64,000 nt of DNA from a bacterium (lineage in GTDB: Bacteria > Hinthialibacterota > Hinthialibacteria > H5-UNCL2). Location of the stretch: assembly GCA_015075175.1 (NCBI GenBank), contig JABTUV010000006.1, forward strand, positions 62,001 through 126,000. The letters are read 5' to 3'. Below the pieces are notes generated by a model. It saw only the letters and a program-made list of their open reading frames with translations. It ran no database searches and was not told the DNA's origin. Shown here piece after piece: positions 1 through 64,000 of the stretch. Position 1 is the first letter of the stretch. Each line of letters begins with the position of its first letter. The position numbers were made by a program, and so were the translations under genes.

Positions 1-2551
1 GGCTCGGTGGTAGCGCCGGGCGCTCCGCGACGATCGGCTCCACGCGATCCCGTGCGTCGTTGACGACCGACATCACGTCCCGCTCCGCCACGTTGCACTG
101 GACCACGATCTTGCGTTCCACCGCCTCGCGGCTGATGGTATTGGGCCCCGTCGTCTTGATGATCCTCGCCAGCGTTTTGAGCGGAACCTTCGCGCCGGCG
201 GGAGTATCGACGAGAAGACCGCCGAGCGTGTCGGGCGTCTGTACACCGACCTCGGCGGTGCGAACGACAAGGTCGAACGCCTGCCGCCCCTCAAGCACCC
301 GCGTCACGGCCAGCCCCTGGAACGAGGCCTCCAGCGCATGCACTACGTCCTGGATAGACAGCCCGTGCCGCGCCAGCGCCTCGCGATTGAAGCGGGTCTG
401 GAGAATGGGAACGTCGATCTGTTGTTCCACGGAGAGATCGACCACGCCGGGGATGTCGACCATCGCCTGTCGCGCCTGTTCGGCAAGGTCGCGCAACGCA
501 TACAGATCCGGTCCGAAAATCTTCACGGCGATGTTCGCCCGCGTGCCCGAAAGCATGTGGTCGATGCGATGCGAGATGGGCTGGCCGATGGTGATGTTCA
601 TGCCGGGTACCATCGTGAGACTGGCGCGCAACGCCTCCAGGAACTCCGCCTTGCCCCGGTCCTTCATTTCGAGCGAGACATCCAGCTCCGCCGACTCCAC
701 GCCCTGCGCGTGCTCGTCCAGTTCGGCCCGGCCCGTGCGCCGCGCCACGGAGACGACCTCCGGATGCGAGAGCAGAATCTCCTCGACCACGCGGCCCAGG
801 CGGTTGGACTCCTCGAGCGAGGTCCCCGGCAGGGTCACGGCGCTGAGCGTGAGCGAACCCTCGTTGAACTCGGGCAGGAACGAACGCCCCATGAAGCGCG
901 CGGAGTAGAGCGCGACGAGGAGAAGCAGCAGCGTGGGAGTAACGACCAGCCACGGATGGCTGAGCGTCGGCTGCAATACCAACCGGTAAACCGACTTCAG
1001 CGCTCGCACCAGCCAGGGTTCCTTCTCTTTTTGCACCGCGCGGCTGCCGGGCAGAAGCAGGTGGCAGAGAACCGGCGTGACTGTCAGCGCGACGAACAGC
1101 GATGCGAAGAGCGAGACGATATAGGCCACGCCCAGTGGCCGCAGCAACCGCCCCTCCACGCCGCTGAGGAAGAAGATCGGCAGGAATACCAGCGCGATGA
1201 TGATGGTCGCGAACACGATGGACGTGCGAATCTCCACGCTGGCGTGGTACACCACGGAAAGCGTCGGCTGCCGCTCTGCCGGCGGCCGCCGGCGGTTCTG
1301 GCGCAATCGTCGAAAGACGTTTTCCACGGCGATCACCGCGTCATCCACCAGCGCCCCGATGGCGATGGCCATGCCGCCCAGCGTCATCGTGTTGATGGTC
1401 GCGTCAAACGCCTTCAGCACGAGCACCGCGGAAAGCAGTGAAAGTGGAATGGCCGTCAGCGTGATGAGCGTGGTGCGGAAGTTCCCGAGGAACAGGAGAA
1501 GGATGATCACGACGAGGACGGCGCCGTCGCGCAGCGCGTGCTCCACGTTGCGCACGGCGACCTCGATGAAGTCGGCCTGGCGGAAGATGTCGCGATCGAT
1601 GCGTACGCCTTCGGGCAGTCCGGCGGCGATGTCGTCGAGCACGCCGTCCAGTTGTTTCGTCAGCGCCAGCGTGTTGGCGCGCGGCTGCTTCTGCAGGCCG
1701 ATGATCACGGCGGGCTGCCCGTCGGCGGACGCCTCGCCCGTCTTGGGCGCCTCGCCGATGCGCACGGTTCCCACGTCGTGCACGTGGATGGGCACGCCGC
1801 CTTCCGCCTTGATGACGGTGTCCTCGATGTCCTTCATCGACTGAATGCGCCCCACGCCGGTGACGAGATACTGCGAACCGCGATAGGCCAGGAGCCCGGC
1901 GGCGGCGTTCTCGTTCGAGCGCTCCAGCGCCTCCAGCACGGACGTCAGCGAGACATCGTAGGCGATCAGCTTGTCGGGCGAGAGCAGCACCTGATATTGC
2001 TTCACCCCGCCGCCGATGGGCGTCACCTGGGCCACGCCGGGCACGGAAAGCAGGCGGCGGCGAATCTCCACGTCCGCGATGGTGCGCAGTTCAATCGGGG
2101 TGTGCCGGTCCGAAGTGACGGAGAGAAACAGGATTTCGCCCATGATCGACGAAATCGGCGCAAGCACCGGTGGGTCCACTTCGGGGGGGAGCTCGGCGGC
2201 GATGAGCGTGACGCGCTCATTGACGACCTGCCGCGCGGTGTAGATGTCCGTTCCCCAGTCGAACTCGATCCACACAACAGAAATGCCGACGGCGGAAGAG
2301 GAACGCACGCGCCGGACTCCGGGGGCGCCGTTGAGCGCCGCCTCGATGGGAAACGTGACCTGGCTCTCCACCTCGGTTGGCGCCATGCCGTGCGCCTCCG
2401 TAATCACGGTGACCGTCGGTGCGGTCAGATCGGGAAAGACATCGACGGGCATGCGGGCGACAGTGTAGATGCCCAGTGCGGTGAACACGAGTGCGGCCAC
2501 GACGACGGCCGCGCGATTGCGCAGAGACCATTGAATCAGTGTGTTAATCAT
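1..2551 (-). CDS. HME-family RND heavy-metal efflux permease (3' end outside window)
   Basis: Inner-membrane proton-driven pump of a tripartite metal efflux system. The minus-strand frame is open from ATG at 2551 to the window edge, about 850 residues of a protein usually about 1,030 long. The N-terminus (INTLIQWSLRNRAAVVV) and the first periplasmic porter domain (MPVDVFPDLTAPTVTV) are typical of the CzcA/CusA family. The TM4 motif reads AIGALVDDAVIAVENVF. In family classifications DFGxxxDGAxxxVEN goes with Zn/Co/Cd and a GAxVDAA form with Cu/Ag; this DD variant resembles the group of unassigned specificity, so substrate is left open. It starts 9 bp after the adaptor gene and is probably co-transcribed with it. 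Confidence 0.93.
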   Translation of the reverse strand, partial: MINTLIQWSLRNRAAVVVAALVFTALGIYTVARMPVDVFPDLTAPTVTVITEAHGMAPTEVESQVTFPIEAALNGAPGVRRVRSSSAVGISVVWIEFDWGTDIYTARQVVNERVTLIAAELPPEVDPPVLAPISSIMGEILFLSVTSDRHTPIELRTIADVEIRRRLLSVPGVAQVTPIGGGVKQYQVLLSPDKLIAYDVSLTSVLEALERSNENAAAGLLAYRGSQYLVTGVGRIQSMKDIEDTVIKAEGGVPIHVHDVGTVRIGEAPKTGEASADGQPAVIIGLQKQPRANTLALTKQLDGVLDDIAAGLPEGVRIDRDIFRQADFIEVAVRNVEHALRDGAVLVVIILLLFLGNFRTTLITLTAIPLSLLSAVLVLKAFDATINTMTLGGMAIAIGALVDDAVIAVENVFRRLRQNRRRPPAERQPTLSVVYHASVEIRTSIVFATIIIALVFLPIFFLSGVEGRLLRPLGVAYIVSLFASLFVALTVTPVLCHLLLPGSRAVQKEKEPWLVRALKSVYRLVLQPTLSHPWLVVTPTLLLLLVALYSARFMGRSFLPEFNEGSLTLSAVTLPGTSLEESNRLGRVVEEILLSHPEVVSVARRTGRAELDEHAQGVESAELDVSLEMKDRGKAEFLEALRASLTMVPGMNITIGQPISHRIDHMLSGTRANIAVKIFGPDLYALRDLAEQARQAMVDIPGVVDLSVEQQIDVPILQTRFNREALARHGLSIQDVVHALEASFQGLAVTRVLEGRQAFDLVVRTAEVGVQTPDTLGGLLVDTPAGAKVPLKTLARIIKTTGPNTISREAVERKIVVQCNVAERDVMSVVNDARDRVEPIVAERPALPPS

Positions 2552-2560
2552 GGTCCGGCC

Positions 2561-4231
2561 TCAGTGCGCATGCCCATGCGCGGGAATGCTGGTAGAGACG
2601 GACGCGAGTCGCACCACGTAGGCGCCCTCGACGACCACCTGCTCGCCTTCCGTGATGCCGGACTGCACCTGGACCCAGCCGCGATCCGAAAACCCGAGCA
2701 CGAGGTCGCGCTTCTGGAAGGTCTCGCCCGAAACCTGCACGAACGCGACGGGGCGGGTGTCCTCTTCCACGACAGCCGATTCGGGAATGACCAGCGCATT
2801 CTCAACGTGGCCGGTCTCGATGAAGACGTTGAGCGCCATGCCGGGCCGCAGCGAGTTGTCCGGGTTGGGCAGCTCGTAGATGATCGGCATGGTGCGCGTC
2901 CGGGGATCGACGACCGGGCCGATCTGCACGACATGCCCGCCGTTTCCGTTCAGGATCGTGTGGAACTCTCCGGGGCGCTGCTGCAGCTCGTAGATTGCCG
3001 CCGCCGACTGCTCGAACTCGTGGATGTCCGCTTCGGCCACGTGCGCGCGGATGAAGACGGTCGAAGGATCAAGGATGCGGAACGCCGGCTCGGAGGCGGA
3101 GACGTGCTCGCCGAGGACCGCGTTGACTTCGAGGATCATGCCGGAGATGGGCGCGACGAGGTCCATCATGGGGAACCCTTCCGCCACGGGCGTCTCGCCG
3201 TCGCTCTGCCGCAGCGCAGTTTCGGCTTCGCGATAGGCCTTCTGCAGGAGTTCGGCGGCGGCCACGTCGGCCTCCGCCTTGCGCTTGGCATACAGCGCCT
3301 CCTCCAGTTCGCGCTGCGACTTGAGGTTCTGCCCGGCCAGCTCGCTGACCCGCTTGTGCGCGGCCCCGGCCTGCTCGAGCGCGACGCGCGCGCGACGCGC
3401 CTCGGCTTCCGCCTCGGCGCGCTTGACCTGCAGGTCCACCTCCATGGTGTGCAACTGCAGGCGGTTGCTGTACACGGAAAGGTAATCCGCGCCGGCGACT
3501 GGCGGTTGGATACGCGCGAGCCGCTGCCCCTTTTGCACCATCTCGCCGACGCGCGGCAGGCGCTCGCCGCTGCCCGCGAGGATGGTCCCCCCCACGGGCG
3601 GCGTCACGGCCGCCTGGCTGTGCGGCGGCGCGACCACGGTGGCCGGCAGGCGCATCCGCCGCACGATCTCGCGCCGCGCCGCGGGCCGGGTCAGCGTGGG
3701 AATCTTCCACTGCTGCTCCTTCAGAAAACCAATGCCTTCCACCTCCTCCGGTTCGGGCGCGGCCTCGACCGCGGCATGATTCGGATACACCTGCATCACG
3801 GGCAGGGGTACGCGGTATTCCTTGCCGCCCTCGGGAATCACCAACGTGACTTGCCACTCTCCCACTTTGGGGAAGGTCAGCTCGGGCAGGTAGATGCCTT
3901 CGCGCGCCGGCTGCTCGACCACGTGCGGAATCGGCGGCGCATCCCCCTGTCGCAGTTCAAATGTCACCGGGCCGTCACGACGCGGCTGTCCCGTCTCCAG
4001 GCTCGATACGTGCGTAATGAAGGTCGCCGGATGGTCGAGGGTCAGATACGGGTGCTCCAGAAAGATCTCGTAGCCATTCTCCCAAACGGTGATCGCGGCG
4101 GTCTTGCCTTCTTCCTCTCCATGACCATGCTCGGCTTCGGCAGCTTCGTGCTCGCCGGAAGCCCACAGTGCCGGGGATAATAGAATGACCGCAACAAGCG
4201 GAAAGATGATTCTGCGAATACAGTGGTCCAT
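2561..4231 (-). CDS. RND efflux periplasmic adaptor (membrane fusion protein), CzcB/CusB type
   Basis: Periplasmic adaptor linking the RND permease to an outer-membrane channel. The 556-residue protein has a signal peptide (residues 1-24), a His/Glu-rich stretch after it (GEHEAAEAEHGHGEEEGK) likely to bind metal, and an extra N-terminal beta domain of about 120 residues. Next come the lipoyl/hairpin region (TPPVGGTILAGSGERLPRVG, long coiled coil around 270-350) and the beta-barrel and membrane-proximal domains (LRPGMALNVFIETG, VVEGAYVVRL). A short His-containing tail (PAHGHAH) ends it. Upstream of and adjacent to the permease. No outer-membrane factor gene is seen in the window. Confidence 0.92.
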   Translation of the reverse strand: MDHCIRRIIFPLVAVILLSPALWASGEHEAAEAEHGHGEEEGKTAAITVWENGYEIFLEHPYLTLDHPATFITHVSSLETGQPRRDGPVTFELRQGDAPPIPHVVEQPAREGIYLPELTFPKVGEWQVTLVIPEGGKEYRVPLPVMQVYPNHAAVEAAPEPEEVEGIGFLKEQQWKIPTLTRPAARREIVRRMRLPATVVAPPHSQAAVTPPVGGTILAGSGERLPRVGEMVQKGQRLARIQPPVAGADYLSVYSNRLQLHTMEVDLQVKRAEAEAEARRARVALEQAGAAHKRVSELAGQNLKSQRELEEALYAKRKAEADVAAAELLQKAYREAETALRQSDGETPVAEGFPMMDLVAPISGMILEVNAVLGEHVSASEPAFRILDPSTVFIRAHVAEADIHEFEQSAAAIYELQQRPGEFHTILNGNGGHVVQIGPVVDPRTRTMPIIYELPNPDNSLRPGMALNVFIETGHVENALVIPESAVVEEDTRPVAFVQVSGETFQKRDLVLGFSDRGWVQVQSGITEGEQVVVEGAYVVRLASVSTSIPAHGHAH

Positions 4232-4355
4232 GCTTCAACGTCTCCTGTGTCGGTACGCCACGGCACGCGCCGCGCACGTCACGAATGTTCTGAAATGGAT
4301 TTCGGAATCGGAGCCCGCGGCGGCAACGCCGCGCGAGCCGGACAGGGAGACGGAC

Positions 4356-4712
4356 TCAGATCAGGAGGACGCCGGAAAGGAGATGAGGTCGAACGCCCGG
4401 TGGGCGCGGGGGTTGTTCCCCAATGAAGAGAGTCGCAAATGCGGCGACGTCAATCGAGCCGAAGCTGGGAAGCGTTGCGACGACCGCCGGGCCGTGGATA
4501 CCTGTCGGAGGGTTGGGGCGGACAAACGACGCGATGTGCTGGTGGTCAAGATCGTGGTCGGAATCGTCGGTTGGATCGATCCCACCCGCTTCTTCCGCCG
4601 ATGTTTCATGGTGGTCGCTGCAATGGGAATTCCACGACGGTCCATGCTCCACCAGCACGTGGGCGGAGGCAAAGAAGAAGGAACAGGCGATGAACAGTCT
4701 GAACCAGCGCAT
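4356..4712 (-). CDS. Small secreted His-rich protein of metal-efflux cluster
   Basis: 118 residues, not matched to a named family. Starts MRWFRLFIACSFFFASAHVL, a clear signal peptide, followed by a His/Asp-rich segment (HCSDHHETSAEE, DDSDHDLDHQHI) and a proline-rich tail. Such small His-rich exported proteins often sit at the head of metal-efflux operons and may act as periplasmic metal buffers (inference from composition and position). It lies 124 bp upstream of the adaptor and 47 bp downstream of the P-type ATPase on the same strand. Codon position bias agrees with neighbouring genes. Confidence 0.6.
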   Translation of the reverse strand: MRWFRLFIACSFFFASAHVLVEHGPSWNSHCSDHHETSAEEAGGIDPTDDSDHDLDHQHIASFVRPNPPTGIHGPAVVATLPSFGSIDVAAFATLFIGEQPPRPPGVRPHLLSGVLLI

Positions 4713-4759
4713 GTCGCAGGCTATAGCAGTTGAGACCAGATGTCAAGTAGACCCGGCCG

Positions 4760-6598
4760 TCAACCTCGACCTCCCTTGAAACGTATCAGCCGCGCCGAGT
4801 TCAGCACCACGGCGACCGAGCCGACGTTGTGCGTTACCGCCGCCGCGATGGGTGAGAGTACTCCTGCGCTGGCAAGAGCGATGGCGATTGCGTTAAACAT
4901 CACGGCGAACACCAAGAGGTTCTCCATGATGCGTCGCTTGGTGGTACGGCCCAGTCGTATCAGGGTGGGGATCTGGCCCACGTCGGCGTGAAGCAGCGCA
5001 ATGGGGGCCGCTTCCAGCGCCAGCGGGGAAGCCCCGGAACCCATGGCGACGCCGACGTGACTCGTCGCCAGCGCGGGGCCGTCGTTGACCCCGTCGCCGA
5101 CGTACATGATCCGGCGTCCCTCCGCCTGAAGTTCGCGCAGGCGCTCCACCTTCTCATGCGGGAGCAGTGCGCCGTGCCACGACTCGATGCCGACCTCGCG
5201 CGCCAGCCGCGCCACGGTCTCCGCGCGGTCGCCGGAGAGAAGATGCAGCGACCGGATGCCCAGCGCTTTCAAATCGCGCACGGCGGGCGCCGCCGACGGC
5301 CGCACTTCGTCTCCCAGCGTAATCGCGGCGACACAGTCCTCGTCGCGATGCACCCAGAGAACGGTGTCGCCTTCCGATATTGCCGGAGCCGTCCCCGCGC
5401 CGGGATCGCGGCCGATCCTTATGCAGATGCCCTCGACATTGCCGCGGACGCCCACGCCGGGAGTGCTCTCGAAGTCCGCTACGGCGCAGAGGGGAATTTC
5501 CTCTCGTCGCGCGGCCTGCACGAGAGCCGCGGCCAGCGGATGCTCGCTGTTCTGTTCCACGGCCGCGCACCAGCGCAGCACCTCCTGCGAGGATGCCCCG
5601 TTCATGCAGTGGATACTGCGGAGGTCGGGACGGCCCGCGGTCAACGTACCCGTCTTGTCGAAGACGACCGCGTCCACGTCGGCCAGCGCCTCCAGGAAGC
5701 GTCCGCCCTTGATGATGATGCCGCGCCGGGCCGCCGCGCCCATGGCGGCGACCACCGCGGTCGGCGTGGCCAGGATCAGGGCGCACGGACAGCCCACGAC
5801 GAGCACCGCCACGGCGCGCATGAAATCGCCCGTCAGCAGCCAGGCGAGCGTGGCGATGACGAGAATCGCCGGCGTGAACCACTTGGCGAAGCGGTCCGCG
5901 CTGCGCACGATCCGCGCCTGGTGCAATTCAGCGTCGCGGACGAGGGAGACGATCTTGCCGAGCGTCGAATCCTCGCCCACGCGGGTGATCTCCAGCGTCA
6001 GTGCGCCCCCGTGCACGAAGGTCCCCGCGAACACGCGCGTGCCGGGTTCGGCGTCGACTGGAATCGGTTCCCCGGTGACCGAGGATTGATCCACTGAAGC
6101 GCGGCCTTCCAATACGATGCCGTCGACGGGAATCTTCTCGCCGGGTTTCACCAGCGCCTTCTGGCCGGGCCGCGCCTCTTCGACGGGCACGACGGACTCT
6201 CCGCTGCCGGTGAGCAGCCGAACCGTCTCGGGCGTCAGTTCCACCAGCGCCTCGATGGCGCGCTGCGCCCGCGCCGAGGTGAACGACTCGAGAAGACTGC
6301 CGAGCACCATGATGAAGCTGACGGTCGCTGCCGCGAGGTATTCGCCCGCCACGAGCGCGGCGAGGATGGCGAGGGTCACAAGTTCGTCCACATTGACCTG
6401 CCGCGCCCAGACTCCCCGCACCGCCTCATAGATGATGGGGCCGCCGCAAAGCGCCGTCGCCGCGAGCGCGAGAGCCGTTTCTACGAGCGGGTTCGGAGCA
6501 AACCACCGCAGCAGCCAGCAGATGCCGATCAGGAAGCCGGCCACGGCAGTCGTTGCCGCCTGACGTGAAATACCTTCGTCGCGAAAACGTCCGATCAT
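4760..6598 (-). CDS. P1B-type heavy-metal-translocating ATPase
   Basis: ATP-driven metal exporter, 612 residues, short because it lacks an N-terminal HMA metal-binding domain. Visible hallmarks in order: paired N-terminal membrane helices, actuator motif SVTGEPIPV, the intramembrane CPC metal site in VVGCPCALILATP, the phosphorylation motif DKTGTLTAG, and the hinge GDGVNDGPALA. An HP dipeptide (NSEHPLAAAL) marks the nucleotide-binding domain. CPC enzymes carry Cu+, Ag+, Zn2+, Cd2+ or Pb2+; there is not enough here to choose. Its ATG overlaps the stop of the upstream regulator by 4 bp, so the two are translationally coupled. Confidence 0.95.
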   Translation of the reverse strand: MIGRFRDEGISRQAATTAVAGFLIGICWLLRWFAPNPLVETALALAATALCGGPIIYEAVRGVWARQVNVDELVTLAILAALVAGEYLAAATVSFIMVLGSLLESFTSARAQRAIEALVELTPETVRLLTGSGESVVPVEEARPGQKALVKPGEKIPVDGIVLEGRASVDQSSVTGEPIPVDAEPGTRVFAGTFVHGGALTLEITRVGEDSTLGKIVSLVRDAELHQARIVRSADRFAKWFTPAILVIATLAWLLTGDFMRAVAVLVVGCPCALILATPTAVVAAMGAAARRGIIIKGGRFLEALADVDAVVFDKTGTLTAGRPDLRSIHCMNGASSQEVLRWCAAVEQNSEHPLAAALVQAARREEIPLCAVADFESTPGVGVRGNVEGICIRIGRDPGAGTAPAISEGDTVLWVHRDEDCVAAITLGDEVRPSAAPAVRDLKALGIRSLHLLSGDRAETVARLAREVGIESWHGALLPHEKVERLRELQAEGRRIMYVGDGVNDGPALATSHVGVAMGSGASPLALEAAPIALLHADVGQIPTLIRLGRTTKRRIMENLLVFAVMFNAIAIALASAGVLSPIAAAVTHNVGSVAVVLNSARLIRFKGGRG

Positions 6599-6882
6599 TT
6601 GGTGAAACTCCGGAGTACCTTGGCCAGTTCCTGGGCGCCTTCCCGGCGCTCGGCCGCGTTCTTGCCGTCCAACACGTGGTGCTCCAGGTGCTCTTGCAGG
6701 AGGTCCTGCATGAGGCTGTTGATGGCGCCGCGCGCAGCGGCGAACTGCTGCATCACCTTGTAGCAGACGGCTTCGTCGCCCTCGCCGGACTCCTCCAGCA
6801 TGCGGCGTATACCCTCCATCTGGCCGATGATGCGGTTGATCCGTCCGGCCACGCGCTGCTTGTCGTGTGTCAGATGCGACAC
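6595..6882 (-). CDS. Metal-sensing repressor, CsoR/RcnR (DUF156) family
   Basis: 95-residue all-helical DNA-binding repressor that releases its operator on metal binding. The core HDKQRVAGRINRIIGQMEGI is diagnostic. Candidate ligands are His3, Cys40 and the histidines at 65, 68 and 69. There is no third-helix second Cys as in the Cu-sensor CsoR, so the set H-C-H-H looks more like RcnR/InrS-type nickel or cobalt sensors (inference). It heads the operon with the P-type ATPase (4-bp overlap), and a matching palindrome lies just upstream at 6913-6927, so the operon is probably autoregulated and metal-induced. Confidence 0.92.
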   Translation of the reverse strand: MSHLTHDKQRVAGRINRIIGQMEGIRRMLEESGEGDEAVCYKVMQQFAAARGAINSLMQDLLQEHLEHHVLDGKNAAERREGAQELAKVLRSFTK

Positions 6883-6912
6883 GTTACACCCCTTGCGCCG
6901 TGTCTTTCAATC

Positions 6913-6927
6913 TACTCCCCAGGAGTA
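6913..6927 (-). promoter_or_regulatory. Probable CsoR/RcnR-type operator
   Basis: Perfect inverted repeat TACTCC-TGG-GGAGTA, 30 bp upstream of the repressor start. CsoR/RcnR-family proteins bind G/C-tract sites flanked by TACT/AGTA half-sites, which this matches closely. It lies where it would occlude the promoter of the repressor-ATPase operon. Confidence 0.7.
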
Positions 6928-7280
6928 TATGCAACGAGTAGACGCCGGTCAAGCAGAAATTGTTCTGCGCAGCCCATCATGCGCGCCGGTCATGTAGTCA
7001 CGACCGACAGCACACCGCGTAACAGGCCCTTCTGAATAAGTGCCCTTGAGGGCCTTTTCGGGCGCGAGAAGAGATGTCCGGCACGCGAAAGTCATGCAGA
7101 TTCAGCGGCGAACGTCGGGTGTGGCGGCCCGAGACTCCCTCACAGCAGGCCACACCTAGTTCGGCTAGGTTGCCCCTTTTGGGCGGTGGGGGAACCTAAG
7201 GGGGAACCTATAATAGATAAAAGAAACCTTGCCTAATGGAAGAAGTATAAAACCACAAGTTCAGGAGGGTCAATGGATTA
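6928..7280. other. Non-coding stretch between metal operon and tRNA-Gly fragment
   Basis: No credible gene on either strand. It contains a short perfect hairpin (CCTAG-TTCGG-CTAGG, 7155-7169) and an AT-richer run near 7205-7255. This is the junction between chromosomal genes and the accessory region. Confidence 0.5.
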
Positions 7281-7324
7281 TGGAGCGGGAGACGGGGTTC
7301 GAACCCGCGACATTCAGCTTGGGA
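7281..7324 (-). tRNA. tRNA-Gly(CCC) 3' fragment, truncated at the anticodon loop
   Basis: On the minus strand this reads from the anticodon loop (CTCCCAA) through the 3' anticodon stem, the T arm (GGGTTCGAACCCC) and acceptor end CGCTCC to an encoded CCA. The 5' half is missing: sequence at 7325 is the terminal inverted repeat of IS66. A piece running from anticodon loop to CCA is also what integrases leave as an attachment-site copy, so it may be either an IS-broken tRNA or an att scar. Confidence 0.75.
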
Positions 7325-10211
7325 GTAACCGTCCGGTGAAGTGCATCTTCCCCGGCTGGGCGGATCTTGTCAGGATGGGCGCCACGGAGGTGGAAACCCA
7401 TGGCACGAGCAGGCAAGAACGCAGAATCCTGGCCACCGGCGAGCCGGCAGAAGGCCAGGCGGAGCCTAAGAGGGGCGTGAAGCGCGCTGGCGGCGTCTCA
7501 GCCGTCAGTGGAAGCCAGCGGCTGACGCAACGGAGTTCGAGCGAGCAACAGAAGGTTTCCTGGTCCCTGTGTTGGCGGCGGTGTGAATGGCGCGTCGCAC
7601 CGCGAACGTTTCACCGCATCCCATCCCAATCCAGTGGGCCGCGCGCAAGCACGCTGGCGCACGGCCGCGCCTGGCAGTACAGGAGGCCGCGCCGTCCGCC
7701 GCGGCGAACAAGCGCAAGAGGACCGTCGGGAAAGCGGAACGAGCGAGGCGGAGGAGGCGCACATCCTACCCGGCCCTGCCTGGGCAAGGCACACAGACAG
7801 AAAATCCTTCATCCCGGTGCAGTTGATCGGCCTCTGCGTTCTCCGCGGCCCCTTGCCCTCCCGTGGTCCAAGTCCCCGGTAGCGCTGGAGGTGCTGCTCG
7901 CCTCGGGGCGCTGTATCCGCATTCACGGGGACTGCCAGAGCCCCGCCGCCGCCCTCTGGCAGAAACCGATCGCCGTCCTGAGGCGTCCCCATGTTGAGTC
8001 GGAGAGTGCCGGGTGCCGCCGCCCAGCGTGCGCATCTATCAGCACCGCGCCTAACGACATGCGGCGCGGTTTCGACGGTCTGGCCTGTCGGCGCGTGACG
8101 TGCCGCAACAGGATCCTCCCGGCCACCTCTTCGTGTTTGGCAACAAGCGCGCGACCGCGTCAAATCCCTACATGGATCGTCCGGCTTTGGCCTCTGCGCA
8201 ACCGCATCGAAAAGGGCCGCCCATTTCCGACGGCGCGACCGCCTCCGTGCAGCCGACGCCGCCGAGTTAGCGCTGCTCCGGGTTAATCCAATTGCAACAC
8301 GCAGTACGCCGCCCCCCTTCGTCCCTCAATCTCACGTCATCGCCTCCGCATGATTCAACCGTAACTGCACGCCGCAATCACACATCGCCGTCACGCAAAA
8401 ATCATCGCAGCAGAACTTTTGCGAGACTTTTCCCGCTCGTGCGTTTTGTAAATGACCATGCGATTCGATCTGAACAACCACCCTCAAGACCCGGCGCTGT
8501 TGCAGCAGATGATCCTCGATCTGGTTGACGCAGCCTGCGCGAGAAGGATCAGCGCATCGAGATGCCGCCTCGCTCGCACCTGCTGGCGCTGCTGCAGCGC
8601 CCGGTTCGGGCGCAAGTCGGAGCAGGAACCCTGGAGCAACTGCTGTCTGCCTTCGCAGAGGCCATGCGCGACGGAGAGGTGGAACCAACCGCAGGCAGAG
8701 GCCGCGACGGAAGCGGAAGCCATCAAACAGGACAAACTGGCGAAGTCTTCCGGCAACGGGCACGGTCGTAATCCGCTGCCCGAAAGCCCTGCCGCGCGAG
8801 CGGGTGGAGTATGCGCTGCCCGAAGAGGCATGTGGTGCCAGGAGTGCGCGCGCCGCTGGAGCGCATACGGCGTTTTATTTAAGAAGTGACGCGGCAGCTG
8901 GAGTACGTCCCGCCTCCTTCATCGCGCGCGAGCACGTGCGGGCCGGCATGCCGCAGGCGCCGCCAGGGCAACGTGGTGGTCAGCGCCATGCCGCAGCCGA
9001 TTGATTGAGGGTCTGCCTGGTCCGGGTCCTGGCGGCACGTGTTGGTCAGGGCCAAGGCGCCAGGTGATTATCTGCTGCCGTTGATCGCCAGGAGGCGATC
9101 GCGCAACGGTATCGGCATCGAGCTGTCGCAGGGATCATGAGCGACTGGTCAGGCCGGCGCGCAGCGCTGGCCGCCGCATGACGTGATGCGACGAGAAGCG
9201 CCGCGCAGGAAGATCAACACGGACGACCCACCGGTCCCCGTGCAAGAGCTGGAACCAGCAAGACGCGCCAGGGGCGGCTGTGGGGTGTACGTGGGCGACG
9301 GATTTGAGCATGAGTACATCGGTGTTTGACTCACGCCCAACCGAAAACGGACGGCTGATGAAGCCTTGCATGGCTACCGGGCCACCCGGCGGATGCGCAT
9401 ACGGTTACGACGAGAAGAGATCGAATACCGAGCGGGGAGATCGTTGAGGGATGCTGGTGATGCGATGCGCCGGAAGTTCTATGAGGGCGCGGACAGCGAC
9501 GGGAGCGGGCGCTCGTGGCGCTGGCGACATCGGCCGCCCTACCATGCGGAAAAGAAAGGGGACGTGAAGATGGCTGTCCCCTGCGGATCTCGCGCGTTAC
9601 GCCGACAGGAGAGCGCCGATCCTCCGACCTGCATGCGCCTGGCCGAAAGAGCAGGCGCAGTGGTGCTGCCGCGGAGTCCGATGGGCGAGACCCGGCACGC
9701 GCTGGGTCACGGCGGCGCTCGGGCGCCACCTGGAGGACGGGGACCTGAGATCGACAACAACGCGGCGGAACGCCTGCGGCGGGTGGCGCTGGACGAAAAT
9801 TAGTTGTTTGCGGGCAGTGATGAAGGTGCCGGCGGCGAGCGGCGATCATCGTCTCAGGCGGCCTTATCGATCGCCTGCCAGCAACATGGAGTGGAACCTT
9901 CGCTGGCCTACCTGCGCGACGTGCTGGGCCGCAATCGGCGCACTTGCAAAGCCGCATTGAAGAAGCTGCTGCCGATGCCATGTGCTGGGAGCCTGCGCCG
10001 CCACGGCCCTGTCGCGGCGCATCTGGCTCCAACCCATCGACGGTGACCATCGACGGCTGACCGCGACGCCAGGACTTTTGCGCCTGCCCTTTCCTTCAAC
10101 GATTCCGAATCTTCAACCTGACAGGTCTCGACGCAATTGGCAGCGCACTGCTTCGTTACCGACCATTCCGGCGCCCCTGCCTTCCCCAGGATGTATTTCA
10201 TGGACGGTTAC
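7325..10211 (+). mobile_element. IS66-family element, copy 1 (indel-ridden)
   Basis: Begins GTAACCGTCCGGTGAAGTGC and ends with the inverted complement (ACGGTTAC at 10204-10211). Gene order is that of IS66: tnpA (about 7390-8000; C-terminal LEVLLASGRCIRIHGD), tnpB (about 8000-8285; MRRGFDGLA), tnpC (about 8452-10045). All three are broken by many small indels in a pattern different from copy 2 at 15293-18122, so sequencing error is more likely than decay. The left flank is the tRNA-Gly fragment, the right flank a CRISPR repeat (CTGATGTC); the flanks do not match, so there is no target duplication and the element is chimeric or mis-joined. Confidence 0.85.
8452..10045 (+). pseudogene. tnpC: IS66 transposase tnpC, frameshifted (copy 1)
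   Basis: DDE transposase of IS66. Recognisable pieces in successive frames: start MTMRFDL and leucine-zipper-like region, zinc-binding segment (CQEC near 8840), INTDDPPVPVQELEPA around the first catalytic region, HARRKFYE-equivalent, and the terminal EIDNNAAERLRRVALDE. Reading frame changes many times within 1.6 kb. Not functional as sequenced; true state is unclear because the indels look like read errors. Confidence 0.8.
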
Positions 10212-13200
10212 CTGATGTCGGCACCTGCGCTGCGTATTACGTCTGCCAGAGTGCGGCGCGGAGATGTCCGTCGATCAGGCGTCGTGACCGATGCGGCGAC
10301 CGAAAATCACTTACCCTCGAAAGAGTTTGAGGTCCGTCGATCAGGGTTGGCAACTGATGTCGGCACCCCCGCAGCAGTGCCCGACGCAGAGGCGGCGCGA
10401 GCGTCGTCCGTCGATCAGGTTGGTACCGATGTCGGCACCTTCGCCTGGCGCTCAGGGGGCCGATAGTGAACGATACCGCAGCTGCCCTTTGTCCGTCGCC
10501 GCTGGTTGACAGTACCGATGTCGGCAGGTACCTCGTCGTCGCTGGAGTTCGAATGCGTCAAGAATGGTGTCCGTCGATCAGCTGATGGTTCGGCACCGAT
10601 GTCGGCACCGCTCCTCTGGCTGCAGTGCCACGCGGACCGCGATGCGTCCGTCGATCAGGGCGGTGACGACGGCTGATGTCGGCACCTGCTGGTGGACGAG
10701 CGCGCTGCGATTGTTGCGGCGCGCGCGACGGACCGTCCGTCGATCATGGTTGGTCGATGGTCGGCAACCGGCGCAATCCACGTGATTTCCGCTCGCGTCA
10801 GCATCCATCCAGCCGGGTGTCCGTCGATCAGGTTGGTACCGATGTCGGCACCGCGCGCCGAAGGAACCTGAAAGGCCGCCGAGGGTGTCCGTCGATCAGG
10901 CTGGTAGTGGCGTCGATGTCGGCACCGTAGACGGCGCGGATTTGCTCGGGCGCCAGTCGTGCGTCGATCAGGTTGGGTACCGATATCGGCACCGGAGGCG
11001 GACCCAGGCCATGTATTGATTTTGAGTCGACAGCGTGTCCGTCGATCAGGTTGGTACCGATGTCGGCACCTCTTATTAGCGGGTTATCGCCGTATCGATA
11101 CACGTGTCCGTCGATCAGGTTGGCCGAATGTTGAAAACCGATGTTCCAGCGCGGCGGATTGAGGTTGCGTCGAACAGGTAGAGGTCCGTCGATCAGGTTG
11201 GTACCGATGTCGCACTTGGTGGAATTGCCGTGGCAGCGCGTGACGGCGTGACGCGAGTGTCCGTCGATCAGGTTGGCACCGTAGTCTATACTGCGAAACG
11301 CGCCTTGCCGGAAGGTGACGGCGTGACGCGATCATCGTCCGTCGATCAGTTCTGGTACCGATGTCGGCACCTCTGAATCAGCGGTCGCACAAGGTCTATA
11401 CACGAGCGTCCGTCGATCAGGTTGGTACCGATGTCATAACCCGGCAAGTCTCCTTCCTTCCCTTTATGCAGGTCGTGGCGGCGGTGTCCGTCGATCAGGT
11501 GGTACCGATGTCGGCACCATCACAACGGCGATACTGCCGGCGCAGAGGCCGTCCATCGTGTCCGTCGATCAGGGTTGGTACCGATGTCGCGGCTGGACCT
11601 TCAGGCCTCGCGGCAGGCCCCTTCACCTGCTCCGTGTCCGTCGATCAGGTTGGTACCGATGTCGGCGCGCCTGCGCGGAAACTGCTGGCATGAATACACC
11701 GCGCGTGTCCGTCGATCAGGCTGGTACCGATGTCGGCATCGTGAGAACGCGATCAGGGTTCGACCTGACGGCGCGATTTGAAACGGTGTCCGTCGATCAG
11801 GTTGGTACCGATGTCGGCACCACAGTCCCTGCGAGCGAATTGGCGACGCTGGAGGTGTCCGCGTCGATCAGCTGGTACCGAATGCTGCGCCTTAGTCCTC
11901 CTTCCTCAACCCATTATGCCCGCGGCGGTGTCCGTTCGATCAGGTTGGTGTTCATTCGCGCGCGGCCAGCTGATTCTTCCAATCGTCGTCTGTTTTGTGT
12001 CCGTCGATCTGCCGATTGGTACTGATGTCGGCACCATCGCGTGAATCGTGGCCAATCGACGCAAACCCGTGTCCGTCGATCAGGCTGGTACCGATGTACG
12101 CGGCACCCGGCAGGCAGCCGAAGGCCAAACGCGCATCTTCTTGGTGCCGTCGATCGATCAGGTTGGTACTGATGTCATACGTAAACTTCCCTCAGGGGAG
12201 GCTTTGGCGGTTTCCAGGGCTGTGTCCGTCGATCAGGTTGGTACCGATGTCACCGGTTAGCAACCGACCGCGCCCGCGATTTCGGTCGCTATAACCTTAA
12301 AGTCGTCCGTTTTAGTCGATCAGTTCCACCAAATTTTGATCGGCACCGGTTTGACGACGCCGAAATGATTGACCGAACAGCGTCCGTTCGATCAGGTTGG
12401 TACCGATGTCGGCACCCGCGCCCGCGCCGGAAGCCGCGCGCGCGCAGAGTCGCCGTGTCGATCAAATTGGTACCGATGTCGGACCTAGCGGTTTGGTCTC
12501 GCTGATCCGATCATCGTGTCCGTCGATCAGGGGTTGGTACTGATGTCGGCACTCGGGCTGGCCATATTTCCGCCGGTCACGCTGCTCCCGTGTCCGTCGA
12601 TCAGGTTGGTACCGATGTCGGCACCATGCGATATGATATCGCCCTGCCGGTCGCCGTCCTGTGTCCGTCGATCAGGTTGGTACCGATGTCGGCACCGAAG
12701 CGCGACTGTTCGCTCGTACGCAATCGCACAATGTGTCCGTCGATCAGGTTGGTACCGATGTCGGCACCCGACCACGAGCACGATCCAGGTCGGGGCGGGC
12801 GGGTGTCCGTCGATCAGGTTGGTACCGATGTCGGCACCGGAGCGGTCAGCGTCGTTGCGTCTGTCCATTGCGGTGTCCGTCGATCAGGTTGGTACCGATG
12901 TCGGCACCGAACGCAAAGTTCAATACACGCGCGAAGCTCGCAGTGTCCGTCGATCAGGTTGGTACCGATGTCGGCACCGGGGCCGGAGTGCGCCGACTGC
13001 CACCTGCCTCTCGTGTCCGTCGATCAGGTTGGTACCGATGTCGGCACCATCGCGCGCCGCCTTCGCCAGCACAGTGCCCAGGGTGTCCGTCGATCAGGTT
13101 GGTACCGATGTCGGCACCGGTGGAATTGCCGGCAGGGTGACGGCGTGACGCGAGTGTCCGTCGATCAGGTTGGTACCGATGTCGGCACCTCTGACTGAAG

Positions 13201-13606
13201 CGGTCGCACAAGGTCTATACACGAGTGTCCGTCGATCAGGTTGGTACCGATGTCGGCACCGGGGCCGGAGTGCGCCGACTGCCACCTGCCTCTCGTGTCC
13301 GTCGATCAGGTTGGTACCGATGTCGGCACCATCGCGCGCCGCCTTCGCCAGCACAGTGCCCAGGGTGTCCGTCGATCAGGTTGGTACCGATGTCGGCACC
13401 ATCGCGCGCCGCTCTGCCAGCAACGCCCAGGGTGTCCGTCGATCAGGTTGGTACCGATGTCGGCACCAAAGAGACTTTTGAAGGAGGTTGGCTGATAGGA
13501 GATGTCCGTCGATCAGGTTGGTACCGATGTCGGCACCGCAGAGGGAATCTTCCCTGCCCGCCCCAGCCGGGCGTCCGTCGATCGTTTGTACTGATGCTGG
13601 CAACCC
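10212..13606 (-). CRISPR. CRISPR array 1 (about 45 repeats; left part error-rich)
   Basis: Same 36-nt repeat as array 2, spacers about 33-36 nt. From 10212 to about 12600 both repeats and spacers carry many small indels yet follow the spacer order of array 2 from 18131 to about 20580 (for example the spacer containing CGGGTTATCGCCG). From about 12600 to 13540 repeats are perfect and the spacers after the shared GAAGCGCGACTGTTCG spacer are mostly different. A block of two spacers (GGGGCCGGAGTGCG, ATCGCGCGCCGCCTTC) occurs twice around copies of two spacers also found in array 2. The last unit at 13571 is degenerate. Strand is assigned from the tracrRNA logic at array 2. Confidence 0.93.
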
Positions 13607-15262
13607 CATGGGCGATAAGACCAGCGGCGTACCTATATAGTCCTGTTGCGGGCCAGAATCGATCCAGTGGCAAGGCCTGTCTTGCAGAGGCAAAATGCCA
13701 GGGCGGCTGAAGCGCGAGGCAAGAGCTTTGAAGTGCTACATTGCAACAGCACTCAACCGCGAAGTCAATAAAGGTGGTCCGGCAGTACCAGAGAAGTACG
13801 AGCGGATCGCCACGCGCTGGCCGCCAACCCGAGTTGCTGCGCCTGGCGCACCGCGACTGGCGGCAAGTTGTCCCTCCCGGCGGGGACGCCGCGCAGCCCA
13901 CAGCTGCGAGGAGATTTTGCGCGCTGCTGGTGATGTTTGTCGAGCAGTTCGTCCTACCGGGCGGCAGTGAGTCGCATCGATACCAGCGAGTTTCTGCGCG
14001 GCTCGTCGGGCCAGACGCGCCCGATGATGGACTACACCTTCCTCTGTGGCAGGATGGGCACGCATCTCGGCCCGACGCTGGAGGCCATGAACCAGGCGCT
14101 GGCGAGCCCGCGGTGAACCAGGAGAAGATCAGCGGAGGAAGTTGCGCGGACCTGACCGCTCACAGCGACCAACATCCACTTCTGACCGACGCCCTAGAGG
14201 ACAGTTACCGCGCTGGCGAGAGTCCGAGCGGGCGCAAAAGGACCGCTGGTTTGGGCTGGCGCATCGCTACCCACGCGTGAGAGCGGGCGGCCGTTACACC
14301 TTCCGGCCCGCAACGGCAAGCCCAGCCGCCCACCCAGCGGCGGTCGCGCGCCATCGCGCGCTGATTGAACGCGAGCGCTGGGTCGCGGGCATCGGGCGCG
14401 AAGTCGCCGAACTGCTGGCCAACACGGGCCGGCGTGCAGGGACACGGGCGCTGATTCTGGCGGAAGCGACCCGCGAGGAGTTACAACCATCTGCCGACGG
14501 TGGAGCGGATCATCGACCGCCGAGCGGCGGTGCTGTTGGGGAGCAGGTCCCAACGACGAGAAGGCGTTCAGTCTGTCCTGAGCCGCACACCGAGTTGTTG
14601 ATGCGTTGCAAAAGCCAGGAAACCGATCGAGCTCGCCAGCTAGGTGCTGCCGCGAGCGGGGAGACTTCCATCGCCAACAACACCAGGTGCCGGAGAGGAC
14701 CCGACGACAGGGTTTCGACGCCGGCGCTGGAGTCGCAACCGCAACCCGTTTGGGAGTCTGCCTGAGGTGCTGGCGGCGACATGGGGGTCTGACTGCGCTC
14801 GCATTTCATCGAGCCAAATGGTGAAATCAATTGACCGTCCCTGATCGCCAACCAGCGCCGCACCAAGGAGGAGACGGCACGAGAGAGTGAGCCGGATCCG
14901 CGCGGACAGCGATCCCGGCGGGTCGGAGGCCCCGATCCCAGTGTTAAACGGGCCCACAGCTCGAATGGTGCCTTTTGGTGGATTTCCGAACCGCCGCCAG
15001 CGTGGGCTGCGCGGCGTTGTGCCACAACCTGGTGCGCTGGACGCGACTGTAGCTGCCGCGCCGGCGCCAGGGCGGGCTGAAAAGGACTGCGAAAGGTTGA
15101 GGGTTGAGGTTCTGCCCGAACCTGGGCATCGCCGTCCTGATCCCAGTACGAAATGTTACCTGACAGGCCTCTTGCCGTCTCTGCGAGCGATGCTCGAAGC
15201 GTCAACCGTTCGCCGCGCTCCACATCGCCGCCTAAAAGCCCTTCCGCAACAGAAACTATATA
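13607..15262 (+). pseudogene. Frameshifted transposase relic, probably ISNCY/IS1202-like
   Basis: No intact gene. On the plus strand pieces in shifting frames resemble a DDE transposase: EPHTELLMR followed by a Lys-rich segment near 14580, then FGSLPEVLAA near 14750, then RTKEETARE and VGGPDPS with RAHSSNGAFW near 14860-14990. The order (EPHTE..., PEVLAAD..., basic RTKEE... segment) fits ISNCY-type enzymes. Inverted repeats were not identified. It lies between the leader-side end of array 1 and the IS66-split repeat of array 2. Family assignment is tentative. Confidence 0.45.
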
Positions 15263-15292
15263 GTGTCCGTCGATCAGGTTGGTACCGATGTC
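15263..15292 (-). repeat. Left 30 nt of a CRISPR repeat split by IS66
   Basis: Thirty bases identical to the array repeat, ending CCGATGTC directly before the IS66 terminus. Joined to GGCACC at 18131-18136 it rebuilds exactly one 36-nt repeat. No further repeats are seen to its left, so it was the leader-distal end of array 2. Confidence 0.92.
15285..15292. repeat. IS66 target-site duplication, left copy (CCGATGTC)
   Basis: Eight-bp direct repeat abutting GTAACC at the IS66 left end; the identical copy is at 18123-18130. Eight bp is the usual IS66 duplication length. Confidence 0.92.
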
Positions 15293-15949
15293 GTAACCGT
15301 CCGTGAAGTGCATCTTCTTGCCTGAGGAGGGTGGATCGTGATGGGCGCATGGAGGTGGGAACCCATGGCACGAACAGGCAGGAACGCAGAACCTGGCCAC
15401 CGGCGAGCCGGGCAGAAGCGCGCGCGGAGTCCTGTGGCGGCGTGGAAGCGGATTGGCGGCGTCTGAACCGTGAGTGGAAGCCAGCGGCCTGACACAGTCC
15501 GAGTTTTGCTGGCGGCAGGCGGTTCCGCCTCGACCTTCTGCTGGTGGCGGCTGAACTGGCGCGTCGCGAGCGCCAACGAGTCCCCGCATCGCATCCCAGC
15601 GTCGACCGCGCGCAAGAGCAGCGACGAGCGGTGCGTTGTGGGGATGGAGGAAAAGTGCAGCGGAGAAGGGGCGACTGGCGGTGGCCGCATCCAATCAAAC
15701 GCGCATGCGGCCCGGGCAGGAGGTTCCGTCCCATCTGCCCTGCCCGGGCAAGCGCACACAGACAGAAAATCCTTCATCCTGGGTGCAGTTGATTGGCCTC
15801 TGTTCTCCGCGGCCCCATGCCCTCCGGTGGTCGGTTCCCGCCGCCTGGAGGTCGCCCGCCTCGGGCGCTGTATCCGCATTCACGGGGACTCTGCCGCCGC
15901 CCTCTTGCAGAAACTGATCGCCGTCTTGAGGCGTCCCCACGTTGAGTCT

Positions 15950-16230
15950 GCCGCCCAGCGTGCGCATCTATTCAGGCACCGCGCCGACCGACATGCGGCG
16001 CGGCGTCGACGGTCTGCTGTTCCGCGCGTGACGCTGCAACAGGGATCTCCGGCCACCTCTGTTTGGCAACAAGCGCGCGGACCGCGTCAAAATCCTTTAC
16101 TGGATCGTCTACTTCTTGCCCTGGTACAAGCGCATCGAAAAGGGCTGCTTCCATTTCCCCGACGGCGCGACCGCCTCCGTGTGCCGACGCTACGCCGAGC
16201 GTGGCGCTGCCTTGAAGAATTCACACTGGT
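15950..16230 (+). pseudogene. tnpB: IS66 accessory protein TnpB, frameshifted (copy 2)
   Basis: Typical TnpB of about 115 residues. Recognisable parts are the N-terminal Arg-rich region (DMRRGVDGL around 15990), a GNKRA-type segment near 16070 and the C-terminal YKRIEKGCFHFPDG. Frames change at least twice. It lies between tnpA and tnpC in the standard IS66 order. Confidence 0.7.
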
Positions 16231-16385
16231 GCACGCAGTACGCCGCCCCCCGCTTTGTCCCTCAATCTCACGTCATCGCTCCGCATGATTCAACTGTAAC
16301 CGCACGCCGCAATCACACATCGCTGTCCGGCAAAAATCATCGGCAGAACTTTTGCGAGACTTTTTCCCGCTCGTGCGTTTTGTAA

Positions 16386-17960
16386 ATGACCATGCGATTC
16401 GATCTGGAACAACCCACCCTAAGACCCGGCGCTGTTGCAGCAGATGATCCTCGATCTGCTGACGCAGCCTCGCGCGAGAAGCTGGATCAGCGCATCGAGA
16501 GCTTCCTCGCACCTGTTGGCGCTGCTGCAGCGCTCCGGTTCGGGCGCAAGTCGGAGCAGGGCCCCTGGAGCAACAACTGTTCGTTTTCTGCAGAGGCCAT
16601 GCGTGCGCGACGGAGAGGTGGAAATCCAATCCGCAGGCAGAGGCCGGCTGACGGAAGCGGAAGCCATCAAACAGGACAAACCGGCGAAGTCTTCGGCAAC
16701 GGCAGCCGTGGTCGCAATCCGCTGCCCGAAAGCCCTGCTCGCCGCGCGAGCGGGTGGAGCATGCGCCGCCCGAAGAGGCATGCGCGCCAGGAGGCGCGCC
16801 GCTGGAGCGCATGGGCGAAGAAGTGACGCGGCAGTGGAGTACGTCCCCGCCTCCCTTCATCGTGCGCGAGCACGTGCTGGCGGTCAAGTATGCTCGCAGG
16901 CGCTGCCAGGGCAACGTGGTGGGTTAGTGCATGCGGGCGCAGCCGATTGAGAAGGGTCGGCCGGTCCGGGTCTCCTGGCGCACGTGTTGGTGTGGGCAAG
17001 ACTGGGATTATCTGCTGCGTGCACCGCCAGGGAGGCGATCATGCAACGGTATGGCATCGAGTTGTCGCGAGGGACCATGAGCGATTGCGTAAGGGCCGGC
17101 GCTGCCGTCGCCGCTGTGATGACGTGATGCGACGAGTGCTGCAAGGCAGGAAGATCAACACGGACGATCACCCGTCCCGTGCAAGAGCTGGAACCAGCAA
17201 GAGACGCGCCAGGGGCGGCTGTGGGTGTACGTGGGCGACGGAGAGCATGAGACACGGTGTTTGACTTCACGCCCAACCGAAAACGGACGGGCCGATGAAG
17301 CTTCTTGCAGGCCATTACTGGGCTACCTGCAGGCGGATGCGTATACGCTACGACGAGTTGTACCGAAATTATGAGATCGTTGAGGTGCTGGGGCGCATGC
17401 GCGCCGGAGCTCTATGAGGCGCAGGACAGCGACTGGGAGCGGGTATGGTGGCGCTGGCGTATATCGGCCGCCCTCTACGGGCGGGAACAGCGGCGCTGGA
17501 AGATGACGGCTGTCCCCGCGGATCTCTGCGCGTTACGCCGACAGGAGAGCGGGCCGATCCTTCCGATGCTGCATGCCTGGCTGGTGAAAGAGCAGGCGTG
17601 GCGCTGCGATGGCGGAGTCCGATGGGCGAGGCCATCGGCTAGCGCGCTGGGTCAATGGCGGGCGCCTGGGCGCTACCTGGAGGACGGGGACCTGAGATCG
17701 ACAACAACGCGGCGGAAACAGCGCCTGCGGCAGGTGGCGCTTGACGGAAAACGTGGTTGGCTGGCGGGCAGTGATGAAGGTGGGCGGCGAGCGGCGATCA
17801 TCTATACCATGACCGCCAGTTGCCAGCAACATGGAGTGGAACCCTGGCCTACCTGCGCGACGTGGGCCGCACTCTCTGCACTTGCAAAGCCGCATTGAAG
17901 AGTTTTGTTGCCGCTGGGATTTCGCGCCGTCACGGGCCTGTCGCGGCGCACCGGCCCAAC
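16386..17960 (+). pseudogene. tnpC: IS66 transposase tnpC, frameshifted (copy 2)
   Basis: About 520 residues expected. Starts MTMRFDLEQP; later pieces include KINTDDHPSRARAGTS-type catalytic region near 17150, FDFTPNRK near 17260, YGREQRRWKM near 17480 and QHGVEPW near 17835. These match tnpC remnants at 28.5 kb and 61.5 kb in this window. Many single-base indels prevent a continuous reading frame. Confidence 0.8.
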
Positions 17961-18122
17961 CCATCGACGGGTGACCATCGACGGCTGACCGCGACGCCAG
18001 GACTTCTGCCTCCCTTTCTTCAACGATTCCGAATCTTCAACCTGACAGGCTTCCATGACGGCTGGCGCCACGACCGCTCCAGCCCCCTGCCTTCCCCAGG
18101 ATGTACTTCACCGGACGGTTAC

Positions 18123-18130
18123 CCGATGTC
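18123..18130. repeat. IS66 target-site duplication, right copy (CCGATGTC)
   Basis: Direct repeat of 15285-15292, directly after the terminal GGTTAC of IS66 copy 2. Confidence 0.92.
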
Positions 18131-21116
18131 GGCACCGCTACATACGTCTGCCAGGAGTGCGGCGCGGAGATGTGTCCGTCGATCAGGTTGGTACCGATGT
18201 CGGCACCGAAAAAATCACTTACCCTCGAAAAAAGAGCTTGAGTGTCCGTCGATCAGGTTGGTACCGATGTCGGCACCCCCCGCAGCAGTGCGAGGCAGAG
18301 GCGGCGCGAGCCGTGTCCGTCGATCAGGTTGGTACCGATGTCGGCACCTTCGCCTGGAAGCATGATAGTGAACGTGTCTTTGGTGTCCGTCGATCAGGTT
18401 GGTACCGATGTCGGCACCTTTCGCTGTCGCTGGAGTTTCTGCGTCAAGAATGGTGTCCGTCGATCAGGTTGGTACCGATGTCGGCACCGCTCCTCTTCGC
18501 TGCAGTCCACGCGGACCGCGATGTGTCCGTCGATCAGGTTGGTACCGATGTCGGCACCGCCGTGCGTGCCGCTTGCCGCGCGCGCGACGGAGTGTCCGTC
18601 GATCAGGTTGGTACCGATGTCGGCACCCAGAATTCACGTGCGTCAGCATCCATCCACTCGGGGTGTCCGTCGATCAGGTTGGTACCGATGTCGGCACCGA
18701 AATAGCGAACAACCTCCGAAAGGCCGCCGAGGGTGTCCGTCGATCAGGTTGGTACCGATGTCGGCACCGTAGACGGCGCGGATTTGCTCGGGCGCCAGAA
18801 ATCGTGTCCGTCGATCAGGTTGGTACCGATGTCGGCACCGGAGGCGGACCAGGCCGGTATTGTTTTTGAAATTGCGTGTCCGTCGATCAGGTTGGTACCG
18901 ATGTCGGCACCTCTTAATAGCGGGTTATCGCCGTTCTCGATACACGTGTCCGTCGATCAGGTTGGTACCGATGTCGGCACCCAGCGCGGCGGATTGAGGT
19001 TGCGTCGAACAGGTAGAGTGTCCGTCGATCAGGTTGGTACCGATGTCGGCACCGGTGGAATTGCCGGCAGGGTGACGGCGTGACGCGAGTGTCCGTCGAT
19101 CAGGTTGGTACCGATGTCGGCACCTCTGACTGAAGCGGTCGCACAAGGTCTATACACGAGTGTCCGTCGATCAGGTTGGTACCGATGTCGGCACCCTTAG
19201 TCTCCTTCCTTCCTTTATGCCTCGTAAGGCGGTGTCCGTCGATCAGGTTGGTACCGATGTCGGCACCATCACAACGGCGACATTGCCGGCGCTCGTCCAT
19301 CGTGTCCGTCGATCAGGTTGGTACCGATGTCGGCACCTTCAGTGCCTCGCGGCAGGCCCCCTTCACCTGCTCCGTGTCCGTCGATCAGGTTGGTACCGAT
19401 GTCGGCACCCTCTGCGGGAAACTGCTGGCATGAATACACTGCTCCGGTGTCCGTCGATCAGTTGGTACCGATGTCGGCACCGTGAGAACGCAGAGCTCGA
19501 GTTGCGCGTCGGAAACGGTGTCCGTCGATCAGGTTGGTACCGATGTCGGCACCACAGTCCCTGAGCGAATCAAGGAGACGCCGGAGGTGTCCGTCGATCA
19601 GGTTGGTACCGATGTCGGCACCTTAGTCTCCTTCCTTCCTTTATGCCTCGTAAGGCGGTGTCCGTCGATCAGGTTGGTACCGATGTCGGCACCCACAGAA
19701 GCGATTCTTCCAATCGTCGTCTGTTTTGTGTCCGTCGATCAGGTTGGTACCGATGTCGGCACCATCGCGTGACCTGCGGCCAATCGACGCAAACCTGTGT
19801 CCGTCGATCAGGTTGGTACCGATGTCGGCACCCTTGCAGCGAAGGCCAAACGCGCATCTTTCTTGGCGTGTCCGTCGATCAGGTTGGTACCGATGTCGGC
19901 ACCCCCCTAGGGGGAGGCTTTTGACGGTTCCAGGGTTGTGTCCGTCGATCAGGTTGGTACCGATGTCGGCACCGACCGCGCCCGCGATTTCGGTCGCTAT
20001 AACCTTAAAGTGTCCGTCGATCAGGTTGGTACCGATGTCGGCACCGGCTTGACGACGCCGAAATGCCCCTGACCGAACAGTGTCCGTCGATCAGGTTGGT
20101 ACCGATGTCGGCACCCGCGTACGTAGCCGGAAGCCGCGCGCGCGCAGAGTGTCCGTCGATCAGGTTGGTACCGATGTCGGCACCGACAATCGAGTGGGCG
20201 GAGATGTCGGGGCCAGCGTCCATTCGATCAGGTTGGTACTGATGTCGGCACCATCGGCGTTTCCGTCCTGATTGCACGCTGTAGGTGTCCGTCGATCAGG
20301 TTGGTACCGATGTCGGCACCTGAAGCGGTTTGGTCTCGCCGATCCGATCATCGTGTGTCCGTCGATCAGGTTGGTACCGATGTCGGCACCGGGGTTGCGC
20401 TACATATTTCCCGGTCACGCTAGCTCCCGTGTCGTCGTCGATCAGGTTGGTACCGATGCAGCGCACCATGCCGCCATATGATATCGTTCTGCCGGTCGCC
20501 GTCCTGTGTCCGTCGATCAGGTTGGTACCGATGTCGGCACCGAAGCGCGACTGTTCGCTCGTACGCAATCGCACAATGTGTCCGTCGATCAGGTTGGTAC
20601 CGATGTCGGCACCTCATGTCTACGGGATCAGGAGATGACATTGAACATGGTGTCCGTCGATCAGGTTGGTACCGATGTCGGCACCTTTACTCACCTCGAA
20701 AAGTTTGTGCCCGAGTAAAGGTGTCCGTCGATCAGGTTGGTACCGATGTCGGCACCTCTGCCGCCGCGATTACCTTCGCCACTTCCGTTGCGGTGTCCGT
20801 CGATCAGGTTGGTACCGATGTCGGCACCGTGGCACCCTTGAGGTGACGGGTGTGCCTACCTTGTGTCCGTCGATCAGGTTGGTACCGATGTCGGCACCGG
20901 ATTCGGCGCGGTTGAAGGTGTAAAAGAGACTGCGTGTCCGTCGATCAGGTTGGTACCGATGTCGGCACCGTGTACGTTCCATCAGTTTTGACCGCATCCA
21001 GTGTCCGTCGATCAGGTTGGTACTGATGCCTAGCTGGGCACCCCTGCTCGATTGGGCGAGTCGGCAAAAGCCAGAACTACGTGTCCGTCGATCAGGTTGG
21101 TACCGATGTCGGCACC
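18131..21116 (-). CRISPR. CRISPR array 2, type V-B, about 42 repeats
   Basis: 36-nt repeat; in the inferred crRNA direction (minus) it starts GGTGCCGACATCGG and ends CTGATCGACGGACAC. Spacers are 32-37 nt. Almost all repeats are identical; variant units occur near 19448, 20218, 20430 and 21001, the last with an over-long spacer. The leader-proximal repeat is 21081-21116, next to the tracrRNA and cas2. The leader-distal end is interrupted by IS66 at 18122. One spacer (TCTCCTTCCTTCCTTTATGC) appears twice, near 19200 and 19625. The repeat end ACAC and the CTGA segment resemble Cas12b repeats. Long open frames inside the array are an artefact of a 36-nt period. Confidence 0.97.
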
Positions 21117-21307
21117 CGCCGCCCTTCCAACCCCTTGCTGGCACTGCGTTTTCGGACCGCTGTGCGAGCATTTGGAAAATCACCCTGCGACGGCACATTG
21201 CTACGCAGCTTCCTGGTCCCTTTATTTCGGGCGAATTTTGGCGGGGTTCGAGCATCCCCTGGACCCCCCGCCACCACCTCCGCGCTCGCGCAGGCTGTTA
21301 AGGAGTC
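21117..21307 (-). promoter_or_regulatory. Probable CRISPR leader
   Basis: About 190 bp between the tracrRNA and the first repeat, on the leader side of array 2. No gene on either strand. It contains an AT-rich stretch (CAAAATTCGCCCGAAATAAA in minus sense, near 21221-21240) and ATTTTCCAAATG near 21175. Leader status rests on position beside the adaptation genes; the array side facing it carries perfect repeats. Confidence 0.6.
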
Positions 21308-21404
21308 CACTCCGTCGTCGGAACTAAACTGATCGACTCCACGGTGCCAAGCCCATTGAAGGGGACGACACGTGCCGTGGCATTTTCGCCTCCTGTAGAG
21401 GCAA
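21308..21404 (-). ncRNA. Predicted Cas12b tracrRNA
   Basis: About 97 nt on the cas strand, starting 7 nt after a strong promoter. Order in RNA sense: 5' segment CTCTACAGGAGGCGAAAA, resembling the 5' end of the Alicyclobacillus Cas12b tracrRNA (recalled, GTCTAGAGGACAG); stem CCACGG (21375-21380); GTGTC (21367-21371); an inner hairpin CCC-CTTCAAT-GGG; stem return CCGTGG (21339-21344); then GTCGATCAG (21329-21337). GTCGATCAG is exactly complementary to CTGATCGAC of the repeat, and GTGTC to its terminal GACAC, the two repeat:anti-repeat duplexes known in Cas12b. Complementarity continues imperfectly to 21312. A small hairpin GGAGT-GG-ACTCC follows (21302-21313). The 3' end is not certain. Confidence 0.82.
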
Positions 21405-21410
21405 TGCAAG

Positions 21411-21439
21411 AATATACCATTCGCCGGGTATAATGTCAA
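21411..21439 (-). promoter_or_regulatory. Sigma70-like promoter for the tracrRNA
   Basis: Minus strand: TTGACA (21434-21439), 17-bp spacer, TATATT (21411-21416); expected start near 21404. The -35 box overlaps the cas2 stop codon, so the promoter is packed directly behind the cas operon. Confidence 0.82.
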
Positions 21440-21726
21440 ACGACAACGATGCCGCTGTCCTGCTCGGGAAGAGGTTGGCCGATAACCGTGGCCGCTTCAC
21501 GCGCCTCCTTCTCGTTAGGACCAAGGTCCAGAATCATCACCTGATCCTCCTTCTGATTCATCTGCTCCTCGAGGTCGGTTTGCAATCGCACGCGGTCGAT
21601 ATCTTTGAGCGCACAAAAGAAGACCGAAAACTGCCAGGCCTCGCCATACCCTTTGAGCACCTTGTGGACGCGTCGCAATCTTTTCGGGTCTCTGATGTCG
21701 TAACAAACCAGGTAGCATCGACGCAT
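21436..21726 (-). CDS. cas2: CRISPR-associated Cas2
   Basis: Small ferredoxin-fold subunit of the Cas1-Cas2 spacer integrase; 96 residues from the chosen start. MRRCYLVCYDIRDPKRLRRV holds the conserved beta1 Asp, followed by GYGEAWQFSVFFCAL, the usual beta2 pattern. The start at 21726 is preferred over an upstream in-frame Met at 21741 because GGAGG lies 5 nt before it. It begins 17 bp after the end of the cas4-cas1 gene and its stop overlaps the tracrRNA promoter. This is the only intact cas gene in the locus. Confidence 0.95.
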   Translation of the reverse strand: MRRCYLVCYDIRDPKRLRRVHKVLKGYGEAWQFSVFFCALKDIDRVRLQTDLEEQMNQKEDQVMILDLGPNEKEAREAATVIGQPLPEQDSGIVVV

Positions 21727-21742
21727 AATAACCTCCGGCAAC

Positions 21743-23441
21743 TCAGCGCGTGGTCAGGAACGCCAAAGAAGGAATATCTCCCGTGAGCCAGGCCGCAACA
21801 TATCGCGTGATGCAAAACGATCATTCGCCGGTAGCTCAAACGATACTCAAAGACCGGATGGGTGACCTCCGTATCCATTCTTCTGCCAAGAGCACTGAAA
21901 AAACTCCGTCTTCCGGCGTCTGTGAGCGAACATCCGGATGCGGTGCGAAGAAAATGCCCGTCGGTCAATTCACCGCGATTGTTCTACGGATCACGACGGA
22001 ATCCGCGATGAGCGGCCGAAACGGGCTCTAAGATCGACCGCAAACGCGGGACGCCCCGGCCTCGATACGTGGAATCCGCCGATAGAAGGCTCCAACCTCG
22101 CGAGGCGCAACGCCGCCACGCACTCGTGGGTCAACATCGAATATGCCAGCGACAGACAGGAGTTGATGGGGTCCGGCGGAGGTCTACGTTTTCGCCATTG
22201 CATCGAATTCCACCGACATACCCTAAGCATTAGAAAAATGCCCAAAGTAAATAGCCGCCGCCTGACCCTCATGCCCGCGCACCGCATCCACTGAATCCGC
22301 CTGCGCCGCGTTCTTGGCCTCCTTCGCCAGGTCGGCGGCGACGCCGGCAGGCAGCGAACCATATCAGGAGAAGGAGTGTTCGCTGATCTACAATTTGGCT
22401 GACACGAGAGCCTGCGCCAGCTCGAAGCATGCTCCGTGCGGTCGAGTTTATGAATCTGTGCCTTCGAACCTCGGCGCTGACCGAATCGAGCGGATCGATC
22501 ATGGCCACCAGTCGTCCCGCTGGTGAAAGAAACGCGATAGAGTGTTCATGCGGAAGCGGCACAAAACTGCCTGGGTGGTGATTTTGCACCGAGCCCAGCA
22601 GCGAGAGGCTTTCGAGGTTGGCCAGCGGTACGGTCTTCGCCACAGCGCCATTCTTGTCGGTGATCCTCAATTCCATCCCGCGAACACCGATCTTCACGCC
22701 GTCTTGCTGGGCCACCACGTGAATGCCGTCATCGCGCGGCGGCCAGATTTTTCTCGGTGTCAGTTCGTCGGTTGGAGATTGGGCACGCTGGTAGTTGACC
22801 TCGTCCGGCAGGCATATTGGTTGCAGGGAGCATCTTGGACAGCGTGAGTCATTGACGAGCGGCAGAGGCCGTGAGCCTTCCGCGCATTGTTTCGCCCTTT
22901 CCAGGGTCAGCAAGGCTTCGGCCTTGAGCGCATCATCGACGGGAATCCTGAGACGAAGTTTTTCCCCGGCGTAATAAATGATCGCTTCCCTAACCGTGTA
23001 CCCCGCATCCTCCAGAAGAATAGCCTGCAGGCCCACTTGGATACGGTCCGTGGGCCACGCCTCCGGATGTGAAAGCGGGGTTTGCTCCATTTCACCGCAA
23101 TCGTCGGAGGCGGAAGGCCCCATGGAAATGTGCTTTGGACGCCCCTTGCGGTACTCCACCGGCACGGCGGTCCGCCCTGAGATTTCCGCCAAGTCCAAGG
23201 TCGCGGTAAGGCCGAGCGACTCGCTCGTCAAAGCCAGACTTCGAACGACCTTTGGCCGTTCGAGATCATCCTCACCTGTGTCCGCCGTTTCCAGAGCGGT
23301 GCTGGGTTTATCCACGCGTCGATGGACAGCCACCCCTTTCTCCGTGTCACTGCTGGGAACAAAGATGCCTTCCACCTGCATGCGTAAAAGACGCGGGCAA
23401 TAGGCATGTTCAAGGCCTACGTTCCGGGCCAGGGCTTTCAT
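21743..23441 (-). CDS. cas4-cas1: Cas4-Cas1 fusion (adaptation nuclease + integrase), frameshifted
   Basis: About 565 residues once frames are joined. Residues 1 to about 190 are Cas4: first Cys in HAYCPRLL, PVEYRKG, the motif DRIQVGLQAILLEDAGY, and the Cys cluster CPRCSLQPICLPDE for an Fe-S site. Cas1 follows with GVKIGVRGMELRITDKNG. Its catalytic part is split by at least two frameshifts: NQRTLLL region near 22380, then PPPDPINSCLSLAYSMLTHE with its Glu and IGGFHVSRPGRPA with its His near 22140-22060, then the C-terminus from about 21968 (FRTASGCSLTDAGRRSFF) to a stop at 21743. Cas4-Cas1 fusions are typical of type V-B. The frameshifts resemble those elsewhere in the window and may be sequence errors. 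Confidence 0.88.
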
Positions 23442-23471
23442 CCATCGGTTGCATCCTTTTAGAACGGAATG

Positions 23472-26400
23472 TCATCCTATCCTTGGACGCCCACGGTGCG
23501 GTTGCTTGTCGCGGTCTTCCATCTGTTCCTCCAAGACACGGATAACCCGGCATTGCACCTCGTTCTGATAGGCGGCATATTCTTTCCACTCTCTGATTGC
23601 GATGGATTCGAGCGGGGATGACGATATATCGCTCCAGAGATTAACGATTTCCTTGGATTTGCTGGCGCCATTATTTCCGCGCTTCTTTTATCTTTCGCGG
23701 CATCACCACTCTGCGGTCGCGGGGGTTGCCGCAGCGGCTGATCTGGATTCACCACCGCGCTGCCATCGACCTTGTCCTTTATGGGCCTAAAGCTGACTGG
23801 ATCGCAGGGTACATACCACCACTTGCCGGGCCAGTCCGGTCGGTAGCGCGTAGGCCGATGTTGGCGGCGGCGTTCAGGTCGGCTTGAGCTTCCTTGGCGG
23901 CCGGCGATTCTGATCGGCCGCTCAACAAATGCCTCGCCACTTCTTGAGAGGAACACGGATGACCCTGGCCTTCTCCCAATCGGCTCTGGATTTGCTCCTT
24001 CCATTTTGCGCTCAGGTCGCAGATGAAACGTTCGCGTGCGTCGCCCTTGCCTTCGGCCTGTTTCTTCTCGGCCTGCGCGATCCGTTTCCGCCAGAAGGGC
24101 GAGTCGCATGAACTCCTTGACCGGCACATCCTGACGGCGGATGCCGGAGCCTGTGTGGAGTCCTGGCGGGACGTGTAGGCCGCCGAGACTTCGCGGAGGT
24201 GCAGGCCGTGGAGTTGGCAGGCCTCGGACAGGTACTTCTTGACCTTCGAGGACGACCACGTCATGAGTTGCCGGTTTTCCCGCCGGGTGCGAGTTTCTCC
24301 GGCCGGTAGTGGGTGAGGATTCTCGATGACGATGGCATGGCACGGTTCGTCCACCGCGGCCGCTCGGGCGCTTTGGGTCCCTGCCTCCCAGGGGCCGCCC
24401 TCATCCGTCCGATACCGAGCGCCGCCTCGACAACGGCTGGCAGGTTGCTTGACGCGCTGCTCGCGTAGGTGTTCCAGTGCGTCCAGGGCGCTCTGCCCGA
24501 ACTGTTCCTTGGTCTCAGCCCTTGCGCGCGCCGGTCCGGGCGGAAGGAAGAATCCACCTGAACTTTGCGGCGGAACTCGGTCAACAAAGGCGCTCAGGCG
24601 GGGTGAGGAGAGTCCCGCCGACCTTGCGAATGGCCGGGCCATACTGGCGTGCTTTCCACGTGGGAGGACCCAATCCTTTGAACCAGCGCGGATAACGTTT
24701 TTGCAGCCACTTATCGTCGTCTTCCCATCGTTTCTTCCAGGCGTCATGGAGAGCCATGCGAAGGGTCTCGTCCCGGGCCAGCGCTTCGCCACATCGTAGA
24801 GTTTTCTCGATTCTCTTTGCTTCTTCTGCGCTCTGAACTGAGATTCCTCGCCGATTTTCAGGGACTTTGTATCCGGACAACTTGGCGACATGGTCATCCC
24901 ACAGCTGCCTTTGCGGCGTGGTCCCGCCATCCACGGAGGATGTCAATCCATACCAGGAGCAGAGCATCTTGGATAACTCGATGTGCTTTTCCGCGCAGTC
25001 GCATTCTGTTCGCTGAGCGATCTTCGCCCGGTGAAGTAGTATCTGCGGTCACCGGGCGTGGGTTTGTATTCCGCTGTCATGGCGAAGGCGATTCGCGCCC
25101 GGTCGCCGTGGCGCTTGAGCGCAAGACGCATGGTGCGGGCGGCTGAGGACATCAGTGCCTGTCGACGGAGAGCGACGGTTTGCGGACCTCGCCTCGTCTG
25201 CGTCCGTACTGTCAGCTTACGACCCGGCTTCGCTTGCCGGTTTCCATCCGTGGTCACGCAGCGCCTCGAGCCTCGTTCTTTGCTTGCCAGGACTGACCCC
25301 AGCCGGCCTTGACCAATCGGTCGATGATCGGCGCGGTTCGGCCCAGTTCCGCCTCCAATTGATTAACCTTCAAGACCTCCTCGTTGGACGCTTCGCGAAC
25401 CCCTTCCTCCTCGCCCTGGAGCTTGATGAGAAATTGGCGGTCCAGCCGCGCCCAAGGAGCGGGATGCGGCGTGCCATCCGGCAATGTGTCCGCGCCGATG
25501 CGGCGATAGATGGTGGTTCCCTCGACCACGACTTGATTGCCCTTCTTCTGCTTTGTCGCTTTTCTCTTGAGATGCAGGTGAAGATCGCTCTCCCTCGGCG
25601 CTTCATGCCCGGCGGCCTGGCACGCTTCCTTGACCTGCTCAGTGTTTACCGCTTCCCAAACCGCGCACGCTGCGGCGTAGCGGTGGCCGAGGTCGACGGA
25701 AAGCACTCGCAGGCCGGGTAGACGGGAGAGGATGAGCCGACCTTGGCCTTTCCGAGATTTGTTCGAATCGGCATGGGGCCAGTATTGAGGGTCGATTCTA
25801 AGCTGATTCTGTTCGGCAAATTCACACCACGGACCCTGCGGCTGTAGCCTTGCAGAGAAAGTCACCAACCAACGGACGCGGTCCATCATACCGGACATCC
25901 GGCGCTCACGTTCCTGGTAGGACAAATTATTGTTGTCCCTCACTTTGGCGATGGCTTCCAACTGCTGCCTGGGGGCCTGCAACCTGCCATTCCAGTCTGC
26001 TTGATCAAAGAGCCCAGCGATCTTCACATCATCATTCTTGGTTACATTTGAAGCGGCTCGTCCCAATCTGTCCGCGCGGGTGACCTCGGAGGCTCCATCC
26101 TTTTGACCATCTTGTCCGAGAGCCAGATCGCGCGCCAGCCTCTTGGACTGCCAGCACAACGGAACTGGTTTCATCTCGCTCCCGGTCCAAAGCGTCAGGC
26201 AAAGCGCCTGAGAATTGGGGAAGTCGCCTTCAGCTTTGTCTTTCTGTCGTTTTGTGGGATTGGCCTGACGGTGCATTTCGAAAACGATGTCCCAGCGGGA
26301 TTTCCCGAAATCGCAGAAGACGGGATGTAAAAGCGCGTCGGGGTGGCGGTACGCCGGCACCTTGAAGTGCCGTTTCTTGAATTCCGCTTCGTCGGCAAGA

Positions 26401-27950
26401 GCGTAGTCAATCAGCGGCTGAGGGTCGGGATCTTTCGCGGCATCGCCGTCCTTGTGCCAAACGGATACGGCGTCGTCTTCAGCGAGGGCCTCGAATAGCT
26501 GGATGTCGCCGAACTTATCGATCTCGGGGTCATCCTGCAAGGCACGGGCGGCAGCAACACGGTCTTCCTCTGTTCGGCAGTCAGCTTTTGACCACGCCTT
26601 GACAACATCCTTCCACCCATCAACAGCACGCTTCCTGATTCTATAGCCATCTATCGCACCGGACGACTCGGCGCGATCTTTGCAGAATTTATCCAGCCAA
26701 GCTTTTGCAGTTTGAGGAATGATGGATGCTTTCTTCGCGTCTTCCTCGAATTTCCGACGCTCTGCCTCGGCACGCTTGATCCACGTGTGGGCCAGCGAAA
26801 CACGACGGGCCGCGTGGTCAAGTATGACGGCGAATTCGGAATGCCTAGCCGAGCCTCCATCCTGCAAGTAGGTGAACCCGCAAACAGACTCCACCTCCTT
26901 CAAGATTGCATCCGCATAAGGTCGTCGTCCCTTTGACCCGGTATTTTGATTGCACTTTTGGGCATCTTGGGTCGCTTTTGTTTTTAGGCTCTCAAGGTCT
27001 TCTTGAGTAACGGTGGTGTTGGTGGCGAGCTTTTTGAGAAGGTTGCGCGTTGCGCTCTTGTAACCGGGTCCGCTGATCAGACCAAGCACGCCTTGTAGGT
27101 CGTTCGATGCAGGGTTGAATTCATTGAGGTCGTCTGCGAGGCTGGCGATGGCATCCGTGCCCCTCTCGTTCGGTGAGTGTGCGCCAGCCCACGCCGCGAT
27201 CTTCTTATAGACTTCGGCCATGCGGCTGAAGTCCGCTCCTTTGCCGGTGCCGAACCGGCTGCTGAGCCATTGTCCCGCCTTCTGGACGAGGTCCTTCGCT
27301 TTGTCCTCTTGCTCTGTCTCTGAAGATTCATCTTCGGAGCCTTTCACTGGGGCCAGATAGGCATCACGGCTTCCGAAGAAGCGTTCCAGCATGTCCCACG
27401 CTTCCTCGCGTGTGAGTGAGCAAGCTACTGACTTGACCGCATCATCAAACGCCTTACTCCTATTCACCCAAACGGCGTCGTCCCGGATGGCCGCACTCAG
27501 GGAAGCCGAGCAATTATTCTTCCACTCGTTAATCTCGTTATCCGCAAGGCCCCTGCCCTTGAGGATTTCTTCAAGCGCCGCGACAACCATGGTGTTGCGA
27601 TCTTCAGCTGCGTCCGTACCAGATGCGATGATGTATTGCTGTGGTGCCCCATGCTTCGATTCCACCGAAAGCCACGACAGGGCCAACAGAACACGCCGCG
27701 CCTTGCGCTCCTCGTCGGTCGGATCACGGTCAGGCTTCCCCTTTCCAACTTTGATCTTGGTATCCACCAAAGTGTGATCCAGTCCGCCGCGCAGGGTGAG
27801 CAGCCAGTCGCCGAACGCTTTGGCTCCCTTATTGACTGCCTCGTGGGTCTGCCAGAGCGCCTTGCGCCATGAATTGTCTCTCAGGTCAGCTCCACGGAGC
27901 CGAAGTGTGTAGGCTCGCTGGGTGACGGGTGGTTTAGCGTGTTGTGGCAT
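23472..27950 (-). CDS. cas12b: Cas12b (C2c1) effector nuclease, frameshifted in C-terminal half
   Basis: RNA-guided DNA nuclease of type V-B, about 1,490 residues when frames are joined, at the large end for Cas12b. The start is ATG 27950 (AGAGGA 5 nt upstream), giving MPQHAKPPVTQRAYTLRLRG. The first frame is open for about 900 residues and holds RuvC-I (PGLRVLSVDLGHRYAAA, catalytic Asp). It ends at 25254; the rest lies in frames from 25257, 24967 and 24930. These contain DALEHLREQRVKQ, RuvC-II (CHAIVIEN, Glu; then RRENRQLMTWSSSKVKKYL), YTSRQDS, and RuvC-III (QADLNAAANIGLRA, Asp). After another shift come DWPGKWWYVPCDPV and KEIVNLWSDIS, to a stop at 23472. All three catalytic acids are present. 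The net length is a multiple of three. Confidence 0.9.
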
Positions 27951-28149
27951 CGTTATCCTCTTTCGATTCATTGATCAAACATACCAGCTCTTCCCGAGCT
28001 TACTGAAGAATCAGAACCGCGCGGGTGGCGTCCCGATTGTGGGAGAAAAAGTGTAGGGTATTCCTCGGGGCGACAACACCATCGGACTCCTTTCGAGCCG
28101 CCTTGTCAAGGCTCTTAGTTTCTAATTGCAGCTTCTGACGCCGGCGGTC

Positions 28150-28554
28150 GACATGCGTCGGCATCTGCTTGCAAGCGTTGACCCGTCTTAGCCGGATCAG
28201 CCCTCCGTCATGGAAGTCATAGAGGAGCTTGAGCCCGGCTTCGTCGTTGGGCAGGCTGCCTTGCGTCTTCACGCGCCGCCGAAACTCCTCGTTCAACCGC
28301 TCATTTCTGCTCGAAGCGTGCAAAGGCGGCCCGCGCCTGCGCCTCGCTCTTGCTGGCGCGCGCCTCCAGCGCCTTCCAGCACCGGGGAGAGCGGCTGCTC
28401 GATCCGCCGCGTATTGCAGCCGCCCAAGTACGTCCGGATCACCCCTTCTTCCTCCGCCTCCGTGCGACGGCTGTAGCGCGGCAAGAGTCGGCTGTGCCAC
28501 ATGATTTCGATCCACTCGCGCGTCTTGCGCCGCAACTGCGCCTCCAACCATCCC
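28150..28554 (-). pseudogene. IS256-family transposase remnant with internal deletion
   Basis: Minus-strand pieces: an N-terminal-type segment (YSRRTEAEEEGVIRTYLGGC near 28450) runs almost directly into the C-terminal segment NERLNEEFRRRVKTQGSLPN and LKLLYDFHDGGLIRLRRV (28290-28190). In a full IS256 transposase about 200 residues separate these. It sits just upstream of cas12b, so it may have cut off any genes or promoter that once preceded it. Confidence 0.75.
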
Positions 28555-28968
28555 GCCCGGGCCTTGCGGCGGGTCGCGCTTGGACGAAAAAATTGGTTAT
28601 TTGCGGGCGGCGATGAGGGCGGGCGGCGCGCGGCGATCCTCTATACCATAATCGCCAGTTGCCGGCAGCATGGGGTGGAACCCTTCGCTTATCTGCGGGA
28701 CGTGCTGGCGCGCAACCCGGAGCACTTGCAGAGCCGCATTGAAGAACTCTTGCCGAACCGGTGGCAAGCGGAAACACCACCCTCTAATGCCGCAACCCCG
28801 GCGCTCGTCGAGCGGCCCAACCTCTGAACCCCACGACGGGACTCCTTCCTCCTCTCTTTCCCTGCAACGATTCCGAACCTCTGACCCGACAGTCTTGATG
28901 GAGGGGCGCGGCCCCACGACCACTCCAGGCCCGTGCCTTCCCCAGGATGCACTTCAGCGGACGGTTAC
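28555..28968 (+). mobile_element. IS66 3' remnant (tnpC C-terminus and right terminus)
   Basis: Plus strand encodes LRRVALGRKNWLFAGGDEGG and QHGVEPFAYLRDVLARNPEH, the C-terminus of TnpC, then about 150 bp of IS66 tail ending in ACGGTTAC at 28968. The left part of the element is missing, replaced by the IS256 remnant. Reading frame is intact here, unlike the two longer copies. Confidence 0.85.
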
Positions 28969-29695
28969 GTCCGATGAGCAGAAGCCGGTGGGACACCTGA
29001 GCATCGCCGAGGTCTGCGACTTCCTGGACTGGCTCGAGGCCAACCATGCCTATGCGGAAGTCATCCGGCCGGGCGTGGCGCTGCGGGGCCTGTGCGGGTT
29101 GCAGTTGCAGGAGGCGTTGCGGTTGCAGGTGCAGCACGTCGACCTGGCGGCGGGTACGATCACCATCGAAGGCGAGGTGAAGAACCGCTGGCGGGTACGA
29201 CGTCTTCCCGTTCCTCAGCGCGTGGTTGAGATCCTGCGTGAGTCGATCGCTGGCGCGCCCAGGAAAGACACGCGCATCGTGCGGTATGTCGGAGTGGACT
29301 GGAAGGCGTACTCCTCGCTCGTGGAGGGCAGCTTGGACAAGTGGGCGGGCGGCAAGCGGCCCATCGCCCCCAAGGACCTGCGCAACACGCTGCCGACCGA
29401 GGCGACCAACGGCGGGTGGGACGGCTACTTCGCCAATCGCTACCTGGGGCATTCCCCACAAACGATGGCGGAGCGCCACTACCACGGCGAGGTCTCCCGC
29501 AAGGGGGCCAACCTGATCGAACTGCTGCGCGAGCATTTCGTGAAGTGGGTCGATTTATTGGTTTTGGATTGCACGGAATTTCACGATCGCCGCAAAGTGG
29601 TCCGGTTGAGACGAGCAAATAACGCTAACTCAAGGAAAGGAAGGGGGTTAATCGAGTATAAATACTATCAAGTTGGTCGGGGCGACTGGATTTGA
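28969..29695 (+). pseudogene. Tyrosine recombinase (integrase) truncated by IS66
   Basis: C-terminal catalytic domain only: LCGLQLQEALRLQVQHVDLA, the strand region TITIEGEVKNRWRVRRLPVP, then PKDLRNTLPTEATNGGW and RYLGHSPQTMAERHYHG with the LGH box and active-site Tyr. The usual first Arg lies in a variant (GLQLQEAL), and H-x-x-R is not obvious, so activity is doubtful even before truncation. The open frame reads into the 3' end of tRNA-Pro at 29674, the classic position for an integrase of an element inserted in that tRNA. Confidence 0.75.
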
Positions 29696-29750
29696 ACCAG
29701 CGACCTCTTAGTCCCGAACCAAGCGCGCTACCAGACTGCGCCACGCCCCG
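29674..29750 (-). tRNA. tRNA-Pro(CGG)
   Basis: Complete cloverleaf: acceptor CGGGGCG paired with CGCCCCG, D arm GCGCAGTCTGGTAGCGC, anticodon loop TTCGGGA (anticodon CGG), T arm CTGGTTCAAATCCAG, encoded CCA at 29674-29676. It borders the integrase remnant and marks the right boundary of the accessory region. Confidence 0.93.
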
Positions 29751-29884
29751 ACTGGAAAAGTGAAGATAGGCTAACCGCGCGTGCCTGTAAAGGGGAAATC
29801 TCGCTGGGACGTAGCCGTAAGAATACACGGCTACGAGTGCGGTCGCACGCAAGTCCGCCGCTTGGCGGCTTACGACCGGCCCAA

Positions 29885-30230
29885 CGTCGCTGTCATTTCG
29901 ACCGAAGCACGCTGTCATTTCGACCGAAGGGAGAAATCTCCCGACAAGCGCCAGTTCGGCTCGCTGTGGTGGGAAGCAGGCTGTCATTTCGACCGAAGCA
30001 GGCTGTCATTTCGACCGAAGCAGGCTGTCATTTCGACCGAAGGGAGAAATTCCGACAAGCGCCTGCTCGGCCTGCTGTGGTGGGAAGCAGGCTGTCATTT
30101 CGACCGAAGCAGGCTGTCATTTCTGACCGAAGCAGGCTGTCATTTCGACCGAAGGAGAAATTGACCCCGCGTCTCCCGAGCATCCGGCGCGCAACGCAGG
30201 ATTTCTCCCTTCGGTCGAAATGACATTGTT
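29885..30230. repeat. Dispersed repeat cluster (CTGTCATTTCGACCGAAG units)
   Basis: At least seven copies of CTGTCATTTCGACCGAAG, several extended by GGAGAAAT, and one inverted copy near 30200. The same unit recurs at 51600-51740 and 46830-46855. There is no gene between tRNA-Pro and the next CDS at 30271. Confidence 0.85.
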
Positions 30231-30270
30231 TTGTCCGCCGGTTTGAAGAATCGAATCTGCACCCTCGCCG

Positions 30271-30998
30271 CTACAGAACCAGCTTGACCAGGAGGAACCC
30301 GCCGACCAGCAGGATCACGAACACGAGGGTCAACAGGTTGAAATACTTGTCGATGAAGGCTCCTTGGCCCACTCGCCGAACACCCAGATCAACCCGGATA
30401 CGATGAAGAACCGCGCCGACCGCGAGACGACCGAGGCGATCACGAAAACCGGGAAGTTGATGTTGAACGCGCCTGCGCTGATGGTGAAGACCTTGTAGGG
30501 GAGGGGCGTGAAGCCCGCCGCAAACACAATCCAGAAGTTGAGCGCCTCGTACCAGCCCCGAATCTTCTCGTAATGCGGCTCGGTAAACCCGGGCACGTAG
30601 TCAAAAAAGAAATGCGCCAGGGCGGAGTACTCGCCGGGACTCTTCCACCAGAGGAAATAACCGATCGCGTAGCCGATAATGCCCCCCACGACCGAGCCCA
30701 GGCTGCATACCGTCGCGTACCACCAGGCGGGGCGCGACTCGCGCCGGCGGAGGGAGGCGAGCGCCTGTCGCGCGGTGGGCTTGTGATCCAGCAGGGCCGA
30801 GTTGCGGGTAGCCGCGCCGAGCGTGAGCGCGATTAAGAGCACATCAGGCGGGATGGGAAAAAAAGACGACTCGGCAAGGGCCAGGATGAACAGCGCCCAC
30901 GTGGCCTGGGGATGCTCGGCCCACGACAGCACCCAGTCGTAGAGTCTGCGCAAAAGACCGCCCGGTTTGGCCGCGGTCGTGGCGGGGGCCTCGTTCAT
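30271..30998 (-). CDS. DedA/YqaA-like membrane protein (VTT domain), C-terminal frameshift
   Basis: Integral membrane protein of the SNARE-associated/VTT superfamily, often linked to lipid transport. From ATG 30998: FILALAESSFFPIPPDVLLI, SVVGGIIGYAIGYFLWW, FWIVFAAGFTPLPYKVFTIS and SARFFIVSGLIWVFGEW cover the conserved core. In the sequenced frame it stops at 30330 (EPSSTSISTC). A single-base shift at about 30360 restores a fitting tail, DKYFNLLTLVFVILLVGG, ending at 30271; that end is used here. Its start overlaps the surE stop by 4 bp. Confidence 0.85.
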
Positions 30999-31867
30999 GC
31001 CTCGCCCTTGCGGTTGCGCCGCGCGCCGTCCAGGTACTTCTTGGCCATTTCGTGGTCCGACTCGGAGTCCGCGCCGGGGGAGACCTGCGAGAGGCCCAGC
31101 GACGCGAAGTCGATGCCGGACAAATGGTGCATCGTGGTAAAGTGCGTCAGCGACTGGCCCAGCGGCGTGATGGAAACCAGGTTCTGCTCCAGCGCGGCAA
31201 AGTCAGTGCCCGGCTCGCGCACCCAGGAGGGTTCCTCGCCGCCGATCCAGAAGTAGTCTTTTCCGTGGGGGTCCTTGCGCCAGATGATGCTGTCGTTGTA
31301 AAGGCGCTGGCCCAGCTTGGTGACGGCCACGCCGCGCAGGTGCTCCCAGGGGACGTTGGGGACGTTGACGTTCAGGAAGGTGCTGGGCGGCAGGCCGTGC
31401 GCCAAAATGTGACGCGACAGGTGGAGGGCGAAGCGGCCCGCCGTCTCCAGGTAGCGCGCGGCGGGGTCGCCGTCGTCTGAAAAACGGCAGTTGAGCGACA
31501 GCGCGAAGGACGGGATTCCCATGATCTTGCCCTCGTGCGCGGCGGCGACCGTGCCGGAGTAGATCACGTCGTCGCCCAGGTTGGGACCGTTGTTGATGCC
31601 GGAGACGACCAGGTCCGGCTTGCCCTCGAAATAGCCCAGGATGGCGAACATGACGCAATCGGTCGGCGTGCCGTCCAGGATCATGACGCGCTCGCGCACC
31701 TTGCGCACGCGCAGGGGGCTGTGCATGGTGAAGGAGTGCGAGACGGCGCTGCGCTCGCGGTCCGGGCAGACGATGTGCACTTCGCCCAGCGCGGAGAGGG
31801 TCTCCGCCAGCAAGTGGATGCCCGGCGAGTGGATGCCGTCGTCGTTGGTAACGAGGATGCGCGTCAT
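30995..31867 (-). CDS. surE: 5'/3'-nucleotidase SurE
   Basis: Metal-dependent survival-protein phosphatase acting on nucleoside monophosphates. 290 residues from ATG 31867. MTRILVTNDDGIHSPGIHLL carries the metal-binding Asp pair, DGTPTDCVMFAI and VVSGINNGPNLGDDVIYSGT the rest of the active site. It is somewhat longer than the common 250 residues because of a C-terminal extension (KYLDGARRNRKGEA). Four-bp overlaps with the genes before and after indicate one coupled operon DUF547-surE-dedA. Longer open frames upstream of this ATG are antisense or out-of-frame with the DUF547 gene and were ignored. Confidence 0.95.
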   Translation of the reverse strand: MTRILVTNDDGIHSPGIHLLAETLSALGEVHIVCPDRERSAVSHSFTMHSPLRVRKVRERVMILDGTPTDCVMFAILGYFEGKPDLVVSGINNGPNLGDDVIYSGTVAAAHEGKIMGIPSFALSLNCRFSDDGDPAARYLETAGRFALHLSRHILAHGLPPSTFLNVNVPNVPWEHLRGVAVTKLGQRLYNDSIIWRKDPHGKDYFWIGGEEPSWVREPGTDFAALEQNLVSITPLGQSLTHFTTMHHLSGIDFASLGLSQVSPGADSESDHEMAKKYLDGARRNRKGEA

Positions 31868-32784
31868 GGTTCGCCGGGGGGAGCCATGAAGATGGGGATG
31901 GGATTGGTTTGAGGCGCGTCCTGGCGGTTGAGCCGCCAGTCGAAGTTGGTGTAGATGACCTTCTGCGGCACGTTGTTCTTCAGGTAACGCGAGTAGGAGG
32001 GGGGAATGTAGCGGGCCAGCCAGAGGCGGCGCTGGCGATGGGTAGTCCCGAAGTCCTCGCCGTACTCGTAGCGCGGTTCGCCGGGCTTCTCGCCCGAATA
32101 CTCGCGCAGGATGGGCGACAGCCGGATTTCGTCGGAAGTGGAGTAAATGGCGGCGTAAGCGCGGTTGTTGCAGAAGCGGACGGTAGCCGCGGAGAGGCGC
32201 CAGTCCAGGTCGGCGGCGGTGAAGGCGTGGCGTTCCAGCATGGGACCGCCGCGGGCGCAATAGGTCAGGACCATGTGCACGCGGGGATCGCGGAAACGCG
32301 CCCGCAGCTTGTCGTCCTTGATGGCCTTCAGGGAAAGGCCGGCGAAGACCGGCCGGGTGAAGAAGTCAGGGACGGAGGTGACCGTGTCGGGGACGCCCGC
32401 CTGGAGGACGGCCCGGAGCGCGGCGGCGTTGTGGACATTGATCCAGAAGGCCATCTCGGCGCTGACCGCGGGAAGGTCGGAGGCGGCCGCCGGGGCGGGA
32501 ATGTGTTGCGCCATGGACACCAGGTAGGCGTCCAGTTGCGCCACGTCGGTCGCCAGGCCGACATAGTCCACCAGCCCGTGATTGTCCACGTGGCGCGACA
32601 ACAGCTCGTCCAGGGGGGCGTGGATGGTCCCCGTGGCGGAAGCGGGCGCGTGCGGCTTGCCCATCTCCAGATAATAGTTAATGCCGGGCGGAGGGGCGCC
32701 GGCGGGCCGCCCGCAGGCGCAGAACAGCGCCGGAACGGCCAGGCACACCCACCACCAGCCAAGCCCGCAACCCTGTTGTTCCAT
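31864..32784 (-). CDS. DUF547 domain lipoprotein-like protein
   Basis: 306 residues. N-terminal signal with a lipobox-like end (ALFCACG), so probably a lipoprotein. The DUF547 core is evident: LLSRHVDNHGLVDYVGL, AEMAFWINVHNAAALRAVL, and LTYCARGGPML; the His and Cys positions resemble papain-like folds proposed for the family. No biochemical role is established. First gene of the operon with surE and the DedA-like protein; it overlaps surE by 4 bp. Confidence 0.88.
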   Translation of the reverse strand: MEQQGCGLGWWWVCLAVPALFCACGRPAGAPPPGINYYLEMGKPHAPASATGTIHAPLDELLSRHVDNHGLVDYVGLATDVAQLDAYLVSMAQHIPAPAAASDLPAVSAEMAFWINVHNAAALRAVLQAGVPDTVTSVPDFFTRPVFAGLSLKAIKDDKLRARFRDPRVHMVLTYCARGGPMLERHAFTAADLDWRLSAATVRFCNNRAYAAIYSTSDEIRLSPILREYSGEKPGEPRYEYGEDFGTTHRQRRLWLARYIPPSYSRYLKNNVPQKVIYTNFDWRLNRQDAPQTNPIPIFMAPPGEP

Positions 32785-33051
32785 GGCGCGATAACCTCTA
32801 ATCAGACAAGGGACTTAAACTAGGAACGCGGGGCCGCGCTGTCAAGCCCGCGCAACGGTTGCGCGCACCGAGGCATAGGGCCTCCGGGACCCATGGGACG
32901 CATGCGACGCGCCTCCGCCGCGGGCCGCCTGAGCCGTTGACACGCACCGCTTCCCCTGCTTAAACTCCGTTCTGCCACAAGGCCGACGGAGAACTATGGG
33001 CGCTCCGCCTTGTGCACAACGCCTTATTCCTCGAGAGGAGCACGATTCGCA

Positions 33052-33579
33052 ATGAGCCTGAAAATCGGCCAACCGGCCCCCGACTTCCAGGTGGACGCCG
33101 TCGTCAACGGCGAATTCAAACAGGTGCGGCTGTCAGACTACAAGGGCAAGTGGGTGGTCTTGTTTTTCTATCCGCTGGACTTCACCTTCGTATGCCCCAC
33201 CGAGATCACGGCGTTTTCCGAGCGCATCTCGGAGTTCGAAGCCGAGGACGCGGTCATTCTGGGTTGCAGCGTGGACAGCAAGTACAGCCACAAGGCATGG
33301 ATCGAGACGGATCGGTCCCGCGGGGGGTTGGGTCCGGTCAAGTACCCGCTGCTGTCCGACTTGACCAAGAAGGTGTCGGAGGCCTACGGGGTGCTGTTGG
33401 ACAGCGGGATTGCCCTGCGCGGGCTGTTTATCATCGATCCAGAGCAGAAGTTGCGCTACATCCTGGTGCAGGACTTGCCGGTGGGCCGCAACGTGGACGA
33501 GACGTTGCGCGTCTTGCAGGCGCTGAAGTCGGGGCAGTTGTGTCCCATCAACTGGAAGCGCGGCGACAAGCACCTGTAG
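33052..33579 (+). CDS. 2-Cys peroxiredoxin (AhpC/Prx1 type)
   Basis: Thiol peroxidase reducing H2O2 and organic peroxides. 175 residues: [20 protein letters not shown] carries the peroxidatic Cys48, GQLCPINW the resolving Cys near residue 164. The shape is that of typical Prx1/AhpC proteins without a long C-terminal tail. ATG 33052 is preceded by AGAGGAG with rather wide spacing (11 nt). A hairpin terminator follows at 33651. No reductase gene (ahpF, trxB) is adjacent. Confidence 0.95.
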
Positions 33580-33650
33580 AGCCGTAGTTGCGCAGCGTGC
33601 TGCGCGCACCGCCAGGGATGGCGGCGGTATGACGCCTTTCCCGGCAAAGC

Positions 33651-33683
33651 AAAAGCCCCGGCGGGCGCCGGGGCTTTGTTTTT
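33651..33683. terminator. Bidirectional rho-independent terminator
   Basis: AAAGCCCCGGC-GGGC-GCCGGGGCTTT stem followed by GTTTTT on the plus strand and preceded by A residues that give U on the minus strand. It lies between the convergent peroxiredoxin and DksA-like genes. Confidence 0.9.
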
Positions 33684-33711
33684 GTCGAAGGTTCCGGGGT
33701 TCCGCCGGCGC

Positions 33712-34080
33712 TTACACCCAAGCGTCGCGTTCGGCGACCTGTTTGCACTTCACGCACAGTTCGGCGGAGGGGATGGCCTTCAGGCGCTCCAAGGGAATCG
33801 GCTCGGCGCACATCGAGCAGACGCCGTAGTCGCCCTGGTCGATCTTGGCGATGGCCGCCTCAATATCCATCAGGCGCTGGCGGTCCCGCTCCTCCAGGCC
33901 CATCATCTGCTCGCGCTCCGACAGATCGGTGCTCTGGTCCACAAGGTCGCCGTGGGCGTCGATACCGGCGAGAGAATGCTGCTGGATGCCGTTGATGAGC
34001 AGGCGGCGCTCATCCTCCAGCATTTTCCTGAGTTGCTTGAGTCTTTTGACGTCGTTGACCTGGTTCACATGCTCCTCCAA
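33712..34080 (-). CDS. DksA/TraR-family zinc-finger protein
   Basis: 122 residues with the coiled-coil region (KRLKQLRKMLEDERRLLING) and a C-terminal four-Cys zinc finger, CSMCAEPIPLERLKAIP...CVKC. The coiled-coil tip contains Asp/Glu residues (DQSTDLSERE) but not a clear DxxDxA motif, so it may act on RNA polymerase secondary channel like DksA or simply be a family member of unknown role. Transcribed toward the peroxiredoxin and separated from it by the shared terminator. Confidence 0.9.
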   Translation of the reverse strand: MEEHVNQVNDVKRLKQLRKMLEDERRLLINGIQQHSLAGIDAHGDLVDQSTDLSEREQMMGLEERDRQRLMDIEAAIAKIDQGDYGVCSMCAEPIPLERLKAIPSAELCVKCKQVAERDAWV

Positions 34081-34273
34081 ACAGCCGTGATCTGTCCGGC
34101 ATAAGGAACCCCCGAGTTTAGCGGTTTCCTACACCGAATCAATAAAAAATCGCCTTCAGTGAAGGCGGTTCGGTTCCCTCGGGCAGGGCGCCCGCTCAAC
34201 GATTCTATTCTAGCGCAACCGGACGGGAAGGCAAGCAAAACCGACGTCCGCCGGCGCCGCCTGCCGCCGGGCG

Positions 34274-34302
34274 TTGACAGAACGGGCGGAAGTTATCAGA
34301 AT
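34274..34302 (+). promoter_or_regulatory. Possible promoter of the methyltransferase gene
   Basis: TTGACA (34274-34279), 17 bp, CAGAAT (34297-34302). The predicted start point would fall at or next to the ATG at 34309, suggesting a leaderless or very short-leader message. Confidence 0.45.
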
Positions 34303-34308
34303 AAAACC

Positions 34309-34992
34309 ATGTCGGCGAGCGAAAAGACGAAGCCAATTCCACCCGGGTACGCTTTTAACACCGGCGACATGCGGCGGGACTGGAACGCCCGCGCGCGCCA
34401 GTGCGCCCGGGAGTACATCCTGACGGGCTACGGAGAGCGTCCGGAGGAGGATTTCGAGGCGGAGGGGCGCGCCCAGGCCCGCTATTTTTCACAATTCGTC
34501 GCGCCCGAGAGCCGAATTCTCGACCTGGGCTGCGGCGTGGGCCGCATCGCCCTTTACCTTGCCCCCGGGGTTCGCGAGTACTGGGGGCTGGACGTGTCCG
34601 ACGAGATGCTGGCCCGTGCCCGAGTGCGGCTGGCGGGGCTTCCCAACGTCCGGCTCTTGTTGGGAAACGGACTGGATTTCACCGGCGTGCCGGAGGGGGC
34701 GTTGGACTTCATTTTCGCCTACCTGACCTTGCATCACGTGCCGCGCGAGGCGCTCCTGGCCTACCTGCGCGATGGGCGGCGCGTGCTGGCCGAGCAGGGG
34801 CGGTTCTGGCTGCAGGTCGCCTACCGGCAGGAGGCCGCACCCTACCAGGAGCCGCCTGACGCGGATACGTGGATGGGGCGGCGCTACAGCGTGGCGGAGC
34901 TTGCGGAGATTTGCGCACCAGGGTACGCCTGGGAACGGCACGAGGTGAGCAGGGACGGCGAGTTCGTCTGGGTACTCCTGCGGCGGGCTTGA
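34309..34992 (+). CDS. SAM-dependent class I methyltransferase
   Basis: 227 residues from ATG 34309. The SAM-binding motif I is ILDLGCGVGRIALYLA; motif II-like acidic residue in YWGLDVSDEMLARAR; DFIFAYLTLHHVPREALLAY is the post-motif with the LHH commonly seen in methyltransferase family 11. Substrate cannot be inferred. In-frame codons upstream of this Met have no homology-like character. Single-gene unit; the following intergenic sequence is low-complexity. Confidence 0.88.
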   Translation: MSASEKTKPIPPGYAFNTGDMRRDWNARARQCAREYILTGYGERPEEDFEAEGRAQARYFSQFVAPESRILDLGCGVGRIALYLAPGVREYWGLDVSDEMLARARVRLAGLPNVRLLLGNGLDFTGVPEGALDFIFAYLTLHHVPREALLAYLRDGRRVLAEQGRFWLQVAYRQEAAPYQEPPDADTWMGRRYSVAELAEICAPGYAWERHEVSRDGEFVWVLLRRA

Positions 34993-35004
34993 GCGGCGCG
35001 GAAG

Positions 35005-35125
35005 GAATGGGACCCATAGGACGAATGAGACCTATGCGATATGCGGCACATCCTGCCTGCGGGATGCATGTCCCATAGGTCCCATTCGTCTCATAGGTCC
35101 CATCGCGCGCGGCGGCAAGCAGCCG
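35005..35125. repeat. Low-complexity CCCATAGG/GACGAATG repeats
   Basis: Short units of the type GGACCCATAGGACGAATGAG and their inverted form (CATTCGTCTCATAGG) fill the gap after the methyltransferase gene. The same word family appears near 41420-41465 and 53800. Confidence 0.7.
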
Positions 35126-35165
35126 CGGTCCAGAGTCATGCGGCAGCAAGCAGCCGCAGTCCAGA

Positions 35166-38100
35166 TTATTGCATGTCGCGGAACATCTGGATCGTGAGCG
35201 TTGACTCCAGGACCTCGCCTTTCTTGATCAATCTGCCTTCGCCGTAGTTCATCACCCACTCGCCCAGGCCGCAGTTGGTTCCGCCGTACCAGTCGTTGAC
35301 GTGGAGCGAGAGCCGGTCGGTGCACATCATGGCGCGGGCGTGCTGGCGGCCGTCGCTAAGGACCAGCACGCCGGGTCCCTCGGGGAAGCGCAGACTGACC
35401 CAGTGGATGTTGCGCTTGGTACTGCGGAAATCGTTGCAGCCCATGGGCGAGGGGTCCTCGCTCCAGGGCCAGGCGGGCGGCATGTTGTTATCGTGGTGCG
35501 GGAAGGGGCGCGCCGCGCCCAAGGTGCGACCAATATGGTCGTCGGGATAGGCGGTGAACTCGCCCTCGCGGCGCCACTGAAGGAGATCGCAGTCGCGCGG
35601 CAGGTCCAGGCGCCAGCCCAGTTCGCGCGCGCGCATGTCCTCGCCCGAATAGGTAAAGCGATAGTGCGCCACGACCTGCGCGGAGGGCGTGATGGTGAAC
35701 TGGTAGACGCCATCAAAGTCGTCGTAGCGGCCCTCCAACGTCACGATCGCATTGTCTCCTTCGATCTTCACGCTATAACGCGACACCGCCCAGGAGCGAA
35801 CGACGGGTATGGGGCGCTCCGCGTCGCGCGTCGGCAGGATATGCAGGCGGGGATAGTCGAATAACAGGTGGCGGCCATAGGCCATGACCCGCCGCAACTG
35901 GCCCTGGCGGGGATTGCCGTAACCGCCGCCGTGATCGATAACGAACTCGAAGTCCTCGCCGAGCACGTCGGCCGAGCGGCCGGCCAAGAAGTTGGCCTGG
36001 CGCACCGAGAGCGGGCTCCTGGGCAGGGTGCGAATGGCCGGCGCGGACGCCGGCGGTTCTCCGATCACGACCTCATGCGTGTCCACGAGCCGTCCGCGGG
36101 CGTTCCTGAATTGCAGCATGAGCCGATCTCCGGCCTTGGGAGTCGCCTTGGGTTGGACGTAGAGCTCGCCGGTACTGTAGGGAGGCAGGTCGCAGACGAG
36201 CGTGCCCCACTCCCCACCCAGCCGCCAGCGGACGTCCATCTCGGCCAGGTTGGTGAAGTCGTGTTCGTTGACCACCGGCACGCGCAACGGCTGACCCGAC
36301 GCGGGAAGCGGAATGGACTTGACCTTCACCTTGACGGGCGAGTGCAACTTGCGGGTGATGAAGAACTCGGGTTTTTCGCGCCGCCAGCCGTCCACCACGC
36401 CCCAGGGCGCGTCGCCCACGAGGCCCCGGCCGGGAATGTAATAGGACGGCTCCAGAAAGTGCGAGCGGGTACTGCTGCGGCCGTACTCCAGCCCGCGGCC
36501 GGGCACGCAGAAGATGTCGTCCTGCCAGCACCAGATGTAGCTGCCCTGGGTGGCGCGGGAGGAGATGAAGCGCTCGTAAATTTCCGGTTGCGGTTGCCCG
36601 TAGTAGTCGCGCACGCCGGGATCGACCCACATCTCGGCCACGTCGCCCCAGATGCCCTGCCAGATGCAGAGGCTCTCGTCGAAGAGCAAGGGCTGCTCCA
36701 GATGCTCGTAGCGATTGATGCGCGAAATGGCCAGGGGGTTGTGCAGGTTGGCCACGTCCAGCCAGGCGCTGAGTCCCGCGGAGCGGGGACGACTGGGGTC
36801 GGCGGCCTTGACCCATTCGGCGCTGCGGTCGAAGCAGTAGCCCCAAGTGGACTCGTTGCAGGTGGACCACATGACGATGGAGGGATGATGGCGGTCGCGG
36901 GCGACCATTTCGCCGGTGAGCTGCACGACGGCGGGCATGTTGCGCAGGTCGTCGGGCACGGGAGTCCAGCAGAAGGAGGCCTCGTCCATCACGTAGACGC
37001 CCAACTCGTCGGTGTAGTCCAAGAGTTCTGGGATGGGCGGATAGTGCGAGGTGCGCAGCGCGTTCAGGTTGGCGGCTATGATCATCTCGACGTCCAGGCG
37101 GGACAGTTCCGGCGTGACCGCGCGACCCAAGAGCGGATGGCTGTCGTGATGGCAGGTTCCGCGCAGCTTGACCGGCCGGCCGTTGATGCGGAACTGCGGG
37201 CCGACCACGTCGATCTGCCGGAAGCCCAGCTTCCGCGTGACCCGCTGCACCGGCTTGCCGGCCTCGGCCAGCTCCAGGGTGAGAGTGTAGAGATTGGGAT
37301 GCTCGGCGTCCCACTTGAGCGGCGCAGAGACGGGGATTTCGACGGGCACGACGGCGCGCTGCCACGGGCCGATATCCACATTGGCGACGTCGGCGGACAG
37401 TGCCACGCGCCTGCCCGCCGGATCGTGCAGCGAAAGTGACAGGGTTCCGGCGCTCCACGCCCGGCCGCTTTCGTTCAGCACGTCCACGGTTCCCTTGATG
37501 GTCGCGTTGGTGAAGGCCGCGTCGAAGGGCGTAGTCAGGCGATCTGCCCCAGATGCACTGCGGGCACGCGGAAGACGACGACCTTGCGCATGATGCCGCC
37601 CAGGTGGAAGCCGGCGTACTCGCTCATCTTGTCAATGCGCCTCGTGCCAGGTCTCTTCCGAGACGCGCAGGGCCAAGGTTGTCGCCGTTTGTCACCACGT
37701 CCGTGACGTCGATTTCAAAGGGCGTGGCGCCCCTCACGGTAGGTAGGCCATGCGGGAACCATTGACGAAGACTGGCGCCCAGTAGACGCCGTCGATCAGC
37801 GCAGATTCACCCGGCCGTGGCCCTTGGGAACAGTGAAGCGGGTGCGATAGGCCGCGATGCCGGTGCGGGTGCGAAAGCCCTCCATCTGCCAATGGGCGGG
37901 GACCTTGATGTCGCTCCAGGACTTGTCGTCGAGCTGCGGCGAGGCGAAGTCGTCGCCCGGGTCGGGCAGGAACTTCCACGTGCCGGAGAGATCGAGAGTA
38001 CGGGAGGAATCGCCTTCGGGCGACAGGCCGTAGGGCAGGCGGGCGGCGTCGAACTCCTTGTCGGTCGTCTGGGCGCCGGCGCTCGCCTTGACGCGCAAGG

Positions 38101-38758
38101 CGCCCGCGAGTCCCAGGGGCATGTCGGCGACGAACATGCCGTTTCGTCGCTCTTCGTCTTCATTCCAAAGCCCGGCGCCTGCCCGGAGAGCGTGATCTCG
38201 GCGCCGGAGACAGCCCTCGGCGCCCCAGGGGTCGTGGCCGCCCACGAACCGCCCGTGCAGGTCCGAGGCCAGCGCCAACTCGATGGGATAGCCTGCGGCG
38301 GCGGATTCAAAAGCCATCACCTCGGTGAAACTGGGACCGTTGGTGATGTTGGCCAATCGCAGCCGGGCGGTCTCCACGGGATCAAAGCGCACCACGACCA
38401 CGCGGGGCAACCGCTGGCGGGGACGGCCCAGATGCGCGACCCGCCTCCAGCCCGCGCCGTCCCAGACCTCCACGTCCATCTCCATCACGTAGCGGTCGTA
38501 CTGATGCACGACTACCTCGGCGATGCGGACGGGTCGGTCCCACTCCAGTTGGAACCAGACGCCGGCGTTGTGGCCGGTGATGCCGGACCAGCGGCTGGCC
38601 GTGTCTCCGTCGTTGGCGCGGGCGGGGACGAGGTCATCCATGTGTTCCGAAGCGCTCGCCTTGGCGGTCAGGGCGAGGTTGGGAACAGCGGCGTGCGACG
38701 TGGACATGATGATTCCTCCGAGAATGCAGAGCATCCATCCCAGGGTTTTGCGGGACAT
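35166..38758 (-). CDS. Secreted GH2-family glycoside hydrolase with N-terminal discoidin-like domain, frameshifted
   Basis: Beta-galactosidase/glucuronidase-type enzyme, about 1,195 residues if frames are joined. The N-terminal part (38758-37796) has a signal peptide, an F5/8-C-like region (SRWSGITGHNAGVWFQLEWD) and the start of the GH2 sugar-binding domain (LDLSGTWKFLPDPGDDF). The frame is lost near 37800 and between about 37740 and 37490. The main part (to 35166) contains the GH2 Ig-like domain, FRINGRPVKLRGTCHHDSHP, NALRTSHYPP, the acid/base region MWSTCNEST and a possible nucleophile in LLFDESLCI. The C-terminal 350 residues form extra beta domains. Function in polysaccharide degradation is inferred. 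Confidence 0.88.
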
Positions 38759-38941
38759 CTCTCTTTCCTCCAGCGGTATGGTTCGGGCGTGAGCGGGACC
38801 TGTGCCGTGAATCGGGTAATGTAGGGAAATTCGGCTCCTTGAGAAGAGTCAAATTGATTCTCGGAGGGTGAAAAGAAACTGGACGGAACGGTGGGCGAGA
38901 TATATCATAACAATATAACGTGCGATTAAGGATGCTTAACC

Positions 38942-39350
38942 ATGCCTGACCTTTCCGGCAAAACCATTCCGGTACTCGGCCGCCCAGCACTAGCGTCGCG
39001 CGCGGCCCTGGGGTACTAACTTTCGGCAATACGCCCACAACCAGGAGGTGACCGTCAGCCTGTTGACGGTCGAACCACATCAGCGGCTCAGCCTGCAATC
39101 GCACGCCCGGGCGGGCCGAGCCTGCAGGTTGCGCTGGACGAGGGCGCGCAAATCCAGGTCGAGGATCGCGTGTACCATCCCCGTCCGGGAGAGGAGCTGT
39201 GGATTCCCGCCGGCGCGAAACATCGGTTGGCCAGCCTGGGCCGGCGCGTACACAATGCGTTTTGGAGGTCGCCTTCGACGATCCGACTGGCCGAAGGCGG
39301 ACATTACCCGCTACGAGGACGACTCATCAGCGCCCGGCGCACGGATCTGA
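38942..39350 (+). CDS. Cupin protein, mannose-6-phosphate isomerase type II-like, frameshifted
   Basis: Pieces in two or three plus-strand frames match the cupin tail of phosphomannose isomerase/GDP-mannose pyrophosphorylase enzymes: RQYAHNQEVTVSLLTVEPHQ, RLSLQSHARA, AQIQVEDRVYHPRPGEELWI, PAGAKHRLASLGRRV and ADITRYEDD. It starts at ATG 38942 (MPDLSGKTIPVLGR); frames change near 39005, 39115 and 39265. About 135 residues. It precedes a second, unrelated isomerase-like gene, suggesting a mannose-linked pair. Confidence 0.65.
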
Positions 39351-39359
39351 GTGGGGCGG

Positions 39360-41219
39360 ATGGGACCGGGAGCGGACTGTCGGAGGAATGGGACCCGAGA
39401 AGCTGGTGGAGACGGGCAATCGCGGGCTGGGAGGCGGGCGCGGGTTTGCCCCTGGCGGTCTGGCGCAGGACGACGACGCGGCTGGCGCCGGTCCAACATC
39501 GGGCCGGGTCCCGCCGGGCGTTTACGACATCTCGGGAAAGCGCTCCCCCTGGGACCCGGTTGCATCGGGTCCTGCATGCCGCGCTGGCGGGAACGGTTGG
39601 CGGGACATCGGCGGGTCATCCGTGACGGGAACTCGGCGGCGTGTTCTGGGTCTACCTGCGATGCAACTGGAAGCCGAGCTCCAGTAGCGCGTAGGGTTGC
39701 GCGCGCGCCTGGCGCAACGTCGGGACGCGCTCCGCCCGCCCGACGAGATCCAGAGAATGGTCGCGCCTTTCCTGGGCGGCCGGGATCCGCTCTTCGGCGC
39801 CCGCTTCATGGTGCCCGCGATGGCGAAGTTCTTCGATCCCGGGCGACTGGCGCTTCTGGACCCCGATGAGGCGGCGGACCTCAGCATCCTTTACGGTTGC
39901 GGCGCGGCGCTGGCGGGTTGGGACGGCTCGCTCGTACATCTCGGACGCCCAAGAACAGAGTCCAGTACCGCGCGCGCCATCGGAGAGGAGTCGTTGCCAA
40001 CCTGGGCGCAAGACGACGGATGCGAAGACCTTCTACAAACGTCGCCTATTTCGTCGATTGGCCGGCGCTGAATGAGCACCTGGCCGCGCTTTCTCCCCGC
40101 GTGGGACTCTTCGTGGACGGACAGCGGCCGGACGAGCCGGTGTTCGCCTCCGGCCGGCGTGATGCGCGCCGCCCTGTCGGCCATGAGCGCGAACTACTTT
40201 CGCGTTCGGCGCTGGTTCGAACCCGGTCGTGGGGCGGCCAGTGGATCTCGGACCGCACGCTTGCCCCAGGACGCGCCCAACCTGCCTGGTCGTTCGAAAC
40301 TCATCTCGCCGAGAACGGCCTCATGCTGGAGAGCGACGGGCGACTGCTGGAGCTCTCGTTTGACTGGCTCATGGTTCACGCCTCCGAAAACGTGCTGGGC
40401 GACTGGGCGGCCATGATGGGGCGTCTCTTTCCCATCCGTTTCGATTTTCTGGATACCTGGGACGGCGGCAATCTGTCGGTGCAATGCCATCCGCGGCCCG
40501 ACTACATTCGGCGCCACTTCGGCGAGATCATCACGCAGGACGAGTGCTATTATATCCTGGACTGCCAGCCGCGCGCCGAAGTGTTTTTGGGATTTCGTGA
40601 AGGCATGGAACCGGAGGCTTTCCGCGCCGAGTTGGAGGCGAGCCTTTTGGAGGGCAGGGAAGTGGACGTGCGGCGGTTCGTCCATACCGTTCCCGCGCGC
40701 AAGCACGACCTTCTGCTCATCCCGCAGGGGACGATACACGGCTCGGGGCGCGGCAATCTGGTACTGGAGATCAGCAACACGCCGTATATCTTCACTTTCA
40801 AGATGTACGACTGGCTGCGGCGCGACCTGGAGGGCCAGCTGCGGCCGCTCAACATCGCGCGCGCCTTCGAGAATCTATACTTCGAGCGGCGGGGACGGCG
40901 CGTGGCGGAGGAGCTGGTGAGCCGGCCTCGGGTCGTCGGTGAGGGGGAAGGTTGGCGCGTCGTGCACCTGCCCACGCACCGCCAGCATCTCTACGACGTG
41001 CGGCGCTACGAGTTTTCCGGCAGCGTGGAAGGTGAGACGGCCGGCTCGCCCCATGTGATGAACGTGGTGGAGGGGCGGTCCGTGCTGTTGGAGACTTCGT
41101 CGGGGATGGCGCAGCGCTTCAATTACGCGGAGACGTTCGTGGTTCCCGCGGCGGCGGGGCGGTATCGGCTGATCGCCGAGGGCGGGGCGGCGAGGGTCGT
41201 CGCAGCGCACATGAAGTGA
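39360..41219 (+). CDS. Class I mannose-6-phosphate isomerase-like protein, N-terminal half frameshifted
   Basis: Probably about 600 residues. From about 40270 the frame is intact: PENGL-type segment, FPIRFDFLDTWDGG, LSVQCHPRPDYIRRHFGE with the metal-binding Gln/His, DECYYILDCQPRAEVFLGF, KHDLLLIPQGTIHGSG (second His), YIFTFKMYDWLRRDLEGQ and QRFNYAETFVVPAAAGRY. The upstream part (LFGARFMVPAMAKFFD, AADLSILYGCGAALAGW, then PKNRVQYRARA) lies in other frames with at least four shifts up to 40270. The family has a kinase-like N-terminal domain before the isomerase barrel. Converts mannose-6-P and fructose-6-P if active. Start uncertain. Confidence 0.8.
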
Positions 41220-41475
41220 GCGCGCAGAGGCACAGAGGGCGTGGAGGGAGTTCGCGCGGAGGCGCAGAGGGCGCGGAGGGGAGTTCGCGCGGAGGCGCAG
41301 AGGGCGCGGAGGGGAGTTCGCGCAGAGGCGCAGAGGGCGCGGAGGGGAGTTCGCGCGGAGGCACAGAGGGCGCGGAGGGAGTTCGCGCAGAGGCGCAGAG
41401 GGCGCGGAGTTGTCCTCGGTCCCCTAGGTCCCATAGGTCCCATGAAGCCCATGCGTCCCATTCGCCCCCTGCCGA
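41219..41475 (+). repeat. Tandem low-complexity repeat (GGCGCAGAGGGCGCGGAGG)
   Basis: Five to six units of about 31-33 bp built on GGCGCAGAGGGCGCGGAGG and GGAGTTCGCGCGGA, then CCTAGGTCCCATAGGTCCCA-type words. Coding-like open frames across it are products of the repeat. No gene seen. Confidence 0.85.
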
Positions 41476-41551
41476 GGGGCTTTTCTTTTGGTTGCGCAAA
41501 TGGAACAATGCGGCCAGCTCGCCCTTCCGGAGCGGGCCGGGGAGTTAGGAC

Positions 41552-42286
41552 ATGCTCTTGTCGGAGCTGGCGGCGCGCATCCGCGCCCAGCGCGAAAAAC
41601 GCGGCCTCAAGCAGACCGACGTGGCTCACGCCATGCAGATCAGCCCGCAGGCGGTCTCCAAGTGGGAACGCGGCGAGAACGCGCCCGACATTTCCGTCCT
41701 GCCCGCCCTGGCCAAACTCTTGGACGTGTCCGTGGACTGGCTTCTGGGCGTCAACGCCGAAGAGCGCGACGTCTTCAAGGCCAGCGTACTGGCGACGGGC
41801 GTGCGCGGGGCGCGCCGGAAGTCGGCCCATCTCTCGCCCAAGGATTTCGCCGCGTGGTCCAATGCCTTCAGCTTTCAGGCTACCGAAGCGGTCCTGCGCT
41901 ACGACGGCGTGCCGGTCAAGAGCATGGGGCCGGGGATTCTGGCGTTTTTCTCCGGACAGAATCACGAGCGGCGCGCCATCGAGGCCGCGCTCACCTTCCG
42001 GCAGGTGTGCGACGAGCCCATCAAGGCGGCGGCCTCCAGCGGGCTGATCTATCTCGGCTCCATGGGGCACCCCGCTTACGCGCATCCCGACATCATGGGC
42101 GAGGCGGTGAGCATTGCCCTCCTGGCCGTCGATTGGGCGTCCGGCCATACCGAGAGCGGCGTCGTCGCCGCCGCTGCGACCGCCAAGGCCGGCGGACGCG
42201 TCGCCAGCCTGGGGCCGATCCAGACGGTGCAACTGGAGGGAATCGGCCATCCGGTGGAAATCGTGGAGATACTGGCGAAAAAATAG
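41552..42286 (+). CDS. Xre-type HTH protein fused to a cyclase-homology-like domain
   Basis: 244 residues. N-terminal HTH_3 domain: KQTDVAHAMQISPQAVSKWE. From about residue 100: VLRYDGVPVKSMGPGILAFF, then AIEAALTFRQV, AASSGLIYLGSMGHPAYAHP and DIMGEAVSIALLA. This order (KxxGD-like motif, G-rich loop, VNLA-like segment) recalls class III nucleotidyl cyclase domains, but the metal-binding Asp residues are not conserved (KSMGPG in place of KTIGD), so it is likely a ligand-sensing relic. Possible nucleotide-responsive regulator (inference). ATG 41552 follows GGGGAGTTAGGAC. Neighbours downstream are metabolic/envelope genes. Confidence 0.75.
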   Translation: MLLSELAARIRAQREKRGLKQTDVAHAMQISPQAVSKWERGENAPDISVLPALAKLLDVSVDWLLGVNAEERDVFKASVLATGVRGARRKSAHLSPKDFAAWSNAFSFQATEAVLRYDGVPVKSMGPGILAFFSGQNHERRAIEAALTFRQVCDEPIKAAASSGLIYLGSMGHPAYAHPDIMGEAVSIALLAVDWASGHTESGVVAAAATAKAGGRVASLGPIQTVQLEGIGHPVEIVEILAKK

Positions 42287-42366
42287 GGTCAGCGCCTATT
42301 TTTGCCGGTAGCCTCGTGAGTTTTCGTCAGTCTTTCAGCAAAAATAGGCGCTGACCCTATTTTTTC
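42278..42366. repeat. Large inverted repeat AATAGGGTCAGCGCCTATTT
   Basis: About 28-bp arms (42278-42305 and 42337-42366), nearly perfect, each itself partly palindromic, with a 31-bp centre. It could end transcription in both directions, but the sequence GGGTCAGCGCC with flanking A/T runs is of the sort mobilised by REP-associated (Y1) transposases. Confidence 0.8.
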
Positions 42367-42379
42367 GGGGAGTACTCTT

Positions 42380-43063
42380 ATGCAGGAACACGTGGCGCGG
42401 GACTTGTTGTGCGAGATCGGGCGGCGGGCCTACGCGCGCCGGCTGGTCTCCGCCAGCGAAGGCAACTTCTCCTGCCGCCTGGACGGCAGCACCATTCTTC
42501 TCACGCCTACCGGCATCTGCAAGGGCTTCATGCAGCCGCATGATCTCGTCAAAGTGAGTTTGTCGGGCGAGGTGCTTGAGGCGGGCAAGCGGGCCAGCTC
42601 CGAACTGCCGATGTATCTCACCATCTACAAGCATCGGCCCGAGGTGCGCGGGGTCGTGCACGCGCATCCCGTGTACGCGACCGCCTTCGCCATTACCGGC
42701 ACGCCCGTCCCCAACGGCATCCTGCCCGAGGTCGAGGTGTTTCTGGGCGAGGTGCCGACCGCGCCCTATGCGCTCACGGGTACGCAGGCGTTCGGCGACG
42801 TGCTCGTGCCCTATCTGGCCGAACACCAGGTGCTGCTCTTGCAGAACCACGGGGCGCTGGCGCTGGGACCGGACCTCTTTACCGCCTACTATCGCATGGA
42901 GACGCTGGACCATTACTGCCAGATGCTTCTGGCGGCGCGCGCCCTGGGTGAACTGCAGCGACTTACCGACGCGCAGGTTCAGGAACTCTTGGACCTGAAA
43001 GCGCGCATGGGCCTGCCCGACCGCCGCCACGCTCCGAACTCCCCCATTAACAAGGGGGGTTGA
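42380..43063 (+). CDS. Class II aldolase/adducin family protein (L-fuculose-phosphate aldolase-like)
   Basis: Zn-dependent aldolase or epimerase, 227 residues. SASEGNFSCRLDGSTILLTP and the catalytic Glu in the following strand, SSELPMYLTIYKHRPEVRGV, VVHAHPVYATAFAI (two Zn-binding His), and QNHGALALG (third His) give the complete metal site. Close in length to FucA-type enzymes; exact sugar phosphate unknown. The last residues (SPINKGG) read into a repeat-like stretch, so the natural end may be earlier. The next gene starts 8 bp downstream, suggesting an operon. Confidence 0.9.
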   Translation: MQEHVARDLLCEIGRRAYARRLVSASEGNFSCRLDGSTILLTPTGICKGFMQPHDLVKVSLSGEVLEAGKRASSELPMYLTIYKHRPEVRGVVHAHPVYATAFAITGTPVPNGILPEVEVFLGEVPTAPYALTGTQAFGDVLVPYLAEHQVLLLQNHGALALGPDLFTAYYRMETLDHYCQMLLAARALGELQRLTDAQVQELLDLKARMGLPDRRHAPNSPINKGG

Positions 43064-43071
43064 GGGGGATA

Positions 43072-44268
43072 ATGCGGCGACGGCTGCTCTTTCTCTCCAA
43101 CGGTCCGGGCGAGGACAGCCTGGCGGGGCGCATCCTGGACCGGTTATTGCCCTGGCCGGAAGTGGAAGTTCACGCCTGGTGCATGGTCGGCGAGGGAAGC
43201 GCGTATCGCCGCCGCGCCATCCCGTTGGTGGGAGCGCCGAACCTCTTGCCGGGGCATGGGCTGTCGCTGGTGAACCCGAGATACCTCTGGAACGACCTTC
43301 GCGCGGGATGGATCACGACCCACTGGCGGCAGTACCGGACGACGCGGGAGCTGCGGGGGCGCTACGACCTGGCCGTGGCCGTCGGTGACGTCGTGCCCAT
43401 CGCCGCGGCCAGCCTGGCCGGGATTCCCTTTCTTTTCGTGGGGTGCGCCAAGTCGGCCTACTACGGGCGCGGCCCGGGTCGGTACACGCGCCTGGAGAAA
43501 TATTTCCTGCGCCGCCACTGCCGGATGGCGTTCCCGCGCGACCGATGGACGACGGACGAGCTGGCGGGCGCCGGCGTTCCCGCGCGCTACGTGGGCAATC
43601 CCATGATGGACGACCTGGAACCGACGGGAGAGAGCTTCGGCCTGCCTTCCGACACGTGCGTCATCACGCTGCTTCCCGGCAGCCGCTCGGATACGTTGGA
43701 CAACCTGCGTGAACTTCTGGAAATGGGGCCGGCCATCGCCGCAGCGTGCCCGCGCCCGGCCCATTTCCTCGTGGCGGCGCACGACGACCTGGATGCGTCG
43801 GCCCTCCTTCTGCAACCGCCGGAAGGTTGGAAGGCGACGGCGCCGCGGCCCGAGGAGCGCGCCCGCGGCGTCGCGCTATCCGTGGCGCATGAGTCCGGGC
43901 TGGGCGCGATCCTCGTGAAAGGCCGCTTCGCGGACGCCGTGCTGCGCGCGGAAGTCGTCATCGGCCTGGCGGGGACGGCCAACGAGCAGGCCATCGGGTT
44001 GGGGCGGCCCGTGGTCGCCTTTCCAGCGCGGGGATTTCTGGGCGAGGCTTACGTGCGCATGAAGGCACGCTATTATGGACCGGCGGTACTGACGGCGGCG
44101 CGCAGCGCCGAGGCGGTCGCGGGCGCGGTGCGACGCATTTTCGTGGAGCCGGGCCTCCGCGAGACCATGGTGCAGGCGGGACGCGAGCGTATGGGCGGCC
44201 CCGGCGCCAGCGCCGCCATCGCCGCGGAAATCCGGCGCGGCCTGGAAACCCTGGAGAGCGGCGCATGA
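43072..44268 (+). CDS. Lipid-A-disaccharide synthase-related glycosyltransferase-like protein
   Basis: About 398 residues from ATG 43072 (GAGGGGG 3 nt upstream; an earlier in-frame Met at 43060 lacks a site). MRRRLLFLSNGPGEDSLAGR, AVAVGDVVPIAAASLAGIPF, FVGCAKSAYYGRG, LLPGSRSDTLDNL and VVIGLAGTANEQAIGLGRPV follow the GT-B fold of LpxB-like proteins of the subgroup found in cyanobacteria and others. True LpxB residues are not all present, so the substrate is unknown. Stop overlaps the next start (ATGA). Confidence 0.85.
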   Translation: MRRRLLFLSNGPGEDSLAGRILDRLLPWPEVEVHAWCMVGEGSAYRRRAIPLVGAPNLLPGHGLSLVNPRYLWNDLRAGWITTHWRQYRTTRELRGRYDLAVAVGDVVPIAAASLAGIPFLFVGCAKSAYYGRGPGRYTRLEKYFLRRHCRMAFPRDRWTTDELAGAGVPARYVGNPMMDDLEPTGESFGLPSDTCVITLLPGSRSDTLDNLRELLEMGPAIAAACPRPAHFLVAAHDDLDASALLLQPPEGWKATAPRPEERARGVALSVAHESGLGAILVKGRFADAVLRAEVVIGLAGTANEQAIGLGRPVVAFPARGFLGEAYVRMKARYYGPAVLTAARSAEAVAGAVRRIFVEPGLRETMVQAGRERMGGPGASAAIAAEIRRGLETLESGA

Positions 44269-44993
44269 AGGTAAGGAAGCGCTACCTGGTCGAGATTCAC
44301 GACGTGCATCCCGGCATGGGTCGGCGGCTGGACGCGCGCTACCTGGAGGCGCTGCCGCCGGCCGGGCGGATCGGAGGCGGCCCTGCTTCTGGTCGTGCCC
44401 AACTGGCGCGGGCGCGAGCCGCTGGCCGAGCATCCCGACTTCGTCGCGCGCCTGGCGGGCTTCCGGGCCGGGAAGGTCCTGCACGGTTTCACGCACTCGC
44501 TGGGGCCGAGCCTCTGGGATCGTTTCTATTTCGGAACCGAAACCATTCTGAGTTTCTTCCACGCGCCGCGCCGGGCGCGGCGCGGCGTCTGGAGGCGGCC
44601 TGCCGTATCTACGAGCAGTGTTTCGAGGCGCGTCCCCGCTGGTTCTGCGGCCCGCGCTGGCAGCAGAGCCGCGCCACCGAACGCGAGCTGCGCGTGCTCG
44701 GCCTTGTCGGGTACATGCGGCAGGATCGCCTCGTCGAGTTCGCCGGACGCGCGCACGTCATCCCCGCGCTGTGCTTCGACGAGGGCGCGCGGCGCTGGAA
44801 GCAGGCCGCCGCCCGAGTCCTGCGCGAGCGCCGCATCCGCCGCCTGGTGCAAGCCGGCGCCCTCTTTCGTCTTACGCTGCATCCCACCGACTTGGACTAT
44901 CCGAGGACTTGGCGGCAACTCTCCGATCTCATCTTCTCGCTGGCCCACGACGGCTGGCGGCCTATTTCGCTGGAGGAGGCGCTCTCCCATTGA
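44265..44993 (+). CDS. Polysaccharide-deacetylase-like protein (DUF2334 type), frameshifted
   Basis: ATG 44265 overlaps the previous stop. KRYLVEIHDVHPGMGRRLDA begins in the first frame. A shift near 44370 moves ALLLVVPNWRGREPLAEHPD and GKVLHGFTHSLGP (His pair of the deacetylase fold) to another frame until about 44590. The first frame then resumes with LEAACRIYEQCFEARPRWFC and LVGYMRQDRL to HDGWRPISLEEALSH. About 242 residues, typical for DUF2334. Probably acts on glycans of the envelope (inference from fold and neighbours). Confidence 0.75.
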   Translation: MKVRKRYLVEIHDVHPGMGRRLDARYLEALPPAGRIGGGPASGRAQLARARAAGRASRLRRAPGGLPGREGPARFHALAGAEPLGSFLFRNRNHSEFLPRAAPGAARRLEAACRIYEQCFEARPRWFCGPRWQQSRATERELRVLGLVGYMRQDRLVEFAGRAHVIPALCFDEGARRWKQAAARVLRERRIRRLVQAGALFRLTLHPTDLDYPRTWRQLSDLIFSLAHDGWRPISLEEALSH

Positions 44994-45736
44994 GCAGCGA
45001 ACGGGACGACGGCGTCCTCGTCCGCCCCTACCGTCCCACCGACCGGGACGCGGTACGCGACATCTGCTGCCGCACCGCCTGCCGTAACCTCGGCTGTGAG
45101 GAGTTCTTTTCCGACCGCGAACTCTTCGCCGACTACTTTACGCGCTACTACACCGACTTCGAACCGGAGTCGGCGCTGGTTGCGGAGATGAATGGACGTA
45201 CCGTCGCCTATCTTACGGGCGCGCGAGACAGCCGGCGGTTTTTGCGCTACATGAGTTTTCGCATCATGCCGGCGCTGTTGGGCCGACTTGCCTGGCGATG
45301 GCTCTTGGGGCGCTATCGCCGTTCCCGGGACCGGCGATTTCTGCGCTGGCTGTTCCTCAAGTCGTGGCGCGAGGCCGTCTCCGTGCCCTTGGGGCGGTTT
45401 CCGGCGCACTTTCATATTAATCTCCTGGCCGAGGCGTCCAACCGGAGCCTGCACAGCCGCATGGCGCGCGCGTTCGTCGAGCAACTGGAACGCGCCGGAT
45501 GCACGCACCTCCACGCGCTGCTCCTGGAGCCGCGCGACGGCAGCGTCTATCAGCGCTTGGTTGCGGGTTACGAACGGCAGCGGCCGGGATGGATCCAGTA
45601 CTTTCGGGAGAAGCCCACGGACGTGCGGCGCGACGTACTGGGTGATCCGGAACCGATGGTCAATCGCGCCTATGGATTTGCACTGGCGGATTATTCCGGG
45701 TTTCTGGAGTGGCTGGCGCGGCGGTATGGGCTGTAA
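44990..45736 (+). CDS. GNAT-type acetyltransferase-like protein
   Basis: 248 residues if started at TTG 44990, which overlaps the deacetylase stop. RDDGVLVRPYRPTDRDAVRD is a common GNAT opening; SALVAEMNGRTVAYLTGARD matches the central strands, and HFHINLLAEASNRSLHSRMA with VEQLERAGCTHLHALLLEPR the acyl-CoA region and C-terminal part. Fourth gene in a tight run of envelope-type enzymes starting at 42380. Confidence 0.75.
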   Translation: MSSERDDGVLVRPYRPTDRDAVRDICCRTACRNLGCEEFFSDRELFADYFTRYYTDFEPESALVAEMNGRTVAYLTGARDSRRFLRYMSFRIMPALLGRLAWRWLLGRYRRSRDRRFLRWLFLKSWREAVSVPLGRFPAHFHINLLAEASNRSLHSRMARAFVEQLERAGCTHLHALLLEPRDGSVYQRLVAGYERQRPGWIQYFREKPTDVRRDVLGDPEPMVNRAYGFALADYSGFLEWLARRYGL

Positions 45737-46045
45737 AGGGGGCGCGACTCTGGAGTGCGGCTGCTTGCCGCCGCGCGCAGCCCCCCTCGCTGCGCCCTTC
45801 GGGCTACTCGGGACAAGGCGCTGCGCAACTACGGCGTCCGGATGTCCGCTAAAATGTGGCCGACGCAGTAAGGAAGTCTTCAGCATCCGAGCCGCCCCCT
45901 TCGACTCCGCGCTGCGGGCTTCGCTCAGGGGCTTCGGTTTTGGTCAAGGCCGCCGCTCAGGGCTGTCGGTTTCAGTGTATCCTGCTGCTCAAGGTTGTCG
46001 GTTCTGGTTCGTGTAATACCTGGCCCGGTGCTGCGCGAGGATTTC
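45737..46045. other. Intergenic stretch, no gene seen
   Basis: Convergent ends of the acetyltransferase and TPR genes. GC-rich words (GCCGCCGCGCGCAG) and short imperfect repeats of TTTTGGTCAAGG/TTGTCGGTT type; no convincing frame, hairpin terminator or RNA. Confidence 0.5.
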
Positions 46046-46861
46046 TCAGCGGCGGGACGGCTCGCGGGGATCGGCGGGACGATCGGGAACGCGGCGCGTT
46101 CCCGGTCGATGCCGCTCGCGTCGCACCGAGCGCTGGGCGTACTCGAAGGCGTCGTTGTCGGATAGGTACTTGCGATAGCGGCGTCGCAAGAGGGCATAGT
46201 TGATCACGACGGCCAGGAGGATGGCGGCCACGAGCAACGTCCAGCCGCGCTGGCTGTCGCGCAGGCCGGTGCGCTTGCCCTCCAGCCGTTCCAGGAGTTC
46301 GCGGGCCTGGGCGAGGTCCGGCGCCAGCTGGACCGCGCGCCGCGCGTGCCGCAGGCTCTCCTCCCGCTTTCCCAAGAGCATGTAGAGATAGGCGAGGTTG
46401 TACTGCGTCTCCGGATGGGTGGGTGCAAGCCGCTCCGCTTCCAACAGCTCCCGCTCGGCGGGCGCCATCTGCTGCGCCGCCAGAAAGAGTGAGCCGAGGC
46501 TGTAGCGCGCCCAGAAGAGGCCTGGATTCAAGTCCGCCGCGCGCTGGAAGGCCTCGACGGCCTTGGCGTAATCCACGCTCGGATCCAACGCCCGCCCGTA
46601 ATGGAGGTAGGCGTAAGCGTTGTCGGGGTTCTTTTCCATGAGATCGGAGTATTCCAGGGCCAAGACGGACTGTTGCCCCGCGGCCAGCTTCTCATCCTGG
46701 TAGCGGCGATGCGCCTCCACGTCGGAGAGGGGATTATCGCGGGCCGTCACAGCCGCGACGGGCAGGGAGCATCCCAGCGCCAGCACGACCCAGAGCGCGC
46801 GGACACCTGCCCGGGCGTGCGGCGCGCTGTCATTCCGACCGAAGGGAGGAATCTTTCCCAT
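46046..46861 (-). CDS. TPR-repeat membrane-anchored protein
   Basis: Up to 271 residues. The first dozen (GKIPPFGRNDSA) are encoded by a dispersed GTCATTCCGACCGAAGG repeat, so the real start is likely nearer the signal-like helix ALWVVLALGCSLPVAAV. Three to four TPR units follow (NAYAYLHYGRALDPSVDYAK, PGLFWARYSLGSLFLAAQQM, PETQYNLAYLYMLLGKREES). A second transmembrane helix (LLVAAILLAVVINYALL) and a basic cytoplasmic tail end the protein. Likely a periplasmic scaffold; partner unknown. Confidence 0.75.
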   Translation of the reverse strand: MGKIPPFGRNDSAPHARAGVRALWVVLALGCSLPVAAVTARDNPLSDVEAHRRYQDEKLAAGQQSVLALEYSDLMEKNPDNAYAYLHYGRALDPSVDYAKAVEAFQRAADLNPGLFWARYSLGSLFLAAQQMAPAERELLEAERLAPTHPETQYNLAYLYMLLGKREESLRHARRAVQLAPDLAQARELLERLEGKRTGLRDSQRGWTLLVAAILLAVVINYALLRRRYRKYLSDNDAFEYAQRSVRRERHRPGTRRVPDRPADPREPSRR

Positions 46862-46876
46862 TATAGATGAATTCTA

Positions 46877-47968
46877 TCATTGCCGGGGGCCGGCGGCAAC
46901 CGGCTTGCGTGCGGCCTTGGCGGCGCGAATACGCGCGAGGAGGTCGCGGGCCGCGCCCGCCACGTCCGGTGCGCCGACGACCGCGGAGACGACCGCCACG
47001 CGCTCCGCGCCTGCCTTGATCACCTGGGCCACGTTGTCCGCGTTGATGCCGCCCATGCAGGTCTGCGGCGTCGTGACGGCGTTCTTGACGGCGGTAATCA
47101 ACTCCACGCCGACGGGCGTCACGCCGCCCTCTTTCGTCTGCGTGGGAAAGACGGGACCGACGTTGAGATAGTCGGCGCCTTCGGCCTCGGCGCGCCGCGC
47201 CTGATCCAAACTGTGTGTGGAGGCGCCCAGGATCATGCCCATGCCGACGATGGCGCGCGCCTCGGAGAGGGGGAAGTCGTCCTGGCCCAGATGCACGCCG
47301 TCGGCGCCCGCCGAGAGCGCCACGTCGATATGATCGTTGACGATGAAGGTCGCGTTGCGCTCGCGGCAGAGAGCCGCCACGTCGCGCGCCAGGGGCAGGA
47401 GTTGACGCGCGGGAAGATGCTTGTCGCGCAACTGGATGCAACCGGCTCCGCCGGCCAGCGCGGCGGCGACGACCTCCAGGTGTCCGCGGCCGCGCGATTG
47501 CGCCGCGCCCGTGACCACGTAGAGCTCGAAGTCGAGTTTGCGCCGCTTGTCGAAGGTCGCCAGGGCGGGCGCGGCGTCCTTTTCCAGCTCATAGCACTGG
47601 TAGCGCAGGTCGGTGATGGGCGCAGCTTGGGCGGGCGCGAGCGCGCGCAGCACCTCCTCGATGCAGCGCAGGGACTCCTGTGCGCGGTGCAGGTTGGTGG
47701 AAAAGAGCAGGGCGGCGTCGGCGGAGCGCGGCGGGCCGGGCAGATCGCGGCCCGGGTCGTGGACGCTGTCGCGCGCGTCTACCATGCGCGCGCGGGCGGC
47801 GGGAATCTCGGCAAGTACGCTCCAGAGGGCCTGCCGCAGGTCGCGCAGGCGCGCCGTCAGGGCGGCGTCAGCCAGAAAGAAGCGCACCACCTCGCCGGCC
47901 ACGCGCAAGCCTTCCGAGGCGCGGTCGGCGGCGGCGTCCAGCATTCGCCAGGCGGCGCGATCGTTCAT
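46877..47968 (-). CDS. thiE: Thiamine-phosphate synthase ThiE with N-terminal extension
   Basis: Joins HMP-PP and THZ-P to thiamine phosphate. 363 residues; the TIM-barrel ThiE occupies about 145-355 (DFELYVVTGAAQ, GAGCIQLRDKHLPARQLLPL, FIVNDHIDVALSAGADGVHL, GPVFPTQTKEGG, MGGINADNV). The N-terminal 140 residues (LDAAADRASEGLRVAGEVVR; LHRAQESLRCIEEVLRAL) form the helical domain found in some longer ThiE proteins. It is 2 bp from thiG, with thiS upstream, giving a thiS-thiG-thiE operon. A dispersed repeat lies just after its stop. Confidence 0.94.
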   Translation of the reverse strand: MNDRAAWRMLDAAADRASEGLRVAGEVVRFFLADAALTARLRDLRQALWSVLAEIPAARARMVDARDSVHDPGRDLPGPPRSADAALLFSTNLHRAQESLRCIEEVLRALAPAQAAPITDLRYQCYELEKDAAPALATFDKRRKLDFELYVVTGAAQSRGRGHLEVVAAALAGGAGCIQLRDKHLPARQLLPLARDVAALCRERNATFIVNDHIDVALSAGADGVHLGQDDFPLSEARAIVGMGMILGASTHSLDQARRAEAEGADYLNVGPVFPTQTKEGGVTPVGVELITAVKNAVTTPQTCMGGINADNVAQVIKAGAERVAVVSAVVGAPDVAGAARDLLARIRAAKAARKPVAAGPRQ

Positions 47969-47969
47969 C

Positions 47970-48731
47970 TCAGAAGTCCTTGAGGGGACTGCTGGCCTTG
48001 GCGTAGAGGCGCTTTTCGATGCGGCCGGAGAGATACGCCAGGCGTCCCGCCTCGGCGGCGTGGCGCATGGCCCGCGCCATGTTCACCGGGTCCCGGGCGC
48101 CCGCGATCCCCGTGTTCAGCAGGACTCCGTCCACGCCCAGCTCGAAGGCGATGGCCACGTCGGAGGCCGTGCCCACGCCCGCATCGACGATGATGGGCAC
48201 CTTCGCGTTCTCCACGATGATGTGAATGTTGGAGCGATTGAGAATCCCGCGCCCGCAGCCGATGGGCGACCCTGCCGGCATAACCGCCGCCGCCCCGGCT
48301 TCCTCCAGCTTGCGCGCCATCACCGGATCGTCGTTGGTGTACGCGAGCCCGGTGAAACACTCCTTTACCAACACCTTGGTGGCTTCCAACGTGCCGATGT
48401 GTTCGGGCAGAAGCGTTTTGTCGTCGCCGATGACTTCCAGTTTCACGAGTTCGCCCACGCCCATTTCGCGCGCCAGCCGGCACACGCGGATCGCCTCTTC
48501 CGGCGTGTAGCATCCGGCGGTATTAGGCAGGAGCGTGTAACCCTTTAAGTAGGACATCATGTCCTCGACGGGGGTGCCGTCGATGTTGGCGCGGCGCAGG
48601 GCGACGGTGACGACCTCGCAGCCGCTGGCCGCCAGGCTGTCCACCATCAGCTGCATGGTGGCGTACTTGCCCGTGCCCAAGAAGAGGCGCGAGCGGAACT
48701 CTTTGGAGCCGATCTTGAGGATGTCGTTCAT
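47970..48731 (-). CDS. thiG: Thiazole synthase ThiG
   Basis: Builds the thiazole ring from DXP, dehydroglycine and ThiS thiocarboxylate. 253 residues from ATG 48731. FRSRLFLGTGKYATMQLMVD, VTVALRRANIDG, LPNTAGCYTPEEAIRVCRLA, LVKLEVIGDDKTLLP (Schiff-base Lys) and IIVDAGVGTASDVAIAFELG are all textbook. Frames extending upstream of this Met are not supported. Sits between thiS and thiE on the same strand. Confidence 0.97.
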   Translation of the reverse strand: MNDILKIGSKEFRSRLFLGTGKYATMQLMVDSLAASGCEVVTVALRRANIDGTPVEDMMSYLKGYTLLPNTAGCYTPEEAIRVCRLAREMGVGELVKLEVIGDDKTLLPEHIGTLEATKVLVKECFTGLAYTNDDPVMARKLEEAGAAAVMPAGSPIGCGRGILNRSNIHIIVENAKVPIIVDAGVGTASDVAIAFELGVDGVLLNTGIAGARDPVNMARAMRHAAEAGRLAYLSGRIEKRLYAKASSPLKDF

Positions 48732-48813
48732 GGGCCGTCCTTGTTGCTCAAATCGGGGACGCACAGGCAGGAATGCCTGTGCCACCCAAAACTGTGGGTG
48801 GGTGGAACCCACC

Positions 48814-49035
48814 CTACCCGCCGCCGACGAACTTGAGGATTTCGATGCGGTCGCCGGCGGCGACCGGGCGCTCGCTCCAGACGGCGCGGGGGGCGATCTC
48901 CTCGTTGACCTCCATGACCACGGAGGCCGGTTCGATGCCCAGCACCCGCAGCATTTCCAAGAGGCTGCCCGGCGGTACCTGCCGAGGCTTGCCGTTGATG
49001 AAAACCTGGATCGAGTTCGCCTGCCTGGTATCCAC
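48814..49035 (-). CDS. thiS: Sulfur carrier protein ThiS
   Basis: 73 residues with the ubiquitin-like pattern (IQVFINGKPRQVPPGSLLEM, VVMEVNEEIAPRAVW) and the C-terminal IEILKFVGGG. The Gly-Gly end is what becomes thiocarboxylated, here with one extra Gly. 82 bp upstream of thiG. No thiF or thiO is in the window. Confidence 0.92.
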   Translation of the reverse strand: MDTRQANSIQVFINGKPRQVPPGSLLEMLRVLGIEPASVVMEVNEEIAPRAVWSERPVAAGDRIEILKFVGGG

Positions 49036-49089
49036 GAATTGAGTTTAGACGGGTGCGCGGGGCAAGTCAATCAAGCTGCGAAAGCCGAC

Positions 49090-50528
49090 TCAGGAGGCGG
49101 CGACCCAGGCGGGCCGGGACGCGGCTTGCTCTTCCTCCAGCCAGCGGTGGATGTCGCGGGCCGCCTTTTTGCCTGCGCCCATGGCCTCGATGACGGTAGC
49201 GCTGCCGGTGACGATGTCCCCGCCGGCCCACACGCCGGGCACGCTGGTGCGTCCGTTGGCGTCGGCGACGATGTTGCCCCACTTGTTGAGGGCAAGCCCG
49301 GGCAGGGTGCGGGTCAGGAGCGGATTGGCGCCGCCGCCGATGGCGACGATGACCAGATCGCTCTCGATCACGAACTCGGAGTCGGGCACGGGCACGGGCC
49401 GGCGCCGCCCCGAGGCGTCCGGCTCGCCCAGCTCCATGCGCTGGCAGACGATCCGGGATACCCGGCCCTGGCCATCGCCTTCGAATCGCACCGGGTTGGT
49501 TAGCATCGAAAAAACGATGCCTTCCTCCTCGGCGTGGTGGATTTCCTCCAGCCGGGCCGGCAATTCAGTGCGCGAGCGGCGATAGACGATGGTGACGCGC
49601 TCCGAGCCCAGGCGCACGGCGGTGCGGGCGGCGTCCATGGCCACGTTGCCGCCGCCGATCACGCACACGTTCCGGCCGTGGACGATGGGTGTATCATAGT
49701 TGGGGAAGTCGAACGCCCGCATCAGGTTGGCGCGCGTCAGGTACTCGTTGGCGGAATAGACGCCGCCCAGGTTCTCGCCCGGCACGCCCAGAAAACTCGG
49801 CAATCCCGCGCCCACGCCGACAAAGACGGCGTCGTCAGGCAAACGTGTTGGAGAAGAGCTCCTGGACCGTGATGGTCTTGCCGATCACCTGGTTCAATTC
49901 GATGCGGACTCCCAACTGGACCAGGTAATCGACCTCGCGCTGGACGATCTCCTTGGGCAGGCGGAACTCGGGGATGCCGTACATGAGGACGCCGCCGGGC
50001 TTGTGGAAGGCCTCGTAGATGGTGACTTCGTAACCGAGCAGGACCAGGTCGCCGGCGACGGTGAGTCCGGAGGGGCCGGAGCCGACGACGGCGACTTTGC
50101 GGCCGTTGGGCGCCTTCTTTGGGGGAATCTCGACCAGGTCGTGCTCGCGTTCCCAGTCGGCGACGAACCGCTCCAGCCGGCCGATGGCCAGGGGATCGAA
50201 CTTTTTGGCCAAGACGCACTTGATCTCGCATTGCGTCTCCTGGGGGCAGACGCGCCCGCAGACGGCGGGCAGGGCGTTGGTCTCCTTGATCTTGCGGGCC
50301 GCGGCCACGAACTCGCCCTGTCGCACCAGGTCCAGGAACCCGCGAATGTCTACTTCCACGGGACAGCCGTTCATGCATTGCGGGTTGGGACAGAGCAGGC
50401 AGCGCTCCGCCTCGGCCATCGCCTGCTCGGGCGTGTACCCCAAGGGGACTTCCTTGAAATTGCCGCGCCGGACGGCGGGGTCCTGCTCGGGCATGGGCTG
50501 CTTCTTGGCAACGATCGGCTTCTTCATC
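49090..50528 (-). CDS. gltA: GltA/NfnB-type NADPH flavoprotein (glutamate synthase small-chain family), one frameshift
   Basis: About 480 residues from ATG 50528. The N-terminal Fe-S region has CLLCPNPQCMNGCPVEVDI and CGRVCPQETQCEIKC; the first Rossmann fold is VAVVGSGPSGLTVAGDLVLL, the second VCVIGGGNVAMDAARTAVRL; the C-terminus VWAGGDIVTGSATVIEAMGA. A one-base shift near 49840 splits it (ELFSNTF on one side, DDAVFVGVGAGLPS on the other). Its start overlaps the stop of the FAD/NAD reductase gene by 5 bp. Such pairs form NfnAB or a sulfide dehydrogenase/NADPH:ferredoxin enzyme, not necessarily glutamate synthase. Confidence 0.9.
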
Positions 50529-51381
50529 GGGCTTCCATTTGCTGCAGGTAGCGCTCCAGGGAACATTGCTCCTCGCGCGCGTAAATCTTCTGGCGCGACA
50601 GAAGCAGGTCCCAATTGACGAGATGGCCGTCAAACTCGGGGCCATCCACGCAGGTGAAGAGCGTTTTGTCTCCCACCATGACGCGACAGCCGCCGCACAT
50701 GCCGGTACCGTCGATCATGATGGTGTTGAGGCTGACGATGGTCCTGACGTTGAAGGGCGCGGTCGCCAGGGCGCAGAACTTCATCATGGGCGTGGGTCCG
50801 ATGGCGTAAACCCGCCTCACGTCCGGCTGCTGCCGCAGGATTTCGACCAGCGGTTCGGTGACGAGGCCCTTGCGGCCGAAACTGCCGTCGTCGGTCGTGA
50901 CGATGATCTGGTCGGAGACGTCGGCGAGGCGGTCGGTCCAGAAGAGGAGGTGCTTGTTGCGGGCGCCCTGGACGGTAATCACGCGATTGCCGGCTTCTCG
51001 GAGGGCGCGTGCGATGGGGTAGATGGGCGCGGCGCCCACCCCGCCCGCGACCATCACGACGGTTCCGTAGTTCTCGATCTCCGAGGCCACGCCGAGCGGC
51101 CCGATACAGGCCGACAGGGTTTGACCGGGCAGGAGCGACGTGATCTTGCGCGTCGAAGTGCCGATGGCCATGACCACGAGCGTGATGTTGCCCGCCTGGC
51201 GGTCGAAATCGGCGATGGTGAGGGGGATGCGTTCGCCGCGCGGATCGGCCATGACCAGGACGAACTCGCCCGGGCGCGCCTTGCGCGCCAGGAAGGGGGT
51301 ATACACGCGCAGCTCGAAAATGGCGGGCGCGATCTCACGCCGGTACAGAATCTGGTTGGGGTAGAGACTGTCTTGGTTCAT
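50524..51381 (-). CDS. FAD/NAD-binding reductase with [2Fe-2S] site, NfnA/PyrK-like
   Basis: 285 residues. FAD domain (YTPFLARKARPGEFVLVMAD, PLTIADFDRQAGNITLVVMA), NAD domain (VVMVAGGVGAAPIYPIARAL) and the C-terminal iron-sulfur Cys set MCGGCRVMVGDKTLFTCVDG. This is the sulfide dehydrogenase alpha/PyrK family member that pairs with GltA-like partners in electron-bifurcating NfnAB (NADH + reduced ferredoxin with NADP+). Start ATG 51381; the partner's ATG overlaps its end. The pair suggests ferredoxin-linked redox balancing (inference). Confidence 0.9.
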   Translation of the reverse strand: MNQDSLYPNQILYRREIAPAIFELRVYTPFLARKARPGEFVLVMADPRGERIPLTIADFDRQAGNITLVVMAIGTSTRKITSLLPGQTLSACIGPLGVASEIENYGTVVMVAGGVGAAPIYPIARALREAGNRVITVQGARNKHLLFWTDRLADVSDQIIVTTDDGSFGRKGLVTEPLVEILRQQPDVRRVYAIGPTPMMKFCALATAPFNVRTIVSLNTIMIDGTGMCGGCRVMVGDKTLFTCVDGPEFDGHLVNWDLLLSRQKIYAREEQCSLERYLQQMEAR

Positions 51382-51589
51382 GCGAGGGTCCCGAGCCGTG
51401 CGTGGAAGACGAAAAAAGCATGTCCGCCAGGCGGTGAATTATTAAATCACGTTAACATTACTAAGCACAAAAGTGGGCGCTGTCAAGGCGCCCCCTGAGG
51501 TGGGACGGAAAAGCACGGCCTGCCTGGAAGGCGATTCTCAGTCGCACGTCGGAAGTCCAGGTTTCGGCCTGTCTGGCGTGCATTTCGAG

Positions 51590-51745
51590 CGAAGTACCCT
51601 GTCATTTCGACCGAAATGACAGGTGGGGAGGCTGGATTTCTCCCTTCGGTCGAAATGACAAGTGGGGAGGCTGGATTTCTCCCTTCGGTCGAAATGACAG
51701 GTGGGGAGGCTGGATTTCTCCCTTCGGTCGAAATGACAGGTGCGA
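51590..51745. repeat. Dispersed repeat cluster (CTTCGGTCGAAATGACA units)
   Basis: Four close tandem units of about 42 bp, each CCCTTCGGTCGAAATGACA plus GGTGGGGAGGCTGGATTTCT, preceded by an inverted half copy. Reverse complement of the 29.9-30.2 kb units. The rest of 51382-51786 shows no gene. Confidence 0.85.
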
Positions 51746-51786
51746 ACTGAAAGAGCGCCATGACGGCGGTAGTGGGTGGAACCCAC

Positions 51787-53754
51787 CTACGGGCGGCCGG
51801 AGAGGCGCAGCTCGGGCGAGGCGTTTTCGGCCCGCGTCAGGGTGACCAGCCAGCTCCATTGGGCGGGGATGCACTGGGCGTCGGGACCGTCTTTGCAGTA
51901 GGCCAGCGCCCAGGTGACCTCGAGCGCGTCCGTCCCGTCCAGGTCGGCGGGGGCCAGTTCGAGCGCGACCGGCAAGGCGTCGGTCTTGCGCGTCTCCTGC
52001 GCGATGACGCGCTCGCCGGAAGCGACGCGGATGAACATGGGCGCGTCCGCTGCGGGATGCGTACCCGGCGGCAAATCGGCGGAGAGAAGCAGCCGCAGGG
52101 CGCCTGTGGCGGGAATCGTCGCAGATATCTTGCGCGCAGGCAGAGACCGCCGCTTGTGCATCGGCGGCGTCAATCCCTCGATCATGACCTCCGCCCAGGC
52201 CCCCGTTTTCATGTCCACCATGACGACGCGATGGTTGTTGGTGTCGGCGACGTAGAGACGACCTTCAGCCACGGAAAGTCCACCAGGCTCAAAGAGGCCA
52301 AGTTGACCCTTTTCCCCGCGGGTCGCCGGCCGGCCGAGGCCGAAAAGCGTGCGGACTTCGCGCGTGTCGGGATCGAGCCGCTTGATCTTGTGGTTATAGG
52401 TGTCCGCCACGAGGAGTGCGCCGTCGTGCCAGGCTACGCCGAGGGGATGCTGAAGGCGCGCCGCGTCGCCGCGACCGTCCACGTCGCCGAAGACGAAGAG
52501 GCCGCGTCCCACCAGCGTCTGGACGAAGGCGCGGTCGAGGTCCACGAAGCGGATCGAGCTGGTCTCGCTGTCGGCGAAGTAGAGGCGGCCAGGGGCGAGC
52601 GCCAGCCCGCTGGGTTGCGCGAGCGCCGCTGCCCCGATCGTGCCGTCGAGGATGTCCTCACGGCCCGAGCCGGCGAAGGCTTCCACCATGCCCGTCGCCA
52701 GATTCATGCGCCAGAGTTGATGGGGGCCGGCCATGGCGATGTAGAGCGTTCGCCCGTCCAGAGCCAGGTCCCAGGGCGAGTTGAGCCCTTGTTGCCGTCC
52801 CACGTTTCCGCCGCGCCGGTCGTGCACCTGTCGGCCCGTGCCCGCAATCGTGCGGACGGTCTTTCTTTCCAGGTCGACTTGGCGGATGAGGTGGTTTTCC
52901 GTGTCGGCAACGAAGAGCGCGTCGCCGTCCAGGGCGAGACCCTGGGGATGATGGAACTGCACGTCGTCAAAGGAACCGTCAGCGCTTCCCTGCCGGCCGG
53001 CGCCGATGAGATCGAGCAGCCGGGCGCGTCCCGAGGCGTCGGGCAAGGTGGCGACCACGATGCGATTGTGGTTGCTGTCGGCGATGAAGAGCCGCTGCCC
53101 GCTTGCATCGGCGAGAAGCTTGCCCGGGAAGGCCAGCTCGCTGGGTCCGAGCAGATCGGCGTCCAATTTCAGCTCGAGCGGTCCCTCGGCCAATACGTCC
53201 CGCCGGCGCCCGCGCTCCAGCGTGGCGTCGATGGCGCGTTCAAAGACTTCGCGCAGCCCTTCGCCCGACTCCGCGCCGACCAGGTAGCCCTCCGCGTCGA
53301 CGAGGACCAGGGTCGGCCAGCCGCGCACTGCGTAAGCCTGCCAGATGCCCATGCCGTCGTCGATCACGACCGGATGCTTGATTTCGTAACGGGCGATGGC
53401 CGCGCGGATGGTCTCGCGGCCGGCCTCGTTGTCGAACTTGGCCGAGTGGACGCCGATGACCTGAAACGGCTCGTCCCGGTATTTTTCTTCCAGCCAGGCC
53501 AGGACGGGCAATACGTGCATGCAGTTGATGCAGCAGTAGGTCCAGAAGTCGAGCAGCACCACCCGGCCGCGGAGTTCGTGGCTGAAGCGCAGCGGCCGGT
53601 CGGTATTGAGCCAGCCTAGGTTGGGCGAAAGTTCGGGAGCGCGGATCTTCTGATTCATGGAGCGATCATCCTCTTCTCCGTGGGATGCGAGGCGCACGAG
53701 GGCCGTGACTGTGGCGGCGAGCGCGAGCGCGAGGAGAACGGGCAGCGGTTGCAA
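51787..53754 (-). CDS. Thioredoxin-like protein with NHL beta-propeller (NHLRC2-like)
   Basis: Up to 655 residues from TTG 53754, which adds a membrane helix (LPVLLALALAATVTALV). An ATG at 53658 (MNQKIRAPEL), with GAGGA upstream, is an alternative. Thioredoxin-like domain around residues 45-180 with WTYCCINCMHVLPVLAWLEE, i.e. a CCxxC active site. Six NHL-type repeats follow (LFIADSNHNRIVVATLPDAS, LFVADTENHLIRQVDLE, LLVADTYNHKIKRLDPDTRE, LYVADTNNHRVVMVDMKTGA). A C-terminal beta domain completes it. Probable envelope thiol redox protein; partner unknown. Confidence 0.9.
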   Translation of the reverse strand: MQPLPVLLALALAATVTALVRLASHGEEDDRSMNQKIRAPELSPNLGWLNTDRPLRFSHELRGRVVLLDFWTYCCINCMHVLPVLAWLEEKYRDEPFQVIGVHSAKFDNEAGRETIRAAIARYEIKHPVVIDDGMGIWQAYAVRGWPTLVLVDAEGYLVGAESGEGLREVFERAIDATLERGRRRDVLAEGPLELKLDADLLGPSELAFPGKLLADASGQRLFIADSNHNRIVVATLPDASGRARLLDLIGAGRQGSADGSFDDVQFHHPQGLALDGDALFVADTENHLIRQVDLERKTVRTIAGTGRQVHDRRGGNVGRQQGLNSPWDLALDGRTLYIAMAGPHQLWRMNLATGMVEAFAGSGREDILDGTIGAAALAQPSGLALAPGRLYFADSETSSIRFVDLDRAFVQTLVGRGLFVFGDVDGRGDAARLQHPLGVAWHDGALLVADTYNHKIKRLDPDTREVRTLFGLGRPATRGEKGQLGLFEPGGLSVAEGRLYVADTNNHRVVMVDMKTGAWAEVMIEGLTPPMHKRRSLPARKISATIPATGALRLLLSADLPPGTHPAADAPMFIRVASGERVIAQETRKTDALPVALELAPADLDGTDALEVTWALAYCKDGPDAQCIPAQWSWLVTLTRAENASPELRLSGRP

Positions 53755-53912
53755 ACGAAAGGCGGCAAGCCTGAACTCTCCTCGGCGCGGGGGACACTGA
53801 GACGAATGGGACCCTGGGACCGGGGCAACGCGGTCCGAAACGGGTTGATCGTCCGCGGTGCTTATAATAGCATTGGGTCCGCGATTTGTCTTGGGGAAAG
53901 GACCAGCGTGAA

Positions 53913-54398
53913 ATGGGCGACAAGCAGAAAGTGCTGTTCGTGTGCCTGGGGAACATCTGCCGTTCGCCGGCGGCGGAAGGAGTACTCAAGAAGAAGCTGG
54001 CCGAGAAGGGGCTGGACGGCCGGATCGTGGTGGATTCGGCGGGGACGATGGGCTACCACGTGGGGGAGGCGCCGGACCAGCGGATGCGGGCGGCGGCGGC
54101 GCGGCGGGGTTATGACCTGTGCAGCCGGGCGCGTGTGTTTGCGCCTTCCGATTTCGACGAGTTCGACCTGATCATCGCCATGGACCAGAACAATCTGAGG
54201 GACCTGCGCGACCTGGATCCGGGTTCCCGCTATCGGCGCAAGTTGCGGCTTCTGTGCGATTTCCTGCCGGGCAGCCGGCTGCGGGACGTGCCCGACCCTT
54301 ATTACGGTGGCCCGGAGGGGTTCGAGCGGGTGCTGGACATGCTGGAGCGGGCGGCGGAGGGGATTGTGGCGCAGCTGGCGGACGGCGTTTCTGCATGA
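53913..54398 (+). CDS. Low-molecular-weight protein tyrosine phosphatase
   Basis: 161 residues from ATG 53913. The P-loop CLGNICRS (C11 to R17) sits at the N-terminus in VLFVCLGNICRSPAAEGVLK and the general-acid Asp in VPDPYYGGPEGFERVLDML. IVVDSAGTMGYHVGEAPDQR is typical of the family. In bacteria such enzymes often control capsule or stress proteins; no tyrosine kinase is nearby. ATGA overlap with the following kinase-like gene implies coupled translation. Confidence 0.95.
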   Translation: MGDKQKVLFVCLGNICRSPAAEGVLKKKLAEKGLDGRIVVDSAGTMGYHVGEAPDQRMRAAAARRGYDLCSRARVFAPSDFDEFDLIIAMDQNNLRDLRDLDPGSRYRRKLRLLCDFLPGSRLRDVPDPYYGGPEGFERVLDMLERAAEGIVAQLADGVSA

Positions 54399-55288
54399 TG
54401 GGCGAACGCCTGAACGGGGCGCTGGAGGCCGCGATTGAGAGGGCCACGGGCCGGCCGGCCCGTATCGCCTGCAGCGCGCCGGTGGGAGGCGGTTGCATCA
54501 ATGACGCCCGCCGCGTCGAGCTGTCCGACGGGCGAGTCTATTTCGTCAAGTCCAATTCCGATCCCCTGCCTGGGATGTTCGAGCGCGAGGCGGAGGGACT
54601 GGCGGCGCTGGCCGCGGTCGGCGCCATCCGCGTACCCGTCCCCGTTTGCACCGGGGGCGGCGACGGGGTAACCCCCTTCATCGTCATGGAGTACATCGAG
54701 ACCGGCGCGCACGGACCTTGCTTCTTCGAGGACTTCGGACGGCGTTTCGCCGAGTTGCACAAGAAAAGCGCCGGGGAGAGATTCGGTTTCGCCCACGACA
54801 ACTATCTCGGCAACACGCCGCAGGAGAACGCCTGGTGCGACGACTGGGTCGAGTTCTGGCGCGAGCGGCGTTTTGGGTTTCAGCTGCGGTTGGGGCGCAC
54901 GCGACGCCAGTTCGACGCTTCGCTGGAGCGGCTGCTGGTGAGGTTGATGGACCGCCTGCCGGAGTACATCGGGCAGCCGGACGAGCCTGCCTGTCTCCTG
55001 CACGGAGACCTCTGGGGCGGCAACTACCTGTCTGATTCAAGCGGGCGGCCGGTTCTGATCGATCCGGCGGTGTATTACGGCCGGCGCGAGGCGGACCTGG
55101 CGATGACGCTGCTCTTCGGCGGCTTCGACCGCCGCTTTTACGCCGCATATCAGGAAGTCTGGCCGCTGGCGGATGGGTCGGAGGCGCGATTGGACATCTA
55201 CAAGCTGTATCATCTGCTCAATCATCTCAACATCTTCGGTGGAAGCTACCGTTCCGGCTGCATGGCGATCCTGTCGCGCTACGCTTGA
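54395..55288 (+). CDS. Fructosamine kinase-family protein
   Basis: 297 residues (ATG 54395 or 54398). GGGCINDARRVELSDGRVYF with the ATP-anchoring Lys in YFVKSNS, EAEGLAALAAVGAIRVPVPV, LLHGDLWGGNYL (catalytic Asp loop) and VLIDPAVYYGRREADLAMT (metal-binding Asp) match the ketosamine-3-kinase family, which phosphorylates glycated amines to trigger deglycation. Translationally coupled to the upstream tyrosine phosphatase, a pairing described for bacterial fructosamine kinase loci (recalled). Confidence 0.93.
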   Translation: MMGERLNGALEAAIERATGRPARIACSAPVGGGCINDARRVELSDGRVYFVKSNSDPLPGMFEREAEGLAALAAVGAIRVPVPVCTGGGDGVTPFIVMEYIETGAHGPCFFEDFGRRFAELHKKSAGERFGFAHDNYLGNTPQENAWCDDWVEFWRERRFGFQLRLGRTRRQFDASLERLLVRLMDRLPEYIGQPDEPACLLHGDLWGGNYLSDSSGRPVLIDPAVYYGRREADLAMTLLFGGFDRRFYAAYQEVWPLADGSEARLDIYKLYHLLNHLNIFGGSYRSGCMAILSRYA

Positions 55289-55394
55289 AGCGCCGGATCG
55301 TCGCAGGTGGATGGGAATCGAGGCGGCTGCGGAGCCGGCGCCGGAGTCGTTGCGAGAGAAGTTTCAGCGCCCACGTCGTCCTCTCGATACGTCC

Positions 55395-55505
55395 GCTCTC
55401 GCGGACTACTCGAGGACTCGGGTTTTCTTTTTTCGCGGACTACTGGCGGACTCGGATTTTCTTTTTTTGCGGACTACTTGAGGATTCGGTTTTTGTTTTC
55501 TCGCA
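55395..55505 (+). repeat. Imperfect tandem repeat (GCGGACTACT...TCGG/TTTTCTTTTT)
   Basis: Three units of about 36 bp, each GCGGACTACT plus GAGGACTCGG or similar and a T-rich tail. No gene between the kinase and GH36 genes. Confidence 0.7.
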
Positions 55506-55574
55506 AATACTCTTGAGGTAACGGCGCCAGGCGGCAATTCAGGGATGCCTTCCCCGACCATGAGTTACGCGTAT

Positions 55575-57325
55575 TCAACGAGGTTCGATGAGAATGACGG
55601 CGGAGGCTCCGGCATGGGGGAAGCGCAGCGGCAGTCCTTCCTCCAGCAGTTGCTTTCCGCCGGCCGTCCGATCGGGACCGTAGCCCTCCGGCATGTGCAG
55701 GCGGTAGGCGCGGTTGCGCGCGAGACCTCGCAGGCGGAGCGTGTGGTCCAGCGAGGGGTCTCCCGCATGGAAGGCGAAGAGGACCGCCCGGCCGCTTTCG
55801 CGGTTGACATAGAGAGCCGCCTGCATGGAGTGCGGGGTCTGGGCGTCGGTCTGGGCGGTGAGATGGAAGACCTCCGAGGAACGGATCAGCGCGCGGGCTC
55901 TTTGTAGCGGGCGATGCGCTCCCGCAGCCAGCTGGCGCGTCTCGGCGTCCCAGGCGACGATGGGCCGGACAGGCCCAGTATGTGTCCGAGCATGTTGGCG
56001 GTAAACGAGGATTCCCGATCGAGGGGGCCGTCCGTTTCGGCCGGGGCGGTCGTCCAGTGGCTGCAAATCTCGGGTGGGAAGAGGAACGTCGCCCCGAAGT
56101 TCATGGCCAGGTTGGCCGTATTGTCCACGTTGTCGGAAACCCAATGCGTATCGGTGAACGCCGCCGTCATGGCATCCTGCCGCAGCGACCCGCTGGAACA
56201 GTTCTCCACGATCAGGTCGGGATAAGTGGTCCGCAGGTGTCTCCACAGCTCGACGAGTCCGCGGTAGTGGCGGTACAGCGGGTCGGTTTCCGGCGTCAGG
56301 GACTCGCCGTCTACCGGCAGGTTGGTGTTGAAGTCCATCTTGATGTAATCGAGCGCGTAGGTAGTGACCAGTCGGTCGAGCGCGGACTTGGCCCAGGCGC
56401 GCGCCTGCGGATGGCCGAAATCCAGCGCGGTGCGCCTGGACAAGGGCTGTCCGTTGTGCATGAGGACCCAGTCGGGATGATCGCGGACCACGGGAGCGGT
56501 CGGCGCCGCGCATTCGATCTCGATCCAGAGGCCGAATTTCATCCCCCGGCGGCGCGCCTCCGCGGCGATGGTCTGAAGCCCGCCGGGTAGGCGATGCCGG
56601 TTCACATCCCACTGCCCGAGGGCGCGGCTCCATCGTTCCCCGCTGCCGAACCAGCCGGCATCGATGGTGAAGAGTTCGCAGCCCAGCTCGGCGGCGACGC
56701 GTACCGTCTCCAGAAGCCGCGCCTCATTGATGTTGTCGTAGACGTCGTACCAAGTGTTGTATTGCACGGGCGGCCAGTCGGGGCCGAGGTTGCGGCGCAG
56801 CCTATCGCGGATGAAGCGCGCGATGGGCCGCGCTCCGTCGTCCCAGTCGCCGCGGAACTCCACCACCAGCGCGCCGGGGATGGGCAGTCCCCCCACTTCC
56901 GTGAAGGGCGGCAGGGCCGAGGGAGAAGTATCCACGCGGAGGACCGTCTTTCCGTTTCGGGGTTGCACTTCCATCTTCCAGTTGCCGCTGTAGGCCAGGA
57001 GCACGGCGACGCCTTGTCCCGTGCGGAGGTTCCGGAGCATGAGCCAGGGTTTGAGCGTGGCTGCGCTGCGGCCCTTGTTCTCGACGAAGCGAAAGCCCGC
57101 GTCGGAAAGGCGGCGGGTCGAAAGCAGGTATTCCTTACCCCAGGCCCCGGAGGCCGTCATGATCTCGTAGTCGGCCATTCTCCCCGGCAGCACCTTCTCG
57201 TAGGGCAAGCTTACCGGCGAGGCCGGACGAGTGACCGTACCGGCGGGCGGCCCGGGTTGCGCAGGCGCGGCGGAGATGGTCGCCAGGCAAGCGAGTGTAG
57301 TGAACCCCCAAACGGTTCTGCGCAT
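55575..57325 (-). CDS. Secreted GH36-type alpha-galactosidase, one frameshift
   Basis: About 583 residues from ATG 57325 (AGGAG 7 nt upstream) with a signal peptide (RRTVWGFTTLACLATISAAP). Barrel motifs: PVQYNTWYDVYDNINEARLL, LFTIDAGWFGSGERWSRALG, GMKFGLWIEIECAAP, LDYIKMDFN (nucleophile Asp), LIVENCSSGSLRQDAM, and DTHWVSDNVDNTANLAMNF (acid/base Asp region). The frame shifts near 55950, after which EVFHLTAQTDAQTPHSMQAA and RLRGLARNRAYRLHMPEGYG give the C-terminal beta domain to 55575. Likely removes alpha-galactosides in the periplasm or outside the cell. Confidence 0.88.
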
Positions 57326-57491
57326 CCTTTTCTCCTTTCGTGGACCGCAGGAGCGTGGCTCCATGCGACTGGGCGGCGGGCAGGCAACACGCGCCGCAGC
57401 GCATCTTTGCCCAGCGACGTCCGCCGGTCAACGGCAACTGGGTTTGCGCGGACGGAGGACGGCGAGAGGGGGGAAGTGACGGACTTGAAGG

Positions 57492-57537
57492 TGGCTGGGG
57501 AGGAAGGATTCGAACCTTCGGCCTCCTGATCCGGAGG
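57492..57537 (-). tRNA. tRNA-Arg(CCG) 3' fragment (attachment-site-like)
   Basis: Minus strand reads from anticodon loop CTCCGGA through TCAGGAGGCC, the T arm GAAGGTTCGAATCCTTC and CTCCCCAG to CCA. Upstream sequence does not form a matching anticodon-stem or acceptor 5' strand, so only the 3' half is present. Fragments bounded at the anticodon loop are typical att copies of tRNA-integrating elements. Confidence 0.7.
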
Positions 57538-58462
57538 CGGCCTGGACTGCAACGCTAACAAGTTGAAAATAAACAAGTTATAGAAGACGAAGAGATCCGG
57601 CACGTCACGCTGAAAACACCCTCAAAGTACCCTTAGAATACCCTTGGATTGCACGAAATTGCACGGTTTCGCTCTTCGGGAGTCCGCGTTGGCGCCGCAA
57701 GATTTCGCCTGACATTTCCGCGCTGGGGTCCCAAAGGCGCGACTCCCGCTTATCGTGGATGACTTGGCGGAACGGCTCGCAGCGGCTTCGGGCAGCCGGA
57801 TTCCCGGGGGTCACTTTGGCCGGTTTTGAACCTGGCGCCGCCTCGGCCCCGGGGGTCACTTTGGGCGGTCTTGCTTCTTCCCGGACCAATCTGACGTGCC
57901 GATGTGGGGGGCGGAGCAAAAGTGCGGTACCTGAGGGATGCTAAGCAGGCTTTCGAGCCGGTGTCAAGGGCGTGGCTGGGACGTTGGCGGTCGCAGCGTC
58001 CGGCAGCGCGGAGTCGTCTGGTCGTGATGGTTGCGGGTTCAGCCCGGCTTGTGGTATAGGGTCAAGTGCCTGCGCAGAGGATACGGCTCTGCTGGAGAGC
58101 AACCGGAGCGCCGTCGCAGGTAGCCGTACGGAAGGGCGGGGTCGGAGAGGCTCCGCCTTTCTTCTTTCCCGCCCTTCCGGTGGCCCGCAATGCGATAAAC
58201 TCCGGGGGTTTGGGGGCAGAGCCCCCGCTTCGTCCCTGAAGCCCACACGATCGCCTCGGTGTAATCCAAGCGTCATTCACAACACTAAAAAAATCAGGCT
58301 CCCCTCGCGAATTTGTGCGGAAAAAGGGGTTGAAGGCACTGTCGCTGCAGACTCGGATCCAAGCTTACAGTGGCCCTTCGCCGCAGCTCTGCTCGATGAT
58401 GGAGTCCAGCGACAGGTTTGCGCACCGGCACACCGGGAAAGCTAACGTGCGGACTCCCCCAT
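57538..58462. other. Gene-poor stretch with probable IS3-end remnant
   Basis: No convincing gene. 57780-57870 has a direct repeat (GGGGGTCACTTTGG, twice). 58085-58220 (CTGGAGAGCAACCGGAGCGC... to GCGATAAACTCCGGGG) resembles the tail of the IS3 element at 62290-62420 (CTGGAGAGCGACCTGAGCGC... to GCGTAAACTCCGGGG), so it is probably a diverged remnant of a related element. CATTCACAACACTAAAA at 58272 looks like an IS end but was not assigned. Confidence 0.45.
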
Positions 58463-58684
58463 TCACCCCCGTCTGTTTCCCATGACCAGGAGTACAATCC
58501 CGCCGGCCAGCGCAAGGCCGCCCACGATCGGGGGCACGGGAATATTTCGCGTCCTTTCCGTCGTCACCTGAATGGGACCGAGATCCACGGCCTTCTCCCG
58601 CGTCGTGTAGGTGAAGCCCTCATACGCGAGGGCGACGACTCCCACCACGACCAGGATGATGCCGATCAGCACGTAGCTCTTCAT
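58463..58684 (-). CDS. Small membrane protein, DUF3185-like
   Basis: 73 residues from ATG 58684 (GGGAGATCAAAGG upstream). Two membrane helices (YVLIGIILVVVGVVALAYEG and IVGGLALAGGIVLLVMGN) separated by a short loop (YTTREKAVDLGPIQVTTERT) that is characteristic of this family of unknown function. First-to-last of three tiny membrane proteins on the same strand, likely a stress-related envelope set (inference). Confidence 0.8.
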   Translation of the reverse strand: MKSYVLIGIILVVVGVVALAYEGFTYTTREKAVDLGPIQVTTERTRNIPVPPIVGGLALAGGIVLLVMGNRRG

Positions 58685-58728
58685 CCTTTGATCTCCCTTC
58701 ATGTCTTCAGCGGCGGATGCCTCCCTGG

Positions 58729-58878
58729 CTACACGGGTCTGCGGCCCCGAATGACGTTGAGCAGCACGACAACGATGGCTACCACCAGCAGGATGTGGAT
58801 CAACCCGCCCATGGTGTAGCTGCTCACCAGCCCCAGCAACCACAGAACCACCAGCACCGCAACGATGGTCACTAGCAT
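58729..58878 (-). CDS. lmo0937-family mini membrane protein
   Basis: 49 residues: MLVTIVAVLVVLWLLGLVSS, then TMGGLIHILLVVAIVVVLLN and IRGRRPV. The WLLGL...GGxIHILLVxAxVxxLxxxxxGRR pattern is that of the lmo0937 family, a two-helix protein of unknown role widely found downstream of stress regulators. ATG 58878 follows AGGAGAAT. Confidence 0.85.
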   Translation of the reverse strand: MLVTIVAVLVVLWLLGLVSSYTMGGLIHILLVVAIVVVLLNVIRGRRPV

Positions 58879-58979
58879 GACGATTCTCCTTTCGATAGTC
58901 TGACTTTCGACGCTGCGGGGCCGGCCGCGAGCACCGGTGACCGGCCCCCCGCGCAGCGCGGTCCGCCTGACGCAACCGG

Positions 58980-59135
58980 CTACAGCCGGCCCGTCATCAG
59001 CATCACCAACAAGACGAGCACAACGATCCCGAATAGGCCCGAGGGCCCGTAGCCATAGCGATGGAATCCCCACCTGGGCAGTCCACCCAGGGCAAGGATC
59101 ACCAATGCGACCAATAGAATCATCCCGAGGCTCAT
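58980..59135 (-). CDS. DUF3309-family mini membrane protein
   Basis: 51 residues starting MSLGMILLVALVILALGGLP, then RWGFHRYGYGPSGLFGIVVL and VLLVMLMTGRL. The short ALGGLPRW and GYGPSG motifs typify DUF3309. ATG 59135 follows AAAGGAGAACAATC. Function unknown. Confidence 0.85.
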   Translation of the reverse strand: MSLGMILLVALVILALGGLPRWGFHRYGYGPSGLFGIVVLVLLVMLMTGRL

Positions 59136-59232
59136 GATTGTTCTCCTTTCTTAAGACTGACTGTCTCCAACTCAATTCCGAAACCCAACCGGTGAAGCAC
59201 CCGGCGTAGCCGGATGCTTCCGCCGCCATTCA

Positions 59233-59691
59233 TCAGGCATGCACTCGATTGTGCTTTACCCAGTATCGGCCGACGGCCTCCACCACCGCCTGAAAATCCG
59301 CAAAACTCAGGGGCTTGATCACGTAGCTGTTGGCGCCGCAGCGATAGCTTCTGGAGATGTCGGTAGTGGCGTGGGAGTCGGTGAAGATGACCACGGGCGT
59401 GAGGGTCAGCGCGTCGTCCGGATCCAGCGATCGGATCTCCCCCAGGATGGAGAGGCCGTCGGAATCCGGCAGCCCCAGATCCAACAGGATCAGGCTGGGG
59501 GGATCGGTCTCGGTACGGTGCATCCAGTCGCCCCGTCTGAAGAGAAAGTCCAGGGCCTCTTTTTGATTGGCCACGGCGGCGACACTGACGCCGTCAACGG
59601 CTGCCCGCAACGACTCCACGATGGATGCCCGCTCGCTGTCGTTGTCTTCCACGACCAGAATATCCACCGAGTTATCGACGATCACGGGCAT
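59233..59691 (-). CDS. Single-domain response regulator (Rcp1-type)
   Basis: 152 residues, receiver only. Acidic pair in DILVVEDNDSERASIVESLR, phospho-Asp in SLILLDLGLPDSDGLSILGE, Thr/Lys switch in PVVIFTDSHATTDI and YVIKPLSFADF. Slightly long loop before the phospho-Asp as in Rcp1-like regulators that partner with phytochrome-type or hybrid kinases. It is the third gene of a two-component cluster on the minus strand. Confidence 0.92.
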   Translation of the reverse strand: MPVIVDNSVDILVVEDNDSERASIVESLRAAVDGVSVAAVANQKEALDFLFRRGDWMHRTETDPPSLILLDLGLPDSDGLSILGEIRSLDPDDALTLTPVVIFTDSHATTDISRSYRCGANSYVIKPLSFADFQAVVEAVGRYWVKHNRVHA

Positions 59692-59871
59692 GTCTCCCTG
59701 CTGTTCAGTTGGCGGACCGCAATTTCTCCCGCCTTACAGAGTGAGAGGCTAGCGGCCCGAGGTGAAGTTTCGGCATACCTGGGGGAAAGACTTGGTAACA
59801 AACTTGCGCGATGGGAAAGCCGCTTGAAAGAGGCTGGGAGACGAGAGGCCGTCTACAAAAACGAAAGTAGG

Positions 59872-60591
59872 CTAGGCGGGGACGTCTTCGAAGCGGTAGC
59901 CGCTCCCGCGCACGGTTGTGATGAAGACGGGGTGGCTGGGATCATCCTCCAGTTTTTGGCGAATGTGCCCGATGTGGACGTTGACCGCCTGGGGAACACA
60001 GAGGGCCTCGCCTTTCCAGGCGCGGTCGATGATTGCGTCGCGGCTGAAGACATGCGCCGGGCGCAGGGCCAGCGTGTAGAGAATGTCAAACTCAAGCCCG
60101 GTGAGATCAACCAGTTCGCCGTCCTTCCAGACCCGTCGCTCGCCCGGATCGAGCCGCAAACGATGAAAACTCAGCACCTTTTCCCCCGCCACCGCATGGC
60201 TGGCCCTGCGCAGGATGGCTTCAACGCGGGCACCCAGCTCCGGAAGTTCAAAGGGTTTGGAGACGTAGTCGTCCGCTCCGGCAGAGAGCGCCATGACTTT
60301 CACGGCGGAGATGTTGGTCGCGCTCAGCATCAGGATCGGAGTACTGTCGGTCTCTCGCAGCCGCTTGAGCACTTCCAGTCCGTCCAGCATCCTGCCTTTC
60401 GACGACTTGGGGGCGGGAAAATTGATGTCGAGTACCACCAGATTCGGCGCCGTCTCCGCTGCCAGTCGCAGCGCCTCCAGCCCATCCTGGGCAACCGTCA
60501 CGGCATAGCCACGCTGTTCCAGGAATGCCCGGACTTCGCGCACCAGCTGCGCATCGTCGTCAACCACCAGAATTCGAGTCTTCTCAGGCAT
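59872..60591 (-). CDS. OmpR/PhoB-family response regulator
   Basis: 239 residues from ATG 60591. Receiver: RILVVDDDAQLVREVRAFLE, phospho-Asp in VVLDINFPAPKSSKGR, PILMLSATN, DDYVSKPFELPELGARVEAI. Winged-helix effector: RLDPGERRVWKDGELVDLTG, RPAHVFSRDAIIDRAWKGEA, VNVHIGHIRQKLEDDPSHPV and ITTVRGSGYRFED. It follows the truncated histidine kinase at 36 bp; with the kinase cut, signalling through it is probably altered. Confidence 0.94.
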   Translation of the reverse strand: MPEKTRILVVDDDAQLVREVRAFLEQRGYAVTVAQDGLEALRLAAETAPNLVVLDINFPAPKSSKGRMLDGLEVLKRLRETDSTPILMLSATNISAVKVMALSAGADDYVSKPFELPELGARVEAILRRASHAVAGEKVLSFHRLRLDPGERRVWKDGELVDLTGLEFDILYTLALRPAHVFSRDAIIDRAWKGEALCVPQAVNVHIGHIRQKLEDDPSHPVFITTVRGSGYRFEDVPA

Positions 60592-60626
60592 CGTGGATCC
60601 GTAACGCCTCTTGCGTCGATTGCATA

Positions 60627-61419
60627 TTACGCAGCGCGGTCCGGGCTCAGCGTGAAATAGAACGTGGCGCCCTTGTCGACTTCGCCCGACGCCCAAATCC
60701 GGCCGCCATGCCGCTCAATGATGCGCTTGACCAGCGCCAGGCCGATTCCCATCCCGGCAAAGCCCGCCGACTTGTGCAGCTGCTGAAAGGGAACGAACAA
60801 GGCATCGCAGTCGCGCATGTCAAAGCCCACGCCGTTGTCCCGCACGAAGTAGGTGGGATGCCCCTCCGTCTCGGTGCAGCCGACGGTGATTCGCGCTTGG
60901 GCGCGCCCTTGCGTGAATTTGAGAGCATTCTCCAGCAGGTTGACCGCGACCTCCTTCAGCAGCGTGCGGTCGCCGCGGCACAACGGCAGGTCCCCCAGTT
61001 CGAATTCAACGCTACGCCCCTCCCGTGCATCGGCCAGTTCCTCCATCGCTCCCTGAATGAGCTTTCGCAAGTCCACGGCGCGCAAACGAATCGGAGCCCG
61101 GCTGACCTGCGAAAAGACGAGCAACCGCTCGATGAGATTTCCCATCTCACTTGTCGCCCGCAGGATCATGTTGACCTGCTGCCTGGAGACATCGGAAAGC
61201 TGCGCGCCGGGTCCGTGCAAGAGCAAATGCGCAATCCGGTTCACGAATCGCAACGGCGTTCGCAGGTCGTGCGACACGGAGTGGCTGTACGATTCCAGTT
61301 CCTCGTTCATCGCGTCCACGGTGGCCACGTGCGCCCGGAGCGCGTCATTCAACTCCTGGATTCGCAGTTCAGCTTCCCTCTCCCCGGTGATGTCGCGCGG
61401 TTCCACAAGCACCATCCAA
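60627..61419 (-). pseudogene. PAS-type histidine kinase, N-terminus removed by IS66
   Basis: Retained: end of a PAS/PAC region (MVLVEPRDITGEREAELRIQ), coiled linker, H-box SHSVSHDLRTPLRFVNRIAH, N-box NLLENALKFT, G1 VRDNGVGFDMRD and G2 GMGIGLALVKRIIERHGGRI, to a stop at 60627. The codon before WMVLVEP is followed upstream by the IS66 terminal repeat, so the sensor part is lost. An artificial start within IS66 (MTAGATTAQP) could in principle give a 285-residue soluble kinase. Confidence 0.85.
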
Positions 61420-62170
61420 GTAACCGTCCGGTGAAGTACATCCTGGGAAGGCAGGGGCTGAGCGGTCGTGGCGCCAGCCGTCATGGAAGCCTGTCAGGTT
61501 GAAGATTCGGAATCGTTGAAGGAAAAGGAGGCAGAAGGAGTCCCGTCGTCGAGTTCAGCCGTCGATCTGTCCCGCCGCGACAGGAACATGCGGCGTTTTC
61601 GGTTTCAGTGCCCCGGCAAGAGCTCTTCAATGCGGCTTTGCAAGTGAAGGTATGCGGCCCAGCACGTCGCGCAGGTAGGTGAAGGGTTCCACTCCATGTT
61701 GCTGGCAACTGGCGATCATGGTGTAGAGGATCGCCGCTCGCCGCCCACCTTCATCACTGCCTGCGAACAACCAATTTTTTTCCGTCCAAGCGCCACCGCC
61801 GCAAGGCGCGTTCCGCCGCGTTGTTGTCGATCTCCAGGTCCCCGTCCTCCAGGTAACGCGTCAAGGCCGTCCATTGTCCCAGCGCATAACCAATGGCCTC
61901 GCCCATCGGACTCCGCGGCAGCACCACTTTGCGCCTGCTCTTTCAGCCAGGCATGCAAGTCGGAGGAGGATCGGCGCGCTCTCCTGTTGCCGCAGCGCGC
62001 AGAGATCCGCAGGGACAGCCCATCTTCACGTCCCCGCTTTTCCACTTGGTAGAGGCGGCCGATATACGCCAGCGCCACCAGCGCCCGCTCCCGGTCGCTG
62101 TCCTGCGCCTCATAGAACTTCCGGCGCGCATGCGCGCCAGCACCCCCTCGACGATCTCGCCGCTCTGTCC
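61420..62170 (-). mobile_element. IS66 remnant: tnpC C-terminal third and right terminus
   Basis: Terminus GTAACCGTCCGGTGAAGTAC at 61420, then minus-strand tnpC sequence: AHARRKFYEAQDSDRERALV, ALAYIGRLYQVEKRGREDGL, RQQRGGT-type segment and ALGRKKIGCSQAVMK. Two or more frameshifts. The rest of the element is replaced by the IS3 element at 62171. Confidence 0.85.
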
Positions 62171-62214
62171 AGCCCCCCATTTTGTTTACCACGGGGAATG
62201 TTAGTCCTCCGGGT

Positions 62215-63241
62215 TATGATGCCCGCCACCAGGGCGGAGTTGTCGACCTCATCTCCCGCGTGATAGAGTTCTCTTGCCGGCCCGGAGGATAGGGCCCGCT
62301 GGAGAGCGACCTGAGCGCCGCGGCCGGCGCCTGTATGAGAGGGGCAGGGGACGTCCATCCCTGCCTTTCGTTTGTTGCCCTCTCCGGGAGGCCGGAAAGC
62401 GTAAACTCCGGGGTCCGGGGCAGGCCCGTTTCTTTCTTGCCACGCCGCACGGAACTGCGCGGGGTGCGGTAACCCAGGGCTGCTGTGCGGCCGGGCCAGG
62501 TTGTAGTCTCTGCGCCACTCCTCGACGACCACCTTCGCCTCCAAGAGATTCTGGAACAGTTCCAGGTTCAAGCACTCGTCCCGCAGCCGCCCGTTGAGCT
62601 TCTCCCCGAAGGGATTCTGCCACGGACTGCCCGGATCGATGTGGTGTGTCTCTACGCCCCGCTCGACAGCCAGGTCGAGAGCGCCTTGGCGATGAACCCG
62701 GGCCGTTGTCGCTGCGCAGGTACTTGGGCGTCTCCCCACCATCACCCTCTCCAGCACCCGGATCACATCCTTGGCCTTCATCCTGCGATCCACTTCGATC
62801 ACCGGGCATTCGCGGGTGTACTCATCCACCAGCGTCAACACCCGCAGTTTGCGGCCTTCCGCGGTGGCATCCTCCATGAAGTCGTAGGTCCAGACGTGGT
62901 CCGGATACTCGGCCCGCAAGGGGTTGGACTCCTCTCCCCACGTCGCCGGCGCTTCCTGCGCCTGGGTTGGGACAAGCCTTCCTGGCGCCACACCCGGTGC
63001 ACCCGTTTGGGGTTGATGACTTCCCTTCCAGCCTCAGCACTCCCCAGGCGGTGCGATAACCGGCCCACTTGCGCTCCCGGGCGATCTCGCCCAAGCGCCT
63101 GGCCAGGGCCGTATCGTCGCGCTGCGGCTGGTAGTGGTAACCGGGACGGCTGATCTCAAGCAAGGCGCAACCGCGTCGTTCCGAGAGGCCGCGTCGCTTG
63201 GCGAAGTCCACGCTCTCGCGACGCTGTTGCGCCGTTACCAC
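62215..63241 (-). pseudogene. IS3 transposase OrfB (integrase catalytic), frameshifted
   Basis: The first part, 63241 to about 62960: SVDFAKRRGLSERRGCALLE and RDDTALARRLGEIARERKWA. After a shift: YPDHVWTYDFMEDATAEGRK (first Asp), second Asp region near 62700 disturbed by another shift (RSDNGP in one frame, ATTARVH in another), and DPGSPWQNPFGEKLNGRLRD with the catalytic Glu context, then NLARPHSSPGLPHPAQF. At least two shifts. Family is the IS3 group using Dx(60)Dx(35)E. Confidence 0.85.
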
Positions 63242-63530
63242 TTTTTCTTAACAGCCCTTGATCGTTTCGATCTCCAGGTCCCGCTCCGCCACCATCCGCT
63301 TCAACTGACTGTTTTCCCGCTCCAGTTCCCGCAGCCGACGAGCCTCCGGAACGCTCATTTCCCCGAACTCCGACGCCAGCGGTAGAAGGTCTGCTCGCTA
63401 ATGCCCTGCTTGCGGCACACCTCCGCCACCGAACGACCGTTGGCTCTCCGCCTCCCGCAGAATCCGGATGATCTGCTCCTCGTTGTACCGACTCCTTCTT
63501 CATCTTGGACCTCCTGTTGACCGGAGATCC
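63242..63530 (-). pseudogene. IS3 OrfA (HTH), frameshifted
   Basis: About 90 residues expected. RSVAEVCRKQGISEQTFYRW is the helix-turn-helix; a following frame gives MSVPEARRLREL-type leucine-zipper sequence and ends near 63245. The start region MKKESVQR near 63500 is in a different frame. Confidence 0.75.
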
Positions 63531-63568
63531 TAACATTCCCACTGGTAAAGTTTACAGGGGGCACGCCC

Positions 63569-64000
63569 TGCCGACATCGGTACCAACCTGATCGACGGAC
63601 ACCGGGACATGTGCTGGAAATCGAGCACTTCATCACCGGTGCCGACATCGGTACCAACCTGATCGACGGACACGTGGGGCTGCCGGCGAAGCTGCAATGG
63701 TAACGGTGGTGCCGACATCGGTACCAACCTGATCGACGGACACAGTGCATCCAGGGGAGTCTGGTCGCCGAGAGGGGGGTGCCGACATCGGTACCAACCT
63801 GATCGACGGACACGGGTAGCCAGGTGCGCGGCAGCGACAGTGGAAATCGGGTGCCGACATCGGTACCAACCTGATCGACGGACACGCATAGGGTGGCGAT
63901 TTGTCGACGGCCGCATCGGCGGGTGCCGACATCGGTACCAACCTGATCGACGGACACCAGCTTTCAAGACGCGCGCGGCTGCCGGTCTGGGGGTGCCGAC
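63569..64000 (+). CRISPR. CRISPR array 3, truncated by IS3 at left, continues past the window
   Basis: Six repeats (first lacking its initial GG) and the start of a seventh at 63992, identical to the repeat of arrays 1 and 2 but inverted, so crRNA sense is plus here. Five to six spacers of 33-36 nt, e.g. starting GTGGGGCTGCCGGCG and GCATAGGGTGGCGAT, none shared with the other arrays. No leader or cas gene on its upstream side, only the IS3 element. Confidence 0.95.

Follow-up and report, generated by a model that had tools for sequence, protein, structure and literature searches.

The question raised by this locus is what is encoded by the short stretch of DNA between cas2 and a CRISPR array, and on which strand. 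We analyzed the window (the whole 64,000-nt stretch of DNA, from which all coordinates below are taken unless otherwise indicated). An earlier interpretation of the same letters, made without database searches (the sequence-only reading), had called this stretch a type V-B tracrRNA with its own strong promoter. We found that the gene context, homology, covariation and the published layout of Cas12b guides agree with one another and support that call, and we conclude that the 97-base stretch at 21308-21404, read on the minus strand from a predicted start near 21404, is almost certainly the tracrRNA of a Cas12b immune system. We put the probability of the joint reading, in which a dedicated promoter drives a minus-strand tracrRNA that forms two duplexes with the repeat and has Cas12b as its partner, at about 0.95.

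Gene content of the locus

The stretch adjoins a set of cas genes on the minus strand. The product of cas2 (21436-21741) matches Pfam PF09827 (E 4e-18) and PADLOC Cas2g (E 3e-29), and is 76% identical to the Cas2 of a related locus, L020, from Candidatus Hydrogenedentes bacterium ADurb.Bin170. It is preceded by a cas4-cas1 fusion (21746-23441), which matches NCBIfam cas4g_cas1g and PADLOC Cas1g, and by cas12b (23490-27971, encoding ~1480 aa), which matches NF033949 with 690 + 188 bits. The intact 905-aa N-terminal frame of cas12b alone scored 690.6 bits against this NCBIfam model, for which the cut-off is 150. The closest solved structure to the window Cas12b is PDB 9KLN (1496 aa, E 0, 63% identity in the alignment used), and all three RuvC acidic motifs (SVDLGHR, IEN and ADLNAAANIG) are kept in the frames of the window. 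With a Cas12b that carries the RuvC acidic triad and an adjoining Cas4-Cas1 fusion and Cas2, the locus is, as judged from its genes, a type V-B CRISPR-Cas locus.

The CRISPR repeats are 36 nt long and, read on the minus strand, have the sequence GGTGCCGACATCGGTACCAACCTGATCGACGGACAC. The leader-proximal array (18172-21116, minus strand) has spacers mostly of 33-36 nt, and the distal part of the same array (10404-15298, minus strand) is interrupted by IS-like insertions. The same repeat recurs in a second array, which starts at 63567, has its crRNA strand on the plus strand, and runs past the end of the window at 64000 (G000:C46:125588-129872 in the genome). This second array has no spacers in common with the first. 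A whole-genome scan with the first covariance model of the tracrRNA (window included) gave a copy number of one, and no tracrRNA was found beside the second array. IS-like copies lie in inverted orientation at 17373-18122 and 61420-62158, which suggests that the two arrays may have arisen from one through an IS-mediated inversion. Within the first array (10404-21116), five spacers are present in duplicate, and the region at 7325-13330 (IS and array) resembles that at 15293-21116, a pattern as after segmental duplication or an assembly artefact. There were no phage protospacers found for the proximal array, and searches of viral contigs (four queries) and plasmids gave no matches.

A family of homologous RNAs accompanies related cas12b genes

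We scanned 84,980 species genomes with a query alignment that comprised the 9KLN protein, the window protein and two other Cas12b N-termini, and identified 29 Cas12b loci; the same genome scan with the window protein alone gave no matches. In 18 of these loci we found CRISPR repeats, most of them ending in GGACAC or CTGACAC. A homologous RNA, with the core GTGTCTTCCCCTTCAATGGGCTTGGCAC or a variant of it, was found in 16 of the 29, upstream of the array and on the strand of cas12b. The distance from this RNA to the first repeat was 250-340 nt in 15 of the 16 loci, with a single exception at 2480 nt (L041); in the window it is 255 nt. The RNA of the window is 92% identical to that of locus L038 and 80% identical to that of L020, in which the core is GTGTCTTCCCCTTCAATGGGCGTGGCAC.

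The sequence-only reading had suggested a check against covariance models. Model R1 scored the window RNA at 116 bits, and model R3, for which the 16 relatives were used and the window was left out, scored it at 105.1 bits (E 1.3e-27), a test that is not fully independent because L038 is close to the window. Model R3 matched neither the distant L019 locus nor the surroundings of the second array. In Rfam, no curated family came near its gathering score for the window tracrRNA.

A conserved promoter motif precedes the RNA

The proposed promoter consists of a -35 box, TTGACA (21434-21439, minus strand), that overlaps the cas2 stop codon TGA (21438-21436), and a -10 box, TATATT (21411-21416, minus strand), with a 17-nt spacer between them. 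These boxes match the consensus at 11 of 12 positions, and 50 dinucleotide shuffles of the region contained a mean of 0.0 such sites. The motif occurs in the region on the minus strand only. Across loci, we scanned for promoters anchored on their position relative to GTGTC, a motif within the RNA. All 17 loci (17 of 17; chance expectation, 0.09 loci) had TTGnnn-N16-18-TAnnnT 65-71 nt ahead of GTGTC, with TTGnnn identically placed. In the window, as in L020 and L038, the cas2 stop codon falls within the -35 box, and the sequences of L021, L026, L031 and L033 read alike. In the remaining loci the tracrRNA lies 380-650 nt after cas12b. In two loci, L022 and L029, a palindrome, CCACGG-N5-CCGTGG, fills the spacer between the -35 and -10 boxes of the tracrRNA promoter, and could be an operator.

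No intrinsic terminator was found at the 3' end of the tracrRNA. A hairpin, CCT(C/G)CGC-GAGC-GCGGAGG, lies 3' of the anti-repeat in the window (~21270-21297) and in L038 (10778-10797). These two closest loci have it in common, and it could be a marker of the leader or of the 3' end of the tracrRNA.

Predicted fold of the RNA and its pairing with the repeat

Every element named in the sequence-only reading was present on the minus strand between cas2 and the array, at the positions given there; a 5' hairpin and the continuation of the anti-repeat to ~21312 had been overlooked. Read from its 5' end, the predicted RNA has the hairpin GCCTC-TACAG-GAGGC (21388-21402), the 5' arm of an outer stem, CCACGG (21375-21380), the short anti-repeat GTGTC (21367-21371), an inner hairpin, CCC-TTCAAT-GGG (21352-21363), the 3' arm of the outer stem, CCGTGG (21339-21344), and the long anti-repeat (21312-21337), all on the minus strand. 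The long anti-repeat (26 nt, 81% complementary to the repeat) has GTCGATCAG as its core (21329-21337) and an imperfect continuation. GTGTC and GTCGATCAG are indeed the exact complements of GACAC and CTGATCGAC in the minus-strand repeat.

Comparison of the 17 sequences indicated that these helices have been maintained. Standard pairs were found in 93.1% of pair cells, as compared to 74.6 ± 1.6% after shuffling and 37-54% when the arms were slid against each other. There were 40 cells with changes on both sides (11.3 ± 2.8 shuffled), and the covariation score was 0.59 (0.215 shuffled). The 5' hairpin covaries best of all helices in the tracrRNA: all four of its counted core pairs have changed on both sides, with 100% of cells paired across the 17 loci. 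Compensatory changes were also found in three pairs of the outer stem, whose two arms covary, and in two of the three pairs of the inner hairpin. The outer stem encloses both the short anti-repeat and the inner hairpin.

The long anti-repeat covaries with the repeats across the 17 loci. For 25 anti-repeat:repeat pairs, 75.5% of cells were paired, versus 63.8 ± 1.5% for shuffled and 23-43% for slid controls, and there were 71 double-change cells versus 35.2 ± 4.6 shuffled. The shuffle comparisons are inflated by shared ancestry; the slid controls retain that ancestry, yet clearly fail. Because the alignment had been fitted to the structure, we added an alignment-free test, and in 15 loci the cognate outer-stem arms and anti-repeat:repeat duplexes were jointly stabler than in all 20,000 permutations. 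The long anti-repeat pairs with most of the repeat, bulge included; in roughly half of the loci or more, columns 8-9 of the long duplex are left unpaired, as in a bulge. In the window, the distal part of the anti-repeat pairs more weakly with its own repeat than with the repeats of several relatives.

The short anti-repeat, GTGTC, is predicted to pair with GACAC at the 3' end of the repeat and to form a pseudoknot. It is invariant in the 17 loci, and because the duplex is invariant it has no support from covariation. GTGTC also has an alternative partner, GGCAC, within the tracrRNA. This internal pairing keeps all five pairs in only 12 of the 17 loci, whereas pairing with the cognate repeat is complete (five of five) in all 17, and therefore the evidence for a selected switch is weak. 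It seems doubtful that the tracrRNA is a built-in switch that stays closed until the cognate repeat displaces the internal GTGTC:GGCAC pairing.

Direction of transcription and alternative readings

The sequence-only reading had taken the pairing with the repeat as settling the direction of the crRNA, an argument that fails, as complementarity is symmetrical. In co-folding, the minus-strand tracrRNA and minus-strand repeat gave a ddG of -15.0 kcal/mol; when the repeats were shuffled the value was -7.0 ± 3.2, and with the plus-strand repeat it was -5.4. Because a plus-strand transcript with the plus-strand repeat gave -16.2, which rivals this value, complementarity cannot give the direction, and choosing the strand by co-folding energy was rejected. 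This symmetry is what would favor a functional RNA on the plus strand, with the array read from the plus strand. The promoter, however, is on the minus strand only, cas12b, the tracrRNA and the array share one strand in the 16 relatives, and the published order of stem, short anti-repeat, hairpin, stem and long anti-repeat is visible only on the minus strand. We therefore consider the plus-strand alternative highly improbable; as read from the sequence, the crRNA direction is settled as minus by the promoter, by homology with its conserved strand and by the order of the locus. An anti-repeat is inherently repeat-like, and this one adjoins the array, so the stretch might instead be a degenerate terminal repeat or a leader element with chance hairpins and no RNA gene. 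Against this, the stretch lies antisense to the repeats, three of its helices have compensatory changes across 17 loci, and it comes with a conserved promoter and a model score of 105 bits. The covariation already contradicts this explanation, and we give it hardly any weight.

A more serious alternative to a functional minus-strand tracrRNA is that the RNA worked in an ancestor and that the locus is now a dead, decayed remnant. In the assembly, the first ~900 aa of Cas12b are intact and the frames for its C-terminal part and for Cas4-Cas1 are broken. A frameshift-aware alignment to L020 placed 25 apparent frameshifts in cas12b, all past approximately residue 900, and 11 in cas4-cas1. These ~36 frameshifts, together with the IS-like insertions in the array and the presence of two separated arrays, are what decay would predict. 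But the frameshifts are clustered at 21.8-25.3 kb, each amounts to 1-2 nt, in-frame stops are absent, and L020 is still matched at 62-66% identity. In addition, the essential gene rpoC of the same genome (G000:C45:354639-359557) is also split, by one frameshift near 357065 (rpoB is open). Because the shifts are of this kind, identity is kept and rpoC is likewise frame-broken, the affected ~3.5 kb is probably an unpolished stretch of assembly with sequencing errors rather than a product of decay. The tracrRNA, its promoter, cas2 and most repeats are intact, and the three RuvC motifs are kept, and we regard decay as unlikely. Because cas12b and cas4-cas1 are frame-broken in the assembly, the suggestion that the locus is potentially self-sufficient cannot be claimed. 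Open frames in the effector and adaptation genes bear on whether the locus can work and are not required for its assignment to type V-B.

Comparison with known Cas12b guides

In Cas12b systems, the duplex between crRNA and tracrRNA consists of a long repeat:anti-repeat (R/AR) stem, often bulged, and a short stem of 5-7 bp in a pseudoknot; in BhCas12b the long and short stems are 30 and 5 bp (PMC11246509). Compared by layout alone with the BhCas12b and BthCas12b tracrRNAs (PMC11246509), the window RNA likewise has a bulged long R/AR stem and a 5-bp short R/AR pseudoknot. The AapCas12b sgRNA, printed in PMC12649315 and PMC13203532, has the same elements in the same order (PMC12649315): 5' hairpin, outer stem, short anti-repeat, inner hairpin, stem return and long anti-repeat. 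The 5' hairpin motif CUAnAGG is CUAGAGG in the AapCas12b scaffold and CUACAGG in the window. The partner of the short anti-repeat is GGCAC in AapCas12b, in contrast to GACAC in the window, and overall similarity in sequence is weak, although it exceeds that of shuffled sequences (alignment scores of 4.5 and -5.0 ± 3.6, respectively).

The closest relative with a solved structure is the Cas12b of 9KLN, 9KLO, 9KLP and 9KLQ. Over the part compared, the Cas12b of L020 and the 9KLN sequence are identical. The L020 Cas12b belongs to the same clade as the window protein, with a protein 63% identical, a tracrRNA ~80% identical, the promoter in the same place and the same gene order (cas12b - cas4/cas1 - cas2 - tracrRNA - array); the 5' half of the repeat and the spacers differ. 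Our literature search found no paper on 9KLN, ChCas12b, Hydrogenedentes or Phycisphaerae Cas12b, or the tracrRNA core. The claim that the RNA is clearly different from known Cas12b tracrRNAs thus holds against the Bacillus and Alicyclobacillus kind, but not within its own clade (92% identity to L038, 80% to L020), and the motif of the 5' hairpin is common even with Aap.

More distant, tracrRNA-like RNAs were found in L045 (Planctomycetota S40-2) and in L019 and L048 (Lindowbacteria). By eye they have the same order of elements, and co-folding gave a long duplex with the repeat, but the clade models detect them marginally or not at all (15.9 bits for L045, no match for L019). In L045, the RNA contains GTGTGCC as well as CCTACAGG, the latter within the 5' hairpin, and the repeat ends in GGCAC as in Aap; by these sequence features, L045 bridges the Aap type and the type of the window clade. 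The plan of Cas12b tracrRNAs was already known, and the window RNA is a further member rather than a new kind. By sequence it is an ordinary member of its own clade of large Cas12b proteins, built on the standard plan, and not an outlier.

Proposed mechanism and implications

In the model that we propose, the sigma-70-type promoter at the end of cas2 would drive a minus-strand tracrRNA of ~97 nt or more. Its long anti-repeat (~21337-21312) would base-pair along most of the 36-nt repeat in the minus-strand pre-crRNA, and GTGTC, held within the CCACGG/CCGTGG stem, would pair with GACAC at the 3' end of the repeat, closing a pseudoknot beside the guide. The duplex would be trimmed by a host RNase, probably RNase III, and the tracrRNA:crRNA pair would be used by Cas12b for cutting DNA. 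The second array, at 63.6 kb, would have to depend on this one tracrRNA as well. What the sequence itself shows is the promoter motif, the fold, the two pairings with the repeat, covariation in the stems and in the long duplex, a Cas12b context and a family of homologues; transcription, processing, binding by Cas12b and cleavage we infer from known Cas12b systems.

With these findings, a clade whose Cas12b proteins are unusually large, from metagenome-assembled genomes labeled as Hydrogenedentes, Planctomycetota, Kiritimatiellae, Nitrospira, Myxococcales and Deltaproteobacteria, has a tracrRNA that is supported by covariation. The tracrRNA promoter appears to be conserved throughout, with the -35 box sitting on the cas2 stop codon wherever cas2 adjoins. 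Because Rfam has no such family, the covariance model could find tracrRNAs that annotation has missed, and the guide scaffold of each effector in the clade would be assignable straight from sequence.
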